DNA of 64,000 nucleotides from Tritrichomonas foetus (Eukaryota > Parabasalia > Tritrichomonadida > Tritrichomonadidae). This document shows, one piece after another, positions 1 through 64,000 of the stretch. The translations under genes were made by a program, and so were the position numbers. Position 1 is the stretch's first letter, and every line of letters starts with the position of its first letter. The DNA lies in contig MLAK01000760.1 in NCBI GenBank assembly GCA_001839685.1, positions 12,040-76,039 on the forward strand, in the 5' to 3' direction. The notes beneath the pieces are model-generated. The model was not told where the DNA came from. It was given only the letters and a program-made list of their open reading frames with translations, and did not search any database.

Positions 1-352
1 AATGCGATTTTCTAAACACCTTTTCTGAAAGTTATAACTTTAGATTTTTTTCGTATTTTATTTGAAAAAAGTTCAGAAAAAGTGATTACACAAATCTGTT
101 TCTATTTTTTTGACTAAGTTTTTGAATGTGATCTTGAAAAAGTGACTTGGTGAACAGAAAACTTTGGCATGAAAAATCAAAAGAAATTCGATGCCTTTAA
201 AATAATGATGAAAATTAAATATTTAGATATGATCATTGGAAGAATTAGAAATAAAAATTCTAAATTAAAATAAAAAACATATGTTTACATGTACTACATT
301 TCATTTGGTTATGGAATTTAAACTTATCAAATTATTAAAAATCATTCATGAG
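1..352. other. Intergenic AT-rich sequence
   Basis: AT-rich non-coding sequence at the left edge. I see no gene, RNA or repeat in it. The downstream end of the Sel1 fragment on the minus strand begins at its right border. Confidence 0.5.
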
Positions 353-601
353 TCACTGCTTTGAAATCAGTGATTTAAGGTTATTATATTGGATTAATGC
401 ATCAGAATTTCCTTTATCAAATGACATTTTATAATATTTAATCGCTTCTGAATAATTGCGTTCAATTCCTTCTCCATTTTCTAACATATTTGCATAAGCA
501 TTCATTGCATTTGAATTTCCTTTATCAATTGACATTTTATAATATTTAATCGCTTCTGAATAATTGCGTTCAATTCCTTTTCCAAAACGAAATGATTGAA
601 C
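353..601 (-). pseudogene. Decayed Sel1-repeat fragment
   Basis: The minus strand is open from just inside a TAG at 602-604 down to a stop at 353-355. The whole open stretch is about 80 codons and contains two near-identical Sel1-like repeats sharing GIERNYSEAIKYYKMS, about 36 residues apart. The first in-frame Met (at 535) lies inside the first repeat, so no plausible start precedes it. Sel1 repeats are helical pairs that normally occur in long arrays used as protein-interaction scaffolds. A fragment of two units with a stop directly upstream is best read as the remnant of a larger Sel1 gene, such as the intact one at 42279-45155. A translated micro-protein from the internal Met cannot be excluded. 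Confidence 0.6.
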
Positions 602-1231
602 CTATAAAAGAAAGGAAAGAAATAATAATAGAGAAGAATTAAACAAAACAGAAAAGAATGAAATATATTTAAAAAGAATGAAACAATAAAAGAAAGGAGA
701 AAACGAATGAGAAGATAGAATTATCAATAGAAATGAGTGAAATTATAAAAGGAGTGAAATTACATTAAAATAGAGTGCAATTGCATCAGAAAAGGAAGGA
801 GTTACGTGAAATAGATTCTACTGATATATTTGCAACCATAATAACATAAAATGAAAATATAATGGAAAACGAGAATTACATATTGGATATTATTTTCCAT
901 TTTAGCACTTTTTTTGATTGCTTTATATTTCATTTTTGAAATAATTATGATTTGGAATAAGAAAGGAAAATTTAATTCCAGATAACGAAAATATTTTTGA
1001 TTGTCTTTCACTTTTGGGAAAATAAAGAAAAATTACAATAGCTCAATAGCCTTACTTACAGAGTGACACTCTGTTCAAAAACCGCATTGCTCCAAATCAA
1101 TACTTGAATAAGAAATCTTTATATACTTGCACAATTAATAGAAAAGTACTAAATAATGTTGTTTTATAATATATATACTCATCTATTTTGTTTCAGCATT
1201 ATTTTCAATACGATTTTTTGTTGGTTTTGTT
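602..1231. other. Intergenic, purine-rich on the + strand at its left end
   Basis: No convincing gene. About 605-800 is strikingly purine-rich on the plus strand (runs of GAAAG, AGAAAAG and GGAG). A 69-codon minus-strand reading frame at 802-1011 has only Ile/Tyr/Lys-rich composition and is probably chance. Confidence 0.4.
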
Positions 1232-2272
1232 TCAGCAGATTTTAACTACAGCTTTAACAATATTTGCTTTGTCAGAAATACTCTGATCCATTGCTTCTTG
1301 AACATGGTCTAAATCAAAGGTGTGTGTCACAATTCCTTTCAAATTAATCTTTCCACTCGCAACAGCTTCGATTGCCATTGGGTAGATATGCCTATAACGA
1401 AACACTGTCTTGAATGTAACTTCTTTGTCGAGTGCGAGTGACATTTCCAAAGTTAATTTTCCGGTCTTTGAATATCCAACCAAAACGATATTTGATCCTT
1501 TCCTCACACAGTGAATTGCCTGGTTTGTTGTTTGTTCTAACCCAGCGCATTCAATTGCCAAGTCAGCACCTCTTCCATTGGTCAGCTCGAAAACACGCCT
1601 TTTGACATCTTCTTTGAGACCGTTTATTTTATGGGTGGCCCCAAGTTCGATAGCTTTATCAAGTCTTTTGTCCATAATATCGACAACAATGATATTGGTG
1701 ACTCCTCTTGCTTTACAAGCAAGAATGCTGCATAAGCCGATACAGCCTGTACCGAAAATGAGAGCAGTCTGGCCGACATGAGCATCACCTTGATTTGCTG
1801 CATGGAAACCGACAGCGAGTGGTTCAATTAAAGCTCCTTCTAGTGTAGAGACGTTTTCTGGTAATTTGAAACACAAATCAGCCTCGTGGGCAACATATTC
1901 TTGAAAAACACCATCAATGGGTGGAGTGGCGAAAAAGACGACGTCTGGACAAAGGTTGTATTTTCCTTCGCGACAGAATTCGCAATGTCCGCAGGTCTTT
2001 CCTGGCTCGAGTGCAACCTTATCGCCTACTTTCAAATGCTTCACATTCTGGCCAACTTTGACCACTTCACCTCCTGGCTCATGCCCGAGAACGAATGGCG
2101 GTTTGACAACATATGGACCAATTGCGCCAGTTTCGTAATAATGCATATCGCTGCCGCAAATTCCAACATATTCGAGCTTGACGAGGACTTCATCGTCTTT
2201 TGGTTCTGGAATTGGGCGTGTTTCAAAGGCAGTTTTGCCTATTCCTGTCATGACTGCGACTTTCATCGTCAT
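1232..2272 (-). CDS. Zinc-dependent medium-chain alcohol/polyol dehydrogenase (sorbitol/xylitol DH-like)
   Basis: A 346-residue protein of the usual length for the zinc-dependent medium-chain dehydrogenase family. Such enzymes oxidise polyols or secondary alcohols with NAD(P)+ in the cytosol. Catalytic zinc ligands are visible as Cys39 (GICGSDMHYYE), His64-Glu65 (GHEP) and Glu150 (ALIEPLAV). The structural zinc lobe is Cys94, Cys97, Cys100 and Cys108. A Rossmann GTGCIG motif lies at 174-179 and Asp198 ends the second strand, which favours NAD+ over NADP+. The pattern is closest to sorbitol/xylitol dehydrogenases, but the substrate cannot be fixed from sequence. Two Met codons, at 2272 and 2266, are both possible starts. 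A TCACATT initiator-like element lies 11-17 nt upstream. The bacterial-like character would fit lateral acquisition, which is common for trichomonad metabolic enzymes, but I cannot test it here. Confidence 0.93.
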   Translation of the reverse strand: MTMKVAVMTGIGKTAFETRPIPEPKDDEVLVKLEYVGICGSDMHYYETGAIGPYVVKPPFVLGHEPGGEVVKVGQNVKHLKVGDKVALEPGKTCGHCEFCREGKYNLCPDVVFFATPPIDGVFQEYVAHEADLCFKLPENVSTLEGALIEPLAVGFHAANQGDAHVGQTALIFGTGCIGLCSILACKARGVTNIIVVDIMDKRLDKAIELGATHKINGLKEDVKRRVFELTNGRGADLAIECAGLEQTTNQAIHCVRKGSNIVLVGYSKTGKLTLEMSLALDKEVTFKTVFRYRHIYPMAIEAVASGKINLKGIVTHTFDLDHVQEAMDQSISDKANIVKAVVKIC

Positions 2273-2282
2273 TTTGGAAAAA

Positions 2283-2289
2283 AATGTGA
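2283..2289 (-). promoter_or_regulatory. Initiator-like element (TCACATT)
   Basis: A TCAYW motif on the minus strand, 11-17 nt upstream of the dehydrogenase ATG at 2272. Trichomonad core promoters are known to use an initiator of the form TCA(+1)Y(T/A) just upstream of the start codon. Assignment is by motif and position only. Confidence 0.35.
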
Positions 2290-2650
2290 GGTAAAATTGA
2301 GAACATATTGAATCTTTCTGAAAAAAAAATCAAAGAGTTTACTGAAAAAGATATTTCTGAAAAACGCTGAAAAATTGAAAAGATTGAAAAAAAAAGATAC
2401 TTTTTTTGAAAGAAAATAAGTATCAAAGAATCTTTGGCAATTTGTCAAATCACCTTGTGGATGAATATTTTTGTGAATTCAATTGAGAACTCTGAAAAAG
2501 TTTTGCTCATCTTGAGGAGAAAATTTCGTTTGACAAGAAATGGTTAAAATAATCAAAATATGATATCACAATGTTTCCATAAACTTATTGTGGAAACTAG
2601 TTTGTATACCCAAAAATAGAAAGAAATGGGATATCATTCATGTAGTCATT
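2290..2650. other. Intergenic
   Basis: AT-rich spacer between the dehydrogenase promoter and the 3' end of the ankyrin gene. Short A and GAAAAA runs near 2320-2415 are the only texture. No gene seen. Confidence 0.4.
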
Positions 2651-4165
2651 TCACTTTCTTTTTAATTTTTTCTTTTTTCTCTGGGCTTCAAAAATATCTT
2701 GAAGAAAATCTTGAATTTCTTGAGAACAATTATCTTTTGCATATATAAGGAGATTTACTTCTTCATGGCCGTTAGGATCAATCTCATCTTTAATTAAATT
2801 AAAGACGTATTGAACAATACTTAAATTCTTCGTAAGTATTGCATAACTCATAATTGTAAGACAATGATCCTTTCTTTGAAAAAATACAACACCATTTTGA
2901 TTTCTTAAATATTCTGCAATTTTTACATATCTATGAGTAATTGCATAATCAATTGGACGATAGTTTTTATTACAATCAGCATTCAAATCAATTCCTTTTA
3001 ATGAGCAAAGGTACTTAACTACATGAAAATGATTTTTTCCAACAGCTGCATGCAAAGCAGTAAAACCTTGATAATTCATGGCATTTAATTGTATATCTTC
3101 AAGGCTTGTTAAATACATAACAACATCAAGATGTCCATTTTGTGCTGCAAAAAACAAAGGCTTATTCGAATCGTCATTAGGTTCATTAATATTAATTGTA
3201 TCTCGAAAAGTTGTAACCAAATATTTAACAATATCCAAATCACCATTTAAAGCAGCAAGTGATAAAGGTGTGAAACCTTTCTCATCTTTCGCGTTAATAT
3301 TTCTTTGTAAAATTTGATAATGACTAATTAATCCATGCAAATTATAATAAACCAAGCTTTTGGAAACACTATCTATGCTTTTCTGGCAATTACATACCTC
3401 TTCAACATAACGAGCGAGATCGTTTCTAAAAAAATATATTGCTGTTTCTAAACATCCGGAAAATGATGCTTTTTTGTATTCACAAAGATGAATAATTTCA
3501 TAATTTCCTCCAGCACAAGCAAATTTGGCTACTCCTTGAGGGAGCTGAGAAAGATTCATATATAAATACAAGTACTTTTCAATATCTATGTTTTTCGTTG
3601 AAACCATAGAAGTAAACTCATTTATATCGTCATTAAATATAATTGGACATATTGGATCGTGATTTCTTCCAATATCTCTCAACTTTTTAAAAGTTTCAAT
3701 ATCCGAATCATCATTAATATAATGTTTTTTATCAAGTTTTGCCATTTCTTCAATGAATTCTGGATATGATTCTTTCAATTCTGGATAAAAATATTCCATC
3801 ACCGTTTTATTTCGATATGCTTCACCATAAAGCGTTTCAATATTTATTAATTTGTTCTGATATAGTTTATATTTGAAATAATTGCTACTTGTAAAATTAC
3901 GAGTATAATCATCAGATGTAAAATATGAGCAAGGTAATGTCGCGATTTTGAGAAATAGATCTAAATATAAATCAAAATCATGTGGGCGAGTTAAAATTCC
4001 GGAGGAGTAGATTGAAACCAAAACAGATCTGAATGTCGTTTTTTGTTTTAATAATGGCGAATTAATAAGATTATTAACAAAACTAGAATACTCGGCTTCA
4101 TTTAAAGTCGGCAAATCATATAAAGACTCCTGGATGTTCGCAATTTTTTCGAAATCATCATTCAT
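2651..4165 (-). CDS. Trichomonad-type ankyrin-repeat protein (DUF3447-like N-terminus)
   Basis: About 504 residues from the ATG at 4165. The frame is open further upstream to 4252 but offers only a GTG there, so I prefer the internal Met. The N-terminal ~280 residues are helical and resemble the DUF3447-type region found in very large ankyrin families of trichomonads, including a SFSGCLETAIYFF-like stretch. Roughly residues 290-465 contain four to five ankyrin repeats (KGFTPLSLAALNGDLDIVKY, NKPLFFAAQNGHLDVVMYL, GFTALHAAVGKNHFHVVKYL, then degenerate copies). The C-terminus is a basic tail rich in Lys. Ankyrin repeats bind proteins; no enzyme domain, signal peptide or membrane segment is visible. 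The specific partner is unknown. Family assignment of the N-terminal part rests on memory of the family pattern. Confidence 0.85.
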   Translation of the reverse strand: MNDDFEKIANIQESLYDLPTLNEAEYSSFVNNLINSPLLKQKTTFRSVLVSIYSSGILTRPHDFDLYLDLFLKIATLPCSYFTSDDYTRNFTSSNYFKYKLYQNKLINIETLYGEAYRNKTVMEYFYPELKESYPEFIEEMAKLDKKHYINDDSDIETFKKLRDIGRNHDPICPIIFNDDINEFTSMVSTKNIDIEKYLYLYMNLSQLPQGVAKFACAGGNYEIIHLCEYKKASFSGCLETAIYFFRNDLARYVEEVCNCQKSIDSVSKSLVYYNLHGLISHYQILQRNINAKDEKGFTPLSLAALNGDLDIVKYLVTTFRDTININEPNDDSNKPLFFAAQNGHLDVVMYLTSLEDIQLNAMNYQGFTALHAAVGKNHFHVVKYLCSLKGIDLNADCNKNYRPIDYAITHRYVKIAEYLRNQNGVVFFQRKDHCLTIMSYAILTKNLSIVQYVFNLIKDEIDPNGHEEVNLLIYAKDNCSQEIQDFLQDIFEAQRKKKKLKRK

Positions 4166-4490
4166 TTGGTTGAAAAAAAGACCGTTAAATATAGCTTTTT
4201 CCGTATTTATATGGTTTCCCTTCAGAATTCCAGACCATTTATACACATAAAATTATATACATTTAAAGTGAAAAATGGGAAAGACCGATTTTACTCACAA
4301 TTTTTTATGAACATTATCAAAAAGTTCAAATAGTTCAATATTATATCACCAACAGGCAAAAATAATCTATTGTCTCTTCAAAACTATACAAATGGAACAT
4401 AATTCTCACACAAGTATTTTCAAAGTTCGCTTAACTATAAAAAAAAATCTCAATTCGATTCGGAATTCGATTTAATAAAATAATAAAATA
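4166..4490. other. Intergenic
   Basis: Short spacer between the ankyrin gene start and the 3' end of the CH-Hsp70 gene. AT-rich; nothing recognisable. Confidence 0.4.
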
Positions 4491-6770
4491 TTATTCTGGA
4501 TAGATTTTGTCAAAAAGCTGTTCAAGTTCAACCCTTTTGGCTGTGATTGTTTCTACATCATTTGATTCTTCATTTTGTTTCAACCAGTTTCTTGCAGCAT
4601 CAATTTTCTTTCTTGCTTCATTATTTTGACTTTGTGCGAGCGGATTTTCTTTCAAAATTCTATCAAATTTATTAATAGAATAAGAAAGTTCAGCTTTTTC
4701 TGATGCTACTAAGCATTTCAAATCATCTTCAGCTTGGTTCCTTTCAGCATCATCAAGTAAACTTTGGATATCATTTTCAGATAGATTCGATTGTGAATAA
4801 ACGCTTGTTGTCATCGTTGCACCAGTTGCCAAATCAGTAGCATGAACGGCTAGAAAACCACTTTCATCGATTTCCATAACCACTTCAATTTTTGGTACAC
4901 AACGTTTTGCAACTTGAATTCCGTGAACTGTAACATGACCAAGTTTGATACAATCTTTAGCCATCTTTCTTTCACCTTGAACAATATCAAAAGCAACATT
5001 AGTTTGTCCATCGACTGATGTTGTTGCCATTGTTGTATATTTGGCTGGAAGTACTGTTCCATGTGGAATAATAATAGAGTTGACACCATTTGCTTGACTG
5101 ATACCAAGTGAAAGTGGTAAAGTATCTTTTAATTCAGCACCTTCTAATTCATCCGTTTTGATTTCTCCTTTCATTATGGCTCCTTGCATTGCAGCACCGA
5201 CTGAAACAGAACAGCCTTCATCAATATCATATAATTCTACATCAGGACCGAAAAATTCTTGAAGTTGTTCACGGATTTTTGGTATTTTTGAAGAACCACC
5301 AGCTAAAACAACTCTCTTTACTTGGTCAGGATCAATGATTCGATTTCCTTCTTCAAAAATCTTCTTAACTGGTTCAATTGCTCTTTCGAGGAGGTCTTGG
5401 CACCATTTTTCGAAATCTTCACGTTTGATTTCTTTACCACGTAAATAAGCAACATCGTTTTTAGAAAGTTCGATTTTAGTTTGTTCAGATTCACGTAAAA
5501 GTTTACTTTTTTCGCCATTTCTCTTCAAATTTTCTTTTTCTTCATCATCAGCAAGATTTTCTTCATAATATTGAGCCAATCTTGAGTCCAAGTCACGTCC
5601 TCCAAGGCTTAAATCACCTGCACTATTTAAAGTGGTGCAAATTCCACCTTCTAGACTGACGAGGGATGCATCAACCTTTCCACCACCCATATCGAATACA
5701 ACAAAATGTTTCTTCTCTTCACTCCTTGTATTTCCAATGGTGTTTAAAGCCATTGCAGATGCTGCTGTGTCACTTACAATCCGAATGACGTTGAACCCTG
5801 CAATTCGAGCGGCATCTTTGATTGCCTGTCGTTGGGAGTTAGGGAATAATGCAGGAACAGAAATAACTGCATCAATTACATCTTCATTGAATTCATCACT
5901 GACTGTCCTTTTGACTTTAAATAATAATAATGACATCAAATGTTCAAATGAATATTTCTCCCCTTCTTTATTTTCTGGATTATCTGATGGAATTGTGACA
6001 AATGGACGCTGTGACGCTGGATCTTGTTCAACCTTATATGGTAGATTTGAGCATACTTGGATTAAATCAGGATCAGTAAAATCTCTTCCAATGATTCTTT
6101 TGATATCATTAATTACAATGGCATCATCATCATCCAACACATCAGTTGACACTTCACCGACAAATCTACTTTCCCCTTGGAAGACTACTTGTGTTGGTAT
6201 AGCATTATTTTCTTCTTCTTGATCATCGTGCTCTTCAGAATTTCCTTTATAAACAGAGTATCTGCAATAGCAAGTACCGATGTCGATCCCGACAGCGTAT
6301 TTTGACTTCTTTGGCTCTTCAGGTTCTGATTCAGGCACCTTTGGTTTCCTTGGCTGGTTTCGGTCACGTTTTTCATATTTGAAATGAGGAGGCAAAGGTG
6401 GAAGATCACCATTATCTAATCTGACATTAATTATACGGAGAAGGTTATATGTTGGAACAAGCTCACCCCATAAAATGTCATCTCGTCGAACAAGGTTTTT
6501 CGAAATGATTCTGTAATTAATCAAATATCGAAGTGATATTTGAATTGCATGGCGTTTCTGGAAAACTGTTTGGTTTTGTTGCTGAGACATTGTCAGATCT
6601 TGTTGTGTGATATTTTCGATGATGTGGCCGATTTTTATTCCGTCTGTAAAATCTTTCAAAAAGTCAGTGACGCATTCTCCATTTGGTTCTAGTCGCTTAT
6701 TAGCCCAATCTATCGCTCTTTCTATGGGATCTCTGTCGTCTTCTTCTGATCTACAGCTGAGGCGAGACAT
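4491..6770 (-). CDS. CH-like domain fused to a divergent Hsp70 (CH-Hsp70)
   Basis: A 759-residue protein. Residues 15-118 match the calponin-homology pattern: helix A (AIDWANKRL), the FTDGIKIGHIIENIT core helix, the AIQISLRYLINYRI helix, and the final DILWGELVPTYNLLRIINVRL-type helix. A charged linker (about 125-157) joins this to a complete Hsp70: GIDIGT at 161, KRIIGRD at 224, VPALFPNSQRQAIKDAARIA near 305, DMGGGKVD at 360, VVLAGGSSKIPKIR near 488, SBD-beta about 551-650, and a helical lid to 759. Hsp70s bind and release clients through ATP cycling. Here Asp163, Lys224 and Asp360 are kept, but the phosphate-loop Thr is Lys365, the catalytic Glu is Asp334, and the linker reads ELKDTLPLSLG rather than the hydrophobic VLLLDVTPLSLG type. 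There is no EEVD or KDEL tail and no targeting peptide, so it is probably cytosolic. CH domains commonly bind actin or microtubules, suggesting a cytoskeleton-tethered chaperone; this is inference. It is divergent from the related gene at 7984. Confidence 0.92.
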   Translation of the reverse strand: MSRLSCRSEEDDRDPIERAIDWANKRLEPNGECVTDFLKDFTDGIKIGHIIENITQQDLTMSQQQNQTVFQKRHAIQISLRYLINYRIISKNLVRRDDILWGELVPTYNLLRIINVRLDNGDLPPLPPHFKYEKRDRNQPRKPKVPESEPEEPKKSKYAVGIDIGTCYCRYSVYKGNSEEHDDQEEENNAIPTQVVFQGESRFVGEVSTDVLDDDDAIVINDIKRIIGRDFTDPDLIQVCSNLPYKVEQDPASQRPFVTIPSDNPENKEGEKYSFEHLMSLLLFKVKRTVSDEFNEDVIDAVISVPALFPNSQRQAIKDAARIAGFNVIRIVSDTAASAMALNTIGNTRSEEKKHFVVFDMGGGKVDASLVSLEGGICTTLNSAGDLSLGGRDLDSRLAQYYEENLADDEEKENLKRNGEKSKLLRESEQTKIELSKNDVAYLRGKEIKREDFEKWCQDLLERAIEPVKKIFEEGNRIIDPDQVKRVVLAGGSSKIPKIREQLQEFFGPDVELYDIDEGCSVSVGAAMQGAIMKGEIKTDELEGAELKDTLPLSLGISQANGVNSIIIPHGTVLPAKYTTMATTSVDGQTNVAFDIVQGERKMAKDCIKLGHVTVHGIQVAKRCVPKIEVVMEIDESGFLAVHATDLATGATMTTSVYSQSNLSENDIQSLLDDAERNQAEDDLKCLVASEKAELSYSINKFDRILKENPLAQSQNNEARKKIDAARNWLKQNEESNDVETITAKRVELEQLFDKIYPE

Positions 6771-7983
6771 TTTGATTTAATTAACGTGTGTTTTCACTTT
6801 TGAACTTCACGAAATAAATTTATTTCATTAAAAAGTTTTGCAAACATCTTTCTCTATTCAATAAATGACTAAATAACTTATGAAAAAAAATGAAATTTGA
6901 TAGTGTGATAAATTTCAATGATGCTGACTGCAAACTGCGATCAGAGCTTCTCTGTTCAGAAAAACTTAGGCAACAAAAGTAGAAGCTGATAAAGACTATG
7001 GTTACAAATTTTAAGAACTGGTACATAACTATAATGATTGACTTTTTTTTTATTTGAAATAGTTCGACCAATTTCAATTAAAGGCATTTATACTGTAATG
7101 TTTTACAATAAAATTCATTATTTTTAATTTGATAACTCTTTCCAAAAAATGTGAAACTAAATAACAATATTTTTAAAGATAGAAATGATTGAAAATGTAT
7201 GGGGAAAAGGTCAATTTAATTCAACAGATTTGTAGAATGGGACGCCTTCACTTCGGATTTATAAAAAGAATTGAATTTTTGTACATTAATATTTGTTGAT
7301 GATGTGTCAACTGATAGACTTACTAAGTCAATGATATGCCAAAATTTACTTTATATTACATTATAAAATGCCTTTGGAAACCTTGAGGATAAAAATCAGA
7401 TTTCGATTTCAATTTTTTAACAAACTTTGAATATTTGATTGTATTGATTTATTTCCCATCGACTTAAAGACAAACATGTGATTCTGTGATATGAAAGAAC
7501 TTTCAACGAGATATGAAGTGTGATGTATTGATTATCAATTCAAATTAATTCCTTTTGTCATTGATATTCTATCAGAAAAATTTAGGAAATCACATCAAAA
7601 TTTGAATGAAAATAAACAGTGTATAGGTAAATTGATAGAAAACTTTTTATCTTCTTCTCGAACAAATTCCAAGGCATATGATTTATCCTGATCTGTTTTT
7701 GAAAAAAAGCAGAAAGAATAGTTGAGGTTCCCATTTTGAATGAAAATTATTCAAAACTTGTATCGTTTTCAATTACGGAAAAAAATCAATGAGAAACAGT
7801 TGAGGGATCAGAAATATAAAAAGCATCACATCAATTCAATTCAAAAAATAAGGCTAATTCATGACAAATGCCACAAATTTTGTATAGAAACAATGACAAA
7901 AAACTTTGAATCCTTTTTTTGTAATATGGATTTCTGATGACTTTCAATTTAAGGTTGATTTTCCGTTTTAAAACAAACATTAA
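6771..7983. other. Shared upstream region of the two divergent CH-Hsp70 genes
   Basis: A 1.2-kb AT-rich interval separating the start codons of two head-to-head paralogous genes, so both promoters must lie here. I could not find a clear TCAYW initiator close to either ATG, nor a heat-shock-element array (nGAAn repeats in alternating orientation). Short reading frames at 6820-7077 and 7740-7937 look like chance. Confidence 0.4.
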
Positions 7984-9918
7984 ATGAGTAAAAATGGATC
8001 ATCTTCGTCATCCGAAAAACAACAAGATCCAATTCAACGAGCTCTAGATTGGGCAAATTCACGACTTTCAGCATTCGAGGAAACTGCGACAGATATAACA
8101 ACAGATTTTACATCTGGACAATACTTTGTGACTTTAATTGAAGATATCACCCAAGAAGAACTTAAAATTACTTATAGAAACCCAAAAACTATATTCCAAA
8201 AAAGATTGACAATAGATGCTTGTTTAAAATATCTTGATAACTATCGTTTTATTACTCCAATACCAGTTAAAAGAGAAGATATTTTATGGGGTGAAACAAT
8301 TCCAACTTATAATCTTTTAAGAATGATTAACGTGAGATTAGATAATGGTGATCTTCCACCACTGCCTCATGATTTCCGTCCAAGACCTCCTTTAACTAGC
8401 CGAGTTCAAAAAGTGGAAAAAAGTCAACAAACAAACAAAGTAACATCAAAAAAATGTGTTGGAATTGATATTGGAACCTCACAAACCAAATATTCAATTT
8501 TTTCTCGAAATCATGTTAATAAATTCAACTCAGTTATATCAATTAGAGAAAACAAAAAGAAAATTGGTGGTATTTTGAAAGGAGCAGATCACATTGTACT
8601 TGATTTTAAACGTTTTATAGGAAGAGACTTTACTGATGATTCACTTGAAGATGAAACAAGAAAAATGAAAATATATGCAATTGAAGAAGATAGTACAAAC
8701 TTTAGACCAATTATTAAATTAGAAAATAACAAAACAGATTCAAGCAGCAACAAACAAATTAGCAATGCTAATAATTTGAGTAAATCAAAAAAATTAAATG
8801 ATTCAATTTTACATAGTTCGAAAAGTTCAAGTAATAATGTATCAGACAGAAATCAAAATGAAAATCACAATGATTATGATGAATCACAAAAAACGTTTAC
8901 ATTTGAACAAATGACGGCTTATTTATTTAATAAAATTAAAAAATCTATTTCTACAGAATCAGGTGATGATGTAAATGATGCAGTTTTATCAGTTCCTTCA
9001 TATTTTAGTATTTCACAAAGATATGCACTAAGAGATGCAGCTACAATCGCAGGTTTTAATGTAATAAGTGTAATTACAGAACCTGTTGCAACTGGAATAG
9101 CAACACGATTTATATCCAGTTCTGAGTTGAAATCTAAAAATTCGTCTAATCAGAATCCCAAACCGGGAACTTCTTCGAACTCGAAACATGGGAAATCAAC
9201 AATTTCACAACAAAAAATTTCCAATTCTAAGCCAACCACTTCGAATTCTAAGCCAACCACTTCAAATTCTAAGCCAACTACTTCAAATACTAAGCCGAAT
9301 ATTTCTTCGGGTTTGAAAACTAACAATAAATCCACAAATTCCAAACAAAGCGATTCATCAAGTAAACAAATAAAAAAGTCTAATCAAAACAATATTGTTA
9401 TTGTCGATGTTGGTGGTGGAAAAACAGAAGCTTCATTATTATTGATTGATAAAAATAATATTAAGCCGATAAGAAATGAATTTAATTCTAAGCTTGGTGG
9501 CAGCAATTTTGATCATGCTTTAGCTAAGAAATATTTTACATACAAAAATTCAAAGCCAGAAACCCCCCATGAAAAAATGCAAATCATTCTAGCAGCAGAG
9601 CATGCAAAAATTGCCTTATCTACCAAAAAGCAAACTAAAATAAAAGAAATGAATATTACAAAAGACGAATTCGAAGATTGCTGTGAAAATTTGATTAATG
9701 AAATAATTGATCCAATTAAAAGACTATTTAGTGATGACCCTAATAAAAAAAAAGATTTAAAAAAGTGGTTTTATCAGGAGGAACAACAAAAATACCAAAA
9801 GTTAAAGAAAAAATCGAAGATTTTTTTGGAAAAGGAATTGAGATTATTTTTTCTGGATTTGATGATGGAAATAATAGTTCTGTTGCCCTTGGAGCAGCAA
9901 TTCATGGAGCAATATTAA
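7984..9918 (+). CDS. CH-like domain plus first Hsp70 nucleotide-binding domain (5' part of a triple-Hsp70 gene)
   Basis: Starts at an ATG directly after an in-frame TAA. Residues 14-130 repeat the CH-like domain of the neighbouring minus-strand gene (ALDWANSRL, DILWGETIPTYNLLRMINVRL). An Hsp70 nucleotide-binding domain follows from about residue 156: GIDIGTSQTKYSIF, FKRFIGRDFTD, VPSYFSISQRYALRDAATIA, TEPVATGIA and VDVGGGKTEASLL. Two low-complexity insertions interrupt it, a Ser/Asn/Lys-rich one near 8735-8890 and a KPTTSNS repeat near 9220-9300. Homology stops at about 9765: the last ~50 codons of this frame are Lys-rich and unlike Hsp70, while the missing adenosine-binding motif (LSGGTTKIPKVKEKI) appears in the -1 frame. 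The stop at 9918 is therefore not the natural end. I treat this and the next entry as one gene. Confidence 0.85.
   Translation: MSKNGSSSSSEKQQDPIQRALDWANSRLSAFEETATDITTDFTSGQYFVTLIEDITQEELKITYRNPKTIFQKRLTIDACLKYLDNYRFITPIPVKREDILWGETIPTYNLLRMINVRLDNGDLPPLPHDFRPRPPLTSRVQKVEKSQQTNKVTSKKCVGIDIGTSQTKYSIFSRNHVNKFNSVISIRENKKKIGGILKGADHIVLDFKRFIGRDFTDDSLEDETRKMKIYAIEEDSTNFRPIIKLENNKTDSSSNKQISNANNLSKSKKLNDSILHSSKSSSNNVSDRNQNENHNDYDESQKTFTFEQMTAYLFNKIKKSISTESGDDVNDAVLSVPSYFSISQRYALRDAATIAGFNVISVITEPVATGIATRFISSSELKSKNSSNQNPKPGTSSNSKHGKSTISQQKISNSKPTTSNSKPTTSNSKPTTSNTKPNISSGLKTNNKSTNSKQSDSSSKQIKKSNQNNIVIVDVGGGKTEASLLLIDKNNIKPIRNEFNSKLGGSNFDHALAKKYFTYKNSKPETPHEKMQIILAAEHAKIALSTKKQTKIKEMNITKDEFEDCCENLINEIIDPIKRLFSDDPNKKKDLKKWFYQEEQQKYQKLKKKSKIFLEKELRLFFLDLMMEIIVLLPLEQQFMEQY
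9220..9300 (+). repeat. 21-bp tandem repeat coding KPTTSNS
   Basis: The 21-bp unit begins at 9226, 9247 and 9268, with a diverged fourth copy at 9289. It encodes Lys-Pro-Thr-Thr-Ser-Asn-Ser and sits as an insertion in the first Hsp70 nucleotide-binding domain, just before the phosphate-2 motif. It is probably a surface loop that expanded by replication slippage. Confidence 0.8.
9756..9765 (+). other. Putative -1 frameshift site TTTAAAAAAG
   Basis: In the upstream frame the codons read GAT TTA AAA AAG. This creates two overlapping slippery heptamers of the X_XXY_YYZ type, T_TTA_AAA (9756-9762) and A_AAA_AAG (9759-9765). A -1 slip here continues as GTG GTT TTA TCA GGA, which is the expected Hsp70 adenosine motif. 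The -1 frame is closed by a TAA at 9744-9746, so the change must occur after that. A run of nine A at 9745-9753 lies just upstream, and a single missing A there would give the same picture. A weak hairpin (9808-9815 with 9819-9826) is too far away to be a normal stimulator. Confidence 0.5.
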
Positions 9919-12900
9919 AAGGAGAAAGAAACGAAAAATTAAAAGGAATATCTTCTAATGAAACACTAAAAAATTCAATTGGCATTTTACAGCCGAAAGA
10001 AAATGTAGCAAGTCCAAGAAATTCAATCCGATCTACTAAGTCAACAAACTCTATTGGTTCTACAGGATCTATACGATATGTAAAATCATGTGATTCTATT
10101 GGACATTTTTCAAATAATAAAAAAGAAATACTGATTAATAAAGGATCTTCCCTTCCAATTAAAGCCAAAACAGAAATTAGCACCACTTATGATAATCAAA
10201 CTAGCCTTTCATTCAATGTTATAGAATGTGAAGATAATTCCCAAAATATTATTCAACTAGGCCAGGTCACAATTAGTGATATAGAACCCGCGAAAAAAGG
10301 AATTCCGAAAATTGATGTTCAAGTATCAATAGATGTGAATGGAAAAATTAACGTATCAGCAAAAGATATGACAAGTGGAAAAAAATTACCTACTAAGTAT
10401 GAATTGAGAATAAATTTAAATGAAAATGAAATCAATGAATATAAAGAAGAAATGGCGAATGAAAATGACATATGTGAAGAAGAAGAGGAAGAGGAAGGAG
10501 ATGAAGTTGGTGAACAACTTAATGATGAATTAATAGATACTGATGAAGAGAATGAACAAGAAACAAATGTTAAATCAAAAGAGATATTGGAAACCAATAT
10601 TGCAAATAAAAGTAGTACTAACCCCAGAACAAGTAACAATGTACTTTGTCCTGAAAAACACTTAAATATAAAAGAAACTCAATTAAACATACCAACGACA
10701 AACAAAGTAGAGAGGAATCAAGATAAGAAGGAAGATAAGGAATCAAAAGGAAAATCAAGTGATTCATTAGACGAATTATCAAATAAACCACCAAATTATG
10801 TCTCTAATAATATAAAAACAAGTGAACCACTAAATTCCTCAAGTATAAGTTCAAAAAGTCATGTGAAAAATGTATCAAATATGCAATCAAATGATATTAA
10901 CAATTTACCCAACAAGGTAAAAAATCAACCATTGAATGAAGCATCATTTAAATTAACAGATGATTCAATTGATAGATCAGAACAAAAAGCTAACAAGGAA
11001 ACTGAACAAAAGTTGAAACAATTAATTGATGAAAGAATGGGTAGCAAAAGAGAAAATAAACATGTTAGACCTGTTGTAGGAATAGACTTTGGCTCATCAA
11101 AATGCCATTATACAATATTTCAATCATCAAAAAAGAACAAAAATGGTGATAGCAGCAGCCCTAATATGGAAGAAAATATGGAAAATATAAAAAAATTTCC
11201 ATCATTAATTGGATTAAAAGGAGATAAAAGAATTATTGGAAATATTCCAAAGAATGTGAAAGAATCGAAAGATATAACAATTATTAAAGATATGAAACGG
11301 CTTCTTGGTCATTCATATCAAGATAAAGAAATTCAAAATCATCTTAAAGAGCTTCCATATTTCCTTAAAGAAGATCCACGCACACATCGTCCATTTGTTG
11401 AATATATGAATGAACAACATTCTTTTGAAGAAATGACAGGCTTTTTATTCTCGAAAATTCGAAAAGATGCCAACAGTAACATAGATAATGATGGTAACAA
11501 TAAATTTAATCCTAAGTCAGGCAGTAATCTGATTAAATTTGAAACTAGTTCAAGCTCAGAAGAAATCGTAATTGAAGATGCTGTCATTGCAGTTCCTTCT
11601 ATTTTCACTGATTCACAAAGGCGCTCAATCAAAAATTCTGCCCTAGCTGCTGGTTTCAAAAATGTATATTTAATCAACGAACCAACTGCTATTTCTCTCG
11701 CATTATGTAAAGCCAAGAAAGTTGCACTTAATAGTAATCCCAATGATGTTGAAAATAATTACGAAAAAACAAAATCCGAAAATGATCAAGAAAAATTTAT
11801 GATTATTGACTTTGGAGCAGGGAAAATAGAAGCATCAATCATAAAAAGTGATGGAAAAACAAGTGAAATAGTTGATAGTTGTGTAGATTTGAGTTTTGGA
11901 GGACAGGAATTTGATTCAAGATTAAGTTCAAAATATTTTGAACCAATCAATCAAAAAGAAATGACTCAAGAAGAAATTGAATATGAAATACGTCGACGAA
12001 ATGAAGCTAGTGAAGAAGCCAAAATTCAATTAAGTTCACAAGATAAAACTACTTTAAATGAACAAGAAATTACACAAGAAGAATTTGAACGAGAATGTCA
12101 AGATTTAATTGAACATTGTTTGAAACCTATTAAACAATTATTTCAAAATGGTCAACAAGATAAGAACGAACTTCAAAATATTATTTTGAAAGGTGGAATG
12201 TGTCAAATTCCACGAATTGAACAAGAAATTCGATCATATTTTGGATCATCTATCCCTATTATTAAGCCATCATTAAGTACATCCGATCAACTGATTAGTG
12301 AAGGTGCATCTATTCGAGGTTCACTTCTTAATGGAAATGATGATCCATTAATTAAAGACATAAATGTCATTGATCGTGTCAGCCATCCAATTGGAATTCG
12401 ACAAGCTAATGGACTAAACTCACTTCTATTTAAGACAGATAATTATATTCCGATTAAAAAGAAAACTTTTGCAACAACAAATGAAGATAATCAATCCAAT
12501 ATTTCATTTGATATTATTCAAGGCAACAGAAAAATGGCCGATGATTGTAAGCCTATAGGAACTATCAAAATAAATGATATTCCACCTTCGAAACGCTGTG
12601 AACCGAAAATTGAAGTATCTATGGGAATAGATGAAAATGGAATGTTTGTGATAGAAGCTAAAGATTTATCCACAAATAATACTTTACCAGCAGAACTTAT
12701 TTCGACCAATAATCTATGTGAAGAGGAAAAATTACAGATTAAGGAAAAGTTTGATCAAGAAGCAAATGGAATTCATACATCAAAGAAAGCTGTTGGTATT
12801 GATATTGGAACGTGCTCCTGTAGATATAGTATCTATTCTAAAGGTGTAAAGCATGGAACATCATTTCCTTCAACAGTTGCGTTCAAAGACGGTGTCAAAT

Positions 12901-14585
12901 ATGTTGGCGAAATTCCTCCAAATATTACCAATGATGATAATTCTGTAGTTATTTCTGATCTGAAAAGAATCATTGGAAGAGATTTTTCAGATAAAGAACT
13001 TGTAGAAAAAATAAAATTATTACCATATAATGTTGAAAAAGATAAAATCAATAATAGACCATTTATTACAATTAAAGAAGAAAAAATATCGCTTGAAAAG
13101 CTGACATCTATGCTTTTAACTGATGTCAAAAGAAGATTAACAACTGAAACTGGGAAAGAAATTGTAGATGCTGTGATAACTGTTCCTGCTTTCTTTCCAA
13201 ATTCGCAAAGACAGGCAATTCGTGATGCTGCGCGTATTGCTGGTTTTAATGTTATTCGAATGGTCAATGAAACTGCTGCAACAGCTATGGCATATAATAT
13301 GCAACAGGACAACAATTTTGCAAACTGTGACATTTTGAATAATATTCAAAACACCTTGAATGAAAGTTCTAATAATTCAATTACAAAATCCAAGTCTAAA
13401 AATGTTGTTGTGTATGATATGGGAGGTGGAAAAGTTGATACATCTCTCATCAATTTAGATGGTGGTGTTTGTACTACATTAAATAGTGCCGGCAATATGA
13501 ATCTAGGAGGAAGAGATTTGGATTATAGAGTAGCTCTCCACTATATTACTGATGGAAAGAAACTTGGTGATAAAGAAATGCGAAAATGTTTAATTGATGC
13601 AGAAAAAATCAAAATATCACTAAGTGATCAAGCAAGCACATCAATCAATAGAAAAACTATCACGCGTAAAGAGTTTGAAGAAACATGTGAAGATTTATTA
13701 GAAAAAACTGTAGATCCTGTTAAGGAATTGTTTGTAGGAGCTCCAGTAACAAAAGATAAAGTTGATTGTGTTATTTTAACAGGAGGATCAACAAAAATAC
13801 CAAAAATCAGAGAGTTAATACGAAAATTCTTTGGAAATAATGTAGATTTTGTTGAATTGCACGAAGGTGATCATGTTGCATATGGTGCTTCAATTCAAGG
13901 TGCTATTATGGAAGGAAATCTATCTAATGAGCTTGATGGTGTTGAAATGAGAGACTCATTGCTTCTTTCGATTGGTATTAGTCAAGCCAATGGAATTAAT
14001 GCTATTATTATTCCACATGGAACAGTTCTTCCAGCAAGTTACACAATTATGACAACAACATATATTGATGGACAAACGAATGTATCATTTGATATAGTTC
14101 AAGGTGAGCGAAAAATGGCAGCAGATTGTATAAAACTTGGTCACGTTACTGTAGAAGGCATTCAAGTTGCAAAACGATGTGTACCTAAAATAGAAGTCTC
14201 CATGAAAATCGATGAAGATGGTTTTCTTTCGGTTAAAGCTAAAGATTTAACTACAGGTGCTTCGATGACAACACATGTTTATTCTTCTTCAAATTTGAAT
14301 GAGGCTGAAATTCAGACAATGCTTGAAGAAGCAGAAACAATGAAAGAAGAAGATAAACGTAAGATAGCAATTGCTGAAGAAAAGGGTGAGCTTGCATATG
14401 CATTAGATAAATTAGAAAGAGTTATACGTGAAGCTAAATTAACTAAAACTGAACGTTTGGAAGCTAAAAAGAAAGTATCTGACTGCAGGGAATGGATGAA
14501 TGAAAATGATGATGCTGATCCGTCATTATATAACATGAAGCGTAGTTTAATGAATGATTTGTATAATATGATTATGTCTAAATAA
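9765..14585 (+). CDS. Remainder of triple-Hsp70 protein: end of NBD1, SBD1, and two further complete Hsp70 modules
   Basis: Continues the previous entry in the -1 frame, without its own credible start; the GTG at 9765 is within the homology. First come the adenosine motif and SBD of module 1 (to about 10440), then an acidic Ser/Asn-rich linker (10441-11060). Module 2 has VVGIDFGSSKCHYTIF near 11075, MKRLLGH, INEPTAISLA, IDFGAGKIEASI and ILKGGMCQIPRIEQE, then an SBD to about 12715. Module 3 starts near 12784 (AVGIDIGTCSCRYSIY, LKRIIGRDFSD, VNETAATAMAY, YDMGGGKVDTS, ILTGGSTKIPKIRE) and ends with SBD and lid helices. Module 3 is closest to the single Hsp70 at 4491-6770, even in SBD wording (GISQANGINAIIIPHGTVLP), while modules 1 and 2 are more diverged. 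This suggests internal duplication from a single-module ancestor. There is no EEVD tail. The joined product is about 2,200 residues, against about 640 for a normal Hsp70. It probably acts as a multivalent chaperone or scaffold. Confidence 0.88.
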   Translation: MVLSGGTTKIPKVKEKIEDFFGKGIEIIFSGFDDGNNSSVALGAAIHGAILKGERNEKLKGISSNETLKNSIGILQPKENVASPRNSIRSTKSTNSIGSTGSIRYVKSCDSIGHFSNNKKEILINKGSSLPIKAKTEISTTYDNQTSLSFNVIECEDNSQNIIQLGQVTISDIEPAKKGIPKIDVQVSIDVNGKINVSAKDMTSGKKLPTKYELRINLNENEINEYKEEMANENDICEEEEEEEGDEVGEQLNDELIDTDEENEQETNVKSKEILETNIANKSSTNPRTSNNVLCPEKHLNIKETQLNIPTTNKVERNQDKKEDKESKGKSSDSLDELSNKPPNYVSNNIKTSEPLNSSSISSKSHVKNVSNMQSNDINNLPNKVKNQPLNEASFKLTDDSIDRSEQKANKETEQKLKQLIDERMGSKRENKHVRPVVGIDFGSSKCHYTIFQSSKKNKNGDSSSPNMEENMENIKKFPSLIGLKGDKRIIGNIPKNVKESKDITIIKDMKRLLGHSYQDKEIQNHLKELPYFLKEDPRTHRPFVEYMNEQHSFEEMTGFLFSKIRKDANSNIDNDGNNKFNPKSGSNLIKFETSSSSEEIVIEDAVIAVPSIFTDSQRRSIKNSALAAGFKNVYLINEPTAISLALCKAKKVALNSNPNDVENNYEKTKSENDQEKFMIIDFGAGKIEASIIKSDGKTSEIVDSCVDLSFGGQEFDSRLSSKYFEPINQKEMTQEEIEYEIRRRNEASEEAKIQLSSQDKTTLNEQEITQEEFERECQDLIEHCLKPIKQLFQNGQQDKNELQNIILKGGMCQIPRIEQEIRSYFGSSIPIIKPSLSTSDQLISEGASIRGSLLNGNDDPLIKDINVIDRVSHPIGIRQANGLNSLLFKTDNYIPIKKKTFATTNEDNQSNISFDIIQGNRKMADDCKPIGTIKINDIPPSKRCEPKIEVSMGIDENGMFVIEAKDLSTNNTLPAELISTNNLCEEEKLQIKEKFDQEANGIHTSKKAVGIDIGTCSCRYSIYSKGVKHGTSFPSTVAFKDGVKYVGEIPPNITNDDNSVVISDLKRIIGRDFSDKELVEKIKLLPYNVEKDKINNRPFITIKEEKISLEKLTSMLLTDVKRRLTTETGKEIVDAVITVPAFFPNSQRQAIRDAARIAGFNVIRMVNETAATAMAYNMQQDNNFANCDILNNIQNTLNESSNNSITKSKSKNVVVYDMGGGKVDTSLINLDGGVCTTLNSAGNMNLGGRDLDYRVALHYITDGKKLGDKEMRKCLIDAEKIKISLSDQASTSINRKTITRKEFEETCEDLLEKTVDPVKELFVGAPVTKDKVDCVILTGGSTKIPKIRELIRKFFGNNVDFVELHEGDHVAYGASIQGAIMEGNLSNELDGVEMRDSLLLSIGISQANGINAIIIPHGTVLPASYTIMTTTYIDGQTNVSFDIVQGERKMAADCIKLGHVTVEGIQVAKRCVPKIEVSMKIDEDGFLSVKAKDLTTGASMTTHVYSSSNLNEAEIQTMLEEAETMKEEDKRKIAIAEEKGELAYALDKLERVIREAKLTKTERLEAKKKVSDCREWMNENDDADPSLYNMKRSLMNDLYNMIMSK

Positions 14586-14840
14586 ATAAATATATTAATA
14601 TATTTTATTTTGTCTTAGAATTTCTTGTAAAAGATCGAAAAATAACTTTTTTTTCTATTTAACTATTGGAAGACATTGAAAAGTGTAATTAATATTTACA
14701 CTATTACGCTCAAAAAACTTCTGACAACATCAAAACATAGATAAAATTAAAATTAAAAGGATATCTATTTTATTAATATAATATAATATAATACATGAAT
14801 TAATTAAGAGGGAATACAAGAAGATATATCTAATATAATC

Positions 14841-16133
14841 TTACTTCAGAAGCCCTGGAAGTAATGGCGGTGCAGGTGTTTTCGAAGCCACTCTAAAGCG
14901 AGTCATTTGACGATAATGCATATTGTTTTTGTGGGAAAAAGTTCGATCCATTGGAATTAATAATCCTCTGTGAATGTTTGGTTGAAGTGAGTGGGGTCTG
15001 AATGATTCAGTCTTCAAAACTTGTGGGTGATATTCAGATTTTACATCTCTATTAGAATACTTGTTATGAAATAGGATTTTATACATAGCTGTTTCATGAT
15101 CCATAATACCATCACTTAACTTTTTGGTAAGTTGTTTATGATCAATACCAAATTTAGACTGTAAATTAATGAGAATTCTTTCATCAATTTCCTGATAATA
15201 GTCAGGAAAAACAAATCTTTGTTCTCCCTTCAACCAGTTGCATTCATATATTTCATTAATAGTGATACGCTTTTTAGGATCTTTTTCAAGCATCTTTCGA
15301 ATTAAGTTTTGGAGTGGCTCATTTGCATCATCAGGAAATTTAAGATCATCTTCTACGATTTTCCTCATCAAGTTTGGTATACAAGCATCAATAAATGGAA
15401 GTCCATCATAAGCCATTTGATACAAAATCACACCAAGTGACCAAATATCCGCAGCTTTGGAATAATTCTCTCTGAGAATCACTTCAGGTGCTGCATAAGC
15501 GGGAGATCCACATGCAGTCTTCATCCAGCCATCTTCTTTGACAAAAGTGGATAATCCAAAATCGGCTAACTTCACATCATCATTTTTGTCAAACAAAATA
15601 TTTTCTGGTTTCAAATCACGATGTGCAACATTCAATACTTTATGTAAGTAATCAATAGCTTCAAGCAATTGCATGAAAATCTTTTTCATCTTTTTTTCAT
15701 CAATATCTTCATTTAAAGAATCTTCATCTTCCAAACAAGGAAGTTTGCGTTCATTTGAGATGAAGTGATTCGATTTGTGACATGCATGACTTAATTTTAT
15801 GTTTTTATGTTGGGAGAAATAATTTGCATGACTGGCAGGCCTTTTGGCTGACATATTTCGAAGTGATCCTAGATTTCCATTTGCTGCATAATCCATAAAT
15901 AGAAAGTAATAATCATCATCTTCTTCAACTTCATAAAGATTTGTGAGAAATGGATGGTGAAATTTTGACATTAAATTGACCTCTCGAATGATTTTATCGA
16001 TTTGGAAGGCGTCACGCTGGATCCTTTTGACAGCAACAGTGATGTTTAACTTCTCGTGGACTGCTGTGAAAACATCAGCGAAGTTTCCACATCCTATGCG
16101 TTGGAGGAGTTGGTAGTTACCGATTTTGCGCAT
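14841..16133 (-). CDS. CAMK/AMPK-like serine/threonine protein kinase with an insertion
   Basis: A 430-residue kinase starting almost directly with the catalytic domain (YQLLQRIGCGNFADVF). Lys36 in AVKRI, an alpha-C Glu (IREVNL), HRDLKPEN, DFGLS and the AAPE activation-segment end are all present, so it should be active. The activation loop and HRDLKPENILFDKNDDVKLADFG wording are typical of the CAMK/SNF1 group. About 55-60 residues, rich in Ser, His and Lys, are inserted between the hinge (MDYAANGNLGSL) and the HRD helix, where such kinases normally have only a short link. The ~110-residue C-terminal tail contains a UBA-like stretch (ERILINLQSKFGIDHKQLTK), reminiscent of AMPK-related kinases, then a basic end. 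Substrates are unknown. The gene is convergent with the triple-Hsp70 gene, with a 255-bp spacer. A TCATT initiator-like motif lies 18-22 nt upstream. Confidence 0.93.
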   Translation of the reverse strand: MRKIGNYQLLQRIGCGNFADVFTAVHEKLNITVAVKRIQRDAFQIDKIIREVNLMSKFHHPFLTNLYEVEEDDDYYFLFMDYAANGNLGSLRNMSAKRPASHANYFSQHKNIKLSHACHKSNHFISNERKLPCLEDEDSLNEDIDEKKMKKIFMQLLEAIDYLHKVLNVAHRDLKPENILFDKNDDVKLADFGLSTFVKEDGWMKTACGSPAYAAPEVILRENYSKAADIWSLGVILYQMAYDGLPFIDACIPNLMRKIVEDDLKFPDDANEPLQNLIRKMLEKDPKKRITINEIYECNWLKGEQRFVFPDYYQEIDERILINLQSKFGIDHKQLTKKLSDGIMDHETAMYKILFHNKYSNRDVKSEYHPQVLKTESFRPHSLQPNIHRGLLIPMDRTFSHKNNMHYRQMTRFRVASKTPAPPLLPGLLK

Positions 16134-16150
16134 TACGTTTTTTTTTTGTT

Positions 16151-16155
16151 AATGA
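16151..16155 (-). promoter_or_regulatory. Initiator-like element (TCATT)
   Basis: TCATT on the minus strand, 18-22 nt upstream of the kinase ATG at 16133, matching the trichomonad TCAYW initiator pattern. Confidence 0.3.
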
Positions 16156-16986
16156 TTGGATAGTATTGAAATTTGTGAGTTATGAATTTTCTATATTATA
16201 CATACAATTATTTTTATAAAACTTATTCAATTTCATCTCCTTGCCGCAATATTTTCTTCACAAAACAAAAATAATGTTAACACAAAATGAGTTCACTTTT
16301 GATAATTTCTCGGATCAATTTTGTGATTCGCGAAGATATTTTCTGTTTAGAAATACCCAACCAATTTAACGAGTTTAATATCTGATTTTATAATATGGCA
16401 AAGCGAATCAATGATTGTTACAGCTAAAATAAATTATACAAAAATTTTCATAGGATTTTTCAATTTTGTGTATATTGAAATAATGTATTGAGCAAAATCA
16501 AAAGACTAATATCTCGTGGTTGTTCTTTTTAATATAATTTCAATTAATATATTAGATATATATTTAAATACTGCATATAAAAATATAAATTAAAAGAATA
16601 ATATCCATAGGTGAAAAAAGATATTTATGTATTTAATAAAATGGTTTAAATTCAAAAGTCGATGATTATTTGTAGAGCATATTTTTGGAAGATAAAAAAT
16701 ATATTGTTCAAACTAATCTTTTAGATGATTTGGCTCCGTTTTTTGCCTGTTTTGTTAGAGTATAGAAAAAAAAACTCATTGAATTTTTCTGTATAATATA
16801 ATGCTTTTTTAGCGGATTATTTTTTGCAAATTTTCTATAGTTTATTTTATGGTATAATATTAATCCATATCTCTTGAATTGTATAAGATTAATTTATTTT
16901 TCTCTCATAAATTAGGATATGATAATATTTTAGACAATTTAACATCAAAAATATTTCAAAAGTAGTGTGAAATTTCTGATCAAATT
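16156..16986. other. Intergenic
   Basis: About 830 bp of very AT-rich sequence between the kinase promoter and the 3' end of the beta-glucosidase gene. No gene, RNA or clear repeat recognised. Confidence 0.4.
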
Positions 16987-19353
16987 TTATCCGTTGACAA
17001 ATTTGATTGGTTCTCCATCAGATTTTAATAATTCATCAAACTGAGATGGTTCTTTCTTTTTAGCTCTTCGAATAAAAATCACCAAAATCACCACTATGAT
17101 AATAAGTGAGATGACAGCAATAACAGCTCCAATTATTGCGATAGCAGTTACTTTTTCATGCGGTGAATCACCTTTAGGTGGTAATATTGTGATGTAAAAG
17201 TTTTTGACAATATCATCAGATGATTTTCCAATTTGAATAACAAAATCACCTGGTTCTACAACACGTTCTTCACTTGCATTAACAATTGAAAAATCATATG
17301 TATTTAATTTAATTGAAACTTCTTTTGTATCTCCTGCATCGATCTCTACTCGCTGGAATGCTTTTAATTCACGAACAGCCCAAGTTGAAGAAGTTACATT
17401 ATCCATAATATAAATTTGAACTATTTCTGCACCATCATACTTTCCATCGTTTTTGATTTTCATGTTAATTATTATTTCATCACCAGCCAAAAATTCATTT
17501 GTTTCATCATCTTTATTGGAAATATTTATATCTGAATAGATAAAATTCGAGTATGATAATCCATGACCAAATGACCACATTGGAGTTTCTGTAAGATCAG
17601 CATAAGTGGTTCCATGTTGGCCACGTACTTGATTGTACCAAACTGGTTGTTGTCCGACATGAACAGGATAAGAGACTGTCAATTTACCAGATGGATTTAT
17701 GTCACCAAATATAAGCTCTGAAAAAGCAGTTCCACCGAGCATTCCAGGTGAGAATTGATGAATGATTGCTGAAGCGTTGTCAACTATATGTTGTGGAATA
17801 ATAACAGGTTTTGTAGATATAACATCAATGATAAATTTCTTTCCTGTTTCCATTATTTTTTCTAACAATTCTATTTGATTTCCCATTAAATCGAGTGTTC
17901 CTGTTGACTTTCCTTCACCAGAATATTTAAGCCTATCACCTATTACAACTACAGAAATATCGCTTTTTTGGACATTTTCTACTGCATAATGAATGTCTTC
18001 TTCAAAAGGATCATCATCTTCAAGCTTAACTCCTCCTGCATAGTTAATTTCTTTATTTTTCATGCGATTCTTAATGCCATCTAAGATTGTAACTGTACAA
18101 TTCCTTCCATGGGTTTCCTTCTGTTGTGATCCAAGAGACCAATCACCATTCATAATTATAATATTATCTGCATTAGGACCAATTACAGCAAATGATTGGA
18201 TTAAGGACTCATCTAATGGTAGAATACCATTATTTTTGAGTAAAACTGCTGATTTTTCAGCTGCCTTTAATGAATATTTACGATTTTCTTCAGTGCCATA
18301 TACAACTTTTGTTTTATCAGCCATTCTATCATCTTCAAAGAGGCCATACTCAAACTTAACTCGGAGTATTCTTCTACAAGACTCGTCAATGTAAGAAATC
18401 GGCAATTTTCCTTGATTCACTGCTTCTAAAGCAGCCCCAAAGAATTGTGGAGTATGCATAAACATATCATTCCCAGCCTTTACTGAAGCCAAAGAAGCAT
18501 CAACAAAATTATCAAATACTTGTTGATCGTTGATTAATCTTCCAACATTATCATAATCTGATACAACAAATCCTTTAAATCCCCATTTCTCTTTGAGGGT
18601 TTCATTAAGGAGCCAATGATTTACAACAGCTGGTGTTCCATCAAGAGCCTGATAACTGCTCATGACAGATGAAACAATAGATGATACTTTTTCAAATGGT
18701 GGCGTAAAATACGAAAGAAGTTTCCTTCTTGATAAATCACCTTCGGATGCATCTCTTCCACCAATTGTTTCACCATATCCTACAAAATGTTTTGCTGTAG
18801 CTATGATTCCATTATCTTGATATGCAGTAATCATTGCATCAGCTAACACACCAATTAAATATGGATCTTCACCAAAAGATTCACCTACTCTTCCCCATCT
18901 TAAATCTCGAGTTAAACATAAAACAGGTGAAAAAGTCCAAAAGGTTCCAGTATATTTCATTTCACTTGCTGTGATTTGTGCCATTTCTTTCATCACTTCG
19001 ACATCCCATGAACATGATGCTGCAAGTTGTGTGGGAAATATTGTTGATCCGTTATAAAAAGAATTCCCATGAATAGCATCAATTCCCATTATTAAAGGAA
19101 TTTTCAATCGAGTATTTCTTGCCATTTCTTGTGCATGTTTTGCGTCATCATCAAACAAAAAGAATGTTGCACCAATATGCTGCTCATTAAATATTTCTGT
19201 AAAATTAAATCGACCATCTGGACAGACTAGTTGACCAATCTTTTCCTCCAGAGTCATTTGATTCATCAAGTCATCAACTCTTTCATCAATGTTTTTAGAA
19301 ACATCTAAATAGATTGGAACAGCTGATGCAAGGATTAAAAAACAAAAAATCAT
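16987..19353 (-). CDS. Glycoside hydrolase family 3 beta-glucosidase, type I membrane-anchored
   Basis: A 788-residue protein. A short hydrophobic N-terminus (MIFCFLILASAVP) is a likely signal peptide. The GH3 N-terminal barrel follows: MTLEEKIGQLV, the KHFVGYGE motif, and SDYDNVGRL near residue 265, whose Asp is the expected catalytic nucleophile. The alpha/beta C-domain (SAVLLKNNGILPLDES, GPNADNI) and a fibronectin-III-like domain come next. Unlike most secreted GH3 enzymes it ends with a membrane segment at about 733-756 (IIGAVIAVISLIIIVVILVI), then RRAKKK and a short tail, placing the catalytic part outside the cytosol or in the lumen of lysosome-like vesicles. GH3 enzymes release terminal beta-linked glucose or related sugars from oligosaccharides or cell walls. 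Exact specificity is not determined. TCACT-type initiator motifs lie immediately upstream of the ATG. Confidence 0.94.
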   Translation of the reverse strand: MIFCFLILASAVPIYLDVSKNIDERVDDLMNQMTLEEKIGQLVCPDGRFNFTEIFNEQHIGATFFLFDDDAKHAQEMARNTRLKIPLIMGIDAIHGNSFYNGSTIFPTQLAASCSWDVEVMKEMAQITASEMKYTGTFWTFSPVLCLTRDLRWGRVGESFGEDPYLIGVLADAMITAYQDNGIIATAKHFVGYGETIGGRDASEGDLSRRKLLSYFTPPFEKVSSIVSSVMSSYQALDGTPAVVNHWLLNETLKEKWGFKGFVVSDYDNVGRLINDQQVFDNFVDASLASVKAGNDMFMHTPQFFGAALEAVNQGKLPISYIDESCRRILRVKFEYGLFEDDRMADKTKVVYGTEENRKYSLKAAEKSAVLLKNNGILPLDESLIQSFAVIGPNADNIIIMNGDWSLGSQQKETHGRNCTVTILDGIKNRMKNKEINYAGGVKLEDDDPFEEDIHYAVENVQKSDISVVVIGDRLKYSGEGKSTGTLDLMGNQIELLEKIMETGKKFIIDVISTKPVIIPQHIVDNASAIIHQFSPGMLGGTAFSELIFGDINPSGKLTVSYPVHVGQQPVWYNQVRGQHGTTYADLTETPMWSFGHGLSYSNFIYSDINISNKDDETNEFLAGDEIIINMKIKNDGKYDGAEIVQIYIMDNVTSSTWAVRELKAFQRVEIDAGDTKEVSIKLNTYDFSIVNASEERVVEPGDFVIQIGKSSDDIVKNFYITILPPKGDSPHEKVTAIAIIGAVIAVISLIIIVVILVIFIRRAKKKEPSQFDELLKSDGEPIKFVNG

Positions 19354-19357
19354 ATGA

Positions 19358-19371
19358 AGTGAAGTGAGTGA
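19358..19371 (-). promoter_or_regulatory. Cluster of initiator-like TCACT motifs
   Basis: The minus strand reads TCACTCACTTCACT, giving three TCACT matches (19371-19367, 19367-19363, 19362-19358) within 5-18 nt of the beta-glucosidase ATG. This is the strongest initiator-like cluster in the window. Confidence 0.45.
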
Positions 19372-19884
19372 ATAATACTTTTTTTCAAAGATTTTGATTT
19401 AAACTTCTTTCTCTTTTCAACTTAGGGACATAGTCTATTCCAATTATGAAAAAACTATATTACAACCTCCAATCTGAATAACAATTGATTTTTATTTAGT
19501 TTTGATCAAGATAAAGCAATATTTTATATACTGTCAATTGTCAGAGTGATGTCAGCTTGTCAAAAGTAAAGAAAAACAAAGAGTCTATTTTCATCGAACA
19601 TTTCATAGAATTAAAATTTGTGAGCATGTTTTTCCCATTCTAATATTGACCATATTATAACCATAAACACAATTTTTTTCCATTTAAGATATCTTAATCA
19701 TTCATCAAGTCAACAACTATGGTCCGAAGACATACACAGGGTTTGAAAAAATTATGCCAATGTTTTGCGAAAAATCCGAATAAGTGTCTTTTTACATCTG
19801 ATATGCCTCTTCTAAGTATGTAGGAAGTTGTAATATGAAATGTTTCGTTGTTGAATTATTCTTATGTGCATCTTTTTCGTTTAC
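19372..19884. other. Intergenic
   Basis: AT-rich spacer between the beta-glucosidase promoter and the inverted-repeat element. No gene or RNA recognised. Confidence 0.4.
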
Positions 19885-19894
19885 CAAACCATTT
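19885..19894 (+). repeat. Left flanking direct repeat CAAACCATTT
   Basis: Exact 10-bp copy of 20821-20830, lying 6 bp outside the left terminal inverted repeat. It is a candidate target-site duplication. Confidence 0.5.
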
Positions 19895-19900
19895 AAGGCA

Positions 19901-19946
19901 TATAGTCTCAACTTATAGCCGGCAACGCAACTTATAGCCGGCAACG
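19901..19946 (+). repeat. Left terminal inverted repeat
   Basis: Begins TATAGTCTCAACTTATAGCC. The 19-bp unit CAACTTATAGCCGGCAACG is present twice in tandem at 19909-19927 and 19928-19946. Confidence 0.85.
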
Positions 19947-20179
19947 ATCGATTTTAGGCATCTGTTTCTATACCAAGGAATTAATAAAAACTTATAAAAC
20001 TTATACAGAAAACTAATATATAGAAGGAGACCATGTTTATATATAAAGTGTTTTTATAGTCGAAATATTCAAAAAACTCGAAATATAGGGGGCAACGGCC
20101 AAGTAACCTTAGAAAGTAAAAATAATTTTGAAAAAATGCCGTTTTAAATTTATTTTTTTCGTGGTCCTATGAATTACGA

Positions 20180-20561
20180 NNNNNNNNNNNNNNNNNNNNN
20201 NNNNNNNNNNNNNNNNNNNNNNNNNNNNNNNNNNNNNNNNNNNNNNNNNNNNNNNNNNNNNNNNNNNNNNNNNNNNNNNNNNNNNNNNNNNNNNNNNNNN
20301 NNNNNNNNNNNNNNNNNNNNNNNNNNNNNNNNNNNNNNNNNNNNNNNNNNNNNNNNNNNNNNNNNNNNNNNNNNNNNNNNNNNNNNNNNNNNNNNNNNNN
20401 NNNNNNNNNNNNNNNNNNNNNNNNNNNNNNNNNNNNNNNNNNNNNNNNNNNNNNNNNNNNNNNNNNNNNNNNNNNNNNNNNNNNNNNNNNNNNNNNNNNN
20501 NNNNNNNNNNNNNNNNNNNNNNNNNNNNNNNNNNNNNNNNNNNNNNNNNNNNNNNNNNNNN
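20180..20561. other. Assembly gap (382 N)
   Basis: A run of N inside the inverted-repeat element. Assembly probably failed because other copies of the element exist. Reading frames drawn through it have no meaning. Confidence 0.99.
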
Positions 20562-20770
20562 TCCTTTATAGTAATGCTTGATATATATATGATCCACAAA
20601 TTAGTATCTATATCATGAATATTATATAAATAAAAATTTAAAATAAAAATAATGATAAAAATAATTTTAATAATTTTTAAATTTTTTTTATATGTTGATA
20701 TATATTGATCTTTATCCTTGATACACTCTAGTTTTGTATTTTTGGAAAACTAAAATATTTTTTTTTCAAG

Positions 20771-20816
20771 CGTTGCCGGCTATAAGTTGCGTTGCCGGCT
20801 AAAAGTTGAGACTATA
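20771..20816 (-). repeat. Right terminal inverted repeat
   Basis: Reverse complement of 19901-19946 with one mismatch (TTTAGCC instead of TATAGCC in the outer unit). Its inner 19-bp unit is identical to the left copies. Confidence 0.85.
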
Positions 20817-20820
20817 AGTG

Positions 20821-20830
20821 CAAACCATTT
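20821..20830 (+). repeat. Right flanking direct repeat CAAACCATTT
   Basis: Exact copy of 19885-19894, 4 bp outside the right terminal inverted repeat. Confidence 0.5.
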
Positions 20831-20939
20831 TTCCCAGGTTTCTACACAATTTTTTAAAACATTTTCCAGATGTAAAAAAAAAAAGTGAAAAAAGGTAAAA
20901 TTAGGTATAAATTTAAATATATTCATTGGGAAAAGATCC

Positions 20940-23840
20940 TTATTCGGAAAGTGATAGAATTTTATTTACACTGCGAATTCGATTCAGTTTTTCTGAAGGA
21001 TTCCTCGTCTTGATCTTCATTCTCTTTTGAATCTTTTGATTGTAAAATTCATTAACTTTATCAGGATCAGCACCCGGGAATGCAATTTTTTCGCTTATCA
21101 TTCGTTGAATAATTTCCGTGAAAGTTGGCCTTTTTGATGGATTAGATTGGTACCCATCCATGATTAATTTCTTCAAATTTAGAGAAATTGGCTTATCATA
21201 TGGCAAATTCACACCATTCATGATTTGCATTTGAGTTTCAGGTGTGCTTAAGTGACTGTATGGATATGTTCCATAATACATTTCCCAAAGCATCATTGAA
21301 TATGAGAAAACATCTGCCTTTAAGCTATAAAGACCACCTTCAATGACTTCTGGTGCCATATAGTTTAATGTTCCGACGCCCATTGTCATTTCAAGGTTCA
21401 TGTTAGCCTTTGAGTATCCGAAATCTGTGATTTTTGGAGTGTCTCCATCAATTAAAACATTACCTGTCTTCAAATCACGATGCATGACTCTTTTTGAATG
21501 TAAGTATTCCATTCCTTCAGCGATTTCAAATGCCACTTTTGTAATTTGGAAGCCATTTAATGATCGCTTCTTATGAAGAACATCGAATAAATCACCATCT
21601 GGAACAACTTCATTTATAACCCATAAAGGCATTTCATCTGCATTGTATCCAATGAACTTAGAAAGGTATTCATGATGTAATTTAACAAGTGAATCAACTT
21701 CACGCTTCAAATAAAACAAAGTACCTTCATCTTCAAGGTATTCTTCTTTGAAGACTTTAACTGCAACTTCTTGGCCCGTTGTTTTATCCTTTGCTAAATA
21801 AACAACTGATGAGTATCCATCACCAAGTGGATTAAGAAGCTCGTAGTTGTCACGTTTGACGTAAAAGTCATGATATTTGGAGAACATTCTAGAAACACGA
21901 TCATCAATTTCAGTTGTTGTAACACCAAGTGAAAGAGAATGCTCAGCCAAATAATCATGGATTTCTTTAATTCGAATCTTTGCATGCCTTTCATCAACAT
22001 TGCGATTTTGTTCAAAGACAGTATATAAGTTTCGATAATCTGTTGTTAAATCACTGTCAGAAAACTTAATTTGCGGTACAGAGAGGTTCAAGCTGTTCAT
22101 AGTAATGCAAACATCTTCCATGATATTCAAGAAATCTTCAGTAATTTGTGGAACAGGTTTAGAAAATGCGATTGATCCCCATGTTTCCATATTTAATTGC
22201 CTGACAACAGTTACAAGCTTCTCTAATGATTGTCTGAGGTTTTGCAAGTCGGAATAAATTTGATAATTGTCTGGACTGAATTCATCTGTGGCAAAGGGAG
22301 CACTTTGTAATTCATATTGATAACCGCAAAGTAGAGCGCGGACTCTTAAAGCTTCACGAGTGTAGAACTCTGCTTCACCGATCAAGTTACAAATGTAGTT
22401 AATTAAATCAATGCAAATTTTGACATCATCGACTTTGACACTTTTGCTTGAATAGAATTTATTTACCTTACTTTGACTGGATTTCTTTAATTCTTCTTTT
22501 GCCTCAGTATACATGACTTTTTCTTTGAGCATAACTCTTAAAATATCGACAAAAGTTGGTCTTTGTTTTGGATTCTGATCCCAGCACGATTCGATAAGAT
22601 TCTGGAAATCCTTGCTGATATTTTTTGGTAAATCTGGTCGCTCTCCATTGAAAATCTTTTCTGATGCAGCAATTTCTGACAAATCACTAAATGGTGGAGC
22701 TCCAGTCAGCATTTCATATAAAACACCAGCAAATGCAAATACATCGACTTTTTCATCATAGTGACCACCCTCAATTTGTTCTGGAGCCATAAATGTTGAT
22801 GCACCATTGATGGTTCCTGTTACTGCATCATAAACATCTTCAGGAATGAGCCTGGAGAATGCAAAATTGGCAATTTTTGGTGATTTGCTGGTTCTTTCAA
22901 TATAAATATTTTCTGCGCATAAGTCTCGATGAAATATTTTCCTGGAGTGTAGATAGGCCATACCTTCAGCAATTTTGTATGCGATAATTGTTTTGTCTGC
23001 TGCATCAAGTTGGGTTTTTGTGTGCTGGCTTTTCAGGCAGTGTCTTAATGTTTCTCCATTTCTGGAGCAGACCACATCATAGGGCTTGCTTGTTGTTGCT
23101 CCAATAAAAGTGACCAGTGATGGGTGCTTTGCAAGCAACAAGCACGATACCATTCTTTTGATGAGGGATTGATCGTTGTTTGAAATTCGAACAATGGAAA
23201 CTCTTTGATTTGTGCCTTTCATTTTTCCTTTATAAAAGATCATATCATTTTTTTCGACTTTGTGTGATTTTGTGTATTGAGAGTGACTCAATTTCACCTT
23301 CTTTATCAAGTCGAACAATCCATCTTGCTCAATTTTAACTTTTGCACCAGGAAGGGGTTTATTTAGTTGTTTGAGGCAATCAGAAACTTCATTTCGTTTT
23401 TGATGAATTTTTGGGTTTTCTGCCGAAGGATTGGCAAAAATTCCATATAAAGTATAATAATCGCTGGCAATTTCGTCGTTCGTGAGACAGAATTTGACCG
23501 ATTGATTTTTGAAACCGAGTTTTGTCATAGATTCTTCGATACTTTTCATTGAACTTGTGATTTTATTCGTTGGTTCGACAACTGGGATAGAAAGACAGTC
23601 TTTCGCCCATTTGTCCATCAGCAGGTTTTCTATCGTAATGATGAGATCGGTAAGATCGTTGAGAACTGTGTTCAATTCGTCTAATTGCGGACTTTGATCG
23701 AGTTTGGTATCATTCAAAAATGTTTTATAGCTTTTCAGGACTTCAGCTACTTTTTCGCATTGTTTGTTGTATACATACACTTCGCGTGCAGTGAGAATAA
23801 CGGCATCAATCGCAACAATAACTTCTTCTTTATCAGTCAT
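20940..23840 (-). CDS. Tandem pseudokinase-kinase (TKL-like) with duplicated helical-bundle domains
   Basis: A 966-residue protein made of a twice-repeated unit: an N-terminal helical bundle (about 1-190 and 480-650) followed by a kinase domain (about 200-440 and 665-935). The second kinase is complete, with GDGYSSVV, Lys695 in VAVKVF, HRDLKTGN (787-794), DFG (806-808) and MAPE. The first keeps HRDLCAEN (304-311) and MAPE but lacks a glycine loop, has Arg218 or Val217 where the VAIK Lys belongs, and reads NFA (325-327) instead of DFG. It is therefore a probable pseudokinase. The kinase wording (KRPTF, VxxFxGxLxExL-type segments) is TKL-like. The helical bundles loosely recall the four-helix N-terminus of MLKL and related plant/TKL proteins; that is a weak analogy. 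The pseudokinase probably regulates the active kinase, as in JAK proteins. A TCATT initiator-like motif lies 25-29 nt upstream. Confidence 0.93.
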   Translation of the reverse strand: MTDKEEVIVAIDAVILTAREVYVYNKQCEKVAEVLKSYKTFLNDTKLDQSPQLDELNTVLNDLTDLIITIENLLMDKWAKDCLSIPVVEPTNKITSSMKSIEESMTKLGFKNQSVKFCLTNDEIASDYYTLYGIFANPSAENPKIHQKRNEVSDCLKQLNKPLPGAKVKIEQDGLFDLIKKVKLSHSQYTKSHKVEKNDMIFYKGKMKGTNQRVSIVRISNNDQSLIKRMVSCLLLAKHPSLVTFIGATTSKPYDVVCSRNGETLRHCLKSQHTKTQLDAADKTIIAYKIAEGMAYLHSRKIFHRDLCAENIYIERTSKSPKIANFAFSRLIPEDVYDAVTGTINGASTFMAPEQIEGGHYDEKVDVFAFAGVLYEMLTGAPPFSDLSEIAASEKIFNGERPDLPKNISKDFQNLIESCWDQNPKQRPTFVDILRVMLKEKVMYTEAKEELKKSSQSKVNKFYSSKSVKVDDVKICIDLINYICNLIGEAEFYTREALRVRALLCGYQYELQSAPFATDEFSPDNYQIYSDLQNLRQSLEKLVTVVRQLNMETWGSIAFSKPVPQITEDFLNIMEDVCITMNSLNLSVPQIKFSDSDLTTDYRNLYTVFEQNRNVDERHAKIRIKEIHDYLAEHSLSLGVTTTEIDDRVSRMFSKYHDFYVKRDNYELLNPLGDGYSSVVYLAKDKTTGQEVAVKVFKEEYLEDEGTLFYLKREVDSLVKLHHEYLSKFIGYNADEMPLWVINEVVPDGDLFDVLHKKRSLNGFQITKVAFEIAEGMEYLHSKRVMHRDLKTGNVLIDGDTPKITDFGYSKANMNLEMTMGVGTLNYMAPEVIEGGLYSLKADVFSYSMMLWEMYYGTYPYSHLSTPETQMQIMNGVNLPYDKPISLNLKKLIMDGYQSNPSKRPTFTEIIQRMISEKIAFPGADPDKVNEFYNQKIQKRMKIKTRNPSEKLNRIRSVNKILSLSE

Positions 23841-23864
23841 TTTTTTTTTGTTATTTTACCATAA

Positions 23865-23869
23865 AATGA
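23865..23869 (-). promoter_or_regulatory. Initiator-like element (TCATT)
   Basis: TCATT on the minus strand, 25-29 nt upstream of the ATG at 23840. Between it and the ATG lies an A-rich leader. Confidence 0.3.
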
Positions 23870-24662
23870 CCATGTCATGCCGGTTATTTGCAAATTTAAA
23901 TTCAATTGTGCGAAATGACATTTCAAAGAAGCACTTTTTCAAATTTGCATTTTAAAAATTTATGCAGGAAATGTTTCGAAATTGAATATTTACCACACAC
24001 ATATTATTATCCTCATTTTATTCGTATCCGAATAAAATTTATGTGTATGTCAAATTTGTCAATGTTTATTAAAAAATTGATTCTGAATTTCCAAGAAAAG
24101 TAATTGCATCGTTTCTTTTCTGAAAGTGTTATTTCAAATCTTTCTGTAAGTTTCTTATTTTGATTTTTCATTCCATCCATTTTTTACCGACTAGAGTCAG
24201 TGCAATAAATTTGGAAATGGTATTTTCGCCCAATGGAAATAATCACCTTTCCGGATTCTCTGTAGACGATTCATATTTCCAATGGAATCTGATTCCATAT
24301 GGAAGAATTCTGAATAATATTTAAGTCAATTATGGTGGATTTTTATCAGGGATGATATAAACATTCTTTCATATGATTTTGAGAATCAAATCATACAGAA
24401 TAGTTTCCCAAAAATTCACCCCAAGAAAATATTACACTAATTATTGCCAATAATTATTCCGTTTCATCTTACATCAAATAAATTATTGACTCTAATGAAT
24501 ATAAACAGAACCAAATTTCTAAAACAATTACTCAACAAATATTGTGTAATTGATATTTGTTCCCAAATTAAAAAACTTTCACAGCCAATTATAATAATAG
24601 TCATAATAAGAATCAATTAAACAAAAATACAAATATTTATTCATCAAATAATTTGAGTCAAA
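23870..24662. other. Intergenic
   Basis: About 790 bp of AT-rich sequence between the tandem-kinase promoter and the 3' end of the dynein gene. Short imperfect inverted repeats of TTTCCAATGGAA type occur at about 24225-24305. No gene or RNA recognised. Confidence 0.4.
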
Positions 24663-27600
24663 TTACACTTGAACAGTAATGAATACAGCAACACTTCGTT
24701 GTATCCAATGATCAGGTAATATTCTCGCACATGGAAGATAGAGTGACATAATATAATTTGGTAATCCTAAAGCTCCACTTCCACGATTTTGTGTTCTATA
24801 TAATGGACATTCAAAAGTTACATCCATATTATATGGATTTTGCTCACTTGTTGGCAGCAGATGCATCACTGGCATCGTTGAAATCAATTCTGTTTGTCCA
24901 CATTCTACAAGCGAATTTTGAACTTTATCCCACTTCGCTCCTTCAAGGAATAAATTTTCGACATATATTCCTTCTTCTGGTTCTTTCGTTAAATCTTCAT
25001 TATTAACAACATTTGTCACCCAACGAAGTGAATCAAATGGTGTTTGATGCTTTCTTGCATATACTTGTAAAACAGCAGTCAAAAATTCTTCTGGATGATA
25101 AAAAGCACCTAATTTGAAAACAGTTGGACGTTTGTTTCGAACCCATTCATCCAAAAACGCAACACGATGACAAAGATCATCCATATACGCACGAAGCGTC
25201 AAAATTGATGGGAAACTATGCTCTAGCCACATTTCTGGAATCTTATTCGCAAGTAATCTTCGATTTAGGAGATCAAGTTTTTGATCAATTAGGATTAAAC
25301 CTTTCAAACCTTTTTCCATTGTTTCTAAGGAATCTTTAATAACGCCAAGTAAGTTATTAAATAATAATATTTCATGATGTAAAACAGTATTAATGGTATC
25401 AGTGATGTCAAATTTCTTTAAGAAAGTATGAATATTGAATTGTTGTGGAACTTGTTCAAGGAGACTTTGAACAAGATTCAAAGCAAATTGTTCTTCACTA
25501 ATTGAACCAGAAGCAGCAACAAGTGTTGGCTGAATTTCAACAAGGGAGTTGAAAATATTTAATGCATCATTTCTCGCTGTAATTGTTGAAGCATTTGCTG
25601 AAAGACCAACATCTTCACCTTCAGTGACAATTGGCCAAGTAGAAACAATATGTTCAACTTCAGTTAAGTCCATTAAAGGCGTGGGTGGATTATAATTTTT
25701 ACCAAATGAGAAATCTTTAGACTTAATTGAAGCAGAAAAGAATCGTCGAAGTAAAGAAAGGAGTAATCTTCGATCCCATCGATCTGTAACACGACCACCA
25801 TAGTTAAGCTCGCCAATAACATAAGTTAAGGCTTCAAATGGAATAACACCATTGGTATCCTCACTTAAGAATTGCTTCAGATGTTTTCTAGAAATTGCAA
25901 AGTCACTTGGATTGAATTCATATGGAATGTTCCATCCAATTGATCCAAAATGAAGTCTCTCAAGTACAACAGCATGGAAAAATGCTAGATGGAATGTTAA
26001 TTGACGTTCAACATCACTAATTTCTTCGTATTCCTCAGATGTCATTCCTGTATAGATTCTAAGAATGTTTTCTCGAATACCTTTAGGAATTTCATAAATT
26101 AGCTTGGTTCCTTGATATAGGATACCAATTGGAAATTCAGGCGAACTCATTGTCACTAAGCATAAACGGAAACGTGAATTTGTTTTTTCAGGATCAAGGT
26201 TATCAATAATATGTTCCAGTTTTGGCATCCATGATAAGGAAAGATGACAATTTTGAAGCAATACCCAAAATCCTTGTTCTGCTGCTGCATCAATTAATTC
26301 TTCGGCACCTTGACCTCGACCTCTACCTAATGAATAGCTTTTCAGATATTTTTCAAGATCCATTGATGCTGCAACGTTAATGATTTCATCTTGTGGATCA
26401 ATACCAGGTGTAATAATGAAAATTAGCGGTGCTAGTGGCGAAGAATCCTTGAAAATCTTACTTAAGTTTAATGGTGGTGGTGCTACAAATTCTTTTCCAA
26501 GTGATTCTGTTACAAATATACGAAGACCTTCACGAACACGGTGCAAATGAAAGACTCTAAGAATAATAAGCTTCTGAAAAGAAGTTAGATGCTTATCAAG
26601 TGGGATTTTCTCAGTTTCTGGAGTTGTTGAAGCGAAATATTTCTTCCATTCTTTTTCATTTTGTGCAATAGAAGAAACAATATCTTTGAATTTAGGTGAA
26701 ACACTTGGAAGTTGGTGAATCAGTGACCAAATATCATCAGGAAGCCAATTGGTTGGATTTTTCTCCTTAGATGGTGTTGGTGATAAAATATAAGCTAATT
26801 CAGAAGTAGAAACTTTCTTTTCGGTTAAAAGGATTCGTATTGCCATCAATGTTGAAAACAATAGTTTATGTCTTGAAAATAGAGAAAATGAAACGTTTTG
26901 ATAGAATTGTCTTGCTATTGCAATATGAAATGCAGCAATTAATTGATCAGGGTCATTTGGATGCTCACTTTGTTGAATTGCTAACTTAAACAGGTTAACA
27001 AACCATTTCAAAGAAAATTGATACATTGGATCAACAACAGAAAAATCTGATGCACAGAAATATAACAATGCAGCACGTTCAGCAACAGGTAAAAATCTTT
27101 CTCTAAATTGAGAAATTTGACGTTCAGTTTTCTCTGAAGCTGCCATTTGTTGTTCAATGTTGGCAGACGTTTTCTGTGCTTTTTGTAGAGTTTCAATAGC
27201 AGTATCATCTTCAAGAATATCGCTTCCTGCATTTGAAACAATTTGTAAAATTTCATCTTCAACTTCTTTAAGTTTCTTAATGTTTGCAGCATTTGTTTCC
27301 ATGATTTGAATTCTCTTCTTATCGAGATCATCTCTTTCAACTTCAATTAGATTGTTCATCAGCAAATCACTCAATCCTTCTTGGGTTGTTGTGAAGTTGA
27401 TTAATATAACTTGAGAACAAACTTCTGGTGAATAATGCGGATTTGGATATTTGGTTGATAAATACATCCTGAAACTATCTGAATATTGAACATATTCACC
27501 ACCTAAAGCTATTTTCTTTTGACCATCAACAAGAATTGTTTCTCTTGATAAAATAGGTTCAATGAGCGGATCAAGTTTCAAGCCGACATTTTCAATTAGA

Positions 27601-30600
27601 ACTGGAACGCCAAATGCAACTGCACTCTTGATTCTTTGAAGAAAGTCTGATTGGTCAAATCTCAAAACAACCAACTTTTCTCCAACTTCACTTCTCAACC
27701 ATTTGGTTCCACTGAGTTGTGGATCAATTAGTAATGGGAAAGCATTTTCTGATGAATGAATAACTAATGCGTTTTCTACTGAATGAGTATCATTCGGTAA
27801 TCCTTTAACAATCCATTCACGAATCATTGGATCAGTTCCAAGGGCCTGGGAAATATTGAAGTTTGCTGTATGCTGGATTTTTTCCAGGTATAGATAGTTC
27901 TTCCACTCACTGATTAATTTTGATCTAAAAGGCGGTGAAAATGCACCAAGATGTGTTAAAGCACCACTAATTAAAAGAGCATCACCCATAATATAAACAG
28001 ATGATTCTTTCAAGTTTGTTGCACATTCACCCCAACGTTTCGTTTCTCCACTAAGTCCAGACATAATTTTCTGTGCACGAGTTAAGCGCAGTTGAGTAAT
28101 CGCGACATTATCAGACAATTCTTTTTCGTGTGCTTTTTCTTCGTTGAACTTATCTTCAAGTTGTTTCATCTGATCTTCGACTTGTTGAAGATGAGCTTTT
28201 CTGTCAGCCAAAATTCTTTCACTTTCCGCTAATTTTGCTGCCGCTTGCTCTGCTTCAATTTTCTTTGGTAAAATTTCTTGATAAACATGCCAATAGTCAT
28301 AAGATGCGCAAACCCATAGATAAAGATTGGCCACAGCAGAGTAACCCCCTTGAACAGCTGCTAGCTTTTGATCTCTTTCTTGTTTATTAGCGCCAACATA
28401 TTTCTTAAGTTTATCAATCGTTTGCTTAGTCATTTTTTCAACTTCATAGTTCTTAACTTTTTTAATGAATCCAATATCATTAAGTAATGACAATGTTTCA
28501 GGCCAATAATCATCTTCTTTTACTCCAGGAGTTCCAGAATCAACTTTCCTTGGTGATTTATTGAATATAATACAAATTGCTTCAAATGTTGATCTTAATG
28601 CAGGATGGATACTTTTCAGAGTCTTAATGTTAACTAGTGAATTTCTATCCATTGAATCAACAGCTTCTTGCGCCTGAATAAGAATTGGTTGAGCCTCTGC
28701 TAATTTTTCTTGAGCAATTCTATTTGTTTCACCTGCTGCTCTTGCTTCTTCTTCTGCAACCTCACTTTGAGCCTTAACTTCTGCTCGAGTTTTTTCCACT
28801 TCTCCTCGTTTTACATCAAGTTCTTTTAGCATTTCTTCTACCTCTTCCCTTTTTTCTTGCAGCATTGGAATGTCTCTATCTAGTTGATCAGATAAAAGTT
28901 GAATTTGAGCACGAGTTGTTGTGATTTTTTCAACACCACCAACATATTTTGTTACTGATTCTTCTGTTTGCTTTTGCTGATTTTCAAGTTTTCGTACAAA
29001 AGTTGCAAGCAATTCAAAATATCGTGAAGGAGTGCAAGCAGTAAATCGTTTTGTTTCTGCTAAAAATTGCTTTGCAGCTTCTTCAACGGATTTATGGATT
29101 TGAACGCATACTTTAACAACAGATGTGATAAGTTCATCACTTCCAATCTTAGCTTTCTTTAGTGAAGCCTGAGCAACACTTTCTAATGCATCTCTTGACC
29201 ATGGCATATACCAATCGATTGTTGTTTCAGTTCTAAGTGATGGGAATGCAAGCATTGATTCTTTAAATGCAGAACCAAATGGGGAAAAGACCAAAATGAT
29301 ATGTAAATGTTTTTTAACACGAGACATGAAAAGATCCCATGGATCTTCATCTGTTAATAGTTCATTTTGGATCAGATCTGCTTTGATTTGCTCAATTTCA
29401 TCTCGTTCAAAAAGATTTGGAATTTCACCATTTATCATTAAATTAGAAATGTCTTCAAGTTGGAAATTTCCTACAATTTGAACATCACTGATAATGAAGC
29501 CAGTTGGTAAATCATTTAAACCGCATTGCTTCATTAAATTTTTCATATCTTCACGCCATTCTGTAAGGTTATATGTTCTGGTAATTTGGATTTCAAATGT
29601 TTCCATTGAAGCCATATGTAATGATAGTCTAGCTAAAGACTTCCTTCCACTAGATTTGACACCAACAAGAAGTGCATGTCCTCTTTTCATTGCAAGAACC
29701 CTTGAAAGAACTGATAAGTGATCAACAGCTTCTTGGAAAAGAACTATATCTAATGGCTTAGGAGCATCTCTATTATGATCTTCTAAAACATCGCAACATA
29801 CCTTAAGAACTTCTGAATCAGCTAAGAAACACTCCTTATAAACACCTGATCTGTCGGCATAGTCGTTGAAGTTAGGAGTTGGAAAATTAGATGATTTATG
29901 GAATTTAACAGGAATTGTCTTTTTGAGAGTATCCTCAAACCATTGACGATCCTGGGTTTGGTTAAATCTGTCATTAAATTCGCGCATCATTTCATGATAC
30001 CAAAGTCTGATAAATTGATCTGAATCCTTGATATCTTTTGGATCTACGAGCATAATTCCTTTAATAACACGAACAATGTTTCTCAGTGAGAAAATATAGT
30101 GAAGCTTTGAAGGAATAGGTAAAAGCTGCTGTAAACAACTTTGTAGAATACTAAATGAAGCTTTGGCTGTATTTGGGATCATTTCTTTGATATCATTTTT
30201 ATGTCGGTCAAGAGTTAGTTTCAAAAGTGATCCAATAATCGAGACTAATGTTTCCTCATGGAATTTTGGCATATGCATATAGTTAAAGTGGCGTAACAAT
30301 CTCTCAGGAATTGAGAATAAGCCAGCACCAGGTGGTCCCATAGCAGCAATCAATGTGGTTCCAACGATATGTTGGAATTCAACATTTGCCGTATTGTACC
30401 AACCTCCATAATCACAGAATTGTCGAATTAGTTCTAATGGAGGTTGTGCTCCATAAATTTCTGGTTTTACTGAGCCAATATTATCAAGAAAGATCACTAA
30501 ATGTTGATTGGTCAAAGGTCCAAATGAACCATGACTTTTATGAAGAAATGATCGAAATACTTTAAGAATATTTGCAGCTGTAGAGCAATTAGCAAACGGC

Positions 30601-33600
30601 AAATTTTTACAATCATATGATTTATCAAGAACATTTTCCATTAAAGTTTTAACAACAAGAGTTTTAGAGGATTCAGGTCCATGAAATAGAACATGCTGAG
30701 AATTATGAATTAATAATCGAGAATAGAAAATCATTGCAGCTGTTTCATTTGTTGGTACAAGAATTTGTTCAATGGGCTTATTAGAGGTGATTTCAATACC
30801 AGTTTCACCTTCACACCATTCATGCCATTTATGACTTGAAAGATCAAAGAAATAATCGTATACGGTGTTTTTGGTTGGGAATGGATTCTTGCATTGACAT
30901 TTATCAATTAAATCTCTCATGAATTTATCAAATAAAAATCGTGAATCATCAACTAAAACACTTCCAAAACTCCAAACCATGCAAAATAGAAGAATAGGTT
31001 CGAAAATAGTTTCGATATCATCTTCGTTAATATAGCCGAATTCTTTCTTTTGCTTGACAAATGGAGAATAAAACAATTCATGTTTTAATGGATCAATATC
31101 TTTGGCATCTTCTCCATCCATTGCTGGTTTATGAACTGGTTCTCTTAGGATTTCAAAGAAGCAATCTAATAATTTCATCATGTTTCTCAACACAAATGTA
31201 GAATTGTGTCCGAGTGCTGGTTTACCATCAACATCAATAAATTGAATCATTTGCGGTACGTACTTATCAAATAAAATGCGTATAAATTTGGCAATTTTTT
31301 CGTGGTCTTTGTGAATATTGTACCAGGAATCAGCTAACGCTGTCCATGGAAGTGTTGTTGGATCAAAATAAATCATACCACATCTTGAGACTGTAGCTGG
31401 TGAAGCTTGACTAAGGTCATCAACTTCGAACATCATTTTTACATGACTTCCAAGGGAAATACGTTCATTGTTTGAAAGACAAAGTACTTTGTTATCATCC
31501 AAAAGACTGTTCATTGTTTCAATCCAGAGTGAATCAACAGGCCCATCAACAATAATCCATTTAAATTCTGTTGGGTCACTTGCAGAACAATCACGAATGA
31601 AACTCGATAAAACACCATCGCTCCATCCTGATGTGACAGGATCGAACAAACCATAAAGTTCTGGAATAGATATTGATTTAGGATTCATTGTTTCTACATG
31701 AACTCCCATTCCTTCCTTTTCTTCTTCAGCCAATGTAGTCATTGCCATTTGAAGGCATTTCCAGCTTGTAGATTTTCCACCCATTGCACCACCAACAAAC
31801 ATAATTCCATGTCTAACAACAGCGGTTTCTTTAACTTCATTGCACTTTAATAAGTACTGTTGAAGTGGTTGAACATTAAAGTGATCAAAGGCTCTAAGCA
31901 TATGTTTATGAAGAAGTTCACTAATATCTTTCTTATATACAACATCTGGGAAAACATCATGAATAATTCCATCAAATAATGGAACATCAACAGATACCAA
32001 GCGTGGTCTTGTACAATCGGTAATTGATTGAACTAGTAAAAGTGCTTCAACTTCTTCTAAATGTGCCCTCTTAAGTTTTCCAGCAGTTGATAAAATTGCT
32101 TTCATGGCTCTGAGACCCCAATCATAATGATGAGCATTACTCAATTGCTTTCGGCAGAGATCAAACAATGCTACAAGTTTCACAGACAAAACTGATGCAC
32201 TTGTAAAACCACCTGAGAAAAGCATAATTTCGGCAATGAATCCAAAATCTGGAACCATCATCGCGCATGGTCTGAAAAGTGATTTCAAGTTATCTGGAAG
32301 TTCTGTACGTCCTGCATAACCAGGGTTCATAGTGATACAAATAGCAGCGTTTACATTTAATTTTAGTGTTCTTTCATCAAGTTGAAATGTATCTGCATTT
32401 GCAGCAATAGCAGTTTGAATACTTCGAACTTGCTGAGCAATAACTGAAAGAACTTCAATATTAATTCTGTTAAACTCATCGAAGCAACTCCAAGAACCAG
32501 ATGATGACAATCCAGCAAAGAATTGTGACATTTGCTCTGGAGTAACTTCTTCAGAGCAGTTATAAACGATGCATGATCTGCCCAATGCTTTTGCACAATC
32601 TCTAACAGTTTCAGTTTTTCCTGTTCCTGCGGGGCCACTTGGTGCACCGCTCAAATTTTGTTTAAATGCAGCAAGGAGTGTTTGATAGCATCTATCCGTA
32701 AGTGGTGTAATAACAAGTCTTGCAGAGTTACCAGCATATTCATAACTATATTCATATACATTGTTAATTGATTTAACAATAACAGTATCTTCTTCCCAAT
32801 AATAACGAAGTTGCATTTGCCATTTAAATGCATCAACATCACTGACATCATCTTTAATCAAAGAATTAATGATATCTCTATTATGAACTTCATTAATAAG
32901 TAAACAAGAAATAACTTGGCGAATGGAAAGTGATAAAGGTTGCCTAATTTGAGCTGTTAATTGTTCTAAATTCTCAATGAACTTCTTCTGAAGATTAACT
33001 AGTACTCGTGCACCTGGAGTACGAAGTGCACTGGTTACTTGTTGTGTCCAGATGATTTGATTGGAAATTAAAATAATTTGTGCTGGAAATTCTGCAATCC
33101 AAGCCTCTCTTTTCTTCTTTGTAGATGCAGGAAGAGCTTCTCGGATTTTTTCTTTTAAAGTATTTTTCATTTCTTCTTCAAATGAATTTAACCAATCTTC
33201 AATTTCTTCAGTTTTTCCATCAACATAATTCACTAACTCTACTTTTTCAAGACCATCGTCATTCATTGATGTAATCATAGTATCATCATCTACATCAATT
33301 GATACAATATATTCGAAAAGTTTCTGCATTGATTTTTGAATATGGTTGAAATCTTTTGTATGAGAAAGAATAGAGATAAGTTCATCATTTGATAAGAAGA
33401 AGAATCTTGGAAATCCAAGTCTTTTTGCTTCAAGATATTGATTAAGTCCTTGGGTGATCGATTCAAGTAAAACATTTGATTGCTGAAGATCTTCAAGTAA
33501 GTGGTCACGATGCATTACATTAACAAAGTCTGGATGATTATGGGTAAGTGTCATTATTGCTGTCCACATTTTATCAACAGTATTCCAATCTCGTGCTTCC

Positions 33601-36600
33601 CTATGCAATTTTTGCTGGATTGATGTGCCAGTAAAAATAGGTTGTAAATAAAGCCATCCGCGTTGGCATTCAACCCACGCATCAAGTGTATCATGGCAAT
33701 GACGAAGGAAAGTAAGACGCTCAGTTGCCCTCTTTTTAACTGGTGCAATAAAAGGTGATGTTAATAAAGTTTGTGTTGTCACAAGTTGGTCATCGATAAT
33801 GGATATTAAATCATCAATATGTATTAAGATATATTGTTTAGTTTCTCTGAATTCTGATGTTTGGAATTGTTGTGTTTGAAGTTCTGTATCCATTTGATCA
33901 AGTGATGATTCAATATTATATTCACTTGCGGCAACACTTGCAATTTCTGAAATTTGATCATTCCATCTTTCAAGATTGAGATCTAAAAAGTTTTGAAGGG
34001 TTAAATCCAGTGAGGGGATAATTTTGAAGCCAACAATTTCACTAATTTTTTCCCAATGCTTAGTTTTGATACCTGGATGCCTTAGTTTCGAAATAAGTGG
34101 AATATGTTGTTTAAATTTATCAATTTGTTCACATAGTGGATTTAGAACTTTATCAATTAAGTTTGGATAGGGTAAAAGATCCTTTTTAAGTTTAGAAATC
34201 TTTTTACTTGATTGGATCATAAAAGTATTCATTGCGTCAGGTTTAATTTGTGGAAATGGGGTATCAAGCCAATTTGTATTCATTCCAAGCCAATCTGCAG
34301 AAAGATTCCAGAGAAGATGAAGTGGCATGAATTCCTCAATTAATTTTGATAAAGTTTTTGATGGCTCTGGTTCGAATGAAAAAAGTTTTTCATGATAGCT
34401 ATAAAGATCTTGTTTTTCTCTGATTTTTTGAAGCTGTAATTGCATTTCATTTACATTTTCAGCTGCGTCAATTGTCATTTCTAAATCTTGATATTTCTGA
34501 ACAATTTGTGGAATTGATGCAGTTATCATTCTGATTTCGTCTTCAACTGCTCTCTGGTTATTTCTAAGGTCTTTAATCATCTTAACTTTCTCAGTTTCTA
34601 ATGTTCGATTTGTTGATTCTAAATTTAATAATAATTTTCCTGGTCTTTGAAGTGATTCAAACTTATATTTACATTCATCATCAGAAATTTCAAATTTATA
34701 TTCTTCTAAAAATTCAAATCTTTTAACTGCAAAATTCATTTTAGACTCTCGAACATTGGATGTATCAACAACTTTTTGTATATATTTTCTCATTACATCC
34801 ATTTCTTCTGGTGTTTTTGGAATCTTTTTAATTTCGTCGTCAATATTTTGAAAATCAATCTCAAGTTCTTTCAATTCAGAAATAGCGAAGTCTTTCATTC
34901 TTGTTAATAAGTTAGTAATTAAAAGACGAGTATGAGTACTCCATGTATTAATAAATTGTTCACAATGAACCTGAAATGCTTCGATATTATAGAAAAGATT
35001 AGTATGGTTTTGAACAACATCAAGAACTCTTTCAAATTCGGTTAATTTATCTTTATATTCTTGAAGTGTTTTATCGCCTTTTTCATCAAATTCACTTGGA
35101 TATTTTTCTGAGTTTAATCCAAGAACATATTCTAAATGTCTTCTATCATCCAAAAATTGATTCAAATAGCTATAAAGGGTGTTCAATGTGACAATAAGTT
35201 TTTCAGTTCCAATATGAATGATATCATTACAATCATCAAATGGAACAGTGTTTGTTTCAATGTCAATAACTGGCAAATTAACAGCTGGCAAATCGTCTAA
35301 TGTTGCTTCTAAAAGTGTCAATAAAGATAAAACATTTTCATTAAAAACTTGAATTGATGGAATTAAATCTAATTTCTTTTCGTCTTCAGAAAAAGTCAAT
35401 TCAAGCGTAAATTGGGGAACTAAAAATATTTTTCCTTCTTCTATTAAAAAATGATCAAATAGACGTAAATAATTATTCACTGTATTATCTACAATTGTTA
35501 AAAGAACGGTATGAAGCATTCTAGAAGTTAAATTTACCATTTTTTGATATTTGATATGGTTTTTTTCTTGTTCTTCAGTTGTTAATTCACACATTGTTGA
35601 TGAAATCACACTTTCTAAAGTTTCTTGAATGGTTCCTTTAAAAATTTTTGCTGTTTCAATTAATTGAGTTTTTTGTCGTTGAATAAAATCATCTAAAGCT
35701 AATAATTCATGAGAATATCCATCAGTCAAAAAAGTTTCTGTTAACGAATCTTGAAAAACTTTCCAAATCGAAGTTAGTCCACCTAAAATATTGGAATTCG
35801 CAACAAGACCCATTTCAGAAATTCGATTTACTTGTTTATGAAAATTATAATTGACTTTACAAACTAAACCATATTTTGGAATCGGTTTTGGCGGTGGAAT
35901 TAAAGCCAAAAAATCATCTCTATTGGGAATGAGTGGATTCAATTGTAATTCATAAATAAATTCTAACTTATTATTCATAAACTTAAATAAATCAGCGGCT
36001 TCTTTGAAAGTTTGTTCTTTCAATTTTCGATATTTTTTAATCCTTGGCATGTGATGCGGAGGGACTTTGGCCATTTTTGGATGTTCAATTGTGTATAAAT
36101 CAATTGTTGGTAATCCTTCTAGTGGCATAAGTGACACTCGATGATCAAACCTGAATTGTGTAATAAATTTCACTCTTGCTGCTTGAGCTGCGGCTAAGCG
36201 TTTTTCAAACATTGCTTCATTTTCACATAAAAAACGAATATTAAAGCGAGCAACTTGTTTAGTTTTTTGCGTGTCAAGCCATTTAATCGAAAATAATTCA
36301 TTATCTGTATTATAATCCAACACATCACATTTCTTCCATATTTTATCGCCTGATGTCAATTGGTACCTTGAAACAGCTTTTGGGTTTTTCATTAATTCAT
36401 CAATTGTAAATTCTTCGTATGTTAAATCATCAAAAACTTCTAATGGTAAAAATGGTGGATCAACATCATCTTTTGTTTCGAAATCAGAAATATTAGTGTC
36501 AACATTTTCCTGATTTTCAATAATGTGTTGAATTTCATTTTCATTTTTCAGAGGTGGAAGTGGCTCAGATGGATGCCTATATTTTGATCTTATTATTTGA

Positions 36601-37028
36601 TTCAAATCTGTTGTCACTGTTCCTGCTGGATATGCGCGCCTTGATAATTGTGTGACGACTTTCGTGTCGGAAATTAGCCGTGGTGCTTTGACATGATAAA
36701 TTGCATCTTCGTGGGGATTTGGAGGCTGTTGAGGTAAGACTTGTTTTCTTTCTTTCATTGCGGTTTTGGCGCGAATAGTTTGCTCTTTAGTTAATGGAAT
36801 GTCTTGTGGAAATGGTTTGACAACTTTATTTGGTCCGTGACTTCGAGTTGGTGATGGTTCAGGAACAGTCGGTACTCCTGGAGCGAGATTCCATTCACCA
36901 ATTCGAGGAATTTTAATTGTTTCTTCTGGGAGACGTTTACCTAATCGACGCGATTGAAGCTTTCGTGACTGAATTTTCTCCTCGGTGTTGAGAAGTTGTG
37001 TTTTTGCTTTCTCGAATCGATCAGTCAT
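24663..37028 (-). CDS. Dynein heavy chain, axonemal single-headed inner-arm type
   Basis: About 4,121 residues in one uninterrupted frame. I start at the ATG at 37028 (MTDRFEKAK); the upstream codon at 37052 is only a GTG. The N-terminal tail has linker motifs, followed by the AAA+ ring: AAA1 GPAGTGKTETVRD near residue 1463, AAA2 GGAMGGKST near 1746, AAA3 GPESSKT near 2113, and AAA4 GVKSSGRKS near 2453. A long antiparallel coiled-coil stalk with the microtubule-binding tip spans about 2680-2980, then AAA5, AAA6 and a C-terminal domain ending HWIQRSVAVFITVQV. Dynein heavy chains are ATP-driven minus-end microtubule motors. The length and C-terminus fit inner-arm axonemal dyneins (DNAH1/3/7/12-like) better than the ~4,600-residue cytoplasmic form. 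The AAA3 P-loop is one residue short and lacks the usual Gly before Lys. Presence of this gene indicates a motile flagellum. Confidence 0.96.
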   Translation of the reverse strand: MTDRFEKAKTQLLNTEEKIQSRKLQSRRLGKRLPEETIKIPRIGEWNLAPGVPTVPEPSPTRSHGPNKVVKPFPQDIPLTKEQTIRAKTAMKERKQVLPQQPPNPHEDAIYHVKAPRLISDTKVVTQLSRRAYPAGTVTTDLNQIIRSKYRHPSEPLPPLKNENEIQHIIENQENVDTNISDFETKDDVDPPFLPLEVFDDLTYEEFTIDELMKNPKAVSRYQLTSGDKIWKKCDVLDYNTDNELFSIKWLDTQKTKQVARFNIRFLCENEAMFEKRLAAAQAARVKFITQFRFDHRVSLMPLEGLPTIDLYTIEHPKMAKVPPHHMPRIKKYRKLKEQTFKEAADLFKFMNNKLEFIYELQLNPLIPNRDDFLALIPPPKPIPKYGLVCKVNYNFHKQVNRISEMGLVANSNILGGLTSIWKVFQDSLTETFLTDGYSHELLALDDFIQRQKTQLIETAKIFKGTIQETLESVISSTMCELTTEEQEKNHIKYQKMVNLTSRMLHTVLLTIVDNTVNNYLRLFDHFLIEEGKIFLVPQFTLELTFSEDEKKLDLIPSIQVFNENVLSLLTLLEATLDDLPAVNLPVIDIETNTVPFDDCNDIIHIGTEKLIVTLNTLYSYLNQFLDDRRHLEYVLGLNSEKYPSEFDEKGDKTLQEYKDKLTEFERVLDVVQNHTNLFYNIEAFQVHCEQFINTWSTHTRLLITNLLTRMKDFAISELKELEIDFQNIDDEIKKIPKTPEEMDVMRKYIQKVVDTSNVRESKMNFAVKRFEFLEEYKFEISDDECKYKFESLQRPGKLLLNLESTNRTLETEKVKMIKDLRNNQRAVEDEIRMITASIPQIVQKYQDLEMTIDAAENVNEMQLQLQKIREKQDLYSYHEKLFSFEPEPSKTLSKLIEEFMPLHLLWNLSADWLGMNTNWLDTPFPQIKPDAMNTFMIQSSKKISKLKKDLLPYPNLIDKVLNPLCEQIDKFKQHIPLISKLRHPGIKTKHWEKISEIVGFKIIPSLDLTLQNFLDLNLERWNDQISEIASVAASEYNIESSLDQMDTELQTQQFQTSEFRETKQYILIHIDDLISIIDDQLVTTQTLLTSPFIAPVKKRATERLTFLRHCHDTLDAWVECQRGWLYLQPIFTGTSIQQKLHREARDWNTVDKMWTAIMTLTHNHPDFVNVMHRDHLLEDLQQSNVLLESITQGLNQYLEAKRLGFPRFFFLSNDELISILSHTKDFNHIQKSMQKLFEYIVSIDVDDDTMITSMNDDGLEKVELVNYVDGKTEEIEDWLNSFEEEMKNTLKEKIREALPASTKKKREAWIAEFPAQIILISNQIIWTQQVTSALRTPGARVLVNLQKKFIENLEQLTAQIRQPLSLSIRQVISCLLINEVHNRDIINSLIKDDVSDVDAFKWQMQLRYYWEEDTVIVKSINNVYEYSYEYAGNSARLVITPLTDRCYQTLLAAFKQNLSGAPSGPAGTGKTETVRDCAKALGRSCIVYNCSEEVTPEQMSQFFAGLSSSGSWSCFDEFNRINIEVLSVIAQQVRSIQTAIAANADTFQLDERTLKLNVNAAICITMNPGYAGRTELPDNLKSLFRPCAMMVPDFGFIAEIMLFSGGFTSASVLSVKLVALFDLCRKQLSNAHHYDWGLRAMKAILSTAGKLKRAHLEEVEALLLVQSITDCTRPRLVSVDVPLFDGIIHDVFPDVVYKKDISELLHKHMLRAFDHFNVQPLQQYLLKCNEVKETAVVRHGIMFVGGAMGGKSTSWKCLQMAMTTLAEEEKEGMGVHVETMNPKSISIPELYGLFDPVTSGWSDGVLSSFIRDCSASDPTEFKWIIVDGPVDSLWIETMNSLLDDNKVLCLSNNERISLGSHVKMMFEVDDLSQASPATVSRCGMIYFDPTTLPWTALADSWYNIHKDHEKIAKFIRILFDKYVPQMIQFIDVDGKPALGHNSTFVLRNMMKLLDCFFEILREPVHKPAMDGEDAKDIDPLKHELFYSPFVKQKKEFGYINEDDIETIFEPILLFCMVWSFGSVLVDDSRFLFDKFMRDLIDKCQCKNPFPTKNTVYDYFFDLSSHKWHEWCEGETGIEITSNKPIEQILVPTNETAAMIFYSRLLIHNSQHVLFHGPESSKTLVVKTLMENVLDKSYDCKNLPFANCSTAANILKVFRSFLHKSHGSFGPLTNQHLVIFLDNIGSVKPEIYGAQPPLELIRQFCDYGGWYNTANVEFQHIVGTTLIAAMGPPGAGLFSIPERLLRHFNYMHMPKFHEETLVSIIGSLLKLTLDRHKNDIKEMIPNTAKASFSILQSCLQQLLPIPSKLHYIFSLRNIVRVIKGIMLVDPKDIKDSDQFIRLWYHEMMREFNDRFNQTQDRQWFEDTLKKTIPVKFHKSSNFPTPNFNDYADRSGVYKECFLADSEVLKVCCDVLEDHNRDAPKPLDIVLFQEAVDHLSVLSRVLAMKRGHALLVGVKSSGRKSLARLSLHMASMETFEIQITRTYNLTEWREDMKNLMKQCGLNDLPTGFIISDVQIVGNFQLEDISNLMINGEIPNLFERDEIEQIKADLIQNELLTDEDPWDLFMSRVKKHLHIILVFSPFGSAFKESMLAFPSLRTETTIDWYMPWSRDALESVAQASLKKAKIGSDELITSVVKVCVQIHKSVEEAAKQFLAETKRFTACTPSRYFELLATFVRKLENQQKQTEESVTKYVGGVEKITTTRAQIQLLSDQLDRDIPMLQEKREEVEEMLKELDVKRGEVEKTRAEVKAQSEVAEEEARAAGETNRIAQEKLAEAQPILIQAQEAVDSMDRNSLVNIKTLKSIHPALRSTFEAICIIFNKSPRKVDSGTPGVKEDDYWPETLSLLNDIGFIKKVKNYEVEKMTKQTIDKLKKYVGANKQERDQKLAAVQGGYSAVANLYLWVCASYDYWHVYQEILPKKIEAEQAAAKLAESERILADRKAHLQQVEDQMKQLEDKFNEEKAHEKELSDNVAITQLRLTRAQKIMSGLSGETKRWGECATNLKESSVYIMGDALLISGALTHLGAFSPPFRSKLISEWKNYLYLEKIQHTANFNISQALGTDPMIREWIVKGLPNDTHSVENALVIHSSENAFPLLIDPQLSGTKWLRSEVGEKLVVLRFDQSDFLQRIKSAVAFGVPVLIENVGLKLDPLIEPILSRETILVDGQKKIALGGEYVQYSDSFRMYLSTKYPNPHYSPEVCSQVILINFTTTQEGLSDLLMNNLIEVERDDLDKKRIQIMETNAANIKKLKEVEDEILQIVSNAGSDILEDDTAIETLQKAQKTSANIEQQMAASEKTERQISQFRERFLPVAERAALLYFCASDFSVVDPMYQFSLKWFVNLFKLAIQQSEHPNDPDQLIAAFHIAIARQFYQNVSFSLFSRHKLLFSTLMAIRILLTEKKVSTSELAYILSPTPSKEKNPTNWLPDDIWSLIHQLPSVSPKFKDIVSSIAQNEKEWKKYFASTTPETEKIPLDKHLTSFQKLIILRVFHLHRVREGLRIFVTESLGKEFVAPPPLNLSKIFKDSSPLAPLIFIITPGIDPQDEIINVAASMDLEKYLKSYSLGRGRGQGAEELIDAAAEQGFWVLLQNCHLSLSWMPKLEHIIDNLDPEKTNSRFRLCLVTMSSPEFPIGILYQGTKLIYEIPKGIRENILRIYTGMTSEEYEEISDVERQLTFHLAFFHAVVLERLHFGSIGWNIPYEFNPSDFAISRKHLKQFLSEDTNGVIPFEALTYVIGELNYGGRVTDRWDRRLLLSLLRRFFSASIKSKDFSFGKNYNPPTPLMDLTEVEHIVSTWPIVTEGEDVGLSANASTITARNDALNIFNSLVEIQPTLVAASGSISEEQFALNLVQSLLEQVPQQFNIHTFLKKFDITDTINTVLHHEILLFNNLLGVIKDSLETMEKGLKGLILIDQKLDLLNRRLLANKIPEMWLEHSFPSILTLRAYMDDLCHRVAFLDEWVRNKRPTVFKLGAFYHPEEFLTAVLQVYARKHQTPFDSLRWVTNVVNNEDLTKEPEEGIYVENLFLEGAKWDKVQNSLVECGQTELISTMPVMHLLPTSEQNPYNMDVTFECPLYRTQNRGSGALGLPNYIMSLYLPCARILPDHWIQRSVAVFITVQV

Positions 37029-37403
37029 TTTATTTTTTAACGAACTCCTCACAAACTCTAACTTTTTGAGAATTTGAGAGCTTTTAAAATTTTACGATAG
37101 AACAAATATAAAAAATTGATGAAGAAAATTGACCTTAAATTTAACCTTTGTTACTTAAACCAAATAAAATCAGAAAATTATTTTCAAGTTCTATCTGGTC
37201 GCTTATTCTGATCATGTAAAAATCACTCATTTATCACAAAAAAATGAAAAATAAAACCCATTCTAAATTTTTGCACCATTTTAAATTCGATTTTAAAAAG
37301 AAGCTCCAGAAATTTATTGAAAGTAAAACATCGATAATGATTTTTCGCATTTGATAATGAAATTGAATAAATAAAGAAGAGAATCTTTTAGAGAAATACA
37401 TTT
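37029..37403. other. Intergenic
   Basis: Upstream region of the dynein gene and downstream region of the small gene at 37404. AT-rich; nothing recognisable, and no TCAYW motif close to the dynein ATG. Confidence 0.4.
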
Positions 37404-37832
37404 TTATTGAAGACCAAATGTTTCCTTAAATTTATTTGCAACAACTTGTGAATATTCGACGATTGGTTTTCCAACGTTGTCACTAAAGCTTTCCATTACT
37501 GGATTGATTTTATCACCAATATCTTGAAGTTTAGGTCCAAGATTTTCTTTCAAATAATTCACGCCTTGCATTGTCACATCAGTTCCTTTCTTAAATGCTT
37601 CTTTTGTTCCCTGGGCTGCTTTGGAGGCGCCACTCTTCAGGATATCTGTAAATGATGCATCCTCGTTTGGTGTAGTTTCAGTTCCGACATTTGCAGTGGC
37701 TGGATTTGGATTATCGTATTGTGGAGGAACCTCTGTGTCATAAGGCTGTGCTGGTGGTGGTGGCGTGAAAGTTTGTTCAGTAGTTGGTGTTTCGATTGGG
37801 TTGGGTAAGACTGGTGGAATATCAGCGTCCAT
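37404..37832 (-). CDS. Small protein with Pro-rich N-terminus and amphipathic helical C-terminus
   Basis: 142 residues, not recognised. The N-terminal ~55 residues are Pro/Thr-rich and acidic (PPVLPNPIETPTTEQTFTPP). From about residue 60 the sequence becomes a run of amphipathic helix with regularly spaced Gly and Lys (SGASKAAQGTKEAFKKGTD, LKENLGPKLQDIGDKINPV). This texture resembles lipid-surface or LEA/perilipin-like 11-residue repeats, but I cannot claim the family. No signal peptide or membrane segment. The coding character (clear codon structure, a clean ATG at 37832, a TCATT initiator-like motif 23-27 nt upstream) supports a real gene. It is divergent from the SAPS-like gene at 38401. 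Confidence 0.75.
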   Translation of the reverse strand: MDADIPPVLPNPIETPTTEQTFTPPPPAQPYDTEVPPQYDNPNPATANVGTETTPNEDASFTDILKSGASKAAQGTKEAFKKGTDVTMQGVNYLKENLGPKLQDIGDKINPVMESFSDNVGKPIVEYSQVVANKFKETFGLQ

Positions 37833-37854
37833 CTTTAAAGGTTTGAAATAAGTA

Positions 37855-37859
37855 AATGA
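37855..37859 (-). promoter_or_regulatory. Initiator-like element (TCATT)
   Basis: TCATT on the minus strand, 23-27 nt upstream of the ATG at 37832. Confidence 0.3.
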
Positions 37860-38400
37860 AATGAAATCAAAGTTATTTTAATTTTTTCCATTGATTTCAA
37901 TGATAGTTAAAATTCTCTATCGTATTGACCTTCTTCGGTCAAGTCTTTGAATTGGTCTGTTCGTTGATAATCTTTTCTGTAGACAAATTTGAATGATTTC
38001 ACATGAATCCATTGTGAAGGAGTAATCACCGATAAATTTGTGAAAAAGTTAAAAAAATTTTTGTTCATACAATTTTCAGAGGCTACGATCAAAAAATTTG
38101 GTGAGAAATTTTAAGATTTTCCTCTGGCATTTCTCGGTAAAAATAGAAAAAAATAATGTCCTCGTAACAGCAAATTTTTGAAAAATATTTTTATCACCGT
38201 AATGTGTTATTTTTTAGACTTTTCATGATGATTCCTCATTTTGAATTTCTTTCACCCTATATGCACCAAATAATGACTGCCTTTTTAAAATGAACCATGA
38301 TTAATTTAGTCAAGCAATCACTTGATTTGGTAATACAATTTTCAGAGAAAGATAAAAATTACGATCAAAATCGTCAGAAAAACAAAAACGATAATAAAAA
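37860..38400. other. Divergent intergenic region
   Basis: AT-rich interval between head-to-head genes at 37832 and 38401. A 61-codon minus-strand frame at 37907-38092 has no supporting features. No RNA gene recognised. Confidence 0.4.
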
Positions 38401-40113
38401 ATGACCTTTGATGAAACTCTTCCATTTCGCTCGCCTCCTCCGACCAATCCGATTGATGAATGGACCCCTCCTGTTTCTTCAGCAAGCTCATTAATTGAGA
38501 ACGTTTTAATGGACCCATCAACACCAATAATTCAGGTTTTAAAAACCCCTGGAATACTTTTGGCTTTTCGCGAAAAAAATCCCGCTCTTATTTTAAGGAT
38601 AACTGAAGATAATTCGATACGCGAAATTATTAAGATTTTTCAAAGCACAGAAGACAAAGATTTGCAAATTATAATTTTTCAATTATTTTTCTCTTCAAAT
38701 TCAAATTTATTACAAACTTTTGCTGGAAATGTTGAATATATTGACTTAGCATCAGAAATTTTCGATAATTCCAAAAAACTTATATTAATCAATGAAAATT
38801 GTGATCATACATCATTCACTGAAAATAGAAAAGATATAAATATTGAACAATCTCATAATTATTGTGGTGGTCATTTGAATGATGCAAACTTTTCTTATTG
38901 TGATGATTTTCCAATGAATATTAAACAAACGATATACAACATTGGAATCACAACTCAAATTTTCTTAAAAGCAATTAAAAATGCACCTGCTGAAGTGCTT
39001 ACTGTGTTATTAAAATCAGACAATTTTTTCAAGCTTATTTTAGAAAATTTGGAAATTGAACCAATTTTTCAAATGGCACAACAAATGGTTCAATTACAGC
39101 CTGTTTGGTTTCATACTTATTTATGGGGATATTTGGTTGCTTATATTAATGAAAGAACAAAAATGCCAGAAATTCCAAAAAATTGGAATGTTCACATTCC
39201 AAGTATTTCAAATTGTTTTTCTGTCAAGTTAAATAGTGAACAACGCAGTCGAGTCTTAAATCTATTCACACGTTTCTTTCAAACTTTTATGGATCAGGCA
39301 TCAGATTTTAATGATGCTGTAAATTCTTTATTTTCATTCATCATTTCGACCTCTTTTGATATGAAAGAACGTTTGGCCCTCTTTGATATAGGACAATTTT
39401 TACCATCTAATAATAAACTTCTTGATATTGCTTTAGATATAATCGATGAGAGAATCATGAATACCGAACTAACTCAAAAAGCACTTGATTATTTAACTTT
39501 TTATTATGATGGGAAAAAAATTGAACCAATTGTAAATTTTCTGTTTCGAGCTTTGAATCCAGAAAGTATAAATCATTTTATGAGATATGGGCCAAATAAC
39601 TTTGTTTTACAGTCATTGATAAATTTAATTGATAAAATGATGGAAAGAGCATTATATCCAAGATTTTTTGCAAAGGTTGTACAACACTGTATAAGTTATT
39701 CGTGGAATAATAATGTTTTAAATAAACACATACTTTTCCTGTCTACTTGTTTATCAATTGGAGAAATAGTTGGTGATATGCCAAGTTGGGACGGATGGAC
39801 AATTTTTCAAGAAAATGTTGTTGATCAATTTTCAAGGCATTTGAATTTTACTAAAGATGAAAAAATAAATACAAAAAATTGGGATAATCAACTTATAAAT
39901 AAACTTTTAACTCATTCATCTGTCATTGAAATGACAATTGAAGATCAAAGGCCATTTTATTATGATTTAGCAAATGAATCGGATGAAACGAGATCAGCAG
40001 AATCTGGTTCATATGCCATCACAACTTCAGATTTTAGTGATTCTGATGAAATTGAACTCACTACTCAAGCAGGGTACACAGCATCTCAGGCACATATTCA
40101 TACAAATCAATAA
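38401..40113 (+). CDS. SAPS-like protein (candidate PP6/Sit4 phosphatase regulatory subunit)
   Basis: 570 residues, almost all alpha-helical and hydrophobic in a HEAT/armadillo manner. The order of elements suggests the SAPS family. After a Pro-rich start there is SSLIENVLMDPSTPIIQVLK, then LLAFREKNPALILRI (family position of the 'ECK..N..LL.FL' segment), and FQSTEDKDLQIIIFQLFFSSNSNLLQTF. SAPS proteins are scaffolds for the type 2A-related phosphatase PP6/Sit4 in cell-cycle and nutrient signalling. The match is a pattern impression and is diverged, so function is tentative. The C-terminus is acidic and Ser-rich (SDETRSAESGSYAITTSDFSDSDE), typical of a phosphorylated tail. A second frame continues directly downstream (see 40137). 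Confidence 0.65.
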   Translation: MTFDETLPFRSPPPTNPIDEWTPPVSSASSLIENVLMDPSTPIIQVLKTPGILLAFREKNPALILRITEDNSIREIIKIFQSTEDKDLQIIIFQLFFSSNSNLLQTFAGNVEYIDLASEIFDNSKKLILINENCDHTSFTENRKDINIEQSHNYCGGHLNDANFSYCDDFPMNIKQTIYNIGITTQIFLKAIKNAPAEVLTVLLKSDNFFKLILENLEIEPIFQMAQQMVQLQPVWFHTYLWGYLVAYINERTKMPEIPKNWNVHIPSISNCFSVKLNSEQRSRVLNLFTRFFQTFMDQASDFNDAVNSLFSFIISTSFDMKERLALFDIGQFLPSNNKLLDIALDIIDERIMNTELTQKALDYLTFYYDGKKIEPIVNFLFRALNPESINHFMRYGPNNFVLQSLINLIDKMMERALYPRFFAKVVQHCISYSWNNNVLNKHILFLSTCLSIGEIVGDMPSWDGWTIFQENVVDQFSRHLNFTKDEKINTKNWDNQLINKLLTHSSVIEMTIEDQRPFYYDLANESDETRSAESGSYAITTSDFSDSDEIELTTQAGYTASQAHIHTNQ

Positions 40114-40136
40114 TTAGCACAAATGTAAATTCAGAT

Positions 40137-40340
40137 ATGAGATCAGGATTCAACAATCATTCAAACACAAACAAAAATAATGAATGTACCTATTATATTC
40201 CAACACAAAATCCTTTTGAGGTTTATCAACCAAGAAAAAGATCGCAATCAATGAATTATGGATCCCAAGATATTCACCATGTTCATCATCAAACTCGATC
40301 CAAGGATGATACTGATGATAAAAAATGTTTGATATATTGA
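40137..40340 (+). CDS. Short reading frame abutting the SAPS-like gene (possible displaced C-terminus)
   Basis: 67 codons starting 24 nt after the preceding stop, in the -1 frame relative to the SAPS-like gene. That frame is also open back through the last ~50 bp of the upstream gene. The sequence (NPFEVYQPRKRSQSMNYG, ending in TDDKKCLIY) has varied, protein-like composition with a basic Ser motif resembling a phosphorylation site. It could be a separate micro-protein, the true C-terminus of the SAPS-like protein displaced by an indel, or chance. I cannot decide. Confidence 0.3.
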   Translation: MRSGFNNHSNTNKNNECTYYIPTQNPFEVYQPRKRSQSMNYGSQDIHHVHHQTRSKDDTDDKKCLIY

Positions 40341-40606
40341 CATGTTAAAAATAAATTGTTTGTTTGTTTTAAAAATTTATTATTATTATTAATTTTTGAA
40401 CTTAAAACCATTGAGATATAAGATATCAAGTGAAGAAATGCTTTATATATTGAAAAACTTATTTTAATATTAATTCTGAGGAGACAAGAAAACAATTCTT
40501 TATAATGAAAATTTGTGTAAAACAAAATTTAGCTGATGGCCATTTACAGTCAGAAAAAGTTTGAATTAATTTTTAAACGTAAGCAACTCTTTAAGTCTGA
40601 TTTTCC

Positions 40607-42148
40607 ATGAACATGGAAGAAAGTTCTTCGAGTTCGATGTATAGTCAATCATTATACAGTGAAAACAATACCTTATCCAGTTCTATAGAATCAATGTCTG
40701 ACAATGAATTTAATATGATGCAAAATGAAATTTTGATTTCTGGGCAAAAACTTGAGCCACTGATAAATGCATATGCCAAAAATCATAAATTATCAAATTC
40801 CTTTCTTCCAATTCAAAATTTATTTGATTTATTCAAAAGAGAATTAAAAATGAATTTAATTTTAAGACAAAATTTAATCAAAGAAAGAAATAAAATTCAG
40901 AGTATTTCACAAACGTTGAAACTAGAAGAATCTCAAAAACAAGCTTTTTTTGATAAAATTTCACACTATTTACCAGAAGTCTTATCAAATTACGAAGAGG
41001 CTACTGAATATATAATTAAAAACTCAAAGTTGTTTAAACAAAGCAACAAATTTGAAAAGAAAAAGAATGAAATCTATCAAATTGTTGATTCGCTTAAAGA
41101 AGAAAACCAAAGACTTATTCATGAAAAAGAACAAATTAAAGAATCTTTTGAATTTGAAGAATCCCAAAGATTACTTGAAATGACTCAATTGTTATCAACT
41201 AATGAAGTATTGACAGAAAAAAATAGTGCATTCATTCATCAAATCGATCAATTGCATGAGAAATGTGGTAAATATGAAGCCATGTTAAAAACCAAGGATT
41301 CTATGATTGAGGAATTAAAAAATAAAATTGATCATAAAAAGAGGAAAAACTCTACCCTAAAAAAAGAAAACAATGAGCTAAAATCAACAAAAAATTCACA
41401 AATTAATGATTTACAAGCCAAAATGAAAATGTCTAAGACTATAAATGATGATTTAACATCACAAAACCTTGAACTCAAAACTCAATTAGATGAAAGTAGT
41501 GAAAAATTGCAAAAGGCAAACAATGAATTGAGTCAATTAAGAATTAAGATTAAAAAAATAGAGCTTATTGAAGATGATTATTCAAATATAAAAAAGAAAA
41601 ACCAAGAATTAAAAAAGAAACTCGCTAATAATGAAGAAAATGAAGCAAAATGTGAAAAGTATGAAGAGATAATTCATGAAAGTAAAGATAGTATAATTAA
41701 CTTAAGAAAAAAATGTAGACATTTTCGATTATTATCAAAAGAACTTGCATCCCAATTAGAACAACAAAAGAATGATCAAGAAGCCTCTAAAGATATGATT
41801 TTGAAACTAAAGGCGAGAATAAATAATCTTGATGATCTTCATCAGCAAGCTGTTAATGAAATTCAATCACAGCACTTACTTCAATCAGAAGCGACTAATA
41901 ACAAACTTTTAACACTTGAAGAAAAGTTTCACTCAATCCAAAAAAATTATCGCTTCTGTGCAGCTGAAAATAAAAGACTCGTATTTCAACTTAGAGAAGT
42001 CTCTTCTGATATCAATAGATTAGAAAGCGAAAATGCCAAACTTCAGACAAAAGTTGAAAGATTAGAAAGAGATTTAAGTGATTCACAGGATATTGCATCA
42101 ATTGGAAATCCAGCCAATTTCACCGAAAATGATTCAGCAACTTTATAA
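40607..42148 (+). CDS. Long coiled-coil protein
   Basis: 513 residues starting at ATG 40607 (a second Met follows two codons later). A Ser-rich head of about 35 residues precedes a globular helical portion (about 40-130: LEPLINAYAKNHKLSNSF, LFDLFKRELKMNLILRQNLI). From about residue 145 to 495 it is almost continuous heptad-pattern coiled coil rich in Lys, Glu, Asn and Leu. No enzymatic motif. Such proteins are usually structural or scaffold parts of centrosome/basal-body or cytoskeletal assemblies; here that is only inference. The gene is convergent with the Sel1-repeat gene, 130 bp between stops. Confidence 0.85.
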   Translation: MNMEESSSSSMYSQSLYSENNTLSSSIESMSDNEFNMMQNEILISGQKLEPLINAYAKNHKLSNSFLPIQNLFDLFKRELKMNLILRQNLIKERNKIQSISQTLKLEESQKQAFFDKISHYLPEVLSNYEEATEYIIKNSKLFKQSNKFEKKKNEIYQIVDSLKEENQRLIHEKEQIKESFEFEESQRLLEMTQLLSTNEVLTEKNSAFIHQIDQLHEKCGKYEAMLKTKDSMIEELKNKIDHKKRKNSTLKKENNELKSTKNSQINDLQAKMKMSKTINDDLTSQNLELKTQLDESSEKLQKANNELSQLRIKIKKIELIEDDYSNIKKKNQELKKKLANNEENEAKCEKYEEIIHESKDSIINLRKKCRHFRLLSKELASQLEQQKNDQEASKDMILKLKARINNLDDLHQQAVNEIQSQHLLQSEATNNKLLTLEEKFHSIQKNYRFCAAENKRLVFQLREVSSDINRLESENAKLQTKVERLERDLSDSQDIASIGNPANFTENDSATL

Positions 42149-42187
42149 TATATTATTATTTATGTTATGTTATTATATTTCTGCGGC

Positions 42188-42211
42188 TATTATGAAATTA
42201 TGTTCATAATA
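42188..42211. repeat. Inverted repeat between convergent genes
   Basis: A 9-bp inverted repeat, TATTATGAA (42188-42196) and TTCATAATA (42203-42211), with a 6-nt loop in the short spacer between two convergent genes. It could fold in either 3' untranslated region. In such AT-rich DNA it may be chance. Confidence 0.4.
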
Positions 42212-42278
42212 AAATATATTTATAGTAATTCATGAATATAATTTTTTTTACTACAAACAAAATAAAATCTATAATTTT

Positions 42279-45155
42279 CTATACGCATATATAAGTGTGT
42301 TTAGCATCTGGTTTCTTGATCACACCTTTGTGATGACTTGTTATTGATTTTTTGGTCATTTGGATCATCTTTAAAGATCTTTTTGATTTTTTTTGCTTCA
42401 TTAGTGTCTGCTTTTTTAATTTTTCTATCCATGGTGCAGAATCACAAAGCATTTTGACTCTTGTTTCAGTTGGGACTTCGTTATTGGCAGCAATGATAAG
42501 CATTGCACCTTGATGGCCATTTTTAGCAGAATCGTTCAGAATACTCATGCCTTCTTTTTCTCTTGTAGGAGTTTTCATCATCAAAATAGCATTATTTACT
42601 GAATGATTCGTATTTTTAGTTTTAGATCCACCTTTATGACATTGTCTACTCATTACAAAATTAGTTAATGAGTTTTGATTCTCAAATTGATGCTGATCTC
42701 TTCCTATATTTGTAAAATAAATTCCTTTTTCAATTGCTTTTTCAGCAAATTCTAAAGCAATATCAACATTTGGAGTATCATCAAATCCTTCACCACGTGC
42801 GAGACAACAGGCAAAACAATACATTCCACAAGGGCATCCCATACTAGCACTCTCTTCAAAGAGCTTGAAAGCTTGATGTATGTCGGGCTGGTTATTTTCT
42901 GTTGCTCGGCCACGTGCAAGCATTAATCCAAGTCCAAACATTCCCAAATTGTTTTGATGTTCTGCTGATCTTTCATAATACATTTTAGCATCAGGTATTG
43001 ATGAAGGAATTCCATCACCATATTCATAGCATCTGCCTAAATAATAATCAGCATATGATTCACCAAGATCAGAAGCCTCTTTGAAATGATTAATGGCATT
43101 TGTTCCATTCATTTCTGTTGCAATTCCTCGTAATTCATATAATCCTCTTTTCGTTAAAGCTTGGGGATGTTTTTGATCACTCGCTTTACAATAGTTAACA
43201 AATGCGAGTTCAAAATCAGCTTTATCAACACATTTCCCTTCTTCATATAATCTACCAAGCCAGAATTGGCCATCTGCATAATTTTGCTTTGCTGATGATT
43301 CAAAAAGCTCAAAGGCTTCTTGATAATCGCCTCTTTCATATAAAATTTTTCCAAGTTCACATTGTCCAATAGCATGATTATGTTGTGCTGATTCACAAAA
43401 CCAAAGTTCAGCATCACTTTCATTTTGCTCACTTTGGAAAATTTTCCCTAAAGTAAACATTGATTCCACATGATTTTTCTCAGCTGCAAGTTTAAATTGA
43501 TTTTTAGAATCCTCTACGTCTTTAACAATTCCTCTACCATGAAGAAGACATAATCCATATTCATATAAAGATTTAGGATGTTCTAAAAGAGCGGCAGTTT
43601 GAAAATTTTTCATTGCGTCGACATCACTTTGATCTAAAATATCATCAATACCCTTTTTATATAATAAACCAAGATGATACAAAGCTGGTGCATAGTTCTG
43701 TGCTGCAGAAAGTCTATAATTATTAATAGCTATTTTGATATCAACAGTTGTTCCTAATCCTGTTTCATGCGATCTTCCCAGGTGATATTCACCAGGTGCG
43801 CATTTTTGTGATGCACTACTACGAAAATAATCGACACCCATTTTTTCATTCTTTGGACCACCCCAGCCTCTTTGTAAGCATTTGCCATATCTATCTTCAG
43901 CAAAAGGATGTCTTTGATCAGCAGCTCTTCGATAATACGAAGAGGCAAGTTTAATATCTTTATTAACACCTTTTCCTTGTTCATAAAGGCGTCCAAGAGC
44001 ATATTCACCATCAGCAAAATGCTGATCTGCTGCTAATTTATAATAATGAGATGCAAGTTCAAAATTTTGTTCAATAAACTCTCCTTTTTCTAAGTAATCA
44101 CCATACTTGAATTGTCCTAGAGCTTTTCCTTTATCAGCTGCTGCTTTATAATATGAAAGTGCACCAGGTGGAAATTTTGTCACACCAAAACCTTGTTCGA
44201 GACATTTCGCAAAAACCAATTGTGCTCTTCCATAACCATTATCAGCAGCTAATTTGTATAATCTAGCAGCCTCTGTTTCACTCTTTCTCACAGCTTTACC
44301 ACTCTCAAATAGACGACCAAGACAGAATTGACCATGTGCATCGCCATTATCAGATGCCATTCGATATTGTGCAGATGCTTTATCTATGTTCATTTTTACA
44401 CCGCGTCCGAATTCTAATGCTATTCCATAATAGCATTGTGCATGTGGATTACCAGAAATTGCAGCCCTTTGAAAATAAGAAACAGCTGTGGCTTCATCAC
44501 GATTTACACCTCTTCCTTTAAAAAGCATTAAATTATAATAAAGCTCACCATATTCATCATGTTTTTCGGCAGCTTTTTTAAAATAGATGACGGCTTTTTT
44601 ATCATCCTTGACTACACCTATTCCATTTGCTAAACAGCGACCAAAACAATAAGTTGCATGAATATTATTCAATTCAGATGCTCTTTTATACATTTCTGCT
44701 GCTTTTCTTAAGTCTTTTGCAACACCATCACCATATTCTAGACATCTTCCATAATTGCATAAACCTTCAGGACAATTCATTTCAGCAGCAATCTTAAAAT
44801 GAGAAACCGCACCAATTTGATCTGCCCTCGTTCCTTCACCATTAAAAAGACAATACCCTAAATTATTATGCCCTTTCGAGCATCCATGGTTAGAAGATTG
44901 CTCATAATTGTGAAATGCTTGATTTAAATTATATTGTGTGCCTTGGCCCGTATGGAAACAAAATCCAACATCACATTCACTGGTTGCATCCCCACGGTCG
45001 GCCGATTGTCTTAAAAGTCTGAATCCCTCATTGACATTTTTTTTAACTCCAGTTCCGTCCAGAAAAATGAGGCCAAGTAAACGTTCGGCTTCAGGGTCAC
45101 CTAAAGATACACGTCTTTCTATTTCAATCACTGATATCTGTTGAAGTTTGCTCAT
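42279..45155 (-). CDS. Long Sel1-repeat protein
   Basis: 958 residues from the ATG at 45155 (MSKLQQISV); the upstream in-frame codon at 45167 is TTG. Nearly the whole protein consists of some twenty or more Sel1 repeats of about 36 residues with the recurring pattern A...YG.C...G.GV..D...A..YY..AA..G. Repeat-rich scaffolds of this type bind other proteins, for example in ER quality control (SEL1/Hrd3) or bacterial-like signalling. This one has no signal peptide or membrane segment, so it is probably cytosolic. The last ~130 residues lose the repeat pattern and end in a basic Lys-rich tail. In trichomonads many Sel1 arrays are attached to kinase domains; none is visible here. A TCACA initiator-like motif lies 18-22 nt upstream. 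Confidence 0.93.
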   Translation of the reverse strand: MSKLQQISVIEIERRVSLGDPEAERLLGLIFLDGTGVKKNVNEGFRLLRQSADRGDATSECDVGFCFHTGQGTQYNLNQAFHNYEQSSNHGCSKGHNNLGYCLFNGEGTRADQIGAVSHFKIAAEMNCPEGLCNYGRCLEYGDGVAKDLRKAAEMYKRASELNNIHATYCFGRCLANGIGVVKDDKKAVIYFKKAAEKHDEYGELYYNLMLFKGRGVNRDEATAVSYFQRAAISGNPHAQCYYGIALEFGRGVKMNIDKASAQYRMASDNGDAHGQFCLGRLFESGKAVRKSETEAARLYKLAADNGYGRAQLVFAKCLEQGFGVTKFPPGALSYYKAAADKGKALGQFKYGDYLEKGEFIEQNFELASHYYKLAADQHFADGEYALGRLYEQGKGVNKDIKLASSYYRRAADQRHPFAEDRYGKCLQRGWGGPKNEKMGVDYFRSSASQKCAPGEYHLGRSHETGLGTTVDIKIAINNYRLSAAQNYAPALYHLGLLYKKGIDDILDQSDVDAMKNFQTAALLEHPKSLYEYGLCLLHGRGIVKDVEDSKNQFKLAAEKNHVESMFTLGKIFQSEQNESDAELWFCESAQHNHAIGQCELGKILYERGDYQEAFELFESSAKQNYADGQFWLGRLYEEGKCVDKADFELAFVNYCKASDQKHPQALTKRGLYELRGIATEMNGTNAINHFKEASDLGESYADYYLGRCYEYGDGIPSSIPDAKMYYERSAEHQNNLGMFGLGLMLARGRATENNQPDIHQAFKLFEESASMGCPCGMYCFACCLARGEGFDDTPNVDIALEFAEKAIEKGIYFTNIGRDQHQFENQNSLTNFVMSRQCHKGGSKTKNTNHSVNNAILMMKTPTREKEGMSILNDSAKNGHQGAMLIIAANNEVPTETRVKMLCDSAPWIEKLKKQTLMKQKKSKRSLKMIQMTKKSITSHHKGVIKKPDAKHTYICV

Positions 45156-45172
45156 TTTATTATTCAACTTTT

Positions 45173-45177
45173 TGTGA
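45173..45177 (-). promoter_or_regulatory. Initiator-like element (TCACA)
   Basis: TCACA on the minus strand, 18-22 nt upstream of the preferred ATG at 45155. This supports that start over the upstream TTG. Confidence 0.3.
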
Positions 45178-46587
45178 ACTTTTGGATTTTCGAAATAAAA
45201 AATACAATAAACTTTTTAACATTATATATGGTCATTTATTGAATGTTATGATAACTTTTTCAATGATATCATTCAATCAGAAATCACCTAGGATTTTAAC
45301 GTGTTTTTTAGATTTTCCCCAAAACTCCAAAATGAAAAAAATTGATAAAAAGCTGTAATCAATCTTATGAGATTTTTATGTGATGTCATGATGATTCATC
45401 ATTGATGAGCTATATCTCACTCCGATTTTAAATATTTGTGATCGCAAAAAAATCTCATTTTCATTTTTTTAGGATTTTTATTTCAATATTTCAAAACTTA
45501 GGGAGAAATGCATTTTAAATATAAATGCGCCAACTAATTACGATGTTATGGCATTTTATTTAAATTAATCATTAAAGGATTTCGCCCAAATCAATCAATA
45601 CGTAATTTTTCACGAGATTTATATAAAATATGAAAAGAAAATTATTATAATATAAGATTATGGGATATTGCATAGTAGAATACGAGATATTTTTATTTTA
45701 AGAAAAAACAGTTATTTTCAAAAAGTGGAATTATAATTTGATTTCAAAACCTTTCTCGGCAAGTATGTGATAAAATAGTGCAAAGCTCCCATTAGCTTCT
45801 TCAATGGATTTCACAAATGATTTGTTTCCTCATTTCTTCATTTATCGTTGCAATTTTCTTTGTTCAATAATTCATTAGTTCTTAAAAAAACCTATTTAAT
45901 TGAATCAAAAAACATAAGTTAAGAGTGGTGTAAAAGAAATAATATTATTTTCTGCTAAATATTTCTTACTGAAAGTTTTAATGAAATGAATTATCTATGA
46001 TCGTGATTTGTCACGACATGCCAAATTTCATTAAAATAGACATAAATACTGTTAGGAACAATCATATCCGTGTAATTATACAAAATATAATAAATTATAT
46101 TATTACATCAAATTTCAAAATGATGATGGAATCTTGAATTTAATATATGAACTCTAATATGTATATAGAGAAATGGCCTTTTTAGGAACTCATTTCCCAA
46201 AAAATATTTTCTGGTTTGCCTCTGAGAATTTTTTGGAAAAAATTTCGGAAACTTTGTGAAAAAGTGGATTGCGCGATTATTTGATGTGCAAATCATTTTG
46301 CTCTAGTACTTCTTACAATAAAAAATATTTTATAAGAATGTAATACTAGTCATTATATCAAAGTGTCTTATTACCGGTTCAGCTTCGATGAACCGTAAAT
46401 CATAACGAATCTGGACCAGTTATCAACCACTTTTATAAATTGACTAATACTCATTATTGGTGAGTCATCTTATGGTTGCTGCCTCAAAACGATTCCAGCA
46501 GGAAATACGATATGGAATTCATGTGCGATATCGCGGTGGAAAATTATCGTCAAGGTCAAATTATAGGTCAATGTGTCAAAAAGGACA
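45178..46587. other. Long intergenic region
   Basis: About 1.4 kb of AT-rich sequence between head-to-head genes. I find no convincing gene; a 62-codon minus-strand frame at 46108-46296 is unsupported. A small hairpin-forming motif, CGGTTCA/TGAACCG with a 7-nt loop, lies near 46374-46394. No tRNA or other RNA gene recognised. Confidence 0.4.
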
Positions 46588-48138
46588 ATGTTTTTCTTTC
46601 TCATTCATTTTTCGACGGAATCAGCATTAGTTATTGACTTAGGTGGTCAATATGTCAAAGCATGTATAGTATCTGAGCAGGGATCAATATCATTCATCAA
46701 TAATGAAAACTTGGCACCTTTCATTCCATTTGCATATGCAAAAACAACTAGTTCATCACTCATTGGTGATGAAGCCATAAGACAGCTGAAGAATAATCGT
46801 ACAATTGGAGGACAATTTATTGGTGCTATTTTTGGAAAAAATAGAAAATATTTATCTCAAAATCAAGAACTTTATAAATTGTCAGATTCATCTTTTTTTG
46901 ACCAAATACATCCTGCTAGTCTTCTGCTATATTTTCTTACAGAATTTTCGAAATATGCTACCCCAAATAGAACTGCCAAAACAATTCTGATTGTGCCTGG
47001 TTATACAACTCCATTTATTCGCACACAAATTGACATTATTGCCAAAGTTTCTTTTTTCAATGATATAAATATAGTCACAGATGTGGAATGTTTATCAGCT
47101 TTGCTCATTGAAAAGTATTCAGATCATGTATTAGATAGTTTTAAAACTATTATGTTTATTGATTTTGGAAGTTTCTCAACAAAAATTACTTTTATTACAA
47201 TTGGGCCTGGTACAGACAATAAACCTCAAGCATATTTAATTAGATATGCATTTAATGAAAAATGTGGTCTTGAAGAAACTGCATTAAGAATTATGAATAA
47301 TGGTAAAGGTGAATTTAAAAACGGCTATCAAGCAAGCAAACAATCACTAAATCGTGAAAAAGCACGCAAAAAATTACGAAAGATTGAAAATATAGATGAC
47401 TATGATGATGTGTTTGCAACTGAGTTTACGAAACTATATCATGAAACTAAAAATAGTATCCGTGTTGATGAAATTCAGTTAATTGGTGGTGGTGCCAGAC
47501 TTCCATTTGTCACTAATCTTATAAGCAAAATTGTAATCTCTGATAAAACGAATTCATCAAAAGAAAATACAATAATTTCTAAAAATTATAATAATTTCGA
47601 AGCCATTACTGAAGGTGGTGCTTTAATTTACCACATGTACGCGAAAAGTCTGACTTCATCACATAATACTCTCCATCCTATTTATTTTAAGTATCTTTCA
47701 ACAAAATATAAGATCGTTAAGCCAAAAGGAATTATTTATAAATCTTTTTCTGTGCCATTTGAAAAAAATAATGCTACAATTTGTCTAAAAACTCACAAAA
47801 AGTTTGTTCCAAAAGGAATTTCCACGAAATTATTTGAAATGTCGATTGTAAATACAACACAATTAGATAAAAATAGCAAATGGATTTTTTCATTTGTAAC
47901 TCAATATGAAGAACATTATATTCGTTCTGTTAATGCATGCTCTAAGGAAAAATGCGTCGAATTGGAATTACAAAATAATTTTATCTCAGAAATAGATTTA
48001 ATGCTTCAATTTCTTCAGGGAACAAAAGATATGTCTGAAATCATGAAATACATGTCGAACGATAAAAAAACATTTGATAATGATTTTTATGATTTTCTTA
48101 AGAAAAACCTCACCAAAATGCCTGATTGGGAATTATAA
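46588..48138 (+). CDS. Short secretory-pathway Hsp70-like protein (Lhs1/Grp170-like)
   Basis: 516 residues from the ATG at 46588; the upstream in-frame codon at 46573 is GTG. The N-terminus MFFFLIHFSTESA is a short signal peptide. It runs directly into an Hsp70 phosphate-1 strand, LVIDLGGQYVKACIV, an arrangement typical of ER-lumenal Grp170/Lhs1 (HYOU1) proteins. Later motifs are LIVPGYTTPFIRTQIDIIAK (connect 1), MFIDFGSFSTKITFI (phosphate 2) and QLIGGGARLPFVTNLI (adenosine). All are degenerate. Grp170-type proteins act as nucleotide-exchange factors and holdases for BiP in the ER. This protein is much shorter than the usual 850-1,000 residues: after the nucleotide-binding domain only ~150 residues remain, with no acidic loop or long lid. 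It ends in DWEL, which is not a standard KDEL-type signal. The role is inferred from family resemblance. Confidence 0.78.
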   Translation: MFFFLIHFSTESALVIDLGGQYVKACIVSEQGSISFINNENLAPFIPFAYAKTTSSSLIGDEAIRQLKNNRTIGGQFIGAIFGKNRKYLSQNQELYKLSDSSFFDQIHPASLLLYFLTEFSKYATPNRTAKTILIVPGYTTPFIRTQIDIIAKVSFFNDINIVTDVECLSALLIEKYSDHVLDSFKTIMFIDFGSFSTKITFITIGPGTDNKPQAYLIRYAFNEKCGLEETALRIMNNGKGEFKNGYQASKQSLNREKARKKLRKIENIDDYDDVFATEFTKLYHETKNSIRVDEIQLIGGGARLPFVTNLISKIVISDKTNSSKENTIISKNYNNFEAITEGGALIYHMYAKSLTSSHNTLHPIYFKYLSTKYKIVKPKGIIYKSFSVPFEKNNATICLKTHKKFVPKGISTKLFEMSIVNTTQLDKNSKWIFSFVTQYEEHYIRSVNACSKEKCVELELQNNFISEIDLMLQFLQGTKDMSEIMKYMSNDKKTFDNDFYDFLKKNLTKMPDWEL

Positions 48139-48139
48139 C

Positions 48140-48175
48140 TTATAACTTATGCACTATTGTAATCATAAGTTATAA
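48140..48175 (+). repeat. 3' stem-loop directly after the Lhs1-like gene
   Basis: A perfect 12-bp inverted repeat, TTATAACTTATG (48140-48151) and CATAAGTTATAA (48164-48175), with a 12-nt loop, begins 2 nt after the stop codon. In the mRNA it would form an AU-rich hairpin at the very start of the 3' untranslated region. A role in 3'-end formation or stability is possible but unproven. Confidence 0.6.
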
Positions 48176-48718
48176 CATTGTTTTGAATAAAGAAATGTGA
48201 TATATATGTTCAGTGACTCTTCTAAATCAATTTGAATTTCCAATTTTCTTCTTTAGCATTTGCCGTAAGATACCTTAAGTTTTTTCATTATATCTATGTG
48301 ATGGGTTTCAACATTGGCAACAATTAGAATGGCTATATCACACGATTGACAAATTTTTCGCTAATTGAAATTCCTTATTGGTGAATTTATTTGACCATAA
48401 CTTATAGAAGATGTTCTTAACTATTTGGCCAGCCTAAATATTTGAATAAACACAATTTGACACATTGGCCAAAATTCTTATCATCTCAAAACGAAAATGA
48501 CTGTCATGGAGAACAGTTTTTGGAAAGAAAAGTTTTTACTGTTGTATATGTCAAAAAGATGTTGTGAACCTCAACAATCGGCAAGCAATATTTCAAAACC
48601 ATCTGAATACACAATCTGTATCTCAAAAATTCAATATGTGTAACACTGAAAATATTGAATAATTTATCGAAAATTCAATTATCCCACAATATTGTGATAC
48701 AAAGACTTTAGACAGAAA
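48176..48718. other. Intergenic
   Basis: About 540 bp between the Lhs1-like and Myb genes, both on the plus strand. AT-rich; nothing recognised. Confidence 0.4.
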
Positions 48719-49147
48719 ATGATGGAAATACAGCAAGATGATATCAATCAAATACATCCAATTGAGTTTCCAAATGTTTCTGTACATAAAGTAAAAGCAA
48801 AGAAGAGTCGATTCACGCCAGAGCAAGATCAAATCATTATTGATTCACTGAAAAATATGAAACCACCAGTTTGGTCTGAAATAGCAAAGAAAATACCAGG
48901 TAAAAATGGTAAGCAATGCAGAGAGAGATACCAACATTTTTTAGATCCATCTCTAAAAAGAAAAAGTTGGACCAAAGAAGAAGACTTCTTATTGATTCAG
49001 GCACAGCATTTCCTGGGGCCTGATTGGGCGAAAATTGCCACTTTCTTACCTGGTCGTACCAACAATGATGTGAAAAACAGATATAATGTTCATTTGAAGA
49101 ATAGGTCTCTCGATATATTTCTCACTTTGTTTGAAGATAGTAATTAA
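48719..49147 (+). CDS. Small R2R3-type Myb DNA-binding protein
   Basis: 142 residues. Two Myb repeats are clear: R2 at about 30-76 (RFTPEQDQIIIDSL, VWSEIAKKIPGKNGKQCRER) and R3 at about 81-127 (KSWTKEEDFLLIQAQ, DWAKIATFLPGRTNNDVKNRY). The first Trp of R2 is replaced by Phe, common in this family, and the others are kept. Recognition helices KQCRERYQHFL and NDVKNRYNVHL fit specific DNA binding. Small Myb proteins of this two-repeat layout are numerous in trichomonads, and some act on initiator-adjacent promoter elements. Target genes here are unknown. No separate activation domain is visible; the ends beyond the repeats are short. Two adjacent ATG codons at 48719 and 48722 could both start the protein. 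Confidence 0.93.
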   Translation: MMEIQQDDINQIHPIEFPNVSVHKVKAKKSRFTPEQDQIIIDSLKNMKPPVWSEIAKKIPGKNGKQCRERYQHFLDPSLKRKSWTKEEDFLLIQAQHFLGPDWAKIATFLPGRTNNDVKNRYNVHLKNRSLDIFLTLFEDSN

Positions 49148-49257
49148 AAAAAGGAAAAGAAAAAGTAAAAATTTTTAAAGAAAACTTTCATTTAGAAATT
49201 CTATCGTATTTGCTACGGTTCTTTTTTTGAATTAAATGTATCATTATTAAAAACTAA

Positions 49258-51210
49258 TCATGAAGCAAAAACTTCGTATAATATTTCTCTATTGAAATCT
49301 GATTGTCGTAAAATATCCAAAACAAGTGTAATTTGTAAATCATTTGTTCTTGCGAATTCTATAGCAAATTGATAATCATCGTCCCTGGAATGGCTGTAAT
49401 CTGGAAATCGCCGATTATTCCTTTGCTCCTGCACACTTCGACTCGGTGTATGAGTATGTTGGTTAGGAACTGGTGGTGGCTGTTGTATATTCTTAATTTT
49501 GTGTGTGTTTGGTTTGGAAGCACGTGAAAATTCGATTGTTTTTTCTGGAGTTTTCGATAATTTTTGTGTTTTTTGAATTGCTGTTTGTTGCATAGCAGTT
49601 TTTCGTGGGAGAAGTGATTTTGATGTGAAAGATGATGAAGGTGGTGGTTTGGATGTGGAATGTGGTGGTTTAGATATAGCTGATGAGGAGGAATGTTGAT
49701 TTAGCTCATGCTTATTTATGAATTTGTCGTTTTTGCGTTCATATTCAATGAAATCATCATCGAAATCAAGGAAATTGTCAAAATCCTCAAAATCATCGAT
49801 GTCATCTGTTATTAACCTTCGTTCTCGGTCTCCCATGTTTGAAAATGTCATTGAATAACAAAACATGTTTTTATCACTTGTTAGATGTGGAGGATTATAT
49901 CTTCGTTGATAGTTTCTTGGTGTTACTGGGTGATCATAATCATGATGTTCAAATTCAGTATATATGAAACAGTTATTCGCTATTTGATTAAAAAATTCGT
50001 CAATTGTTTCTTCTTCTAAAATTGGAAATGGTATTAGTGTATCGCGTTGCAATTGTTCGTTTGTATGAGGTAGTCTATTTGCTAATTGATGATTTCTCAT
50101 CGGATAATCATTTCTGTTTCTTCTTGAATCTCTTTTCGGTTCTTTATGTAATTTTCTTTTTAAATCTCTTTGTGAATCATTTTCGTTATCTCTTCGTGAA
50201 TGCCTAGATGAAAAATCAATATCGGAGCCTCTTTGATTGCTTTGTATTTCTTGTCTAATTTTTTCAATATCACGCATAATGAGTGATTCTTCTTCAAAAA
50301 TATCTTTGATGCGATCTAATGTAATACGAATCAGTGAAACAATACTTGGAGGAAAAAGTGTGACACGATTTTGAAAAACACTTTGTATTTCATTTAATGA
50401 TATGTGTAATTGCTGTACCATTTTTGTTTGATTGGTTTGGTCAATATGTTTCGTTAAAATTCGATCGATGAAATGAATTTCATCCATTATTTTCGTCATA
50501 TCTCGCGATATATTTCCTCTGGTATATGGTGAGAATAACGAATCTCGATGAGATTCATATCTTCTGAACATACTAATATAAGGTCTTGGGCCATAAGTAA
50601 CATCTGAGAAATCATGCATTTCTAATAAATCAAATGGATTCATATTTTTATTATGATAGAATGATTTTTTTTCTGATTTCATTGTTAATAAATAATTTGA
50701 TGCTTTTTCAACGTTATTTCCACATGATCGAAGTGCTTCTTTACATTCATCCAAATCAAATCCCATTTGATGAAGCATTTCAACACGATTGTCAAAATCA
50801 GATGGCTTATTTGTTGATAATTGAGCATATTGTCGATATAATGATAATGCTGAATAATGTGGCTTCTGGCATGCAGATTTCATTGTTGCACTTAGATGAT
50901 TTGGTACATTAATTATAAGCTTTTCATTTACATTTTTTAGATGGTCGTTATTGCGAATTGTTTTTGGCTCACAAAGTTTCTGAAAAGTAAGGTATTTTAA
51001 ATTTTTAAATGTATTTATAGCTGTATAATCATCAAGGAAACGATTTTCACCTTTTTTTGGATCGATTATCCGAATATTTTCTGGTTTAATTCCAATTTGC
51101 TGTGATAACGTTAAGCATACATCAGCAACTGTACTTCTCTCAGATAGACTGCATTGATATCGATTTCCTGTGATGTCTCTCAAGTGACATAGCATTCTAT
51201 AGAATGGCAT
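49258..51210 (-). CDS. UBL-UBA protein, paralogue A
   Basis: 650 residues from the ATG at 51210; a Met at 51195 is also possible, and the open frame extends upstream only to a TTG at 51264. Residues ~1-75 have a ubiquitin-like pattern (RDITGNRYQCSLSERSTVAD, GIKPENIRIIDPKKGENRFL). A UBA domain at about 138-176 is clear (RVEMLHQMGFDLDECKEALR). UBL-UBA proteins typically shuttle ubiquitinated clients to the proteasome, the UBL binding the proteasome and the UBA binding ubiquitin. The ~450 C-terminal residues are not recognised and include Arg/Asn-rich and Ser/Pro-rich low-complexity parts, with a final helical ~40 residues (TNDLQITLVLDILRQSDF). The next upstream gene, also minus strand, is a paralogue with the same layout, indicating tandem duplication. 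Function is inferred from domains. Confidence 0.82.
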   Translation of the reverse strand: MPFYRMLCHLRDITGNRYQCSLSERSTVADVCLTLSQQIGIKPENIRIIDPKKGENRFLDDYTAINTFKNLKYLTFQKLCEPKTIRNNDHLKNVNEKLIINVPNHLSATMKSACQKPHYSALSLYRQYAQLSTNKPSDFDNRVEMLHQMGFDLDECKEALRSCGNNVEKASNYLLTMKSEKKSFYHNKNMNPFDLLEMHDFSDVTYGPRPYISMFRRYESHRDSLFSPYTRGNISRDMTKIMDEIHFIDRILTKHIDQTNQTKMVQQLHISLNEIQSVFQNRVTLFPPSIVSLIRITLDRIKDIFEEESLIMRDIEKIRQEIQSNQRGSDIDFSSRHSRRDNENDSQRDLKRKLHKEPKRDSRRNRNDYPMRNHQLANRLPHTNEQLQRDTLIPFPILEEETIDEFFNQIANNCFIYTEFEHHDYDHPVTPRNYQRRYNPPHLTSDKNMFCYSMTFSNMGDRERRLITDDIDDFEDFDNFLDFDDDFIEYERKNDKFINKHELNQHSSSSAISKPPHSTSKPPPSSSFTSKSLLPRKTAMQQTAIQKTQKLSKTPEKTIEFSRASKPNTHKIKNIQQPPPVPNQHTHTPSRSVQEQRNNRRFPDYSHSRDDDYQFAIEFARTNDLQITLVLDILRQSDFNREILYEVFAS

Positions 51211-51739
51211 ATAATTAAATTGCCATAGAATTACTCTCAAATTTTTTTCAAAAGAAAATGGCAAAAAAAATATATCATCTTATTTTCACCAGTAAAGAGC
51301 AATTTGTTAAAAAGAAAAAACATTCCAAAGTCATGGAAAATTAATTCATCTGAAAAAAAAGTCGGATATGACCATATAACTATTCAAATAAATTGAAAAG
51401 AAAACATCACCAATGGATATTCAAAAAGTTTATGGAAACACAAGATTGTTCTGATGGGATCTTTTCATGTTGATTTTTCCAAGCTTATCTGTCTAATGAC
51501 ATACCTTCAAATGAATCAATTATGGTTATGAATATTATCCACAACTTTTTTTCCAAATATGAATCAAACAAATTGTCAAAATGAAAAGATGGTGATTTCA
51601 TTTTGTTGGTTGATGTCACCATATGATGTATAGACCTGAATGATGTCAAATAAATCAAAAAGAAATGAAAAATGGGAAGGTAAAAAAAAGTAGATTAACG
51701 AAAGAAAAAACTCCGTTTATTTCTATGAGACTTATTCTT
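51211..51739. other. Intergenic between UBL-UBA paralogues
   Basis: About 530 bp, AT-rich; a short frame at 51655-51919 on either strand is low-complexity and unsupported. No clear promoter motif. Confidence 0.4.
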
Positions 51740-53146
51740 CTAATCAATAGAAAAATCACTATAACTTTTTTGGTCATCATTAGCATCAGCATTAGTATCA
51801 GCATTAGTATCAGGATTATTCGGATTATTCGGATTTTCTTCAATATCAGAATTCAACAAATCAATCATTGCTATTCGTTCATATTGATAATCAACAGGAT
51901 TTGTGGTTTCATAGTATAAAGCAACTGCATGAATTTGTTGAACAAAACTTTCAGGTAATTTTCCATTGTCTTCAATATATTCAAGAATCAATTTAAAATA
52001 AAAAGCGATTTCTTCATCAAATTGAGAACCTTCTTCTTGTCGGAAATTTGAAACGAGTTTTATAATTGCATCACCATTCTTTTCATCAAGTAAACTTAAA
52101 ATTGTACCCAGACGATCACTAATTAATGAATTCATATCTTCAAAATAATCTTCTTCACCATCTTCTTCATTTTCGTAGCCCTCATCTATGTGTGTTTCAT
52201 ATATTATTTGGACGCCATCTCCATCATCATTGTTGCGTTGACCAGAACGCACGAGTAATTCGCGAAGCATTCCTGACACATCATCCTCACGATCAGATAG
52301 AGCGTTTAAAAGTGTTCCTGTTGTATTTTCATTGCGACCAAATAAGGCATTCATTAATTGAAAAGCTTGAATTAGATTCAATCGCAATACTCCATCATCA
52401 CCATTTCCACCACGACGATTTTGATTGTTTACTAAAAAGTTAGCGGCTGCTTCAACATTGTAATTGGTTGATCGAAGAGCTTCTCGGCATTCTTCATTTT
52501 CGAATCCCATTTGTCTTAAAATCTCGACTTTTTCATCAAAATCAGGCGGTAAATGGAAACTTTGCGCATAGTCGGCATGAATTAAAGACTCACGGAAAGT
52601 TGGCTTGGCTTGAATCTCAGATAACATATCTGTGAACGACTTTGGAAGTCTAAATAAATCAGTATGGTTGTCAGTTTCATCATCATCACGATTATTACCA
52701 TTATTAGTATCAGTATTAGTGTTCTCAGTATTATTATTTAATTGTTGTGAATTTTCAATCTGATCAGAATTTTCATTTTTCCTTTGTATTGATATTGAAT
52801 TGCTTTCACTTGTTGTTGAGCTGGCATTATTTAAAATAGTATTTTTTGAGTTTTTCTGATTTTTGGTGCTTTTATTTTTTATAATTTCCGGCAATATGCG
52901 ATAAAGCAGAAATGTTGCATCGCTTAAGTGATCTGAAATCTTGTCTGTGTTTTTGAATGTTTTGTTTGTAGATGGATTGATAATTTTGATTGTTTTGGGT
53001 GGAACGTTCAGTTTTTTCGCTAAATATTCGCAGGCTGTTGAAACTGTATCGTTATATTTAAATGTTCCTTCTATTTTGTGTCCGGCAACATTACGAAACG
53101 AAAGAGTGTTTGGCTGTTTTGAGAGTTTCTTAAAAAGGTTTCGCAT
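51740..53146 (-). CDS. UBL-UBA protein, paralogue B
   Basis: 468 residues. Residues ~12-85 are ubiquitin-like (NTLSFRNVAGHKIEGTFKYN, NVPPKTIKIINPSTNKTF). A polar Asn/Ser/Asp-rich spacer (about 95-160) leads to a UBA domain at about 202-240 (KVEILRQMGFENEECREALR). The stretch just before the UBA (AKPTFRESLIHADYAQ) parallels QKPHYSALSLYRQYAQ in paralogue A, a conserved feature that could be an additional binding segment. The C-terminal half is acidic and helical and ends with a short Asn/Pro/Asp repeat (NNPNNPDTNADTNADAND) encoded by slippage-prone DNA. It probably acts in ubiquitin-dependent protein turnover, like Rad23/Dsk2-type receptors, but has neither the XPC-binding nor a recognisable Sti1 module. 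Confidence 0.84.
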   Translation of the reverse strand: MRNLFKKLSKQPNTLSFRNVAGHKIEGTFKYNDTVSTACEYLAKKLNVPPKTIKIINPSTNKTFKNTDKISDHLSDATFLLYRILPEIIKNKSTKNQKNSKNTILNNASSTTSESNSISIQRKNENSDQIENSQQLNNNTENTNTDTNNGNNRDDDETDNHTDLFRLPKSFTDMLSEIQAKPTFRESLIHADYAQSFHLPPDFDEKVEILRQMGFENEECREALRSTNYNVEAAANFLVNNQNRRGGNGDDGVLRLNLIQAFQLMNALFGRNENTTGTLLNALSDREDDVSGMLRELLVRSGQRNNDDGDGVQIIYETHIDEGYENEEDGEEDYFEDMNSLISDRLGTILSLLDEKNGDAIIKLVSNFRQEEGSQFDEEIAFYFKLILEYIEDNGKLPESFVQQIHAVALYYETTNPVDYQYERIAMIDLLNSDIEENPNNPNNPDTNADTNADANDDQKSYSDFSID

Positions 53147-53577
53147 TAATTACTGAATCGAATAAATTATTTATATCCAATAAATAATCAATGGTCAAAT
53201 CGATTGTGTTATTGGCCAATTTGTAGAATTAAATTTGTTTCAGAAATTTAGTGTCTCAAATAAATTTTTGAATTTGTATTTGTCTGATTACCTCACAAAT
53301 TGAAACCTTTTCATTTTTCTCAATGGCAAAGTATTTTTTAATTCTGCCCAATTCCCTTTTGACGCCATTAAAACAACTGTGTGGGAGAGGTGTGGGGAAA
53401 ATAATACAAAACAATATAGTTAGAAAATCTATATAGATTGAACAAATGAATACTTTGGGTCAAGTTTTCAAAATGTTGAAAAAATTGAGTGAAATGATGA
53501 GGTAAAAAAAAAAAAGAAAAGAAAAGTTTGCCCATAAAACGATTTTTTTATTCGTTATTAATTTAACAAACATCATT
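53147..53577. other. Intergenic
   Basis: About 430 bp, AT-rich, with an A-rich tract (AAAAAAAAAAAGAAAAGAAAAG type) around 53500-53525 near the 3' end of the next gene. Nothing else seen. Confidence 0.4.
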
Positions 53578-54591
53578 TCACACAATTTGTGTTGTTGTGT
53601 GTCGCATTTGATAATAATAAGCTGGCTCCTTCTTAAGAGGTTCTTGGCATGTCGTGAAAAATGGTCTGTTTTGGAGACTCTCATTAAATGTGGTTCTTTC
53701 TTTCTTCACACGTGAAGGATCTCTTGATCGAAAAATCACAGGAACCCTCATGGACTCTTCAAGGAATTTACGAGCCTCAATGTATTCGGTATAGGCCAGC
53801 CTTCCTTCCATTAAGTCATCGTTGTTTGAATTTTCCTCGTGTTTGGATTGTATCTGGCTCTTTGAAGTGCTTCTATTCATGTTTTGTGTTTGATTGGATT
53901 TCATTGATTGATTGCTGCTACGATTAAAATTTTGTGAGTGTTGAGAAATTGCGGAATTTTGATGTGAGTTTTGATGCGAATTTTGATTCAAACTTCGGCT
54001 GTGATTTGGTTTGGCTGTTTGTGCCAGGTTTTCCCTTATTTTAAAGTTTCCAAAAGCATCAACAAATTTCTGATTTGTTTTCATTGTTTGATTATGTCCC
54101 GACCGATAGGTCAGCTCGTGCGGCAAATTTATGAGGGGGTTTGGTCCCATTATTAATAAATTGAGGTTTGTTTGGTCAAAACAGGGCGGTTTAAGAGGTC
54201 TGGTTCGAGATGATTGATTATGAATACGTTTTTTATCTTCTTCGCTTAGCCGCTCAAGACTCTGCGTCATATCAGCGACAAGTTGGACGTGTCTGCGTTC
54301 GATAGTGAAAGTGCTGTTGAGAGTAATCTGTTTATGCGATCCATGATGGACGGAATGACTGATATATAAATTTGGTCGTACATTTGATGATTCTGATGAA
54401 TAGTGATACTTCTTCTGTGCACTGAATGTGAATCGTCGCGAAATGGATTTCGATCCATCAAAAACATCATCATTCTGGAAAATTTTGACTCTAACATTGA
54501 TCAAACGCTCAGGAACATCGTCGAGAAAAGAATCTTTGGATATTGAAATTTCTGAAACAACTAAAAACTTTGGAAGTTCATCTTGAGACAT
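53578..54591 (-). CDS. Unrecognised protein with Asn/Ser/Gln-rich centre
   Basis: 337 residues from the ATG at 54591 (MSQDELPKFLVV); the frame is open to 54630 but only a GTG lies there. The N-terminal ~110 residues look folded and beta-rich (KFLVVSEISISKDSFLDDVP, INVRVKIFQNDDVF). A middle region (about 195-265) is Asn/Ser/Gln/His-rich with NSHQNSHQNS repeats and is probably disordered. The last ~70 residues are charged (YTEYIEARKFLEESMRVPV) and end in a His/Thr/Gln-rich tail. I do not recognise the family. Codon structure and length support a real gene. A 24-T run lies about 60 nt upstream. Confidence 0.78.
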   Translation of the reverse strand: MSQDELPKFLVVSEISISKDSFLDDVPERLINVRVKIFQNDDVFDGSKSISRRFTFSAQKKYHYSSESSNVRPNLYISHSVHHGSHKQITLNSTFTIERRHVQLVADMTQSLERLSEEDKKRIHNQSSRTRPLKPPCFDQTNLNLLIMGPNPLINLPHELTYRSGHNQTMKTNQKFVDAFGNFKIRENLAQTAKPNHSRSLNQNSHQNSHQNSAISQHSQNFNRSSNQSMKSNQTQNMNRSTSKSQIQSKHEENSNNDDLMEGRLAYTEYIEARKFLEESMRVPVIFRSRDPSRVKKERTTFNESLQNRPFFTTCQEPLKKEPAYYYQMRHTTTQIV

Positions 54592-54649
54592 TCGCGGGAA
54601 ATATTGATATTTCCACTTTTTGTAAGACACTTTTTTTTCTACCTCACTA

Positions 54650-54673
54650 TTTTTTTTTTTTTTTTTTTTTTTT
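54650..54673. repeat. Poly(dT) tract of 24
   Basis: 24 consecutive T on the plus strand (poly-A in the sense of the minus-strand gene), ending about 58 nt upstream of the ATG at 54591. Long poly(dA:dT) tracts exclude nucleosomes in many eukaryotes and often mark promoters. Length may vary between isolates or reads. Confidence 0.8.
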
Positions 54674-54847
54674 GTGGAAATTGAATGATTTAACCGACGG
54701 AAAACAAAAAGTTAACTGGCCAAGTAATTATACAAAATTATGTTGAAGCTTTTTTAAGTGGATGAAACGATTCATCAAAAACAAAAATATATGTGAGATT
54801 ATATTATAAAAATACATAACAAGTTTAATCAACAAATATATGGTCAA

Positions 54848-56260
54848 TCACATTTGATTAACAGCAATATTTTCATTTCTCCGGATATCCATCCACTTTG
54901 ATGGGCTTTTCTTTTTAAGACCAAGTGCATCAAGTCTTAGCAATCTTTGCATTGGTTTTGGAGCAGGTTTCTTTTTATCAAGATTCATCTCTCTTTCTAT
55001 TTGACGATGTAGAATCCTAACAGTATTTTGTTTTAATTCTATTAGTTTAAGTTTTGTCGATAAATCTTCTTCCATCATGTCATTTTCGTGTTTAATGATC
55101 TGAACTCTTTTAATTTTATTCCAGATAACATTTTCTTTATTTTGAATTTGTTCCTTAAGTTGTTTAATATTATCTAATGCTTTCTCTCTCCTTTCATTAT
55201 ACATTGAAAATTCATCATGTTGAAGAGTAATGGTTCTTGTCAAATTGGATTTTTCATTTGTGAGATCAATTAATTTCATTTTATTCTGAGCAATCTCATT
55301 TTTTATCTGATTGAATTCTCGTTTTAAGATCATCTGTTCATTAAATATATTTATTTTATCATGATATAGTTTTTGCAAATCATCATATTCTTTTTGTCTC
55401 TCTTTATTCATTTCATTTATTTCTACTTCAATTTGTTTTAGTTCCATCATTCTTTCTGATAGATAATGTTTTTGGATCATGATTCCTTCTTTTTGTAATG
55501 ATTCCTGAAGTTTATCTGGATATTCTTTGTTGATTTTTTCGCATTTAATTTCGATAGGTTTCTTATATAATTTTGTAGCAAATGAGGATCGATAAATTCT
55601 TAATGCTTTTTGTGTTCTCAGCAATTCTTTATCGAGATATTTGGTTTCGGAATTCAAAATTGCTTCTCTTCTTTTTAAATCCAATTCACGTGTTTGATTT
55701 TCAAGTTGTAATTGAATAAGTCGATTTTCTAAAGATAATTTTTCGTTTTCGTTTGTTTCAGAATTGTGTTTTTCATTTTGATCATTTATTATTTGGCTTT
55801 GATTATTCTTTTGTTGAGTAGAATCAGTAATGAATGTGGTGTCATACTTTATAGAATTTTTCTCATCAATTGTTTTCTTAAGTTTCGATTTTAATCTGCG
55901 ATTATAAGTTTCTAGTTTTTTTACCGAATTTTCAAGCTCTGTATTGTCGACAATAGGAATTTCCATCGTTTTTCGTGCAATTTCTTCTCTTTTGTTGAGA
56001 TTGAGTAAAACTTCATTTGTAAACTCTCGTTTCACAATATTAGCCAATTTAGCTACATCTTGAATGTGTTTTAATTGAATGAGTTGCATTTTTTTCTTTT
56101 GATATTCTTGATAGTCGAGATAAAATTGATCCATATCTTTCAAATATTGTTCTTCTTGGGCGCATATTTCTTTATCTTCTTCTTCGTATTCTTTATTTGT
56201 CAGGGATGACTGCGAATAAGAGAATTTTTCATACGGAATTCTCGAAATATTAATTCTCAT
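54848..56260 (-). CDS. Coiled-coil protein, probable cytoskeletal or flagellar component
   Basis: 470 residues with a clear ATG at 56260. After a ~25-residue head the protein is predominantly Glu/Lys/Gln-rich coiled coil (KEICAQEEQYLKDMDQFYLD; LENRLIQLQLENQTRELDL; LKEQIQNKENVIWNKIKR), broken by a polar stretch near 150-175 and a YKKPIEIKCEKINKEYPD segment near 235. The basic C-terminus (LDKKKPAPKPMQRLLRLD, LGLKKKSPSKWMDIRRNE) could be a microtubule- or membrane-binding tail. No enzymatic motif. CCDC-type flagellar proteins look like this, but no specific family is recognised. Confidence 0.82.
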   Translation of the reverse strand: MRINISRIPYEKFSYSQSSLTNKEYEEEDKEICAQEEQYLKDMDQFYLDYQEYQKKKMQLIQLKHIQDVAKLANIVKREFTNEVLLNLNKREEIARKTMEIPIVDNTELENSVKKLETYNRRLKSKLKKTIDEKNSIKYDTTFITDSTQQKNNQSQIINDQNEKHNSETNENEKLSLENRLIQLQLENQTRELDLKRREAILNSETKYLDKELLRTQKALRIYRSSFATKLYKKPIEIKCEKINKEYPDKLQESLQKEGIMIQKHYLSERMMELKQIEVEINEMNKERQKEYDDLQKLYHDKINIFNEQMILKREFNQIKNEIAQNKMKLIDLTNEKSNLTRTITLQHDEFSMYNERREKALDNIKQLKEQIQNKENVIWNKIKRVQIIKHENDMMEEDLSTKLKLIELKQNTVRILHRQIEREMNLDKKKPAPKPMQRLLRLDALGLKKKSPSKWMDIRRNENIAVNQM

Positions 56261-56632
56261 CTCCTTTCATTATGTGTACGTTTAAAATTTCTTATTATGA
56301 ATTTTTCCACCTTTCGCCTGCTTTCTTATTCATCTAAATATGTATGTAACTCATAATGATGTGGTTTATTATACAACATATCAATATTTATTGTATCTAT
56401 TTAAATAAATAATCATTTTCTTACGCGTAAAATGACCTTCTATTCTCTAAAAATCAAAAAATCTAACCATTTTTTCTTCAATATGATCACGCTTTTTCAA
56501 AATAACGTGTTTTTTGATTTATCAATTTTTGAATGTTCTGTCGTTGGTTTTTTACAGAAAAAGAGGCCGAATTCGCACGTTAATTAATTATTCATTCGAA
56601 TTTTTTTGAAACACCTTTTTTTATCTTTTTAT
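56261..56632. other. Divergent intergenic region
   Basis: AT-rich region between the head-to-head coiled-coil and NEK genes. Nothing specific is seen except the initiator-like motif listed next at its right end. Confidence 0.4.
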
Positions 56633-56637
56633 CTCAC
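56633..56637 (+). promoter_or_regulatory. Initiator-like element (TCACA)
   Basis: TCACA on the plus strand, 27-31 nt upstream of the NEK kinase ATG at 56664. Confidence 0.3.
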
Positions 56638-56663
56638 ATTTCCCAAAATTTAACCAATAAATC

Positions 56664-59600
56664 ATGAAAAATTACGAACAGATTAAAGTCCTTGGCGAGG
56701 GTGGCTTTGGGAAAGCTATTCTTGCCCGACAGAAATCTGATAACAAACGGTGTGCTATTAAAGAAGTCAGATTATCGTCATTATCACCAAAAGATCGAAA
56801 CGAAGCGCAGAAAGAAGCCAAAGTTTTAGCGTCGTTAAAACACCCAAATATCGTTGATTACATCACCAGTTTTCAAGAGCGTGGCTGTTTTTATATTGTT
56901 ATGGAATTTGCAGATGGCGGAGATTTATCACAAAAAATCGAAAAAAGAAAACACAAATTATTTTCAGAAAACGAAATCCTTCACGATTTTATTCAAATCG
57001 CCCTCGCAATTAAATATATTCATGATCGAAAAATATTACATCGCGATTTAAAAACCCAAAACATTTTTTTAATGAAAGATGGTCAAGTGAAGTTAGGTGA
57101 TTTTGGTATTGCTCGAGTTTTAGAACATACATTTCAACTTTGTCGGACTCAAATCGGAACTCCATATTATTTATCACCAGAAATTTGTGAAGGTAAGAAT
57201 TATAATGCAAAAACGGATATTTGGTCACTTGGGTGTATTTTATATGAACTTTGTACGTTACAACACGCTTTTCAAGGCGGAAATATGCAAGGTTTAATGA
57301 TGAACATCTGTAGAGGCAGATTTTCGCCTATTTCTAGTTCTTATAGTGCTGACTTAAAAAATTTAGTGACTTCTATGCTCACAAAAGATCCTTTAAAGCG
57401 TCCTTCAATTAATACCATTTTAACATTACCCTTTATTAAGTCTAGACTCAATAGTCTCCTTGAAAAAACAATTTTAGATTATGAATTTAGCCATACAATT
57501 TTACATGGAAGAAAACCTTTTGCTGCACCAACCATCGTTCTTTCTAAAAATGAAAATCTTAGTATTGAAAATAACCAAAACAGTAACAACAACAATAACA
57601 ATGATGATAACAATAATAATCAAAATGGCAATATAAATAATAATATGAATAATGGGAATAATGGTTATAAGTCGCCAGCACGTGGAAATGATAGTAGAAA
57701 CAATAGAAATCCACCACCTAGTCAAAATAATCGTCAGCCATCAAATCGCCAGCCGTCAAACCGTCAGCCTGCAAGACAGCAAATGCCAAGAAATCTTCCC
57801 TCTGGAGCTGATCCTAGATATTATCGAAGACAACAAGCTGCTGCTGCTGCTGCTGCTGAACCAAATGCTGATCCAAGATATAATCGACAAAGACAACCAA
57901 ATAATAATCAAAATGCTGAAGAACAAAGAAAGCAATATGAAGAAGAGTTAAAATTAGCTCAAGAAGCTGAAGAAAGAAGGATTTTAGAAGAACGAAAACG
58001 AAAAGAAATTCGAGATGAAGAGGACAAAAAAAGAAGAGAAAGAGACGATGATGAAAGAAGAATCATTGAACAAAGAAGGCAACAGATAAATGAGGAAAGA
58101 AGAAAGAAAATGAAGGAGGAAGAAGAGAAAAGAATGGAACAAGAACTAGAACGAAGAAGAATTTTAGAAGAAAAAAGAAAACAGGCAATCGCTGAAGCAA
58201 AAAAACAAAAAGAAATTGAAGAATTTAAAAGAATAGCTAAAGAAAGAGAAAGACAAAAAGCAAGACAGGCTGAGGAAGAAAGAAGGAAACAAATTGAACT
58301 AGAAAAACAGAGAAAGAAAGAAGAAATGAGGAAACAATGGGAAAGAGAAGAAGAACAAAGGAAACAAGAAGAGCAAAGAAGACTTGAAGAAAAGAAAAAA
58401 GCAGACGAAAGAAGAAGACAGGAATATTTAGAAAGAAAGAAGTTTGAAGAACAACTTGAAGAGAAAAAGAAAGAAGAAAGAAGACAAAAAATGCTCGAAA
58501 TGGAAGAAGAAAGACGACAATATGAAGAATTTGAGAGACAGAAAAGAGAAGAAGAAATTCAAAGAAAGAAAGAATTAGCTGAACAGCAAAGAAAAAGAAG
58601 AGAAGAAGAGGAAGAAATGAAAAGAAGAGAAGAAGAAAAAAGAAAACAGAGAGTTCAAGAACAATTAAGAGAACGTGAAGAATTAGAAGCAGAAAGAATT
58701 AAAATGGCAGAAGAAGAAAAAGCCAGAAAAAGAGCAATGATCCAAAAACAAAGAGAACTGCGTGAAGAGCAAAGAAGAATTGAAGAAGAAAAGAGAAAAC
58801 GAAATATTGAAGAATTAAATCAATGTGATGGAATATTTGGTGAAAAGCAACCAGATATCCAATATCAGCCAAAACAAATTTATAAAGGAAGTCCAAGTCG
58901 ATTAAATAATAATCGTGGACGAGAATCACCGAATCCTAATGATGACTTTTTAATTGGTGGAGATAGACCAGCTTGGGCAACACCTGCTCAAAATAAACCT
59001 CCACCGCCAAAACAACAAAGAAGAAGAGAAAGACCTGCTTGGGTTTCACCATCGGAAGATTTTAGTGTTTTGAATCAATCGCCACCAAAGCAAACACCAT
59101 CACCAAACCCTGTACAGAAACCAAAAAGGCAATCAAGAATGCCACAATCAGATGGGTATGATAGCAGTAGCAGTGAAAGCTATGATCGTCCAATTGGAAG
59201 AAATAATCTTAATACTCGTCCTGCTTGGGTAAACAATTCTGAAGACTATGCAGATGCATTACCTAAACCACAGTCACCACCACAGAGACAGCCAAGAAGA
59301 TCCCCTCAAAATAGGCAGCCAAAACCAAACCAACAAAAAGAAAATCATCAACGTGAAACCCCACAAGAAAATGAAAGTGATAGATTTATTGATGAGCATG
59401 TTGCTGAAGAGCCAAGTTGGGCTAAAATGCCACCTAAAAGAGTTTCTATTGAACCTCTTGAACAAAATGAAGCACAAAAAGAGTCATCTGCTCAGTCACA
59501 GAATGATAAACCAAAAAGCTTTGATGAAATGAGCGTTGAAGAAAGAAATGCATATGCAAAACAATTGAGACATGAAGCAGCAGCAAATAGGAAAAAGGCG

Positions 59601-62600
59601 ATGCAATTAGAGGCAAAATCTAGTGAAGATGATGTTAGTAATGTGAATAGACAACAACCACAAAAGAATCAACAAGTTACAAGAGAACAACAGCCCAAAC
59701 CACAAATCAACTTGGCCAATAAAAAGTTTGATGATATGACAAACGAAGAAAGAAATGAATACATGAGACAGTTAAGACATGAAGCACAAGCAAACAAACA
59801 AAAGGCGAATCAACGTGTTGTTGGCTCTGATCTTCCAGAAGAACCCTCTTCTCAACCAAAATCTAATCCTCCACCACAATCAAATATAGTCAATAAGAAG
59901 TTTGATGATATGACAAACGAAGAACGAAATGAATATATGAGACAATTAAGACACGAAGCACAAGCAAATAAACAAAAGGCGAATCAANNNNNNNNNNNNN
60001 NNNNNNNNNNNNNNNNNNNNNNNNNNNNNNNNNNNNNNNNNNNNNNNNNNNNNNNNNNNNNNNNNNNNNNNNNNNNNNNNNNNNNNNNNNNNNNNNNNNN
60101 NNNNNNNNNNNNNNNNNNNNNNNNNNNNNNNNNNNNNNNNNNNNNNNNNNNNNNNNNNNNNNNNNNNNNNNNNNNNNNNNNNNNNNNNNNNNNNNNNNNN
60201 NNNNNNNNNNNNNNNNNNNNNNNNNNNNNNNNNNNNNNNNNNNNNNNNNNNNNNNNNNNNNNNNNNNNNNNNNNNNNNNNNNNNNNNNNNNNNNNNNNNN
60301 NNNNNNNNNNNNNNNNNNNNNNNNNNNNNNNNNNNNNNNNNNNNNNNNNNNNNNNNNNNNNNNNNNNNNNNNNNNNNNNNNNNNNNNNNNNNNNNNNNNN
60401 NNNNNNNNNNNNNNNNNNNNNNNNNNNNNNNNNNNNNNNNNNNNNNNNNNNNNNNNNNNNNNNNNNNNNNNNNNNNNNNNNNNNNNNNNNNNNNNNNNNN
60501 NNNNNNNNNNNNNNNNNNNNNNNNNNNNNNNNNNNNNNNNNNNNNNNNNNNNNNNNNNNNNNNNNNNNNNNNNNNNNNNNNNNNNNNNNNNNNNNNNNNN
60601 NNNNNNNNNNNNNNNNNNNNNNNNNNNNNNNNNNNNNNNNNNNNNNNNNNNNNNNNNNNNNNNNNNNNNNNNNNNNNNNNNNNNNNNNNNNNNNNNNNNN
60701 NNNNNNNNNNNNNNNNNNNNNNNNNNNNNNNNNNNNNNNNNNNNNNNNNNNNNNNNNNNNNNNNNNNNNNNNNNNNNNNNNNNNNNNNNNNNNNNNNNNN
60801 NNNNNNNNNNNNNNNNNNNNNNNNNNNNNNNNNNNNNNNNNNNNNNNNNNNNNNNNNNNNNNNNNNNNNNNNNNNNNNNNNNNNNNNNNNNNNNNNNNNN
60901 NNNNNNNNNNNNNNNNNNNNNNNNAAGTTTGATGATATGACAAACGAAGAACGAAACGAATACATGAGACAAATTAGGCATGAAGCACAAGCAAATAAAA
61001 ACCGTGCAAAGCAGCTCCAAGTTGGACCACCAGCTGATAATGCTTTTGAAAATCGAAATAAAGCACCAAATGGGAAAATGGTAAATCCAGATTTTTATAA
61101 ACCAAACCAACAACGAAATGATTCACCATCAAAAGTTGAAAGAATTGCTAAGCATGAAATTTCTGAAGAAGATCGTCGTCGAATCTATGAAGAGCAAAGA
61201 GCTGCATTTAAATCATATAGAAATAGAGGCAGGCTTCTCGATAATGGTGCAGATATGAAAGAAGCGATTGAAGATTCAAGCTATCAACCTGAACCATACA
61301 AAGATGAAAGAATTGCGAAACATGAAATTTCGGAAGAAGATCGAAGAAAGATTTATGAAGAGCAGAGAGCTGCCTTTAAGGCTTATAGAAATCGAGGGAG
61401 GCTCTTCGATAATGGAGCTGATATGAAAGAAGCAATTGAAAATCCAGGTTATCAACCAGAGCCTTATAAAGATGAAAGAATTGCTAAACATGAAATATCT
61501 GAAGCCGACAGAAGAAAGATTTATGAAGAACAAAGGGCTGCATTTAAATCATATAGAAATAGGGGTAGGCTTCTCGATAATGGTTCAGATATGAAAGAAG
61601 CGATTGAAGATTCAAGCTATCAACCTGAACCATACAAAGATGAAAGAATTGCGAAACATGAAATTTCGGAAGCTGATCGTCGTCGCATTTACGAAGAGCA
61701 AAGAGCAGCTTTCAAATCATACAGAAATCGAGGGAGGCTCTTCGATAATGGAGCTGATATGAAAGAAGCCATTGAAAATCCAGGTTATCAACCAGAGCCT
61801 TATAAAGATGAAAGAATTGCTAAACATGAAATATCTGAAGCCGACAGAAGAAAGATTTATGAAGAGCAACATGCCGCCTTTAAGAAATATAAAAATCGTG
61901 GTAGAGTTGTTGATAGTTTTGTTGAAGATGAACCGCCTTCTGGAAACAACTACGACAATAACAACAGCAAATACAATAATGATTATCAAAACAATGTCTA
62001 TAATCAAAACGATAATGATTATAATGATTATGACAACAAAAATGATAGATATGACAACAACGACAATAAAAATTATGATTATAACAACAATGATAACAAT
62101 AATGATGACTATTATAATGATAATAACGATGACTATTATTACAATGATGACAACGACAACAACAGCTATAACGACAATAACTACAATAATGACAATTATT
62201 ACAATGATGAATACAAAGACGACTATAATGACAACTTCAACAATAACAATAACAATAATGATGATTACAATGATAATTACAACAATGATTATAAAGATGA
62301 TAAAGATTTTGAAGAGAGTATTCAAGAACAGCTTCCACAATGGGCTCGTGCCCCAACAAAAAGGGAGAAACTTCCTAAGCAAATTCATGCAGCAGGATCA
62401 CCTCGATTTTATGAAGAAGTTGGAAATGATGATGATGACAATGTTGATGATGAACCAATTTCAGTCTCCCGACAAAACACAGCTTCCAATTTCGTCGAAA
62501 ATAGAAAAGCACAAAACAACCGACCACAAAGAAAGATTCAACTTGATAGTGACGATGAGGCCTATAATACAAATGAAGAAGAAAATGATATTCATTTACC

Positions 62601-63126
62601 AGAATCAGGAAAAAGCACTATGGATTTTGATGAGCTTAAGAAATCAGCTCGAATTTTCAATAGTCCAAAAGAAGACATTTTAAAGAATGTTGATATCGAT
62701 GCACCAAAGGAACTGCATAAACATGCAAAGAAAATGGCGAAACTTCATGATTTAGCAATGTCTTTGAAAGAAGCTCTTGAACTTCCAGAGAAACATAATT
62801 TCGAAGATGATTTTGAAGATTTTGATGATGATCAACAACTGCAAAAAGGTAGGCAAAAACAACAACAACAAGTTTTCTATATTGATGATAAAGAAGTTGT
62901 TTTTCCAATTGCTTCCGATAAAGAATCAATGCAATTCAGAATTGAATCAATGAGAAATTACCTTGAAAAACAAATTGGCTTGCAAAAGCTCATTGCATTA
63001 AATAATGAGCTTATAAATAAATCCAAAGATGATGCAACACCAACACCAATAATCAGCGACTTGTCGCCCGGCCTTGTATGCTTGGCAGAACAGTTGCTTG
63101 TTATTGACACACCGAACAGACCATGA
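56664..63126 (+). CDS. Giant NEK-family protein kinase with multiple repeat arrays
   Basis: About 2,150 residues if the gap is read as drawn. An active kinase domain opens it (GEGGFGKA, Lys33, HRDLKTQN with Asp128, DFG with Asp146, GTPYYLSPE), with wording typical of NIMA-related kinases. NEKs control centrosome, basal-body and flagellar functions. There follow a poly-Asn stretch (near residue 300), an RQPSNRQPS repeat, a long Arg/Glu/Lys-rich helix of about 300 residues (about 420-720), and Trp motifs (RPAW, EEPSW, PQWARAP) spread over the tail. Then come a 174-bp repeat coding FDDMTNEERNEYMRQLRHEAQ, the assembly gap, five copies of a 56-residue repeat, an Asn/Asp/Tyr-rich region, and a C-terminal helical domain (MRNYLEKQIGLQKLIALNNELI ... 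LSPGLVCLAEQLLVID) recalling the NEK1-type tail. The gap (937 N) is out of frame by one, so its length is an estimate. The two open frames on either side are the same gene because the repeat sequence continues across it. Confidence 0.92.
59721..59987 (+). repeat. 174-bp tandem repeat in the NEK gene, left of the gap
   Basis: Copies begin at 59721 and 59895 with the FDDMTNEERNEYMRQLRHEAQ motif; a more diverged copy lies near 59514 (FDEMSVEERNAYAKQLRHEA). The unit resumes at 60925 after the gap. The spacing from 59898 to 60925 is about 5.9 units, so roughly six copies are probably collapsed in the gap. Confidence 0.85.
59988..60924. other. Assembly gap (937 N) inside the NEK gene
   Basis: A run of N flanked on both sides by the same repeat. 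937 is not a multiple of three from the upstream codon boundary at 59988, so the frame cannot be carried across as drawn. The gap size is therefore an estimate, not evidence of a frameshift. Confidence 0.99.
61138..61920 (+). repeat. 168-bp tandem repeat (56 residues), five copies
   Basis: Copies start at 61138, 61306, 61474, 61642 and 61810, each beginning ERIAKHEISE and holding IYEEQRAAFKSYRNRGRL; the fifth is partial. Copies 1 and 3 share an EDSSYQ ending and copies 2 and 4 share ENPGYQ with GRLFDNGAD, so the array grew by duplication of a 336-bp pair. The repeats are strongly charged and helical, possibly a microtubule- or tubulin-binding array. Confidence 0.9.
61945..62306 (+). repeat. 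Asn/Asp/Tyr low-complexity region
   Basis: About 120 residues composed almost only of Asn, Asp, Tyr and Lys, coded by AAC/AAT/GAT/GAC/TAT mixtures. The use of synonymous codons (both AAT and AAC) suggests selection on the protein rather than simple microsatellite expansion. Probably disordered. Confidence 0.85.
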
Positions 63127-63623
63127 AACTATTTTTGTGATGACTATAAATAAATGTTTTTATGATGTTAGAATATCCTTTATATTACTATATTGCCTTA
63201 TTTATGTAAATTAGTTTCGTCAAATTATTAGAATATGAATAGGAAATAAGAGATCAAGAAACTTGTGTTTAAATGACTAATTCCATTTATAATTTGTTTC
63301 TTGGAGTGCTTCTCTACGGATATTATTCTTCGCTATTCATTTATTGTGGAAATTCATAATATGATGATGAATTGTCATAAGAAAAAGAACTAATATGTAC
63401 ATTAAAGTGAAGGCCAAGTTTGAGACTTTGACATCTCAAGATGTTGCTTGATATCGATATTCATGAATGTATCACAATTCTGATAACAGATTATTCATAT
63501 TCAAATATTTGTGAAGAAATTCAGAACGTAAAAATAACGTCACAAGTTTTTCAATTATTTTTCGGTATGCATAGAATATTTTCAAATGGAGGAATCAATT
63601 AAATTCAAATACAATTGAAAAAG
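63127..63623. other. Intergenic
   Basis: About 500 bp, AT-rich, between the NEK stop and the Kelch gene promoter. Nothing recognised. Confidence 0.4.
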
Positions 63624-63628
63624 TCATT
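63624..63628 (+). promoter_or_regulatory. Initiator-like element (TCATT)
   Basis: TCATT on the plus strand, 23-27 nt upstream of the ATG at 63651. Confidence 0.3.
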
Positions 63629-63650
63629 CTTAAGATCAAAATAATTTGAA

Positions 63651-64000
63651 ATGAGTTACTGTCCATCCATATCTCCTGGTTGGCAGGATTTTTTACCAGG
63701 TATTTCATCAATTGCAGATGGACGTAGAACGTCATATGCACGTTCTCCACAAGCAGTCAGTTCAATCAATTCACAATTCGATGGTTCTTTACCGTTACCA
63801 TTTTCTAGTTTGTGGTCAGTAGTTCCAACTACTGGAGAATCACCTTCATCACGTAGTGGACAAACTGTTATTTATTGGCCAGAAGAAAATTCAATTATTT
63901 CTTGTTATGGTAGAAACCCAGATGACACATTTTCGAAAGCATTTTGGAAGTTTTCTATTCATGACCAGAAATGGGAAAAACTACCTATTAAAAAAGTAAA
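63651..64000 (+). CDS. Kelch-repeat protein, 5' part (runs off the window)
   Basis: Opens with ATG at 63651 and stays open to the end of the window (about 116 codons), so it is partial at the 3' end. After a Ser/Pro-rich head, SPSSRSGQTVIYWPEE, IISCYGRNPDD and FWKFSIHDQKWEKLPI follow the Kelch blade pattern (P..R.GH....., hydrophobic strand with G, then W.YD...W..L). Kelch beta-propellers are protein-interaction modules, common in trichomonads and often cytoskeletal or E3-ligase linked. Only one to two blades are visible, and the C-terminal partner domain is unknown. An initiator-like TCATT precedes it. Confidence 0.75.
   Translation, partial: MSYCPSISPGWQDFLPGISSIADGRRTSYARSPQAVSSINSQFDGSLPLPFSSLWSVVPTTGESPSSRSGQTVIYWPEENSIISCYGRNPDDTFSKAFWKFSIHDQKWEKLPIKKV

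Follow-up and report, generated by a model that had tools for sequence, protein, structure and literature searches.

A conserved Hsp70 variant with a putative actin-type CH domain in Tritrichomonas foetus

Introduction

Hsp70 chaperones are ordinarily brought to their sites by separate J-proteins and adaptors. CH domains bind actin or microtubules or act as scaffolds for signalling proteins, and actin binding is not universal among single CH domains. One related system unites a CH-bearing protein with an Hsp70 within a flagellar complex. HSP70A sits with CPC1 in the flagellar C1b projection (PMC9113940). In a Tetrahymena study, a CH domain is predicted at the N-terminus of Spef2A, the amount of an Hsp70 drops in cilia deficient in C1b, and Spef2A-BirA* biotinylated no HSP70 (PMC8175508). 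In Trichomonas vaginalis, eleven tvhsp70 genes have been described, and we found no CH fusion among them in the available part of that paper (PMC4693282).

Here we analyze a 64,000-nucleotide stretch of contig MLAK01000760.1 from Tritrichomonas foetus (the window, which lies on contig C370 in our scans of the 63.7 Mb genome). The initial annotation of the window proposed a divergent pair of CH-Hsp70 fusion genes, and knew of no earlier description of the architecture. We likewise found no paper on such a fusion at the level of titles and abstracts, with subscription journals mostly outside the scope, but database records containing both domains do exist. The subfamily record TRFO_07700 did not occur in the papers searched, and the available parts of two papers on the costa and the cyst (PMC12428144 and PMC13332039) contain no mention of these proteins.

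Results

Gene A (4491 to 6770, minus strand) consists of a single 759-aa open frame, in which a CH domain is joined through a disordered linker to an Hsp70 of full length. The CH domain (about residues 14-120; 6411 to 6731, minus strand) matched PF00307 at residues 17-82 with 27.1 bits (Pfam cut-off 26), and plectin CH1 in a single-sequence search of the PDB, with an E value of 1.1e-5. The Hsp70 part (residues 159-756; 4503 to 6296, minus strand) comprises the nucleotide-binding domain, the substrate-binding beta domain and the helical lid, and matched PF00012 with 408 bits over model positions 1-593 of 599 (cut-off 20.6). The AlphaFold (AF2) model, with a mean pLDDT of 82.9, displays a CH domain, a linker of low confidence (residues 132-151) and then the secondary-structure pattern of an entire Hsp70, in which the substrate domain and lid are predicted in full. 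The helices of the CH domain lie between residues 15 and 118, in blocks with a pLDDT of 80-94 and one block at 66.

Gene B starts at 7984 on the plus strand, head to head with gene A across an intergenic region of 1,213 bp (6771 to 7983), so the two are indeed a divergent pair. Its first open frame (7984 to 9918, plus strand) encodes 644 aa, namely a CH domain (about residues 15-120; 8026 to 8343) and most of a first Hsp70 unit, D1 (8455 to 10461, end approximate), which carries low-complexity insertions and whose last part, beginning at about 9756, is read in the -1 frame. This frame matched PF00012 with 125 bits, and PF00307 with 17.2 bits, under the cut-off. Although its Pfam score is low, the gene B CH sequence matched the CH1 structures of Entamoeba alpha-actinin and filamin in the PDB with E values of about 4e-4 (best 4.3e-4). 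Further, the AF2 model of the domain (mean pLDDT 79.7, with 64 of its 147 residues reaching at least 90) had as its top Foldseek match the alpha-actinin CH1 bound to F-actin (3lue_K), with a TM score of 0.88 by target, an rmsd of 1.3 and an E value of 4.8e-5. Taken together, the Pfam searches, the PDB sequence profile described below and the structure predictions support the identification of both N-terminal domains as CH. The motifs quoted in the initial annotation do open both proteins and run in the same frame into Hsp70, with PF00307 above its cut-off in gene A and below it in gene B, and PF00012 above its cut-off in both.

The second open frame of gene B (10368 to 14585, plus strand; 1405 aa from its first ATG) contains the end of D1, followed by an acidic and low-complexity stretch. 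Beyond this come two more Hsp70 units, D2 (11073 to 12770, end approximate; motif GAGKIE) and D3 (12789 to 14585; motif GGGKVD), and the frame matched PF00012 with 629 bits in two stretches. Of the gene B units, D3 is the best conserved, being 55.9% identical to gene A over 572 aa; the identities at the three codon positions are 65/80/48%, a pattern that indicates coding constraint. Provided that it is one gene, gene B is therefore arranged as CH-Hsp70-(acidic stretch)-Hsp70-Hsp70. Neither these later units nor the frame shift described next figured in the initial annotation.

The first frame stops at 9918, following a -1 shift in an A-rich place near 9745-9765 (plus strand), and the Hsp70 carries on in the other frame (VVLSGGTTKIPK...). 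Given this shift, the full-length chain is a putative product. We consider that the frame change is probably a sequencing or assembly error, the likeliest of three readings. Decay of gene B into a pseudogene, with a true lesion at 9745-9765 that leaves gene A and the unlinked copies as the working genes, would fit a shift inside an Hsp70 unit as well as the fast evolution and low-complexity insertions of D1. Yet the part of D1 after the shift retains codon-position identities of 55/70/42% with gene A and 54/73/38% with D3, which may reflect past constraint only, and D2 and D3 remain open through 14585. We regard such decay as unlikely. Programmed -1 frameshifting is the least likely of the three and in our opinion improbable: a native A_AAA_AAG heptamer does lie at the shift place (9759-9765), and a count over 19 ORFs with 16,615 codons gave 8 such heptamers including this one, but the place is A-rich and the RNA 3' of the heptamer folds no better than shuffled sequences (z 0.4 to 1.0).

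Regarding the neighbors of the pair in the window (an ankyrin protein, kinases, a GH3 enzyme and a dynein heavy chain), no functional link to it was found. The dynein heavy chain occupies 24663-37028 as one open frame of 4121 aa. We also noticed a 516-aa protein at 46588-48138, which matched HSP70 weakly (18 bits against a cut-off of 20.6) and had an alpha/beta hydrolase-like match that was weak as well.

Profile scans of the genome contigs gave at least 45 matches to PF00307 and at least 64 to PF00012, the latter counted by stretch, so that one gene may contribute several. Many of these HSP70 matches lie in divergent frames of 650-950 aa. When the N-terminal 150 residues of gene A were searched against the genome, five loci were found at E values of 1.2e-10 or below, and all five have an Hsp70 in the same frame: genes A and B, C537 (1236 aa), C206 (811 aa) and C723 (1414 aa, with 78 unread residues in the linker). 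The next three matches (E values of 0.08 or above) fell on contigs where the genome scan had found no HSP70. Beyond this genome, proteins with both CH and Hsp70 were found as P0001 and P0004 (ENA), P0006 (T. musculus) and P0007 (lgn). Recurrence of the architecture at three other loci and in four outside proteins implies that the fusion is not a chance one. The linker between the modules varies from about 26 to 624 aa.

Some members are already in databases, under various names (SSA3, Hsp70 chaperone, DnaK and hypothetical). C206 is identical over all 811 aa to P0003, the T. foetus 'Heat shock protein SSA3', and residues 123-1236 of C537 are identical over all 1114 aa to P0008, which is TRFO_07700. 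These two identities assign the analyzed genome to T. foetus. Relative to the C537 open frame, the TRFO_07700 model begins 122 residues after the first Met, which shows an annotation gap: one public model lacks the CH domain held by its putative longer open frame.

A further Hsp70 array was found on contig C239 (L050 and L051, 73791-87300), with at least six units including partial ones: one unit, a 2.5 kb assembly gap of N, then four units and a partial one in one open frame. Neither the PF00307 scan nor the search with the gene A N-terminus found a CH domain on this contig. There is no in-frame ATG ahead of the first unit; directly upstream, in the same frame, is a 597-aa frame that is coiled-coil-like by eye and is ended by TAG. 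The picture is thus larger than the "pair" of the initial annotation, with five CH-Hsp70 loci and an Hsp70 array.

We then built an Hsp70 tree of 35 rows, including 17 subfamily units and 18 others (8 from this genome and 10 from the protein search). The 17 units were separated from the others with 100/100 support on a long branch of 0.91, and support was still 100/100 after four long or odd rows were removed; these units have a common ancestry. Among the 17 is P0009, a 650-aa Hsp70 from a JGI contig, with a GAGK loop and no CH seen; its contig of 1,987 bases is barely longer than the ORF, and the 5' end may be cut. Trees of the CH and Hsp70 modules concur on the pairs C537/P0006 and C206/P0004, suggesting that the two modules probably descended together. 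The CH tree also places A, B and P0001 together with weak support (80/84 and 85/84). In the Hsp70 tree, B-D1, the unit adjoining the CH domain of gene B, groups with fast inner units (96/90) and not with gene A, while the last units B-D3 and C239-D6 group near gene A. The end branch of B-D1 is 1.45, and those of A, B-D3 and C239-D6 are short (0.26-0.45). C723 has a long branch. The position of B-D1, together with the long branch and retained T199 of C723 (see below) and the presence of P0009 in the clade, counts against the reading preferred below.

No CH-Hsp70 was found outside Tritrichomonas and the ENA and lgn records in protein searches, including the best 120 of 2,726 matches from the 8,000 candidates with most shared words, which were the ones scored. 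So far, the subfamily has been seen with a named host in Tritrichomonas only, and its absence elsewhere, for example in T. vaginalis, is suggested.

To characterize the type of CH domain, PF00307 scores and a joint profile were considered. PF00307 exceeded 26 bits in eight of the nine CH-Hsp70 proteins, with gene A at the score given above, P0001, P0003, P0004, P0006, P0007, C537 and C723 at 27.6-43.3 bits, and gene B below. The profile of the nine CH domains matched, in the PDB, Entamoeba alpha-actinin (E 9.5e-15), plectin (3.7e-14) and filamin A (4.8e-14). The best 34 of 56 rows were alpha-actinin, plectin, filamin or MACF1, all matched at the first CH (E 9.5e-15 to 6e-10), followed by dystrophin, spectrin, utrophin, parvin and navigator. 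By sequence profile and predicted fold, the CH domain of the fusions thus appears nearest the CH1 of actin-binding domains, ahead of CH2, calponin CH and flagellar CH. These E values, together with the F-actin-bound alpha-actinin CH1 as top Foldseek match, point to anchoring on actin.

Two observations count against actin. Among the 50 Foldseek rows listed for gene B, nine were parvin CH2 and one was neuron navigator 2, and the helix-G Trp of plectin CH1 is replaced by Arg in all nine CH-Hsp70s. Filamin B W148R (title of PDB 2wa6) was rejected as a parallel to this Arg, as W148 is a CH2 residue. The CH domain may instead anchor Hsp70 to microtubule, flagellar, costa or axostyle structures or to a protein partner, and the same parvin and navigator matches and the helix-G Arg speak for this. 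So do the precedents of HSP70A in the C1b arm with CPC1 (PMC9113940), and of the predicted N-terminal CH of Tetrahymena Spef2A and the Hsp70 reduced in C1b-deficient cilia (PMC8175508). On the other hand, the lone sperm-flagellar row of the profile search had an E value of 1e-3, against 1e-14 for actin CH1, and the adenylate kinase domain, a trait of SPEF2/CPC1, was found by Pfam in none of the nine CH-Hsp70 proteins (in C723, residues 1-577 only). In Tetrahymena, likewise, no HSP70 figured among the proteins biotinylated by Spef2A-BirA* (PMC8175508). We consider non-actin anchoring an unlikely alternative. Of the tethering to "the cytoskeleton or flagellar apparatus" proposed initially, the cytoskeletal half is a reasonable inference and the flagellar half is not favored.

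The Hsp70 part displays recurrent changes in the nucleotide loop, the interdomain linker and the substrate pocket. Residues are given by DnaK labels (D8, T12, K70, E171, D194, T199, D201 and F426), which follow E. coli numbering, and motifs were compared with ten other Hsp70s of this genome, drawn from the PF00012 matches above. At the position of T199, an autophosphorylation site needed for the DnaK ATPase, 11 of the 12 subfamily units aligned carry K (in gene A, K365 of 'DMGGGK', codon at 5676 to 5678, minus strand) and C723 carries T; five units of C239 likewise have K in the nucleotide-loop motif. T199 is kept in nine of the ten comparators. The exception, L020 (contig C350), is a paralogue that groups with the cytosolic-type Hsp70s; its loop, DLGSYKLN, is degenerate with K, and it has no EEVD. 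T12 is retained in only 4 of 12 units, E171 is D in two (A and P0001), and D201 is E in two (B-D1 and B-D2). In the interdomain linker (VLLLD type), all 11 units that reach this far have E, Q, S, A or N at position 2, and nine of them have K, H or R at position 4 (V in C206 and I in B-D2), whereas both are hydrophobic in nine of the ten comparators. Substrate-pocket F426 is replaced by A, S or T in each of the 11 units covered, as against F in nine of ten comparators. EEVD was not present at any subfamily C-terminus tabulated, but in three of ten comparators.

These changes make a plain chaperone role uncertain, and the loss of T199, T12, F426 and EEVD and the polar linker may abolish the normal chaperone cycle. 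Possibly, then, the Hsp70 part lacks an ATP-driven cycle and acts as a structural or scaffold module, with the arrays as spacer-like repeats. The fast inner units, such as B-D1 with its long end branch, would agree with this, as would the scores of 349-442 bits (348.6, 441.6, 396.5 and 348.8) of all four proteins scanned with the DnaK equivalog NF001413 (cut-off 648), a prokaryote model run without an ordinary eukaryotic Hsp70 control. However, D8, K70, D194, G196 and G198 are conserved in all 12 aligned units, the branches of A, B-D3 and C239-D6 are short, and the substrate domain and lid of gene A are predicted to be complete. A pure scaffold is rather doubtful in our judgment.

Discussion

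Our preferred reading is that genes A and B belong to an Hsp70 subfamily in which a single actin-type, CH1-like domain is fused through a variable linker and holds the chaperone on actin, and we give this about even chances. In favor of the subfamily is the same-frame fusion at five loci and in P0001, P0004, P0006 and P0007. We propose that the CH domain would tether the fused chaperone to actin filaments or to a structure associated with actin, where the Hsp70 part may still bind nucleotide and client with an altered cycle and work locally on cytoskeletal proteins. Linker length might determine its reach, and the repeated Hsp70 units of gene B and the C239 array might increase local binding capacity. 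A bolder version, namely a new cytoskeletal chaperone class in tritrichomonads with actin-anchored Hsp70s, some of them multi-unit arrays, and a loop Lys for Thr, perhaps a slow force-bearing holding machine and in gene B perhaps made via programmed -1 frameshifting, seems to us quite improbable. The CH-Hsp70s are, by their sequences, a real and conserved form of Hsp70 that carries a CH domain of the actin type. They are best viewed as a tethered subfamily, most likely actin-bound, whose nucleotide cycle is putatively modified; their binding to actin, and likewise their ATPase and chaperone activities, are here inferred.

A lineage with an actin-type targeting domain hard-wired to Hsp70, tandem units and an altered loop amounts to a natural experiment on local cytoskeletal chaperoning. 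The subfamily also probes how far an Hsp70 switch can change, and exposes a gap in public annotation, where one model (TRFO_07700) starts past the CH domain of its open frame.

Compared with known systems, the CH1 of alpha-actinin, plectin and filamin shares its sequence profile and predicted fold with the CH domain of the fusions, whereas the fusions have a single CH without CH2, Arg for the helix-G Trp of plectin, and an attached Hsp70. As in Hsp70, DnaK and Hsc70 (PF00012), the subfamily has a complete nucleotide-binding domain, substrate-binding beta domain and lid, with Pfam scores far above the cut-off; it differs in its N-terminal CH domain, a GGGK loop in most members, a more polar interdomain linker, tandem units, the loss of F426 and EEVD, and its separate 100/100 clade among the 35 rows. 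P0003 'SSA3', P0008 (TRFO_07700) and the T. musculus 'Hsp70 chaperone' P0006 are database members of the same subfamily, but their records are labelled as plain Hsp70 or hypothetical. Lastly, CPC1/SPEF2 and HSP70A of C1b resemble the CH-Hsp70s in that a CH-bearing protein meets an Hsp70 within a single cytoskeletal complex. There, however, they are separate proteins on a microtubule, whereas CH-Hsp70 is one polypeptide with a putative actin-type CH domain and no adenylate kinase domain.
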